Virus record (IMG/VR): IMGVR_UViG_3300002460_001118
Coordinates: 1-24,039 of that record
Length of the DNA stretch: 24,039 nt
Source of the DNA: a virus
Reading direction: 5' to 3' (one strand)
Shown here: positions 1 to 24,039 of the stretch, piece by piece
How positions within the stretch are numbered: the first letter of the stretch is position 1
Layout of the letters: the number at the start of each line of letters is the position of its first letter
The notes under the pieces: generated by a model
Seen by the model: the letters and a program-made list of their open reading frames with translations, nothing else
Databases searched by the model: none
Told to the model about the DNA's origin: nothing
Made by a program: the position numbers and the translations under genes

Positions 1-45
1 CGACCGCGCCTGAAGTTCATCGGATGTCGTCTCTGCCATAGGCAT
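1..45 (-). CDS. Start of another gene, cut by the window edge
   Basis: ATG 45 overlaps the previous stop as TGATG and reads MPMAETTSDELQARS before the edge; ATG 39 is an in-frame alternative. Only 15 codons are visible, so the product is unknown. The packing fits the same operon continuing to the left. Confidence 0.45.
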   Translation of the reverse strand, partial: MPMAETTSDELQARS

Positions 46-158
46 CACCTTTTCGCCTTGCCGCGTTTCGCGGCACGTTTGCGGCCCTTGGCAGCGAACT
101 GGGCCATCTTCTTGAAGCGGCCGCCGCCGCCGGGTTTCATGGATGCCTTAGCCATCAT
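45..158 (-). CDS. Small basic GGGGRF-motif protein (37 residues)
   Basis: ATG 158 overlaps the previous stop (ATGA); a second ATG at 155 is also possible. It contains SMKPGGGGRFKKM followed by a wholly basic Ala/Lys/Arg helix. Short phage proteins with a KPGGGGRF motif are common near structural genes and their role is unknown. The stop overlaps the next start as TGATG. Confidence 0.6.
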   Translation of the reverse strand: MMAKASMKPGGGGRFKKMAQFAAKGRKRAAKRGKAKR

Positions 159-325
159 CTCTTTCCCTTTCTCGCCTTTTTGCCCTTGCCCTTGCGCTTG
201 GGCTTGCTCTTCTTGCGCGCCTCCTGCATCATCCCGGCCATGTCCATCATTTCCTCGTTGCGCATCATGTGGCCGCCGGGCATCTTGTGCTTCGTGTGCC
301 CACTTGGGTAGCCGTGCTTAGCCAT
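155..325 (-). CDS. Small His/Met/Lys-rich protein (56 residues)
   Basis: ATG 325 behind GGGAG, overlapping the previous stop. The N-terminal half, MAKHGYPSGHTKHKMPGGHMM, is rich in His, Gly and Met; the middle has EEMMDMAGMMQEA; the end is nearly all Lys and Arg (KPKRKGKGKKARKGKR). Small proteins with a KHKMPGGHMM-type motif occur in phage structural regions to my recollection. Could bind DNA or metal. Linked to the next gene by ATGA. Confidence 0.65.
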   Translation of the reverse strand: MAKHGYPSGHTKHKMPGGHMMRNEEMMDMAGMMQEARKKSKPKRKGKGKKARKGKR

Positions 326-728
326 CGTTCGTCTCCCTCGCTTCGTAGTCGGCGTTGTCTACCCTGGGGTATGACCGGAATGAGCCGAGAATGCGCCCGG
401 TCTTCTCGTACCACTTCTCCGGCTTCTCGGCCGGCCCCTTGCGTTTCCATGGCATCTCGGGCATGGTGAAGACGTAGCGATGCCCGCGCTCGAACTGGCG
501 TTCGTCGTCTACTTCCACAACAACTACCTCCCCGGTCCCGCCACGGCGGCCGTACTTCTTGTCGATGGAACGCGCTAGACCAGGATCGCGTGTCGTGAAT
601 GCGCCACTCGATCCGAACTTCATGAAACGGCCTTCGCCGCCAATGCCAATAACATCCTTCGTGGTGGCCTTGACGACCTCCCACATCTTGGCGCGTGTTA
701 CTTTACCGACTGTCCCTTTTCTGGGCAT
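318..728 (-). CDS. Hypothetical basic protein (136 residues)
   Basis: ATG 728 overlaps the dehydrogenase stop by 26 bases, with AGGA upstream. An N-terminal segment (KVTRAKMWEVVKATTKDVIGIGGEGRF) is followed by a beta-rich centre (TGEVVVVEVDDERQFERGHRYVFTMPEMP) and a basic, Tyr/Arg-rich end. No recognised domain and no metal site. The composition is that of a real folded protein rather than a shadow. The stop overlaps the next small gene by eight bases, so it belongs to the same operon. Confidence 0.65.
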   Translation of the reverse strand: MPRKGTVGKVTRAKMWEVVKATTKDVIGIGGEGRFMKFGSSGAFTTRDPGLARSIDKKYGRRGGTGEVVVVEVDDERQFERGHRYVFTMPEMPWKRKGPAEKPEKWYEKTGRILGSFRSYPRVDNADYEARETNDG

Positions 729-1587
729 TCAACCATTCCTGTACGATGCTGTAGACGATCTTAGCTGCCTTGGTGCGGCTGTCCACCGTTTCACCAGCGA
801 CGTGATGGGTGACAAGCATCCCCGCCCTGCGCAAGAGATTGTAGTCAGCGGCGCCGTTCTCCTCGCCCGATACGACATCAACGGCAATGCGCACGTCGGG
901 CCTCAGCTTGGCGAAAGCAACCAGATCGCGTTCCACTATGATATCACCTCTTGCGGTATTTATCAATATGGATTGCGGTTTCATCCTCTTGAGTAAGCCG
1001 CCATTGATGATGCTGCGCGTCTCCTGCGTCGAGGCGCAGCACACGATCACGGCGTCACAAGTCGCAAAGATCTGCTTCAACGTGCGCCGTCCAGGAGCAT
1101 CGACGTAAGGATCGTAGTAGAACACATCTGCGCCGAACAGGGTGCAATAGGACGTAAGCTTCCGTCCGATCCGTCCACGCCCGATGAGGCCGACACGCTT
1201 GCCGTCAAGTTCTCTCGCCGGCGGCCTGCGCAGGCGCTCCAGCAGCAACAGGAAGGTGAATTCGGAAGGAGCAGTGATCTTCTCTAGGTCTTCACGTCGA
1301 TCCGCCAGAGACCGGAATGCGATGCCGCGCTCTTGCAATATGTCAAGTTTGACATGACTGATGCCAATCGAGGGTGTCACCAAGAGCTTCAGCGCCGGAA
1401 AGTGGTCCAGTGCGTCCTCTTCCACGATGAAGCCTTGTTTGGGATTCACGACCCAGATCGAGACATCTTCGCCGCGCGGCAGGTTCTTGCGGTCCCAAAC
1501 TTCAAGCCAGCGGCAGTTGATCAGCGCATCGAAGTCACGCACGATCCAATGACTGAAGTCAACCGGAGCGGTGAACAGTAGCTTCAT
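703..1587 (-). CDS. D-isomer-specific 2-hydroxyacid dehydrogenase
   Basis: 294 residues. NAD(P)-dependent enzyme of the SerA/formate-D-lactate dehydrogenase family, interconverting 2-keto acids and D-2-hydroxyacids. Rossmann motif VGLIGRGRIGRKL (132-144), the acidic residue after the next strand in FYYDPYVDAP, substrate-binding Arg in NTARGD (Arg213), Glu in the SGEENG loop (242-243), and the general acid His in THHVAGET (260-267). AGGAG lies upstream of the ATG, inside the end of the oxidase gene. It is the last enzyme of the sugar-acid cassette; the matching oxidase/reductase pair suggests inversion or control of a 2-hydroxyacid, but the substrate is unknown. Confidence 0.88.
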   Translation of the reverse strand: MKLLFTAPVDFSHWIVRDFDALINCRWLEVWDRKNLPRGEDVSIWVVNPKQGFIVEEDALDHFPALKLLVTPSIGISHVKLDILQERGIAFRSLADRREDLEKITAPSEFTFLLLLERLRRPPARELDGKRVGLIGRGRIGRKLTSYCTLFGADVFYYDPYVDAPGRRTLKQIFATCDAVIVCCASTQETRSIINGGLLKRMKPQSILINTARGDIIVERDLVAFAKLRPDVRIAVDVVSGEENGAADYNLLRRAGMLVTHHVAGETVDSRTKAAKIVYSIVQEWLNAQKRDSR

Positions 1588-2614
1588 ACAATGTTCTCCT
1601 GTCTATCTGATCTACTGAGGTCAGGCCGAGCAGCGCCATCGATGTTTCGAGTTCTCGCTTCAAGATACCGATGGCCAATTCAACGCCCTTCTGTCCGTTG
1701 ACGAGTAGTCCATAGAGGTAGGGCCGCCCAATCAGGACTGCTGACGCCCCAAGGGCCACGGCCTTGATGATGTCCGTCCCTCTGCGGATGCCGCCATCCA
1801 CGATAATGGGCAGCGACGTGGCCGCGACGATCTCCGGTAGTACATCGATTGCAGACGGTAATCCGTCAAGACTGCGCCCCCCATGATTGGAAACAATGAC
1901 GCCGGATACACCGTGGTCTTGGGCGCAAATCGCGTCGTCTGGTCTAAGAACGCCCTTGATCCACACCGGGACGTTTACGGCTTTGCAGATGTGCTCTAGG
2001 TCTTGCCATGTGAAGTCCGGCGCCAAGCGCGGGTGGTATATTCCCCCGCGGGCCGGGTTCTTGACTCCGAATAGATGCGGTGGTTTCACCCACCTCGGAA
2101 GTTTGATGTGTCTCCACGCATCACGAAGACCGTGAACGGGCTGATCTACGGACACCACGATTGCTTTGGCGCCAGCGCGCAGGGCGCGGTCTAGGAGACG
2201 ATCCGTGAAGTCTCTGTCCGATTGTGGGTACAGTTGGAACCATAGATCGCATCCCGTGCCCGCCACCATCTCGATGGGAATCGACGACATGGTACTCAAG
2301 ATCGTCGTCACGCTGCTATTGTGAGCTGCCCGTCCGACGCCGATCTCGCCAGACCAATGAACAAGTATACCTGCCCCGGTAGGGGCAAGTAGGATAGGCA
2401 ATGCGTGGCGCTCTCCAAGAATTGTGGTCGAAGTATCTACACGCGACACGTCCACACATGCCCTGGGAAGCAGTCGGATTTCCTCCAGGGCGCTGATGTT
2501 TCTGTGAAGCGTCCACTGATCGCCTGCCCCAGTGAATATGAATGCGCGCTGTCGTTTACTGGCTCGCTTGTAGGCCAGCCGCTCCAGTTCCGGTATACTC
2601 CCAGGCTTAGACAA
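1559..2614 (-). CDS. FMN-dependent L-2-hydroxyacid oxidase/dehydrogenase
   Basis: About 351 residues; no ATG fits, so TTG 2614 (or TTG 2620) is taken, with GAGGG upstream and overlap with the NeuB stop. Family: glycolate oxidase/L-lactate dehydrogenase, FMN TIM barrel turning a 2-hydroxyacid into a 2-keto acid. Motifs: GAGDQWTLHRN near the N-terminus, DVSRVDTSTTILG, WFQLY, SVDQP, WIKGVL (catalytic-site Lys), SNHGGRSLDG (catalytic His and Arg), DGGIRRGTDIIKAVALGA and LIGRPYLYG. The Tyr that in spinach glycolate oxidase is Tyr24 is Phe here, otherwise the active site looks complete. It overlaps the next dehydrogenase gene by 29 bases. Confidence 0.85.
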   Translation of the reverse strand: MSKPGSIPELERLAYKRASKRQRAFIFTGAGDQWTLHRNISALEEIRLLPRACVDVSRVDTSTTILGERHALPILLAPTGAGILVHWSGEIGVGRAAHNSSVTTILSTMSSIPIEMVAGTGCDLWFQLYPQSDRDFTDRLLDRALRAGAKAIVVSVDQPVHGLRDAWRHIKLPRWVKPPHLFGVKNPARGGIYHPRLAPDFTWQDLEHICKAVNVPVWIKGVLRPDDAICAQDHGVSGVIVSNHGGRSLDGLPSAIDVLPEIVAATSLPIIVDGGIRRGTDIIKAVALGASAVLIGRPYLYGLLVNGQKGVELAIGILKRELETSMALLGLTSVDQIDRRTLYEATVHRSG

Positions 2615-3263
2615 TGGCAACCCTCGATAGTGGTCTCCCAATCTCGACCAACGTCTTGAGCTCCTCGGGGCTGGCGCTGAATGGATTATCGCGCACCGAT
2701 GTCGGAACCTTGTTGAGTGTGAAGTGCTTCTCGATGTAGCGTGCCCCGCGCGCAACAGCCAGCAGGCAAGTTTCGATGCCGTGGGTGTGGTCGCTGTAGC
2801 CGTAGTAGCGATGGAACGACGGGGGCATGCCCTCGACCTTCAGCGTCGGATACTGGTCCGTGGTGAAGATCCAGCGCACATTGTGCCGCCACGGACGCCC
2901 GTGGTCAATGGGGGTCGTGACCGAGACGAACGTCTCCGCACCGCCCAGAAGCACCTTCTCGACGAGTGGATCGTCAGCCATCTGGTGGGCGATCTTGAAG
3001 CGCTTCATCCCGACCGACTGGGCAATGTCCAGTCCCGCCTCACTCCAGATCGAGGCCATGAACTCGATCCCGATGAGACGGCAGTAGTCTGCCACCGCCC
3101 CGGCGAACTCATAGGAGACGTGGCGCACGGGGTCGTCTTTGGGCCAGCCCAGTTGCATCTTGAAGATGTCCGCCCCCGCCCACTTCGCCAAGCGGGCCAT
3201 CTCACAGGCCAGGGCGGGGCTTCCCTCGTGCATCGAACCAATCTCGGCCACAAAGCGTATCAT
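2607..3263 (-). CDS. NeuB-like ulosonic acid synthase, short form
   Basis: 218 residues. The NeuB family condenses phosphoenolpyruvate with a hexosamine-type aldehyde to make a nine-carbon 2-keto-3-deoxy acid in the cytoplasm. Visible TIM-barrel motifs: AEIGSMHEG (6-14), GADIFKMQ (30-37), YGYSDHTHGIE (154-164) and RYIEKHFTL (175-183); the His residues in the last two match the metal-binding histidines of NeuB. Typical NeuB proteins are about 330-350 residues because of a C-terminal antifreeze-like (SAF) domain; that domain is absent and the region after the first sheet is also compressed. GGAG upstream; coupled by ATGA to the zinc protein. Confidence 0.85.
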   Translation of the reverse strand: MIRFVAEIGSMHEGSPALACEMARLAKWAGADIFKMQLGWPKDDPVRHVSYEFAGAVADYCRLIGIEFMASIWSEAGLDIAQSVGMKRFKIAHQMADDPLVEKVLLGGAETFVSVTTPIDHGRPWRHNVRWIFTTDQYPTLKVEGMPPSFHRYYGYSDHTHGIETCLLAVARGARYIEKHFTLNKVPTSVRDNPFSASPEELKTLVEIGRPLSRVAIV

Positions 3264-3547
3264 TCTTGATTCTCCAGTTCTTCATAGTCGTGGGGCAATT
3301 CTCGCATCGGCAGCACCTCGACTGGTCTGCGCTCCTGCGCCGCCTCCAGGCATCTGGGACACGGGGCGATGAAAACGAGGTTCTGTCTACGCCGCGGAGA
3401 CTTGGCCACAATAACATCTTTACACAGGCCGTGGTGACACACGCTACAGCGAATCTCAAAGAACACCTTGCCCGTGAGATGGGGCGTCTCCCTTTCTCCG
3501 TCTTTGTTCTTCGCGTCAGGTCCGTAGTAGACGCCGCGGATCTTCAT
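3260..3547 (-). CDS. Zinc-binding small protein between sugar genes (95 residues)
   Basis: 95 residues with CSVCHHGLC (about 34-42) and CPRC (about 63-66), giving a probable zinc-ribbon site. The N-terminus KIRGVYYGP and central EIRCSVC region look beta-structured; the C-terminus is acidic. Start ATG follows the cytidylyltransferase stop by two bases with a weak ribosome-binding site; its own stop overlaps the NeuB-like start as ATGA. Not a known part of sialic acid pathways; it could be a regulatory or structural partner. Confidence 0.65.
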   Translation of the reverse strand: MKIRGVYYGPDAKNKDGERETPHLTGKVFFEIRCSVCHHGLCKDVIVAKSPRRRQNLVFIAPCPRCLEAAQERRPVEVLPMRELPHDYEELENQE

Positions 3548-3551
3548 GCCG

Positions 3552-4316
3552 TCATCTCTGTCTCATCAGTGCTTCGGAAAGAATGAAATCGACCTCGGTG
3601 TCGATATTCACCGACCTTTCTGGCGGCATGAGCCAGGGGCGGCTATTCTCGTGCCCGAACAGCCGGCCGTTGGGTCCCATTAGGGAGCCACGCCGAACAC
3701 AGTAGATCGATCCGTTGCGGATGTACGCCTTCGGCTCCAGCAAGCGCCTTTGCCCGTGTTGCGGTTCGGGCACACAGAAGTCCACGATCTTGCCGTTGAC
3801 CAGTTTCTTCACGCGCGCCGGGTGATGGTCCTCAAGCACCGTCATGCCGATCACGCTGTCGGCGGCCAATATCTGGAGTTTCTCGACTGCGCCATCGATA
3901 TCCTCAACCGTCTTGAATGGATTGGTCACGCGCAGCTCGACGACGATGGAGCATTCGCGTCCAAGTCGCGTCTCTATCTCGCCCACGGCATGCCGCAGCG
4001 CATCGAGCGAGGGCGTGTTGTCCTGCGCCAGTTCCGGAGGCCGCAAGATAACGTCGCATCCACTCTCCAGAGCCAATTGCATCGCAAACTCGTCGTCCGT
4101 GCTCACCACGATGCGGTCGATGTACTGCGACGCCTTGGCCTCATCAATGGTATACATGATGAGTGGCCTTCCCAGGAGTGGGCGCACGTTCTTTCCTGGC
4201 ACGCCCTTCGATCCGGCGCGCGCCAAGACGACTCCTAGAACAAATGTATCACTCAGCGCGTCACGAAATACAAGATCACGAGCAGCACGAGGGATGTCAA
4301 CATCAACGCTATCCAT
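3552..4316 (-). CDS. CMP-ulosonate (NeuA-type) cytidylyltransferase
   Basis: About 254 residues from ATG 4316, which has GGAG eleven bases upstream; this start lies inside the membrane-peptide gene, and a longer form from ATG 4337 is possible. Activates a 2-keto-3-deoxy sugar acid (sialic, legionaminic, pseudaminic or Kdo type) with CTP to give a CMP-sugar. The diagnostic nucleotide-binding motif is LARAGSKGVPGKNVRPLLGRP (31-51). VVSTDDEF, PSLDALRHAV, ELRVTNPF and, near the end, NIDTEVDF with likely metal-binding Asp residues follow the family. The exact sugar cannot be told. It pairs with the NeuB-like gene downstream. Confidence 0.85.
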   Translation of the reverse strand: MDSVDVDIPRAARDLVFRDALSDTFVLGVVLARAGSKGVPGKNVRPLLGRPLIMYTIDEAKASQYIDRIVVSTDDEFAMQLALESGCDVILRPPELAQDNTPSLDALRHAVGEIETRLGRECSIVVELRVTNPFKTVEDIDGAVEKLQILAADSVIGMTVLEDHHPARVKKLVNGKIVDFCVPEPQHGQRRLLEPKAYIRNGSIYCVRRGSLMGPNGRLFGHENSRPWLMPPERSVNIDTEVDFILSEALMRQR

Positions 4317-4375
4317 GCCAGGTATATCTCCTTCCATGTATCGAATGGGTGATCGTCGTGCAGGTCTTTCTTCAT
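4253..4375 (-). CDS. Single-helix membrane peptide (40 residues)
   Basis: ATG 4375 overlaps the methyltransferase stop as ATGA. Charged, His/Asp-rich N-terminus (MKKDLHDDHPFDTWKE) followed by one strong transmembrane helix, IYLAWIALMLTSLVLLVILYFV, ending in a Thr-Arg tip. Probably cytoplasmic N-terminus. The 3' half overlaps the start of the cytidylyltransferase gene in another frame. It could anchor the sugar-modifying enzymes to the membrane or be a holin-like peptide; only the topology is supported. Confidence 0.65.
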   Translation of the reverse strand: MKKDLHDDHPFDTWKEIYLAWIALMLTSLVLLVILYFVTR

Positions 4376-4932
4376 TTCGTCGCCACCGCAATCAGCGGCG
4401 TCAACCGCGTGGTCTCGTCCTGTTCGTTGTTGAGTGTCCAATCAAAGAGTTGGACCCGTCCAAATGAAAGGGATAACGCATCGCGGAACTCGCGCGCTGT
4501 CCATTCTCTCTCGTGGAGCCAGTTCCGGCGCAGGTCGGCGTGGGCGTTGCGGGCCGACACGAAGAGATGACCCCCGTTTACGAGATTGAGGGCGATGTTC
4601 GCAAGCGCTGCCTGCCACTCCACGATGTGCTCCAGCGCCTCGATCATCACCGCTGCCTGGAACAGGGTGTTGCTCCGCCACGTGCGGGCGTCTCCGTGTA
4701 TCCATTGTATATTCGCGGCCTTGAGATGCTTCTTGGCGAAATCCACCGCCTCGGGGTTCTCTTCGATAGCCGCGATGTGCCGCGCAAAAGGCGTGAACTG
4801 GAGTGTACCAAATCCGGTACCAAATCCGATCTCCAGCACACGTGCGTCCGCGAGATGAGGCGCGATGGTCTCGTAGAGATCCATCTGCGGACTCATGAAG
4901 TACCGGAAACGTCGCCAAAGAATGTCAGCCAT
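4372..4932 (-). CDS. Class I SAM-dependent methyltransferase
   Basis: 186 residues from ATG 4932, chosen because GGAGG lies just upstream and the ATG overlaps the previous stop by eight bases. Rossmann-like SAM fold: motif I VLEIGFGTGFG (32-42), acidic end of strand 2 in AAIEENPEA (54-62), HGDARTW (79-85), and VMIEALEHI (95-103). The sequence resembles small methyltransferases that act on small molecules, sugars or lipids; no DNA-methylase NPPY/DPPY motif. Because it sits between the glycosyltransferase/pentapeptide genes and the CMP-sugar genes, an O-methyl group on a glycan is one idea. Coupled by ATGA to the membrane peptide. Confidence 0.85.
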   Translation of the reverse strand: MADILWRRFRYFMSPQMDLYETIAPHLADARVLEIGFGTGFGTLQFTPFARHIAAIEENPEAVDFAKKHLKAANIQWIHGDARTWRSNTLFQAAVMIEALEHIVEWQAALANIALNLVNGGHLFVSARNAHADLRRNWLHEREWTAREFRDALSLSFGRVQLFDWTLNNEQDETTRLTPLIAVATK

Positions 4933-5683
4933 CGGCCCTCCGCGCACTATTCCCTTGAAACGACATCGCGCCCGTAAAGTTGCGAGACACGACCACGAAG
5001 CCCTCTGCCGGTTCAAGCGCCCACTCGCCCGTCGCCTGGTTGTACCAGCGGACGAAGCTCGCCTTGTCCTTGTGCGCCACGTGGTCCGTGATAGCGCCGT
5101 CGAAGCGCGCGCCCCAGAAGTCGGCGTAGCGCACGTCGCAGAACGTCATGTCTGTCCCGAAGAACTGCGCGCTCTCGGCCATCGCGTGCCGCAGCCACAC
5201 CCGCCACATCTTGGCATCCAGGAAGCTGGCGGCCTTCATGTAGGCCATACTCATGTCGGAGCCGGATAGATCGGCGTCCTCAAACTTCGCCAGACGCAGG
5301 CAGGAACGCGAGAAGTCGCACTTGATGAGTGTTGCACCGGTAAAGTCTGCCCCCTCGCAGTCCGCGCCCCTGAAGTTGGCGTTGGTCAGGTTCATGCCCC
5401 GCAAGTTCGCACCGCGCAAGTCCGCCCTGCGTAGATCCGCACCCACCAGCAATGCGTGCGCGGCGACCATGTTCTTGGGATCGAGGCGGTCATTCTGTAG
5501 ACGGGCAATGATCTCCAGGTAATGCCGGTTGTGTTCTGCGCGCCAGCGCGCTAGCCACTCCTGCTCGCTCTCGCCTTGCGGACCCTTACCGCGGTTCGTG
5601 ATCGCTTCTACGACCGCGCGGTGATGTCCCAGGGTCGGGAAGCCGTTCTTGTCGTACTGGCAGTCGCCGATCTCAATTCGCAT
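4925..5683 (-). CDS. Pentapeptide-repeat protein, paralogue 1
   Basis: 252 residues, longest of the trio. Residues 1-75 form a helical N-terminal extension (HHRAVVEAIT, WLARWRAEHNRHYLEIIARL) absent from paralogue 2. Residues about 78-200 are regular pentapeptide repeats (GADLRRADLRGANLRGMNL, then GADFTGATL), expected to fold as a beta-helix. Then FWGARFDG..TD, KASFVRWYN and SFQGNSAR match the common C-terminal tail, though more weakly (the GGxxSY.P.PG part is altered to GEWALEPAEG). Ribosome-binding site weak; start coupled to the upstream zinc-finger gene. The stop overlaps the methyltransferase start by eight bases. Confidence 0.85.
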   Translation of the reverse strand: MRIEIGDCQYDKNGFPTLGHHRAVVEAITNRGKGPQGESEQEWLARWRAEHNRHYLEIIARLQNDRLDPKNMVAAHALLVGADLRRADLRGANLRGMNLTNANFRGADCEGADFTGATLIKCDFSRSCLRLAKFEDADLSGSDMSMAYMKAASFLDAKMWRVWLRHAMAESAQFFGTDMTFCDVRYADFWGARFDGAITDHVAHKDKASFVRWYNQATGEWALEPAEGFVVVSRNFTGAMSFQGNSARRADG

Positions 5684-6023
5684 GGATCAACACCATCTTT
5701 TCTTTGGGAAGTTTTCCCATCTTGTGCGTCATAGTCGCCCACACAAAGTCCACACCATCGGTCCCTTCGGGCACATTCTTCCGTATGATCTCTTCGGTGA
5801 ATTGCAGAGTGCAGACGTACTGCGATCCTCGATAGCAATGAATGCGCACACATTGGTCGAGAACCCCCACGCGTTCTGTCCAACACACCAATCCGTTTAG
5901 GAACCACGGGTTGCGCGGTCCCAGCGTCGTATTGCGATACGGCGCGTGGTCAGACGCCCCACACCCAATACATGGCTTTCCATCATTAGAAAAGCGCCCA
6001 CAGTATGCGCAGTGTTTACTCAT
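5673..6023 (-). CDS. Small zinc-finger-type protein (116 residues)
   Basis: Begins MSKHCAYCG with four Cys at 5, 8, 18 and 21 (CxxC...CxxC), a compact N-terminal zinc knuckle. The rest is a mixed alpha/beta region with NPWFLNGLVCWTERVG and RIHCYRGSQYVCTLQF, ending in PKEKMVLIHAN. The ATG overlaps the end of the second pentapeptide gene by eight bases and the stop overlaps the next pentapeptide gene by eleven. A nucleic-acid or protein-binding role is possible; not recognised as a named family. Confidence 0.7.
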   Translation of the reverse strand: MSKHCAYCGRFSNDGKPCIGCGASDHAPYRNTTLGPRNPWFLNGLVCWTERVGVLDQCVRIHCYRGSQYVCTLQFTEEIIRKNVPEGTDGVDFVWATMTHKMGKLPKEKMVLIHAN

Positions 6024-6582
6024 TTTCTATCTTCTCCCTTGCCGCGTTCTCTTGGAACGTGATCGTGCCCAGCGCGCTTTCAGTCATCTTGGGCCACCCA
6101 GGAACTGGCTCGTAAGACGCCGGCCCGCCATGCGGGTTACTCCACCAGATGTACGTCGCCTTGCTGGCATTGCGCATGAGTTCGGTAGTCGTGCCGTCGA
6201 ACTTGGCCCCAAGAAACTCCGCGAATGCCACATCCGCCAAGGTCATGTCGCAGTTCACGAAGAGGCTGTTCTTGGCGTTGGCCCGCCGCCAGATCGACGC
6301 CGCCAGCATGCAACCACGAAACAACACGCCCTTTAGGTAGGCCATACTCAGGTCTGCACCCGTCAGATCGCATTCCTGGAACTCCGCCAGATAGAGATTG
6401 GCGCGGCTGAAGTCCGTCTTGTGGAAGCTGCACTGAATGAAGATCGCCCGCGAGATGTCAGCCGCCCGCAGGTTGGCGTTGTCGAAGTGCACGCCGACGA
6501 AGCGCTTGCCCTTGAGAGAACAGCGTTCAAGATTGGCGCCCGTAAGCGAAGCCCTGCGCGCAATGTCAAAGCGTGTCGTCAT
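6016..6582 (-). CDS. Pentapeptide-repeat protein, paralogue 2
   Basis: 188 residues from ATG 6582, taken because it overlaps the previous stop as ATGA; extra upstream codons belong to the zinc-ribbon gene's territory. Pentapeptide repeats start almost at once (residues 10-130: TGANLERCSL, NANLRAADIS, SRANLYLAEF, TGADLSMAYL). The tail GAKFDGTTT (125-133), KATYIWWSNPHGGPASYEPVPGW (141-163), ESALG and TFQENAAR (168-182) is the clearest copy of the C-terminal domain shared by all three paralogues. The shortest of the three, lacking the N-terminal helical extension. Function unknown; a beta-helix acting by surface mimicry or as a structural spacer is possible. Confidence 0.85.
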   Translation of the reverse strand: MTTRFDIARRASLTGANLERCSLKGKRFVGVHFDNANLRAADISRAIFIQCSFHKTDFSRANLYLAEFQECDLTGADLSMAYLKGVLFRGCMLAASIWRRANAKNSLFVNCDMTLADVAFAEFLGAKFDGTTTELMRNASKATYIWWSNPHGGPASYEPVPGWPKMTESALGTITFQENAAREKIENE

Positions 6583-7088
6583 TCGCAATTCCCGCACTGG
6601 AACTTGCCCGGCCGGACAACCGACATCGCGTCCTTGCCGCACGTCGGGCACGTCTTCGAGATCGTCTGATACCCATCGCTGATCACCACGTCGTCCCGGT
6701 CAACGGTATATGGCGGGAACAAACAGGCATCGCACAGCGTCTTGATCCAGTACTCGCCGCGCGCCCTGCCGGGTTGGCCGCAGATCTCGCACGTTTTCTG
6801 TGAATCCACCTCGGCCCAATGGATCAAGTTGTTCACCCACTGCGGCGCGCTGCCGATGTAGAAGCGCAGCGCGCCGTACTTCTCCTTCACCTGGTAGATC
6901 CATGTGCCGGTTTTCAGGCATGCTTGGAAGCACTTCTCAACCAGCTCTCCCCACCCCGGCAGCACACACCCCTGGACCTGTTTCAGAGACCACGACTTGC
7001 CCAGAACTGCCGCAGGAACCCGGCGACGGAGACGCAGGAACCAGATGTGCGGGCGTGACTGGTACCAGTGCCAGAGAAGCGTGTTCAT
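6579..7088 (-). CDS. Double zinc-ribbon protein of a phage-type conserved family
   Basis: 169 residues. Contains the string WIYQVKEKYGALRFYIG (63-79) followed by an AE..S..TCEICGQPG segment; this combination, with KE(K)xGxLRFY before a CxxC zinc site, recurs in conserved hypothetical proteins of phages and bacteria. Four Cys (100, 103, 119, 122) form one likely zinc site and Cys147, 150, 165, 168 a second, C-terminal ribbon. The N-terminus is Trp/Arg-rich. Zinc ribbons often contact nucleic acid, but no nuclease residues are evident. Start ATG overlaps the previous stop (ATGA), with GAGG upstream. The stop overlaps the second pentapeptide gene by ATGA. Confidence 0.75.
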   Translation of the reverse strand: MNTLLWHWYQSRPHIWFLRLRRRVPAAVLGKSWSLKQVQGCVLPGWGELVEKCFQACLKTGTWIYQVKEKYGALRFYIGSAPQWVNNLIHWAEVDSQKTCEICGQPGRARGEYWIKTLCDACLFPPYTVDRDDVVISDGYQTISKTCPTCGKDAMSVVRPGKFQCGNCE

Positions 7089-7480
7089 ACATCGCCTCGG
7101 CCGACCATCGCGGCGATCTCGTCGATGGCCGATTGCGCGTCATCGCGTGCGCGGTTGATCCGCGCGTCCTTGGCGGTCTTCTCGTCGAACTGCCCGGCGA
7201 TAACCTTGCCTCGATCCGCAATGGCCTGTTGCAGTTTGTCCGCATCGCCAAATGTCGGCAACTTGATCGTAGTCGTGGCGTGACCCGGTTCGCGTCGTTC
7301 GCCGTAGCTGCCGTCGTTCTCGACGGCGTGCATCCAGTCCCACGCCTCTTGCAGGCGTCCCTCTAGTTTGACGGCTGCCCCTTCCAGTTTCTTGATCTGG
7401 TCTTCGTTCTCCTCCATCATGCTCTGGAGTTCGCGGATGCGCCACTGTAGGGCGCTTAGGGAAATACCCTCGTTATTCAT
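7085..7480 (-). CDS. Coiled-coil protein (131 residues)
   Basis: ATG 7480 is chosen because it overlaps the previous stop by eight bases and has GGGAG upstream; the longer frame has no such support. Residues about 10-60 form a heptad-like coiled coil (LQWRIRELQSMMEENEDQIKKLEGAAVKLEGRLQEAW). A central part with TTTIKLPTFGDADKLQQAIADRGKVIAGQ and a C-terminal helix (ARDDAQSAIDEIAAM) follow. The protein is probably oligomeric. Function unknown; the neighbours are pentapeptide and zinc-ribbon genes. It ends in an ATGA overlap. Confidence 0.65.
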   Translation of the reverse strand: MNNEGISLSALQWRIRELQSMMEENEDQIKKLEGAAVKLEGRLQEAWDWMHAVENDGSYGERREPGHATTTIKLPTFGDADKLQQAIADRGKVIAGQFDEKTAKDARINRARDDAQSAIDEIAAMVGRGDV

Positions 7481-7658
7481 CGATCCACTCCCATCTCCAC
7501 CCAAAGAACACACGATACCAGAAACGACGCCATAATCTCGGCCTTGTCTCAAAACAGATAACAATCTCGTCCGTACCGAATGGCGTCAACTTCCATGGGC
7601 GCGGTGTCACGGTGCCAGCCCATGTTTCATATGCGTTCATGTTTTCTCCTGCGTTCAT
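7473..7658 (-). CDS. Small Trp/Arg-rich protein (61 residues)
   Basis: Starts at ATG 7658 (coupled by ATGA to the pentapeptide gene) or at ATG 7640; a tandem duplication gives each start its own GGAG. The conserved-looking core is RPWKLTPFGTDEIVICFETRP, followed by an aromatic/basic end with LWRRFWYRVFFGWRWEW. This end could lie on a membrane surface or in a protein contact. No known domain. The stop overlaps the next gene by eight bases. Confidence 0.6.
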   Translation of the reverse strand: MNAGENMNAYETWAGTVTPRPWKLTPFGTDEIVICFETRPRLWRRFWYRVFFGWRWEWIDE

Positions 7659-7668
7659 GTTTTCTCCC
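7633..7668. repeat. 18-base tandem duplication of a ribosome-binding site and start codon
   Basis: Two adjacent units, 7633-7650 and 7651-7668, identical in 17 of 18 bases. On the coding strand each holds GGAGAAAAC followed by ATGAACGC, so the following small gene has two in-frame starts, each with its own Shine-Dalgarno. Being six codons long, the duplication keeps the frame. Confidence 0.85.
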
Positions 7669-8338
7669 TCATGTTGCGAGATACACGGCCGGCGTTCTCC
7701 TGGCGCGTGTAGCGGCCCATGGCCGACTCTTCCAAGACCTCACACCCCGGAAACGGGATGTACGACGGCCTGCCGCCCAGCGGGCTCAGGAACCAGCGGA
7801 ACGTGGCCCAGCGGATGTTCTGTAGCCCGTCCGTGCGCGCTCCGTCGAAGACCGCGCCCAGCATCTCGGCGCCCAGGATGTCCGCACCACGCAGATCGGC
7901 GTCGAAGAACAGGGCATTCTTGCACGTGGCACGCTTCAGAACCGTGTGCCACATGCGCGCCCTGGTGAAGTTTGCCGCCCGAAGGTAGCTCATCGACAGA
8001 TCGGCGAGAGACAAATCGGCTCCCTCGAAGTCGCACAGATGCAAGCACGCCCTGGACAGATCAGCCCCGACGAGAATCGCACCCCGTAAGCTTGACCCGG
8101 ACAGATCACACCCGCGCAGGCTTGCGCCGGTTAGGTTTACGTTGTCCAGGTTCTTTCCGCGCAGGTCCGCCCTTTCCAGCGTCGCCCCCACCAGGCAGTA
8201 CGACCGGATGATCTGCTCCTGGGTCTCCGCGGGCGGAAAGTTCGTCGATGAACTCTTGGGACTCATTAGAATAGACAGCTTTCCTTGTTTTATCCACTCT
8301 TTCCTCGTAGCCGGGTCCAGCTGGAGTCTTCCGGTCAT
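7655..8338 (-). CDS. Pentapeptide-repeat protein, paralogue 3
   Basis: 227 residues. ATG 8338 has an excellent AGGAGG seven bases upstream, although this puts 233 bases inside the glycosyltransferase ORF. Residues about 47-170 are pentapeptide repeats of the A(D/N)LxG type (GADLSRACL, GADLSLADLSMSYL), predicted to form a right-handed quadrilateral beta-helix. After them comes a tail shared with the two other paralogues in this window: LGAVFDG..TD, a Trp/Phe segment, LGGRPSYIPFPG (187-198), ESAMG and QENAGR (204-218). Pentapeptide proteins of other families mimic DNA or inhibit gyrase; nothing here proves that role. The stop overlaps the next gene by ATGA. Confidence 0.85.
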   Translation of the reverse strand: MTGRLQLDPATRKEWIKQGKLSILMSPKSSSTNFPPAETQEQIIRSYCLVGATLERADLRGKNLDNVNLTGASLRGCDLSGSSLRGAILVGADLSRACLHLCDFEGADLSLADLSMSYLRAANFTRARMWHTVLKRATCKNALFFDADLRGADILGAEMLGAVFDGARTDGLQNIRWATFRWFLSPLGGRPSYIPFPGCEVLEESAMGRYTRQENAGRVSRNMREKT

Positions 8339-9305
8339 GCAATGCCTCCTGAATCTTCTCTACACTCCCCAAGACGGGCAACTGCTCTGGGTACTCGATA
8401 GGGGGGTACTTCTCCGCCAGCACGATCCAGTCCCGGATCTCTTCGAGTCGGCCGTCGATCTTGTACAACTGAATGGACACATTCGCGAGATCGGCCTGCG
8501 ATTGCGGCGACGGGTTGTCCTGGTGGGCCTTCTTCACCGGGTTCACGGTCGATTTGACGAACCCCTTGCGATAAGCCTCCAGGATGCGCAAACGCTGGCG
8601 GTAAGCTTGAGCAGACATTCCGTACCTCCTGAGTCGTTCCTCGAATCGGTCTTCCATTTCCTTGCCGAGTTCCACGTCTTCGCGCAACGCGTCGTAGGCG
8701 CCGTGATCCAGCCAGATCGTCGTCGCGTGCGCACTGTGGACGGACGCATCCAGCCATACTTTGTATCCGAGTTTGCGGGCAATCAGATAGAAGCGCACGT
8801 CTGGCCCAAACGTCTCGCCGGGACTTGCCCACGGCACTTGCCCCGCCGAGAATAAGGGGTCTCCGTTGGGCATGTTGGCGGCCACGTCCTCGATGACCTT
8901 GCGCGACATGAACGCAATGCCCCAGCCGCCCGAGCCGATCTCGTGCAGCCCTTCCCTGGGCGGATCAAACATCGGCAGAAGGGGCCAGCCCTCATCCAGC
9001 TCCAGGATGGCGCTCTCCATGGGGGATGTCTTGCGCTTGTAGTAGTGACCGCAGACGATATCCAAACCATGCGAGCGCAACCGTTCCAGGGCGTCCTTCT
9101 GGTGCTTCATGTCGGCGTCCAGCAACAGCATGGCGTCGAACGGCTCACCCAGGAACATGCGGGCGTGCTCCTCACGCGCCACGTAGCCCTGGGTGTCATA
9201 CCTGGGGTACAAAGCATCGCCGTCACTTCGCTCCATCTCGAAGCATGTCATCAGTCCAGAGACATACTGTTGGGAGGAACTCGTGACGGCGATGTAAGTG
9301 CGCAT
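8106..9305 (-). CDS. GT-A type glycosyltransferase-like protein
   Basis: 399 residues. Residues 1-200 follow a GT-A glycosyltransferase plan: N-terminal beta strand (TYIAVTSS), DAMLLLDADMKH with the metal/nucleotide-binding DAD at 63-65, GSGGWGIAFMSRKV (124-137), GETFGPDVRFYLIARKLG (163-180) and a late His in VHSAH (189-193). The enzyme should move a sugar from a nucleotide donor to an acceptor, possibly virion proteins or surface glycans. A helical C-terminal extension (about 205-330) follows. Its last 77 codons overlap the next gene in another frame, and the final Gly/Pro/Arg-rich 35 residues look like shadow sequence. AGGA lies before the ATG. Confidence 0.75.
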   Translation of the reverse strand: MRTYIAVTSSSQQYVSGLMTCFEMERSDGDALYPRYDTQGYVAREEHARMFLGEPFDAMLLLDADMKHQKDALERLRSHGLDIVCGHYYKRKTSPMESAILELDEGWPLLPMFDPPREGLHEIGSGGWGIAFMSRKVIEDVAANMPNGDPLFSAGQVPWASPGETFGPDVRFYLIARKLGYKVWLDASVHSAHATTIWLDHGAYDALREDVELGKEMEDRFEERLRRYGMSAQAYRQRLRILEAYRKGFVKSTVNPVKKAHQDNPSPQSQADLANVSIQLYKIDGRLEEIRDWIVLAEKYPPIEYPEQLPVLGSVEKIQEALHDRKTPAGPGYEERVDKTRKAVYSNESQEFIDELSARGDPGADHPVVLPGGGDAGKGGPARKEPGQRKPNRRKPARV

Positions 9306-9339
9306 CTGTGGTCCTATTTGATTGGCGCTTGCCCGACTC

Positions 9340-9744
9340 TTAGGTCAGGCGACCAAGCGTCTTGCTCTTGACGGCCCGGTACTTCAGGATGTCCCCGGCG
9401 GTTGACGTACAGATGGCGATGCGCGGGATCGAGCCATGCCACATGATGAACAACTGGCCCTTGGTGTAGCCGGTTGTCGCCTTGGTCGTGGGCACACCCG
9501 AGAAGACCAAGCCGCGCTGCGTCCCCGCAATCGTCAGGTTGGCGCTGGTAACCGCAAGCGCGCCAGCAGACGAGATGGAGAAGATCTCGGACTCGGAACT
9601 GTTCCGAAGAACCAGGAACTTCCCGGACTGTCCAGACGCACCCGTGATGGTCAGGATGTCGGTCGCGGCCGTGACTTGCTTGATCTCGCTTTCGCCGTTC
9701 AACGGAACGGCCAAACCTCGGTAGGTCTTATTTCCTGCGGCCAT
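9340..9744 (-). CDS. Small beta-rich virion protein, decoration or fibre-like
   Basis: 134 residues behind a good AGGAG site. The sequence is rich in Ser, Thr, Gly and Ala with alternating hydrophobics: ATDILTITGASGQSGKFLVLRNS, then EIFSISSAGALAVTSANLTI. This pattern is typical of beta-structured phage fibre or head-decoration proteins. Residues 95-125 (KGQLFIMWHGSIPRIAICTS) look like a closing beta region. Encoded directly after the major capsid gene, so a capsid decoration or head-fibre protein is the best guess. Homology to a specific family is not clear. Confidence 0.6.
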   Translation of the reverse strand: MAAGNKTYRGLAVPLNGESEIKQVTAATDILTITGASGQSGKFLVLRNSSESEIFSISSAGALAVTSANLTIAGTQRGLVFSGVPTTKATTGYTKGQLFIMWHGSIPRIAICTSTAGDILKYRAVKSKTLGRLT

Positions 9745-9859
9745 TGCAATCTCCTGCTAGAGTCTATGCTCTAAAGTGGGCGGCGACTCATTTCGCGATG
9801 ATGTCGTGCGCAGGCGCTGATGTGATCCAGAAGCCTACCGCCCACTCGCTAAGTCGTGC
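9745..9859. other. Gap after capsid gene with inverted repeat
   Basis: A 115-base non-coding gap, unusual in this packed operon. It holds a long-range 9-base inverted repeat, AGTGGGCGG (9775-9783) and CCGCCCACT (9838-9846), and a small hairpin TAGAG/CTCTA (9758-9773) close to the ribosome-binding site of the next gene. It has no T-tract. It may lower expression after the abundant capsid message or be an RNA-processing site. Confidence 0.4.
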
Positions 9860-11104
9860 TTATGCGTCACCCTGGCTTGACACTTCGGCGCGCATGATGC
9901 GGCTCTGAACCAGGATGCCGAACCCGCCATACCACTTGTACCCGAGGCTGATGAACTGATCCACCAACCCGTCCCGTCTCGGGCCAACGATCTGGCCGTA
10001 CTCGCCTACGGACGTGGCGTAGATCTTCGCCAGTGATTCGGGTCCGCCAAAGACGATGGTGTACACCGTGTCGTCGTTGGTGACGCGGGATCCCGCGGCA
10101 TGCGGGAAGCGGAACCCGCCGTTGTCGGCTTCACCGAGAATGGTCACGGTCGAACCGGTGTGACCCACGTACAACACGCGCTCCGCTTCCGGTTGGTGCG
10201 TGTTGCCGCTCTCGGCGGTCGTGTTCATCGACAGCCAACCCTGCCCGAAGGTCGTCAGGTTGGTGACGGCCGCAACGTTCATGCTCGTCGCCAGGGCGTT
10301 CACTGCGGTTTGCAGCGTCGTTTCGACCGCTGCCGCGTTGGCTGCGCCAGCCCCGCCGAAGACCTTGGCCCACGGCGAGATCACGAGGCGGAACTTGCCC
10401 AGTGCACCCAACTCGCTGTTCAGGATGATGTCCGCCTTCTGGTACTGGGCGATGGACACAACGTTCCCGCCCTGGCGGATGTCACCGTAAACGTACGGAT
10501 GGGTGTACGCACCCCAGGTAGCTCCAGGGCCATTGGCGAAGCCACTGTAGCCCGGCACCTTCAGGGTCTCGATGCGCGAGGCGATGCTGTTGAACATGAT
10601 GTCGTCCGCGCGGTGCCCGGAAGTGCCGGCGTCCAGCGTGCTTCTCGCAGCGACCTTGGTCGTGCCGCCACGCCAGAAGTTGGATCCTTGCGTCGCAGCG
10701 TCGCGCGCCAAGACCTCGACGGCTTCCATCATGCCCCGCCCAACTTTGCTGTACATCTTCGCGCCGTAGTTGGTGTAGGCCTGGATCAGGATCAACTCAG
10801 AGGCCTGCAACGCATCGGCGCGGCTGGTCGGTGTGAGGGATGCGGTCGCATCGCGTAGCGCCTGCGGCGTGATGTCCACGACCTCGGAAATGGCTGAGGT
10901 CGCCACGCGCATCTCGCTCAGGAACTCAACCTGAACACTGGTACCGCGTTGCAACTCTTCGAGGTTCTTCCCAATGGGAGACGCAAGCTGGTCGTAGAAA
11001 CGCACCATCTGTGCGCCTTCCAGGTAGTCCTCGACGTACTGCGTCCGCACTGAATTGGACAGTGCTTGACCGCCGGCTGCGGCGGTTACAACTTGGATGG
11101 TCAT
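9860..11104 (-). CDS. Major capsid protein, probably N4-gp56-like
   Basis: 414 residues, suitable for a HK97-fold capsid protein. The N-terminal half contains VEFLSEMRVATSAISEVVDITPQ and a long helix with ALQASELILIQAYTNYGAKMYSKVGRGMMEAVEVLARDAA; the middle has an insertion-like segment with YTHPYVYGDIRQ; the C-terminus ends GYKWYGGFGILVQSRIMRAEVSS, resembling the ends of N4 gp56-family capsid proteins. Position after the scaffold and downstream of a strong promoter agrees. Family naming is from memory of motifs and is less sure than the capsid assignment. No protease cleavage region at the N-terminus is obvious. Confidence 0.85.
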   Translation of the reverse strand: MTIQVVTAAAGGQALSNSVRTQYVEDYLEGAQMVRFYDQLASPIGKNLEELQRGTSVQVEFLSEMRVATSAISEVVDITPQALRDATASLTPTSRADALQASELILIQAYTNYGAKMYSKVGRGMMEAVEVLARDAATQGSNFWRGGTTKVAARSTLDAGTSGHRADDIMFNSIASRIETLKVPGYSGFANGPGATWGAYTHPYVYGDIRQGGNVVSIAQYQKADIILNSELGALGKFRLVISPWAKVFGGAGAANAAAVETTLQTAVNALATSMNVAAVTNLTTFGQGWLSMNTTAESGNTHQPEAERVLYVGHTGSTVTILGEADNGGFRFPHAAGSRVTNDDTVYTIVFGGPESLAKIYATSVGEYGQIVGPRRDGLVDQFISLGYKWYGGFGILVQSRIMRAEVSSQGDA

Positions 11105-11105
11105 C

Positions 11106-11450
11106 TCAATTCATCCTCTGCTCCGCCCGAAGTCTTGTGAGCAGAAGTCCGCGCCGTTCGAGATGCAAGGAAGGCTCATCCTGCGTCTTTTCCAATTCAG
11201 CCCATTCTTCCGGGGTGAGCGGCGCCGCCTCGATGGTTTCTTGTGGCCGCGTGCGCGCCAGAAGCGTGCGCCGGCAGAGAGTCATCAGATCGGCCAGCGC
11301 CGCAGTCATCCCGTCAGGCGTTCTTGGATAGGTCTCTTTCGACCACTCCTCGACGACCGCCTCTCGTTCCTGTGGCAAGAGCTCGAATGGCTCTAGGCAC
11401 ATCTCCGCCTTGCCAACAAGAGAGAGATCCTTCCAGGTGAAGGTTGGCAT
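11106..11450 (-). CDS. Hypothetical protein between scaffold and capsid (114 residues)
   Basis: ATG 11450 overlaps the scaffold stop as TAATG. A mostly helical protein with an N-terminal FTWKDLSLVGKAEMCLEPFELLP segment, a central helix with CRRTLLARTR, and an acidic patch, LTPEEWAELEKTQ, before an Arg-rich end. No recognised domain. It could be a head-assembly chaperone or a structural protein, but only the position supports this. The stop lies one base from the capsid gene start, so both are translated from the same message. Confidence 0.7.
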   Translation of the reverse strand: MPTFTWKDLSLVGKAEMCLEPFELLPQEREAVVEEWSKETYPRTPDGMTAALADLMTLCRRTLLARTRPQETIEAAPLTPEEWAELEKTQDEPSLHLERRGLLLTRLRAEQRMN

Positions 11451-12154
11451 TAGACGTCATCCCGCCTGGGCGTGAATTTGAAAAGTTCGCTACGCAGTCG
11501 TTCGCGTTCCTTCAGCTCGGCGGGCGACAGAGTTCTGCCGCGCATCGCTTCGAGCTTTGCGATCAATGTGGATTCCTCGGTTTGCGAGTTCGGTAACCCC
11601 TCCAACGGCGCCTTCTCCGGCACGGCCTGCGCAACGTTCGCTGGTTTCGCCCGCTTCTGGAACTGGATCGCGTACCGTTCTACGGTCGCTTTCCATTCCT
11701 GCGCGCTGCGATACTGCTTGGTCGCCAGGTCTGCCAAACCCGCGTCATCGTAGGGCACTTTGAACTTGTCAAGGATCGACGCCGTGTCCGCCTCAACTTC
11801 CTCATTGGACCTGCCAGGATCCGCCGGGGAAGTCTGCTCGCGAGACGCAAGCTGATCCAGCATGATGTTGCGCGCAGCCTGTTTCGTGTCGCCCTTCGCC
11901 TCTTCCAGGTAGACCTTGATCTCTTCCAGGCTCTTACCCACATGGGCAAAGGCGCGATCTTTCTGACTTTGCGCTGTGCGCTCTACTTCTTGCCGAAGCT
12001 CAGCTCGGATCGCCTCAACGAGCTCCTGTTTTAGCGAACCTACGTCCAGGCTTGGGGCCGAAGGCGGCTGAACCTCTGAAACCTGCGAAAGCTGGGGCGT
12101 TGGCGGCGCCTTGGCCTCCGCAAGCTCCTGAGTGCTCTCCTGCTCGTTTGCCAT
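11450..12154 (-). CDS. Scaffold-like protein
   Basis: 234 residues from ATG 12154, preferred over the upstream TTG (which would lie in the promoter) because a strong GAGGAGGT precedes it. The protein is highly charged, helical and poor in aromatics: Glu/Gln/Pro-rich N-terminus, a long coiled coil around residues 35-105 (LKQELVEAIRAELRQEVER), and a basic C-terminal end with ELKERERLRSELFKF, as is usual where scaffolds bind capsid protein. Position just before the capsid gene fits. It should assemble inside the procapsid and leave on maturation; no protease domain is seen. It joins the next gene by TAATG. Confidence 0.75.
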   Translation of the reverse strand: MANEQESTQELAEAKAPPTPQLSQVSEVQPPSAPSLDVGSLKQELVEAIRAELRQEVERTAQSQKDRAFAHVGKSLEEIKVYLEEAKGDTKQAARNIMLDQLASREQTSPADPGRSNEEVEADTASILDKFKVPYDDAGLADLATKQYRSAQEWKATVERYAIQFQKRAKPANVAQAVPEKAPLEGLPNSQTEESTLIAKLEAMRGRTLSPAELKERERLRSELFKFTPRRDDV

Positions 12155-12176
12155 GTTCCTTTGTGACCTCCTCGTC

Positions 12177-12205
12177 AGTATAGTGGAATTGTTTGTACTT
12201 GTCAA
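12177..12205 (-). promoter_or_regulatory. Near-consensus sigma70 promoter for scaffold and capsid
   Basis: On the minus strand TTGACA (12200-12205; perfect), 17 bases, TATACT (12177-12182; 5 of 6). The -35 box contains the TGA stop of the giant gene. The predicted start near 12170 leaves a leader of about 16 bases carrying GAGGAGGT before the ATG at 12154. It would give extra transcription of scaffold and major capsid genes. Confidence 0.8.
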
Positions 12206-15200
12206 TCCTGCAATAGCGATTGCAGTTGTTCAATGGATAGTCCCAGTTCTTTAGCAACGGTCTCAAGGCGCTGTAGCACAGCCTGCGGCAGCGGTTCCGT
12301 ATCGCGCGCAAGGCGGTAAACCGCGCCACCGAGAAGCGTCTGCCATTCCTGGGCCGTGTAGTTCGGCTGCGCCGCCTGGACTGCACGCAGTTCGGCTTCG
12401 GACTTGTATTTCGGGTACCGGGCAGGGTCGTCTTCCAGGTAGGGCGCCAGGTCCGGGTTGCGGTACATGAAGTCCCGCCGCCAATTCCAGTACTGTTGCA
12501 GTTTGGGATGAGCCCGCAGAAAGTCCTTGCGTGCCTGGCCTTCCTGTAGTTGGAAGTAGTCATGCTGGAGCGGCCAAAGCGTGTCGTTGTAGTCCATCCG
12601 CTGCTCGCGGATGTCGTAGAAAACCTGCACGCGATTGGCGACTTCTGGACTGGTCAAAGGCGGTAGCCCGCCACGCACGGTCATCGATCCGGGTGGATCT
12701 CCGCCCATGAACTTCAACCAGACGCCCATGGTGTCTACGGGGACGTTCGCTGTAGATCTCGTCTCGGGATTGAGGAAGCCGTACACGAACTCCGGCCCCA
12801 ATTGCGCCTTGACCTCATCGCGGTGGAGCTGCGGCAGGTTGTTCCATGCGTTCCACAGTTCATCGGCCAAGAACGTGCGCATGCGCTCGTCGGGCGAGTC
12901 ATACAGTGCAAGCCGCGCCTCGTACTCCGGATGCTGGTCGTAGAACTGCTTCACGGCGTCGTCGTCGCCGTCTTCGTAGGCTTTCCATGCACCCTGGTAC
13001 TCTACCGCCAGTTCCCGCATGCGCTCTTCGCCTGGCGGGTAGGCAGCGGCTGGGATGGCAAGCGTCGATCCCATGGCCGACACGCCGTATTCGATGGCCG
13101 CGCGGCGCTGCGCCTCTTCGAAAGCCTCTCCATTGCGCTCGATCATGGCCCGGCGCGCCTCGGTGGACGAGATGTCACCCGTGGCAGCCATGTTCGCCAG
13201 CATGCGGTCTACACGGTAGTCTTCCCACTGGTCGAATGCGGGTAGCCCAAGCGACTTGCGGATCGCCGCCCCGACGCTGTTCAGGCCTTCGCTGGGCGGA
13301 ATACCCAGCAAGCCCTGGACGCCGGCCACAGTCCTTGAGAAAGGCAGGATTGGTCCGATGCGCTCCGGCTCGCCGCGCGCCAGGTTGTACGCCCACAGAA
13401 GGGGCGCATGCGGCGATGTGAAGAGTGACATGAAGTCGAAGCCGTTCAGCCGCCCCTCGGCATCGTCCTGGCGCGCTAGTACCATGGCGCGTTCCCACGC
13501 CGGGCCGGTGCGCGTAGTAAGGGCCAGGTTGTAATCCTGTTGCGTTATCTTGCCATCATTGACCAATTCCCGCAATACTCTTTCGGCTGCGCCCTGATCA
13601 CGCATGGTCTGCGAGGCGAATTGTTCGAATGGCTGGTTCCAACTGTCGAAAGGCAGTACTGCACGCAACGGATCGACGAACACGCCATCGCCTAGCCAGT
13701 CGGGCAGGAACGGCAGCGGTATCTTGATGCGCCCACGCAGGCGTGTGGGTAGGCGTTCCTCGTTGGGGCCGTAAGCCGAGTCAAGGAAGCGGCGTGTTCG
13801 CAGGTAAGTGGATAGCATCGCTGGTCGGTCGAGAGAATGCAGTGCCCACTTCATCACCGACTGGGTGAACCAGAACTCGTAGGGGAAGATCGCGCCCAGC
13901 CAGGTGTTGTAGTTGAAGCGCCGTGAGTAGTTCAACAGCGCCGAGTCACGCACGTACTCGCCGAAGCGCGTGGAGGCGAAGCGTGCATCGGCCATCTTGC
14001 CCTTGAGGCCTTCGATGTTGGCGCGCAACATATTTTGCACGTCCGGCGTCATGTTTCCGAAGCGCAACGGTTTCTTGCGCGCCAAGACCTCTAAGGAGTC
14101 GGAAAGCGCATCGAACACCTCGCGCCCGCGCGTGTACCACAGTTCGTCCACACCGGTGCTCATGTACAACTGGCGCGGCACGACGGTGTGGAAATTGGGC
14201 AGCGCCGCATGCTGCGTGGTAGGTCCTGCGACCATGCCGGGCACGGGGCGCAATTTGTCGTCGATATCGGCCATCCGCGCCTTGATAGCATCGTGCGCCG
14301 CTTTCGGCGTGGCTGCATCCCAGAGACGCTTGTTGAGCACGTCGTATTCCGCATTCAGCGCCTCGGTAGCTTGTTGTGCGGCCTGTTGGTAGGGCGCGCC
14401 CGCTTGCGCATTGCCAGCCATCGCTGCCAGGCCGCGGTTCTCCTCGTCCCAAATCAGCGATAGACGGGCGGCGCGCCTCTGGTTCTCAGCGGCAAACGCC
14501 GCATAGCGCTCCTCTTTGGTCATGCCCTGCAACTGCTGATAGAACGCCCGTACCGCTTCTTTGTCGGCCTGGCGCATGTTGGCGACGGACGCCCGCCATT
14601 GCAGGTATGCACCGCGCTGTTCCGCCGGCAACATCGAGGCGACGGACTGGTCCATGCGCCCCATGTATTCCCCCTCTAGCTCGATCATCTTGCCGTAGCG
14701 CTGGTCGAGTTCAAGAACGATCTCTTCGGCCGTACGGCGCGGGGTCTCGCCCGCGATGAGTGCTTCCCAGTAGTTGTCCCACGCCTTAGACTTGAAGTTG
14801 AAGTAGTCCTTCCAGCCACGACGCCACTCGCGGAACGTGCCCGTAAGGGCGTCGGAGTTGGGCAGGTTGATGGCCTTGGCTCCGCGCGAGAAGCCTTCCA
14901 GACGCGCCTCGACGCGTGTCCATGTCCTTTCCCAGAACGAACCAGACTGCGCCCGTAGTTGTTGCCAGATCACCGAGGCCGCTTGGGGGTCAGTCGCCCT
15001 GCGGGCGAGCTCCGCCATCTCGGCGTTCTCGGAGATCGTCTTCTGCATGCCGCCCCAGAATTCGTCTGTGATGGCGGTCCAGATCTTGGGGTAAGCCCCG
15101 ATCTTCTCTGTCTCGGTAAGCGCCTGCGCCTCGTCGATCATGTTCTGCACGGCGGCGTCCAGACGCTCGTCGAGGACCTGATTCATGCGTCCCACGAGGC

Positions 15201-17685
15201 TTTCTTTCGCCGTCAGAAGCGCATCCGGACCACGGGCGGCAGCCTCTAGCAGTTCAGCGCGAGCCACCTGCTCGAACTCATCGTCGATCACGTGCCATAT
15301 CTTGGCCCCGCCCAACCTGTCTTCGGCTTGGGCTACGGCCTGACCCCAGTTGATATTGAGGTTGTCCGAGAAGAAGATCGCGTCCAGTTCCTTGTCGGAG
15401 AGTGCATCCTGCACCTTGCCGATGATAGCGGCGGTCTCGTCAGGCCCAAGAGACTCCAGGAGACGTGGGTCCCATGCCCTGATCTGGTCCTTGACGGTAT
15501 CAACCCAGAAGTGGCGGTTACCGCGCAGGTAGCCCGTGGTGAATGACCGGAAGGAGGCGCTCTGCTCCATGTGCTGGGCAGCCTGGCCCATGCCAAAGCC
15601 CTTCTGGCCGCCTATCCACTCCGTGATGTTTTGTAGCCACGGGACTTTGCCTTTTTCGGCGTCTGCCAACAAGCGCATCCCGCGAGAGAGGGCGTCTTGT
15701 GTAAGTTCAGCGCCGAGTTCGCCCGCCATGCCTACGCCGGAGCGTAACCGGGCCGGTTCAATACCGATGCGCGTCCAGACCTTCGCCAACTCATCAGCGG
15801 GCGACATCCCGAAAGAACCGCGGGCGATCATCGTGGCGAAGTTGTTGAATGCGTTGCGGATCGGATAGGAAGGGTTGGTCTTGAGAAAGGCCAGCGTTTC
15901 GGCGGCCTTGATCGCATCCGTGAACTGAAGCAGTGGTCCCTTCGCCGACACACCGTAGGCGATGATGGCTTGCTGCGCCGCAACGTCCACCAACTTGTTC
16001 AGGAGTTCAGCACGGAAGCCCTCGGGCGAGTACAGGACCGTATCGCCAAAGACAGAACCCAGGCGCTGGATGACTTCCGGTCCCAATGCCTGATATCCGC
16101 CTTGCGCCAAGAGGGGCGCAAGGAGTTTCTGGGCATCGGGGAATTGCTGAAGCTTATCCGCAATCTGGTTCGTGATGGCCAGCGCCTCGCCGACTTTGAT
16201 ACGCTGCATGAGACTCGCCGGTGTCTCGCCCAGGAGTTGGGCAGCGAGGGTCAGCATGGGCTGCTCGAAGGAGGCCGTCTTCTGGTAGGCAATCAGCAGA
16301 TCGTCGCCGTACGCCTTGAAGGCCTTCAGGACGCCCATCACCTGGCGTCCCTCGTAGGTCACAACCATGTGGCCGAACTCGCGTCCCATCGCACCATCCG
16401 TGGAGCGCGTGATCGCCCTGATGATCTCGATTGGGTCTTGCGACTTGGCTAGAACATATGAGCTAACGTTGTTCAATATCTGGACGACGAACTCTGACGC
16501 CCTGGCGCGCGGCGTCAGCTTGAATGGAGTCGCAAGGATATCAAGGGCCTTGGGGAGTTTCGTTTCGACGCCCGGAATGCCCCCCGTGACGCGCAGGAAG
16601 CGTTCTTCCCATGGACCAAGTTGCTTCGTCACTTGCGCCGTTTCCACCGCGCCCTCGAAGCGCGCCACCTCGGCGGTCGCCTCGGCGATCTTGGCTGCAT
16701 CGCCGGCTTCTTCGGTCAATTTCAGTGCGGTCTGTGCTTCGTCCAGGCCGCGGGCGGCGAGTTCGGCCGCTTCCGGCACGGCCCGATTGAAGGCAAGATA
16801 CTCGCGCGCGAGGCGAATTCTCTCGAAGGGCTTGAGTCGGGGAAGGATGTAATTCAGCGGGTCGCCGGCGATGTGGACGAAAGCATCGTAGAGCTGTGCC
16901 CGAAAGGCAAGTGCACCAATATCCTGGTAGTACTCCTCGCGGGTTTGGATGAGGGCATCGTGATAAGTCATGCCGCCGGCGACGAGTTGTGTGATCCGCT
17001 GGCGCGCGCCGACAAGCCCCGCAACGCCCGGTAGGTCTTGGGGAACTACAAGGCGCTTCCGTGTTCCAACGGGTCCTAGAACCTCTTGTCCGGGAACGTT
17101 AGCCTGTCGCAGAAGAGCCTCGACTTCAGGAGATGCGGGTTCAACACCCTCTTCCGTCCATTGCGGCAGGTTCATCATGTCGGCGGAAAGACCGCCGGCG
17201 TACCAAGCAGCGCCGAGGTTCTCGTAGAAGTCCCGCTCTGCGGGATTGGCGAATGCGGAGAGCGCCTGGGCGCCAAATCCCGCGAAACGTTCAAGGTTCT
17301 CGGCGCCTACATCCAGAACGCCAAGCGCCTTCCCCACCCAGCCCGTGCCGAGTTTATCCAAGATCCACGAACCGACCGGGTTCTCAGCGACGCCCTGAAG
17401 CGCATTCATAAGGTTGCGCTCGCTGCGCGTCAGTTTCTCGTAGCCCGGAATAGAAAGGGGGTTATTGGGATCGTGTTGCTGATATCCGCCAAAGCCCGCC
17501 CCTTGCGGCGGCGGTTCCATGCGAACAATGCCGCGGGGAGTGAGCGCCGCAAGGGCCGGTTCGGGTCCACGTCGGGGTTGTGCAACCCCGCGGGACACAA
17601 GCGGTCTGCTTCCGGGTTGCGGAGGTGCAGCGACAGGCGTCGGCTGTTGTGGTTGCGGTCTCTTTCTTGGCGGCGCAGGTGGCAT
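12202..17685 (-). CDS. Giant 1827-residue virion-type protein
   Basis: ATG 17685 chosen because it overlaps the upstream stop (TAATG) behind GGAG; the open frame continues further upstream but only as a shadow. Residues 1-70 are Pro-rich. Most of the rest is long Ala/Glu/Arg-rich helices. Around 1255-1350 is an aromatic, hydrophobic stretch (FPYEFWFTQSVMKWAL, later LPFLPDWLGDGVFVDP) that could touch a membrane. The C-terminal third has recurring HPEY, HPKL and NPDL segments in Trp/Tyr-rich helices (about 1545-1610 and 1722-1760). I see no polymerase, protease, lysozyme or MuF motif. Position between portal and scaffold plus huge helical character suggests an internal ejection or minor head protein; this is inference. 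Confidence 0.8.
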   Translation of the reverse strand: MPPAPPRKRPQPQQPTPVAAPPQPGSRPLVSRGVAQPRRGPEPALAALTPRGIVRMEPPPQGAGFGGYQQHDPNNPLSIPGYEKLTRSERNLMNALQGVAENPVGSWILDKLGTGWVGKALGVLDVGAENLERFAGFGAQALSAFANPAERDFYENLGAAWYAGGLSADMMNLPQWTEEGVEPASPEVEALLRQANVPGQEVLGPVGTRKRLVVPQDLPGVAGLVGARQRITQLVAGGMTYHDALIQTREEYYQDIGALAFRAQLYDAFVHIAGDPLNYILPRLKPFERIRLAREYLAFNRAVPEAAELAARGLDEAQTALKLTEEAGDAAKIAEATAEVARFEGAVETAQVTKQLGPWEERFLRVTGGIPGVETKLPKALDILATPFKLTPRARASEFVVQILNNVSSYVLAKSQDPIEIIRAITRSTDGAMGREFGHMVVTYEGRQVMGVLKAFKAYGDDLLIAYQKTASFEQPMLTLAAQLLGETPASLMQRIKVGEALAITNQIADKLQQFPDAQKLLAPLLAQGGYQALGPEVIQRLGSVFGDTVLYSPEGFRAELLNKLVDVAAQQAIIAYGVSAKGPLLQFTDAIKAAETLAFLKTNPSYPIRNAFNNFATMIARGSFGMSPADELAKVWTRIGIEPARLRSGVGMAGELGAELTQDALSRGMRLLADAEKGKVPWLQNITEWIGGQKGFGMGQAAQHMEQSASFRSFTTGYLRGNRHFWVDTVKDQIRAWDPRLLESLGPDETAAIIGKVQDALSDKELDAIFFSDNLNINWGQAVAQAEDRLGGAKIWHVIDDEFEQVARAELLEAAARGPDALLTAKESLVGRMNQVLDERLDAAVQNMIDEAQALTETEKIGAYPKIWTAITDEFWGGMQKTISENAEMAELARRATDPQAASVIWQQLRAQSGSFWERTWTRVEARLEGFSRGAKAINLPNSDALTGTFREWRRGWKDYFNFKSKAWDNYWEALIAGETPRRTAEEIVLELDQRYGKMIELEGEYMGRMDQSVASMLPAEQRGAYLQWRASVANMRQADKEAVRAFYQQLQGMTKEERYAAFAAENQRRAARLSLIWDEENRGLAAMAGNAQAGAPYQQAAQQATEALNAEYDVLNKRLWDAATPKAAHDAIKARMADIDDKLRPVPGMVAGPTTQHAALPNFHTVVPRQLYMSTGVDELWYTRGREVFDALSDSLEVLARKKPLRFGNMTPDVQNMLRANIEGLKGKMADARFASTRFGEYVRDSALLNYSRRFNYNTWLGAIFPYEFWFTQSVMKWALHSLDRPAMLSTYLRTRRFLDSAYGPNEERLPTRLRGRIKIPLPFLPDWLGDGVFVDPLRAVLPFDSWNQPFEQFASQTMRDQGAAERVLRELVNDGKITQQDYNLALTTRTGPAWERAMVLARQDDAEGRLNGFDFMSLFTSPHAPLLWAYNLARGEPERIGPILPFSRTVAGVQGLLGIPPSEGLNSVGAAIRKSLGLPAFDQWEDYRVDRMLANMAATGDISSTEARRAMIERNGEAFEEAQRRAAIEYGVSAMGSTLAIPAAAYPPGEERMRELAVEYQGAWKAYEDGDDDAVKQFYDQHPEYEARLALYDSPDERMRTFLADELWNAWNNLPQLHRDEVKAQLGPEFVYGFLNPETRSTANVPVDTMGVWLKFMGGDPPGSMTVRGGLPPLTSPEVANRVQVFYDIREQRMDYNDTLWPLQHDYFQLQEGQARKDFLRAHPKLQQYWNWRRDFMYRNPDLAPYLEDDPARYPKYKSEAELRAVQAAQPNYTAQEWQTLLGGAVYRLARDTEPLPQAVLQRLETVAKELGLSIEQLQSLLQD

Positions 17686-18329
17686 TAGAATCTCCAGTTC
17701 ACGAGGCCATACGCGCCGCCGAAGCCCGCGCCGCGGGTAACGCCGCCGGTGTTCTGGGGCACGTAGTCGTCCTGGTAGTATCCGCCCCCAGAACCTCCAT
17801 CGCCGGTCACGGTTATGGTTATGTCCTCGGCACCCTCTTCGGGCGGCGGGGAGATCCACGGGCTACCTGGGCGTCCTGCCCCTGGTTCATATTGGAAAGG
17901 CTCTGTCCTTCTGGGGGGGACGACATTCCCAATGTAATCCACGCCGCCCCCAAGCGGCCTTGATCGTACCGGTCCACGCGTGACAACTCCCGTTGCGGAT
18001 AGTGGTCCTCCGGGCTGTTTTACGCCGCCAACCTTCGGTACTTGCTGTAAACCAATGGTCGCTCCTGCCGTAATAGGTACACCATAATCTACCCCCCCGC
18101 CTAGAGGATTTACTCGCAGTTGCCTGGGCGCCGCCTGCGCACCAATGGAGGCCGCCGCGGATCCGGGCTGGACACCAATCCGCGCGGACGCGGCGCCGGG
18201 AACGGCAGTCGCGCCACCGCCGGTAAGATTCACGAGGGGAATCTGCGGTGTGGGCGGCCTAGTAATTCGTGGCGTCGGCGGTTGCTGCGGTTTCGGTTTC
18301 GGCCTGGGCTTCTGTCCCGCTCCTGGCAT
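17685..18329 (-). CDS. Pro/Gly-rich repeat protein, probable virion accessory
   Basis: About 214 residues from ATG 18329, chosen over an upstream TTG because GGAGAGAG sits a few bases before it. Residues 1-30 are Pro/Lys-rich. The centre holds imperfect repeats: ARIGVQPGS, ASIGAQAAP and ATIGLQQVP, and two copies of PLGGGVDY followed by Gly/Val-rich sequence. The C-terminal part is acidic then Gly/Tyr-rich (GGSGGGYYQDDYVP). Low complexity throughout, with no catalytic motif and probably unstructured. The stop overlaps the start of the giant gene (TAATG), and both proteins have a Pro-rich N-terminus, suggesting they work together in the virion. Confidence 0.65.
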   Translation of the reverse strand: MPGAGQKPRPKPKPQQPPTPRITRPPTPQIPLVNLTGGGATAVPGAASARIGVQPGSAAASIGAQAAPRQLRVNPLGGGVDYGVPITAGATIGLQQVPKVGGVKQPGGPLSATGVVTRGPVRSRPLGGGVDYIGNVVPPRRTEPFQYEPGAGRPGSPWISPPPEEGAEDITITVTGDGGSGGGYYQDDYVPQNTGGVTRGAGFGGAYGLVNWRF

Positions 18330-18432
18330 TGCGTCTCTCTCCAAAGTAGTTCTTTTCGAACATGTCCAGTAACTCGATCATGTCCAGTTCGGCTTCGACG
18401 ATCATGATGTCCATCTCGCGCTCGGTCAACAT
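18259..18432 (-). CDS. Small acidic protein coupled to portal (57 residues)
   Basis: ATG 18432 overlaps the portal stop as TGATG, a typical reinitiation junction. The first 28 residues form an acidic amphipathic helix (EREMDIMIVEAELDMIELLD), then FEKNYFGERR and a Thr/Ala/Glu-rich tail. The second half overlaps the following Pro/Gly-rich gene in another frame and has the look of a shadow read-through, so the functional part is probably the N-terminal helix. Not recognised. Confidence 0.55.
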   Translation of the reverse strand: MLTEREMDIMIVEAELDMIELLDMFEKNYFGERRNARSGTEAQAETETAATADATNY

Positions 18433-20246
18433 CACGCAACCTCGGCAGTCTGCTCGCCTTCCATGGTGAGTCCGGTCTGCCCCTCACGCGTGGCCTGCGG
18501 GAACATCTCGGCTGGCGGCGCGCCACCCATGGCGGGGTTGAAGCCCTGCCCGCCAACTCCTTCCACTCCGGGCGGCGCGCCAGGCATGGGTTGCTGCTGT
18601 TGTGCCTGCTGCTGCGCCTGTTGCTGTTGCGCAGCTTGCGCTTGCTGCTGCGCCTGCTGTTGCACGGCCATCTGCATCTGCAAGTCATCTTGCTTGATGT
18701 ACTTCTGTAGAAAGTATTCTTGCAGACGCTCGATCATGCGCGTACGGATAGCGCTCTGGGGATCGGTCAGGCCGATGTCCTGAAGCGCTTCCTCAACGGG
18801 GTAGTTGAGTTTGTCCACGGCGATTGCGGCGGCGTTGATGCGCTGCTGGCGATCTGTCGGCATATCCGGCTTGAGTTCGACCGAGATGTACAGGTTCTTG
18901 GGGTCAATGTCGTCGGGGGAGATGTCGTACATCTTGCCGAAGCCGCGCGAGTCGGTGTCGTAGGCCTTGACGGTCTCGCCCGAGAACTCAACCCACAAAA
19001 GCATCTGGGTGAGGATGTCACCGACGGCCAGTTCTGCCAGCTCCTTGTACGGCTTGAGTGTGCCCAGGGCGGTCAGCGTCGCCAGGTTCAGCGTAGCATA
19101 GGCGGTCTGGGCGGGGATCTCGCCGCCTTGCAGGATCGACGCCACGGTACTCTTCGAGAGCGCGGCCCTGATCTGTTCTGAAAGGCTGGCGATGCCCTGA
19201 TCCAGCGCGGGCGGCTGCAACGGGGCGACATTCGTGTTTGGGCCGGTACGGAGCGGCTTGTTTACGTCGCCGTAATCGACTTCCGCGTCCTCGGCGCCGG
19301 GTCCCTGAATGTGCAGGCGGGGCGCCGACGCATAGGCGATGCCCTCGGAGAATAGCAAGGTCAGAAGAGAATTGAGGGTATCCCATTGCCCGGACTGCTT
19401 CACGGAATACAGAAGTGGGATACGTTGATGCTCCGGATCGCTTTCAAGCGTCGTGCCGCCAATTCTGCATACCCAAGGCATGAAGGACATCTCGTGCGGT
19501 TGCGACTCGATGAGTTGGATCACGTCCTTGGCGTCGGGAGGGGCTGCAACCGGATCACTGGTCGCAACGCACCACACGGCGCGCTCTTCAAGGTCGGTGT
19601 AGTCGTACACCGTGACGTAGCGGGCGTCGTCCTCGTCTCTCTTGGCCTTCACCTCTTTGGCGAGGTCGCCCCACGAATCGATCACCTCGTCGATGGGCAC
19701 AACGGAGTTGTAAAGCACGGCCTCGGGCATGAGGTCCGAATAGCGGGTATGCACGTGGCGCGGGTTGTACATGATGACCGCATACGGCCCGAAGCGCTCG
19801 GCGATGCGGGCACGGGCCGCGGACAGCGAACCCTGCTTCTTTTGGTGCGGCAGGAACATGACGCGGGCGCAGATCTCGTCGTAGCGCAGTGAACTCATGA
19901 CGACATCGCGGATGATGGACGCCCTGCGCCGACGGGAAGCGTTGTACAAATGCCACTTCAAGGCGCGCTCGATGCGGTTGGCCTGCGCCTTCCCCTGGTC
20001 GTCCTCGGTCAACGGCTGGAGCTTGACGCCCGGATCGAGCGTCGCCAGCACACGCGTGCCGGCCCGGATCACGTCGTGCGGATCGGTGGATACAACCTTG
20101 TGGATGTAGTCGATGCCGCTGAGTGGGTAGGGCAAGGACCACTGAGATTTGAACATCTCGTCGCACTTGGCGAAGAGGCGGTCCCGGTTGACATCCGCAT
20201 CGATCATGTTCTGGGCGATCTTCTTGACTTTGGCGAAAGTGGGCAT
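18432..20246 (-). CDS. Portal protein
   Basis: 604 residues. Portal proteins form the dodecameric ring at one capsid vertex through which the terminase pumps DNA. Support comes from position straight after the large terminase, length, and the layout: N-terminal helical part with DPHDVIRAGTRVLATLDPGV, a central alpha/beta region with VTVYDYTDLEERAVWCVA, and a helical region around SLSEQIRAALSKSTVASILQG that fits the portal crown/stem. Residues about 527-552 are nearly pure Gln/Ala, followed by a Pro/Gly-rich tail. GGAG precedes the ATG, which overlaps the terminase stop. The subfamily is uncertain. Confidence 0.85.
   Translation of the reverse strand: MPTFAKVKKIAQNMIDADVNRDRLFAKCDEMFKSQWSLPYPLSGIDYIHKVVSTDPHDVIRAGTRVLATLDPGVKLQPLTEDDQGKAQANRIERALKWHLYNASRRRRASIIRDVVMSSLRYDEICARVMFLPHQKKQGSLSAARARIAERFGPYAVIMYNPRHVHTRYSDLMPEAVLYNSVVPIDEVIDSWGDLAKEVKAKRDEDDARYVTVYDYTDLEERAVWCVATSDPVAAPPDAKDVIQLIESQPHEMSFMPWVCRIGGTTLESDPEHQRIPLLYSVKQSGQWDTLNSLLTLLFSEGIAYASAPRLHIQGPGAEDAEVDYGDVNKPLRTGPNTNVAPLQPPALDQGIASLSEQIRAALSKSTVASILQGGEIPAQTAYATLNLATLTALGTLKPYKELAELAVGDILTQMLLWVEFSGETVKAYDTDSRGFGKMYDISPDDIDPKNLYISVELKPDMPTDRQQRINAAAIAVDKLNYPVEEALQDIGLTDPQSAIRTRMIERLQEYFLQKYIKQDDLQMQMAVQQQAQQQAQAAQQQQAQQQAQQQQPMPGAPPGVEGVGGQGFNPAMGGAPPAEMFPQATREGQTGLTMEGEQTAEVA
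18588..18672. repeat. Gln-coding low-complexity tract in the portal gene
   Basis: A run built of CTG/TTG-type triplets on the plus strand, read as alternating Gln and Ala codons on the coding strand. Such tracts change length by slippage, so this part of the portal C-terminus may vary between relatives. Confidence 0.6.
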
Positions 20247-21727
20247 TATTTTCTCCCCAACGCGGCGTACGGATTGCTATGCGTCCGCTCTTCGTACCAT
20301 GGCTGCGGCAACGTGCTGCGTTTGCGCGGCGGCGCAAGCGAATCCTGGGACACCGCGAGCGCGTAGTAAACTGCGTCCAGTGTATCATCATGTTCCCCGA
20401 GAGGCCATAGTGTCCACTCGGAGATGAAGTGCTTGATGAACTCGTTGGCAGCATCCGAAATCCAAGCACGGTTGTACTCGAACAACGGCGCCATCTGCTT
20501 CTCGAAGCGCTCGCCCTTGCTCTTGCGGCCCGTGTGACAGGCCAGGATGGGCAGTTTTGTGTTGCGCAGGAGAAGGGAGTAGAATTCCTCACCCTTGCCG
20601 ATAGCCTCGACGCCGATCAAGTAGAGAGTCGGATAGGCGGCGGCAATGGCCTGCACCTTGGTCTCAGCCTCACCCTGGGAAAGATGTCCACGGAAGCCGT
20701 CTACGAGAACTGCGCCGCCGCCAGGCAAGATGCGGCATACGGACAGGGCGAAGTAGTCACGCTTGCTGTCCCTTAGCTTGTCGATGGTCGAGGCGTAGTC
20801 CACGCCCATGACAATCGGCCACGACGGGTCGATCTTGTCCGCCGGGTAGTAGTGCAGCCACTCGTGCTTGAGATGGATGCCGCGCGCAGCCTCCAGATCG
20901 AGCAGGAACATGCGAGCGAACTCGACGGCGCCCGCCAGCTTGCGATGGCGCTCGATCTCCTCTTCGGGGAACTTGTCGGGCCACGTCGGCACGCCGGGGG
21001 CAGCGTACACCGGCGTCCTAGTGCAGTCGAAGAGGCCCGTGGCCTTGATGTAGGAAATCGTATCATTCATCGTCCAGGGAGTTCCAATGACGACGGTCTT
21101 GGTCTTCCCAGGTACAATGGTCTCAAAGATCGTGCCGGTCAGGATCTTATCGGTCCTGGCCCGCTCGCGCGGCGAGGACGTGTTCTCTTCGTTGTCCACG
21201 TCGTCCATCACGAGCACGCCGTCGGGGTGCTTGCCGATGATGGCGCCACTGGTGTAGCCCAGTCCGATCAGCGTCGGGTCTTTGCGATCCGAGTTCATGC
21301 GCCGCCAGTCGGCATACTCGATGTCGGTCCGCTTGACCTCGTAGCCCATGGCGCCCCAACCACGCTCCTTGTCCGGTATAACATTGGGGAAGCACAACTT
21401 GAAGCCGGAATTGTTCTCGATGATGTCTGCGATCAACGCGGCGTTATCCTGGGCGATCTGGTCTCCAACCTGGATGAGTAGATTGGCTTTGTGCGGCTCC
21501 AGGCCAATGCGATAAGCCAGATACGTGTTGACAACCGTCGTTTTCGTGGAACCACGGAACGCCTCGATAAGGACGCTCAGCGCCCGGTTTATCTGCTCCA
21601 CCCACGCCTCGGCATGACGCGGCATCGGCTTGTTGTGGACCAGAACATAGAAGATACGAAACCCAAGCGGAGTATCCGAACGCGCGACTTGTGCTAGCTC
21701 CTCGGTATTGACAGTCTTCTCTACCAC
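20246..21727 (-). CDS. terL: Terminase large subunit (ATPase and nuclease)
   Basis: 493 residues, typical length. The motor protein that packages phage DNA through the portal and cuts it. N-terminal ATPase: Walker A-like AFRGSTKTT (residues 56-64, Lys62), Walker B VLVMDD (171-176), coupling motif GTPWTMND (215-222). C-terminal RNase H-like nuclease: acidic residues in GVDYAS (Asp310), GVEAIGKGE (Glu374) and HDDTLDAVYYAL (Asp451). The P-loop lacks the usual Gly immediately before Lys. GTG start chosen because GGAGG lies eight bases upstream. The stop overlaps the portal start (TAATG), as expected of a terminase-portal pair. Confidence 0.95.
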   Translation of the reverse strand: MVEKTVNTEELAQVARSDTPLGFRIFYVLVHNKPMPRHAEAWVEQINRALSVLIEAFRGSTKTTVVNTYLAYRIGLEPHKANLLIQVGDQIAQDNAALIADIIENNSGFKLCFPNVIPDKERGWGAMGYEVKRTDIEYADWRRMNSDRKDPTLIGLGYTSGAIIGKHPDGVLVMDDVDNEENTSSPRERARTDKILTGTIFETIVPGKTKTVVIGTPWTMNDTISYIKATGLFDCTRTPVYAAPGVPTWPDKFPEEEIERHRKLAGAVEFARMFLLDLEAARGIHLKHEWLHYYPADKIDPSWPIVMGVDYASTIDKLRDSKRDYFALSVCRILPGGGAVLVDGFRGHLSQGEAETKVQAIAAAYPTLYLIGVEAIGKGEEFYSLLLRNTKLPILACHTGRKSKGERFEKQMAPLFEYNRAWISDAANEFIKHFISEWTLWPLGEHDDTLDAVYYALAVSQDSLAPPRKRSTLPQPWYEERTHSNPYAALGRK

Positions 21728-21730
21728 GGA

Positions 21731-21919
21731 TCATTTCCTCCCTTTCGTTTTTCCCTTGCGTTTGCGATTGCGGTCACGCTTGAACTCCGCCGCCGTGTGC
21801 GTTGCGCCCGTCGTCACGTTCTTGGCCTCGATGACCTGGCCGTTCTTGAACGCCAGCCGCACCTTCTTGCCCTTCTTGGTCTTCTTTACCCTGTAGCGAA
21901 CGTTCTTACCGAGTGGCAC
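21731..21919 (-). CDS. Small basic protein (62 residues)
   Basis: Starts at GTG 21919 behind a good GGAG site, overlapping the end of the previous ORF. Very Lys/Arg-rich with basic ends and a central beta-like part (KKVRLAFKNGQVIEAKNV). Its 3' end contains the GGGAGG ribosome-binding site of the terminase gene. Small, basic proteins like this next to packaging genes may bind nucleic acid, but the family is not recognised. Confidence 0.6.
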   Translation of the reverse strand: MPLGKNVRYRVKKTKKGKKVRLAFKNGQVIEAKNVTTGATHTAAEFKRDRNRKRKGKTKGRK

Positions 21920-22040
21920 GTTTCTTCTCCAGTGCGCGGCGCGCTTTCTTGAGGTTCTTGAGGCGCTGTGCTTCCATGGCTTTCCGTTGACTCTCCTTTT
22001 CGGCCTTCAGTTCGCGCAGGCGAGCCATGCGCGCTTGCAT
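21906..22040 (-). CDS. Small highly charged helical protein (44 residues)
   Basis: ORF from ATG 22040 to TAA at 21906, in the -1 frame relative to the clipped tail gene it overlaps. It is almost entirely Lys/Arg/Glu/Ala and predicted to be one long helix (RLRELKAEKESQRK and LKNLKKARRALEKK). The open frame extends upstream of the ATG to about 22105 and stays helix-like (EQRDRDEARRIAE), so the gene may be the remaining end of a longer protein. The ribosome-binding site is weak. Its stop overlaps the GTG start of the next gene. Confidence 0.5.
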   Translation of the reverse strand: MQARMARLRELKAEKESQRKAMEAQRLKNLKKARRALEKKRATR

Positions 22041-22294
22041 CTCGGCAATGCGACGGGCTTCGTCCCGGTCCCGTTGCTCTTGGCTCCACCCGACGCGGCG
22101 GGGAAGTTCGTTGCGTTATTCGTGACCGCAATTCGAGCGTAACCACTGCCAGTCAACTCCGTTCCGCCGCCGACATCTGAAGGCCCTACACTGTACAATC
22201 CAAAGTACACCGTGGCCGGAGCCGCATAGGCCGCATTGCCCAGAACATGGTCGAGCAATTCGTTCTCCAGAAAGTCAGACTTTGAGCCTGCCAT
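22007..22294 (-). CDS. Truncated phage tail-protein family fragment
   Basis: Residues 1 to about 76 match a recurrent phage virion-protein family: an N-terminal helix (DFLENELLDHVLG), then APATVYFGLYSVGPSD, GGGTELTGSGYAR, and AVTNNATNFPAASGG followed by KSNGT. From my knowledge of the family, members normally continue with an ITFP...GSWGTVTHFGIFD-type beta region and a length well above 100 residues. Here the homology stops at the SNGT position, the next residues (TKPVALPRCKRAWLACAN) do not fit, and translation ends. A clear AGGAG lies upstream of the ATG. The gene therefore looks clipped by recombination or deletion. The next 44-residue ORF begins inside its 3' end in another frame. Confidence 0.7.
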   Translation of the reverse strand: MAGSKSDFLENELLDHVLGNAAYAAPATVYFGLYSVGPSDVGGGTELTGSGYARIAVTNNATNFPAASGGAKSNGTGTKPVALPRCKRAWLACAN

Positions 22295-22303
22295 GATTTA
22301 CTC

Positions 22304-22546
22304 CTAGATGAGCCAGTCAACTTCCAGACTCAATGGACCAGCGTACACAGCAAACACCCAGTCGTCATGCCAACGATACCGCTCTACTTCCCAACGCCGC
22401 CACTTCTCGATCTCGCAAACCGCCGACATAAGTAGCGGCCCAATGCGCACACGCACACCGAACTCACGCGGATACAACGCAATCGCTATCCCCGACGCTA
22501 GCAACTGCCCAAGAAGATCGGGACCCTTACCCTCGTCCACGTTCAT
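22304..22546 (-). CDS. Hypothetical 80-residue protein
   Basis: Not recognised. The start ATG overlaps the TGA of the preceding gene (ATGA), so it is translationally coupled. The middle is hydrophobic (residues about 10-45, with beta-like VRVRIGPLL), followed by a Trp/Arg-rich stretch (KWRRWEVERYRWHDDW) and a short C-terminal beta segment ending EVDWLI. No signal peptide or metal-binding motif. Real-gene status rests on tight coupling and length; function unknown. Confidence 0.6.
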   Translation of the reverse strand: MNVDEGKGPDLLGQLLASGIAIALYPREFGVRVRIGPLLMSAVCEIEKWRRWEVERYRWHDDWVFAVYAGPLSLEVDWLI

Positions 22547-22926
22547 AACCGCGCCGCCTGGTCAATGTCAACCTTCGCCTGCTGCAAATACGCCCTCAAC
22601 TTCGCCAACTCTCTGTCCCCATCCTTCCAGCGACCTACATTCGCCAACGCCGCATCAAATTGCTCCACCGCACGCGACGCAACCCCGAGGGCATGGGTCT
22701 TCTTCGCCAACCGATCTGCGAAATGGCGCATCTTCTGCTCTGCCTCCCCCAACGCCTGCTCACGCGCCATCGCAATCTGCATCCAGTCTACATGCACCTC
22801 AACCCGAATCTCCTTCAACGGACGCCCACGACCACGCTTTTCTTCCGCTACAACGGTCATTCGACGCTCCTGTGCGATTTTCGCCCACATCGCGGACGAG
22901 AAATTCCCGCTACCCACGCCGCCCAC
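22543..22926 (-). CDS. Hypothetical coiled-coil protein (GGVGSGN start)
   Basis: 127 residues with a GTG start. It opens with MGGVGSGN, a Gly-rich start that recurs in phage proteins encoded near terminase genes, then a basic RGRGRPLKE segment (about 31-39) resembling an AT-hook-like or basic DNA-contact patch, and from about residue 50 a long charged helix likely to be a coiled coil. The ribosome-binding site is weak. It joins the next gene through an ATGA overlap. Size, basic patch and position a little upstream of the large terminase make a small-terminase or packaging accessory role possible, but no diagnostic motif is seen. Confidence 0.65.
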   Translation of the reverse strand: MGGVGSGNFSSAMWAKIAQERRMTVVAEEKRGRGRPLKEIRVEVHVDWMQIAMAREQALGEAEQKMRHFADRLAKKTHALGVASRAVEQFDAALANVGRWKDGDRELAKLRAYLQQAKVDIDQAARL

Positions 22927-22996
22927 CCGCTAACACGAGGACGGCGAAGACGAACGAGTACCAAATCGGCGACGTCGCTAACACGAATGCGAACAT
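22910..22996 (-). CDS. Candidate 28-residue hydrophobic micropeptide
   Basis: A short ORF starting at ATG 22996 encodes a hydrophobic peptide with one possible membrane segment (FAFVLATSPIW, then SFVFAVLVLAGG) and a basic end, RRG. It overlaps the GTG start of the next gene by 17 bases and would be the first ORF on the late transcript. An AAGG-type Shine-Dalgarno sits about 12 bases upstream, longer than ideal. It could be a leader peptide coupling translation into the next gene, a membrane micropeptide, or chance. Confidence 0.3.
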   Translation of the reverse strand: MFAFVLATSPIWYSFVFAVLVLAGGRRG

Positions 22997-23020
22997 GGGA
23001 CTATTTTGCACCTTGTAATG

Positions 23021-23061
23021 ACAACGCTAGCGGGCAACGTCTGGCGACAACGGTAACAACG
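23021..23061. repeat. Four CAACG motifs in the leader
   Basis: CAACG (three of them ACAACG) starts at 23022, 23035, 23048 and 23057, giving spacings of 13, 13 and 9 bases. The block lies just downstream of the predicted transcription start, where an operator or RNA-binding site could sit. The motif is short and chance is not excluded. Confidence 0.35.
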
Positions 23062-23091
23062 CTTGGTTCCCGTATCCTGAGGCATGCAAGA

Positions 23092-23120
23092 ATTATATCA
23101 CGAGGGGTGGACTTTTTCAA
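23092..23120 (-). promoter_or_regulatory. Sigma70-type promoter for the late (terminase) operon
   Basis: On the minus strand TTGAAA (23115-23120; 5 of 6 consensus), exactly 17 bases, TATAAT (23092-23097; 6 of 6), with TG at the extended -10 position. Predicted start near 23085, giving a leader of roughly 160 bases before the GTG at 22926. It faces the whole packed gene array, so it is the best candidate for the main late promoter. Confidence 0.8.
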
Positions 23121-23175
23121 TGGGGTGCTAGTTTAGCGCGGGTGGGACCCAACAACAACAGAAACACAACAACAG

Positions 23176-23203
23176 CCCACGTGGTACCACCCCCCCCCAC
23201 CCC
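23176..23203 (-). other. G-tract with possible quadruplex potential
   Basis: On the minus strand four Gs, a T, nine Gs, an 11-base spacer containing the palindrome TGGTACCA, then three Gs. The runs could form a G-quadruplex upstream of the late promoter. The nine-base homopolymer is also a typical place for length error in an assembly. Confidence 0.35.
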
Positions 23204-23336
23204 ATCGTCCACATCGCATCATCGCCAGCCGCCATCGTCACGCCCGCCATCCGTTCGCCTGCGCCTGGTACCAAAGTACTATTGCACCCATGCTGCAACT
23301 GTGCTACTATCGTAGCTGATCCACTCTCCTCCGGCA

Positions 23337-23372
23337 GGCGCCCGCAGCGACCCCCCTTCGTTTGCGGGCGCC
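23337..23372. other. Ten-base perfect inverted repeat, hairpin
   Basis: Arms GGCGCCCGCA (23337-23346) and TGCGGGCGCC (23363-23372) around a 16-base loop. It directly follows the hairpin at 23378-23399 in the direction of transcription. GC-rich stem without a T run; it might slow or attenuate read-through between the leaderless gene and the late operon, or be a protein-binding site. Confidence 0.5.
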
Positions 23373-23377
23373 ACGCT

Positions 23378-23399
23378 TGCTAGCGCCTATTCGCTAGCA
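23378..23399. other. Inverted repeat across the stop codon of the 167-residue gene
   Basis: Perfect 8-base arms TGCTAGCG and CGCTAGCA separated by six bases. The hairpin includes the TAG stop of the upstream gene. There is no U-tract after it, so it is not a standard intrinsic terminator; it could stabilise the 3' end of the message. Confidence 0.5.
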
Positions 23400-23883
23400 T
23401 GTCGGCGAGTGCAGCCACAGCCTCGGCCGAGAGTGTCACCTGCACGCTAGCTGCCGCCTGGCGTTCGGCTGCCGGGACCGGCGCCATGTCGGATAACTCC
23501 AGCGCCAGCTTGGCGGCGCTTGTCGCATCCCGCGGCTTGTCCATCGCGTTCGCCAGCGCGCTGCGTGCAAACTCCGCTGCAATCTCGCCTACCGCTGCCG
23601 ATGCCGTCGTGATGTGCTGTCCAACTTCCTCGGCTACTACACGGACGAGCGCATCACGTGAGGCGCGAGCGGCTAGCATGCGGCGCATCTCGTCACGTTC
23701 GCGCCGTTCCGCGGCGAGGACCCGCCGGCGTTCCACCAATTCCTGAGAGCGGGCGGGGTCGAGAGCTGTAGATGGGCGCACACCGGGCAGGAATTGACCA
23801 GTACGCGGGTTCTTCAGGCTACCATTCGACAGCACGATGGGCTGCAATGCGGTTTGCGTGTTGTCGGCGGGCATGTCGGCCAT
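23380..23883 (-). CDS. Hypothetical phage protein, possibly small-terminase-like
   Basis: A 167-residue protein I cannot assign. Near the N-terminus it carries a stretch reading KNPRTGQFLPG (about residues 25-35), a kind of sequence often seen near the start of phage small-terminase or DNA-binding proteins. A strongly charged Arg/Glu helix follows (about 45-75), then an Ala-rich helical region and a short C-terminal segment rich in Ala and Val. No catalytic motif is visible. The ATG start is supported by a promoter whose -10 box ends six bases upstream, with no Shine-Dalgarno sequence, so a leaderless transcript is likely. Its position upstream of the terminase operon fits a small-terminase or regulatory role, but this is inference. 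Confidence 0.7.
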   Translation of the reverse strand: MADMPADNTQTALQPIVLSNGSLKNPRTGQFLPGVRPSTALDPARSQELVERRRVLAAERRERDEMRRMLAARASRDALVRVVAEEVGQHITTASAAVGEIAAEFARSALANAMDKPRDATSAAKLALELSDMAPVPAAERQAAASVQVTLSAEAVAALADMLANRR

Positions 23884-23889
23884 GATTGC

Positions 23890-23918
23890 ATTATATCACG
23901 TACGCCATGCGCTTACAA
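23890..23918 (-). promoter_or_regulatory. Sigma70-type promoter with extended -10, leaderless
   Basis: On the minus strand, TTGTAA (23913-23918), 17 bases, then TATAAT (23890-23895) preceded by TG at the extended -10 position. The ATG of the downstream gene begins six bases after the -10 box, so the predicted transcription start falls on or next to the start codon. The core CGTGATATAAT is shared exactly with the promoter at 23092-23120. Confidence 0.7.
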
Positions 23919-24039
23919 TAGCCAGGCGCCACGCGACGGTGTGCACAACACGCCTGCGGCGTTCCCCCCTTCCCCCCATGCTGCATTGCTTCTCTTCTGC
24001 ATTCTGCGCTTCTTCATCACGGCCGGGCGCCCCGCTAAG

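Follow-up and report, generated by a model that had tools for sequence, protein, structure and literature searches.

Why would a bacteriophage keep enzymes of sugar-acid metabolism among the genes for its virion? The question is raised by a stretch of viral DNA of 24,039 nucleotides (IMG/VR record IMGVR_UViG_3300002460_001118; hereafter the window), in which the initial annotation recognised a NeuA-type cytidylyltransferase, a NeuB-like synthase, an FMN-dependent 2-hydroxyacid oxidase and a D-2-hydroxyacid dehydrogenase (D2HDH) as four consecutive and coupled genes. We confirm a sugar-acid enzyme cassette within the virion gene block, at positions 703 to 4316. The real unit is a trio of NeuA, a short NeuB and D2HDH, which recurs in dozens of phage contigs. 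In this review of the locus, we describe its layout, the recurrence of the trio, the properties of the individual enzymes, and the pathway that they may form.

Layout of the cassette and its slot

The cassette lies on the minus strand, within an accessory slot that has head genes on one side and tail genes on the other. Its genes and their neighbours are:

318..728, minus strand: conserved 136-aa protein, downstream border of the slot (homologues in G004-G008 and MW202608)
703..1587, minus strand: NAD-type D2HDH, 294 aa (PF02826 2-Hacid_dh_C, 2.8e-32)
1559..2614, minus strand: FMN-dependent (S)-2-hydroxyacid oxidase/dehydrogenase, 351 aa, most likely starting at TTG 2614 (PF01070 FMN_dh, 1.9e-110)
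2607..3263, minus strand: predicted short NeuB-like PEP-dependent ulosonic acid synthase, 218 aa (PF03102, 1.4e-25)
3260..3547, minus strand: 95-aa open reading frame between NeuA and NeuB, with CxxC-type cysteine pairs
3552..4316, minus strand: NeuA/PseF-type CMP-ulosonate cytidylyltransferase, 254 aa, ATG 4316 (PF02348 CTP_transf_3, 3e-24)
4372..4932, minus strand: class I SAM methyltransferase, upstream of the cassette (Methyltransf_23/25/11)
4925..5683, minus strand: pentapeptide-repeat protein 1 (PF00805, 1.6e-27)
6016..6651, minus strand: pentapeptide-repeat protein 2 (PF13599, 2.7e-27)
7655..8338, minus strand: pentapeptide-repeat protein 3 (pentapeptide families)
8106..9305, minus strand: glycosyltransferase, 399-aa reading frame adjoining head genes (PHROG glycosyltransferase, 3.7e-9)
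9860..11104, minus strand: major head protein, upstream border region of the slot (phrog_1357, 1.6e-18)

All four enzymes stand where the initial annotation had placed them, each with a strong Pfam match, and the phage virion context is borne out by PHROG matches of TerL, the portal and the major head protein. The proposed coupling is visible in reading frames that mostly overlap: a gap of 4 nt separates the NeuA stop from the next start, followed by overlaps of 4, 8 and 29 nt. The genes are not strictly consecutive, because the 95-aa frame splits NeuA from NeuB; this frame matched nothing in Pfam, PHROG or NCBIfam, and was detected in none of the surveyed NeuB loci. The cassette had also been described as downstream of a glycosyltransferase and a methyltransferase. 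The methyltransferase is indeed directly upstream of NeuA, but the glycosyltransferase, which has no Pfam match, lies farther off, parted from it by the three pentapeptide-repeat proteins and small reading frames. All three pentapeptide-repeat proteins are neighbours, and protein 1 probably lies outside the pathway. The window showed no recognisable NeuC-type gene: its Pfam-scanned genes are without Epimerase_2, several genes were scanned against PHROG only, and the genome is incomplete.

Related phages place the cassette in a region of variable content, flanked by head and connector-like genes. The site is occupied by NeuA, short NeuB and D2HDH in two relatives (G007 and G009; major capsid protein 54-55% identical), and five others (G003-G006 and G008) are without the trio. 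In a complete relative genome the slot likewise lacks the trio, and holds one 164-aa gene together with the border gene. The surroundings are more widely shared: the glycosyltransferase is kept in G004, G005, G007 and G009 at 31-32% identity, the methyltransferase is 47-48% identical to the copies in G004 and G005, neither of which has the cassette, and the major head protein is 50% identical to its homologue in a complete podovirus genome from Manatee Spring. The MW202608 homologue of the border protein is unannotated. The cassette itself comes from one metagenomic assembly, the second copy of the phage (G002), which has no overlap with window positions 1-10,000, stopping short of it, and is supported by the syntenic relatives.

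Recurrence of the trio

D2HDH adjoins NeuB in 31 of 80 viral NeuB loci, and the NeuB is short in every one of them (linkage with short versus long NeuB, Fisher p about 1e-6, near-copies kept in); NeuA is present in 30 of these 31. The reverse search, starting from D2HDH, found an adjacent NeuB in 17/17 loci and added eight new contigs, although its patterns were built from NeuB-linked copies and are biased towards those. D2HDH is thus a steady partner of short NeuB and NeuA. The linked NeuBs span at least three supported NeuB lineages, so the link is either old or has been remade. In large phages the trio sits among glycosyltransferase- and epimerase-like genes. The expectation that a sugar-acid cassette would act as a unit in other phages therefore holds for NeuA, NeuB and D2HDH.

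It does not hold for the four-gene order. The FMN oxidase gene was absent from all 160 surveyed NeuB loci (80 viral and 80 bacterial) and likewise from G007 and G009, on which grounds we dropped the four-gene unit; other viral FMN_dh loci that were found have no NeuA, NeuB or D2HDH. The pair of redox enzymes beside NeuB, to which the initial annotation drew attention, is peculiar to this phage, the recurrent partner being D2HDH alone, and among the loci surveyed an FMN oxidase in NeuB context is private to it.

Outside phages, an adjacent D2HDH was found in none of the 80 bacterial NeuB loci. Picocyanobacterial islands do carry the trio, rarely, and the idea that it is confined to phages was dropped on these cases. 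One picocyanobacterial genome has the order NeuC-like, NeuB, D2HDH, NeuA; in one Synechococcus genome D2HDH-NeuA stands beside a DAHP-synthase-family gene where NeuB would be. Cellular polysaccharide clusters (L118, L169) contain short NeuBs too. A search of a cultured-phage collection did not turn up the trio. Phage-collection matches to FMN_dh and D2HDH were mostly unannotated or host-like (cell contigs labelled phage), and we left them out of the evidence from phages. In viral contigs, scans with a single protein returned nothing for the NeuB and FMN queries and one distant locus for NeuA; alignment-based scans were needed.

The enzymes

The initial annotation named degraded active sites in several of the enzymes as grounds for refuting its reading; the sites were examined and are not broadly degraded, with some substitutions in NeuB and the FMN oxidase, so this refutation does not apply. 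The window NeuB stops after the barrel, has no C-terminal antifreeze-like/SAF domain, and is roughly 90-140 aa below the length of most cellular NeuBs. Its AF2 model forms a complete eight-stranded barrel (pLDDT 92.3), which resembles sialic acid synthase structures with Z scores of 25.7-27.7, the best matches (Z 25.8-27.7) being the NeuB-like protein 6ncs of Leptospira borgpetersenii (290-residue chain) and meningococcal NeuB (1xuu/2wqp), the latter having the antifreeze-like domain, which is missing from the phage protein. KDO8P and DAHP synthases, also PEP-condensing barrels without this domain (PMC6795526), score about 19 and belong to another sequence family, whereas the phage protein falls in PF03102. 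NeuB is the clear best fold for the modelled synthase among the candidates returned by Foldseek, to which the comparison is confined.

The PEP/metal residues K53, Q55, K129, S213, H215, E234 and H236 are present in the window NeuB, and the key positions are invariant among 31 divergent short NeuBs. On the other hand, H and M replace S132 and E134 (meningococcal numbering), so that activity is not assured. In the N. meningitidis enzyme, Arg314 of the antifreeze-like domain is essential (PMC6795526; see also PMC7591256). With this domain and its arginine missing, the window NeuB probably recognises its substrate in a way other than that used for ManNAc. A PEP-dependent ulosonic acid synthase is suggested by the family, the fold and the retained PEP/metal residues taken together.

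NeuA possesses both the N-terminal ARxGSKGxxxKN motif and the C-terminal NID metal-binding motif, and is 52% identical to its G007 counterpart. Its best solved relatives are CMP-NeuAc synthetases and its best NCBIfam model is PseF (TIGR03584), at 105.8 bits against an equivalog cut-off of 205.7, a score that does not fix its specificity.

In D2HDH, the catalytic R213/E242/H262 and the GxGxxG of the NAD domain are intact. It shares the fold (Z about 26), the catalytic R/E/H and the NAD-type Rossmann motif of D-2-hydroxyacid dehydrogenases such as McyI, phosphoglycerate dehydrogenase and D-lactate dehydrogenase, at 18-27% identity to solved relatives; its unusual feature is the coupling to NeuB and NeuA. 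The window copy is 39% identical to that of G007. The D2HDH of the marine contig G001 shares only some 20% identity with the other copies and still lies between NeuA and NeuB, with an enolase-superfamily gene (MR_MLE) between it and NeuA.

The FMN oxidase matches lactate and glycolate oxidase structures over nearly its full length and retains the equivalents of His254, Arg257, Lys230, Tyr129 and Asp157. In the alignment, Phe stands at Tyr24 (glycolate oxidase numbering), a substrate-binding residue, and Met at Trp108; its substrate is not predictable.

A proposed pathway and its alternatives

On our preferred reading, for and against which we find the scales evenly balanced, the cassette is a pathway that is borne by the phage, draws on the host and leads to a CMP-activated 3-deoxy-2-ulosonic acid for a glycan directed by the phage. 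The short NeuB would join host PEP to a host aldose or aldose-like aldehyde, giving a 3-deoxy-2-keto acid, which the NeuA/PseF-type enzyme, judging from its family, would turn into a CMP-ulosonate. A phage or host glycosyltransferase would then move the ulosonate to a target made late, with a virion protein and the infected-host surface as the likeliest candidates, and the methyltransferase may cap the transferred sugar. DNA modification as a target was set aside, no gene supporting it. D2HDH would convert a 2-keto acid of this pathway into a D-2-hydroxy acid or the reverse; as our best guess, it supplies a D-2-hydroxyacyl substituent, for example D-glycerate or D-lactate. The FMN oxidase could, in this phage, convert an L-2-hydroxy acid to the 2-keto acid and, together with D2HDH, invert L to D. 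Glyceroyl decoration has a precedent in the di-O-methylglyceric acid on pseudaminic acid (PMC3068675). The acyl-donor guess is weakened because no hydroxyacyl-activating or -transferring enzyme was recognised in the cassette.

There is a second reading, which we consider unlikely while giving it some weight: D2HDH may act on the ulosonate skeleton or a precursor, for example by setting or removing the C2 keto group, and yield a structurally new sugar acid, with the FMN oxidase here and the enolase-superfamily enzyme of G001 as alternative upstream steps. Its subfamily accompanies NeuB in all loci searched, it lies inside NeuA/NeuB with no acyl-handling gene recognised there, and both the position of the G001 MR_MLE gene and the Synechococcus replacement of NeuB by a DAHP-synthase-family gene fit such a role. 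CMP-ulosonate enzymes normally use the hemiketal at the C2 keto group, however, and reduction of this group would abolish it; no pathway of such kind is known, and the gene content around D2HDH varies between cassettes. The destination of the product is a separate matter. That it alters the infected-host surface (superinfection defence, LPS or capsule change) rather than the virion is a serious contender, if somewhat short of an even prospect, given the short NeuBs of cellular polysaccharide clusters and the sugar-gene company of the trio in large phages. Yet in this phage family head and connector-like genes flank the slot, and in four relatives the glycosyltransferase lies by head genes, an arrangement that suits late virion proteins equally well.

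Two further readings would deny the cassette a joint function. A chance gathering of unrelated accessory metabolic genes, improbable for the four enzymes overall, draws on the clear variability of the slot and on the FMN oxidase, found in such a context only here. For the trio it is already disfavoured, since dozens of phage contigs from at least three NeuB lineages carry it, searches started from NeuB and from D2HDH agree, and the frames mostly overlap; for the FMN oxidase the chance reading stands. Marginally more improbable still is an inactive cassette in which the short NeuB is a decayed remnant: its reduced length and the altered S132 and E134 positions would agree with decay, but against it stand the complete, confidently modelled barrel, key PEP/metal residues that do not vary among 31 divergent short NeuBs, and the open frames in the copies examined.

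Relation to known systems and significance

The proposed CMP-ulosonic acid route resembles the bacterial sialic, legionaminic and pseudaminic acid pathways (NeuC-NeuB-NeuA, PseI-PseF) in setting a PF03102 synthase beside a CMP-ulosonate cytidylyltransferase. It differs in that the phage has no recognised NeuC-type epimerase, its synthase has no antifreeze-like domain, and D2HDH, here with an FMN oxidase, has been added. A virome survey table has neuB and neuA as single genes (PMC3877843); the literature searched, which covers few subscription journals and is weak evidence of novelty, holds no report of the trio or of a domain-less NeuB. We tentatively suggest, as something that could well prove otherwise, that several phage lineages share a dedicated pathway to a CMP-ulosonic acid that is itself undescribed, with a domain-less NeuB, D2HDH as a core step and, in this phage, a feeding FMN oxidase. 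The rare presence of the module in picocyanobacterial surface islands may reflect gene passage between host and phage.

If this is right, many uncultivated phages own a route to an activated acidic sugar, beyond glycosyltransferases alone, and for this sugar a pathway has probably yet to be worked out. An enzyme of the NeuB family working without the antifreeze-like domain would bear on substrate choice in that family, and the steady pairing with D2HDH makes a missing pathway step directly testable, in the phages as well as in the trio-bearing cyanobacteria.

Organisation of the cassette

The recognisable genes of the 24,039-base IMG/VR virus record all lie on the minus strand, and PHROG families identify its terminase, portal and major head protein. 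The head gene is followed downstream by a small protein of 134 aa, then by a glycosyltransferase, a set of three pentapeptide-repeat proteins along with small ORFs, and a methyltransferase. The cassette comes next, and after its last gene, for the D-2-hydroxyacid dehydrogenase (D2HDH), stands a 136-aa protein that is kept by relatives. The cassette genes, assigned by Pfam except for the 95-aa ORF, and the repeat proteins are:

3552-4316, minus: NeuA-type cytidylyltransferase
3260-3547, minus: 95-aa ORF of no recognised family, between NeuA and the short NeuB
2607-3263, minus: short NeuB
1559-2614, minus: FMN 2-hydroxyacid oxidase
703-1587, minus: D2HDH
4925-5683, 6016-6651 and 7655-8338: pentapeptide-repeat proteins, between glycosyltransferase and methyltransferase

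With Pfam E-values of about 1e-24 to 1e-110, the cassette gene calls are not due to chance; the cassette of this phage is known from a single assembly. The initial annotation described four consecutive, coupled genes. Neighbouring cassette genes do overlap or are separated by 4 nt, but the 95-aa ORF splits NeuA from NeuB. The virion block of the window has three pentapeptide-repeat proteins, against two in the related phages G007 and G009. Between portal and head gene lies a 1,885-aa protein (12202-17859) with no Pfam match; G007, G009, L013 and MW202608 have homologues that cover the greater part of it.

Cassette enzymes

The window short NeuB is predicted to form a complete eight-stranded barrel (pLDDT 92.3, pTM 0.90). 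In structural comparison, NeuB-family enzymes match it best (Z 22.9-27.7, rmsd 2.2-2.8, 215-217 residues), ahead of KDO8P/DAHP synthases (Z about 19). The meningococcal residues E25, K53, Q55, K129, Y186, S213, H215, E234, H236 and D247 are retained. At T110, F112, S132, E134 and N184 the phage protein has S, W, H, M and D instead, while the regions of N74, F288 and R314 are missing or unaligned. The equivalent of E134 is kept in the aligned NeuBs of G007 and G009. The residue list draws in part on PMC6795526, according to which R314A abolishes activity of the meningococcal enzyme. We infer that the phage enzyme would still use PEP and recognise its aldose differently.

The window NeuA has its motifs and scores under the PseF cut-off. 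D2HDH retains R213, E242, H262, the Rossmann motif and the Asp typical of NAD use. The FMN enzyme keeps its catalytic His and Arg, with Phe replacing Tyr24 and Met replacing Trp108.

A variable site in related phages

Terminase relatives in IMG/VR come from eight larger records (G002-G009) and from three that are short. Of these, G002 represents the phage of the window itself (100% identity across 13.9 kb) and stops short of the cassette. In G007 and G009 (major capsid protein 54-55% identical), the position downstream of the head genes that corresponds to the cassette holds NeuA (52%), an FkbM methyltransferase, short NeuB (38%) and D2HDH (39-41%), and in G007 a homologue of the 136-aa protein stands directly behind. 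No FMN oxidase was found in these two cassettes; of the four-enzyme unit originally proposed, they share the trio of NeuA, short NeuB and D2HDH. In G004 and G005 the site contains just a glycosyltransferase and a methyltransferase, and G003, G006 and G008 have different sugar-related genes or genes of no recognised function. In MW202608, a complete circular podovirus relative from Manatee Spring (major capsid protein 50%), the stretch from the head decoration gene to the large gene that follows contains a single gene of 164 aa plus a homologue, left unannotated in the record, of the 136-aa protein. Since contents vary among relatives, the site is, judged by gene content, an accessory cargo site leaning to glycan genes, and the cassette one of several loads.

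In G007, a stub of a NeuB start (L033:1590-1650; FIAELGSMHKGIGG, then stop) is followed by an inserted 224-aa ORF, glycosyltransferase-like by eye with no Pfam match, and then by the intact NeuB, an arrangement that points to a recent event in the cassette, either an insertion or a duplication.

Recurrence of the trio in viruses and cells

An alignment of four short NeuBs served as query against viral contigs, and the best 80 loci, near-identical contigs included, were retained. D2HDH lies within 5 kb of NeuB in 31 of them, all with a short NeuB (220-277 aa) and 30 with NeuA, and in 0/23 loci among the 80 with a NeuB over 300 aa (Fisher p about 1e-6, near-copies still counted). The reverse scan, whose patterns were NeuB-linked D2HDHs and whose result covers that subfamily, gave 17 loci, every one with an adjoining NeuB; eight contigs were new, of which seven have a short NeuB, while the NeuB frame of the eighth (L213) is 331 aa long. 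In a tree of 151 NeuBs, the D2HDH-linked short forms fall into at least three supported groups: the window with G007 and G009 (support 96; sister to a Magnetospirillum protein, 97), another group from phages (100), and 19 members including one picocyanobacterial and one Flavobacteriaceae protein (99). The NeuB of marine contig G001 belongs to the third; the D2HDH of this contig shares only about 20% identity with the rest and may reflect replacement of one dehydrogenase by another. An enolase-superfamily gene of mandelate racemase type (L018:15310-16383) lies there between NeuA and D2HDH. On these sequence comparisons, the trio is backed as a recurrent unit by the two relatives G007 and G009 and by dozens of further contigs.

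Bacterial sampling comprised the best 80 NeuB loci and one cyanobacterial family. D2HDH was found in none of the 80 (20 query sequences), where nearly all NeuBs exceed 300 aa. Short NeuB is not confined to phages, because polysaccharide-type clusters of Magnetospirillum (L118) and Flavobacteriaceae (L169) have copies, without D2HDH. A 253-aa short NeuB from a Marine Group I thaumarchaeote (L186:4533-5291) clusters with viral L097 (support 99). In the picocyanobacterial family, five of 251 genomes contain a D2HDH that stands out in score from a background of long, phosphoglycerate-dehydrogenase-like matches:

L253: short NeuB-D2HDH-NeuA
L256: NeuB (323 aa)-D2HDH-NeuA
L257: NeuC-like epimerase-NeuB-D2HDH-NeuA
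L254:10775-13271 (Synechococcus single-cell genome): D2HDH-NeuA by a DAHP-synthase-family gene in place of NeuB
L255: D2HDH with a glycosyltransferase-like gene

By its gene content, the NeuC-like case ties D2HDH to a putative ulosonic acid pathway.

NeuB and NeuA have already been listed from viromes (PMC3877843). In the literature searched, we found no published description of the trio or of a domain-less NeuB in phages, and the trio was not found in the phage collection searched. Several phage-named records of that collection, OR844991.1 and CAKLQH020000009.1 among them, carry metabolism genes of host type (lactate dehydrogenase, serA, pdxB) and look like host contamination.

Proposed pathway

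Short NeuB would condense host PEP and a host aldose into an ulosonic acid, which NeuA would convert to CMP-ulosonate; a glycosyltransferase would then pass the sugar to a late target, and the methyltransferase may cap it. Within this pathway D2HDH would interconvert a 2-keto and a D-2-hydroxy acid, and in the window phage the FMN oxidase and D2HDH together could turn an L-hydroxy acid into the D form. Campylobacter flagellin offers a precedent, since its pseudaminic acid bears di-O-methylglyceric acid (PMC3068675) and so combines a hydroxyacyl group with methylation on a sugar of this kind; no acyl-transfer gene was recognised in the window cassette. As read from its genes, the cassette phage has a probable pathway for CMP-ulosonate, with putative reactions and a putative target.
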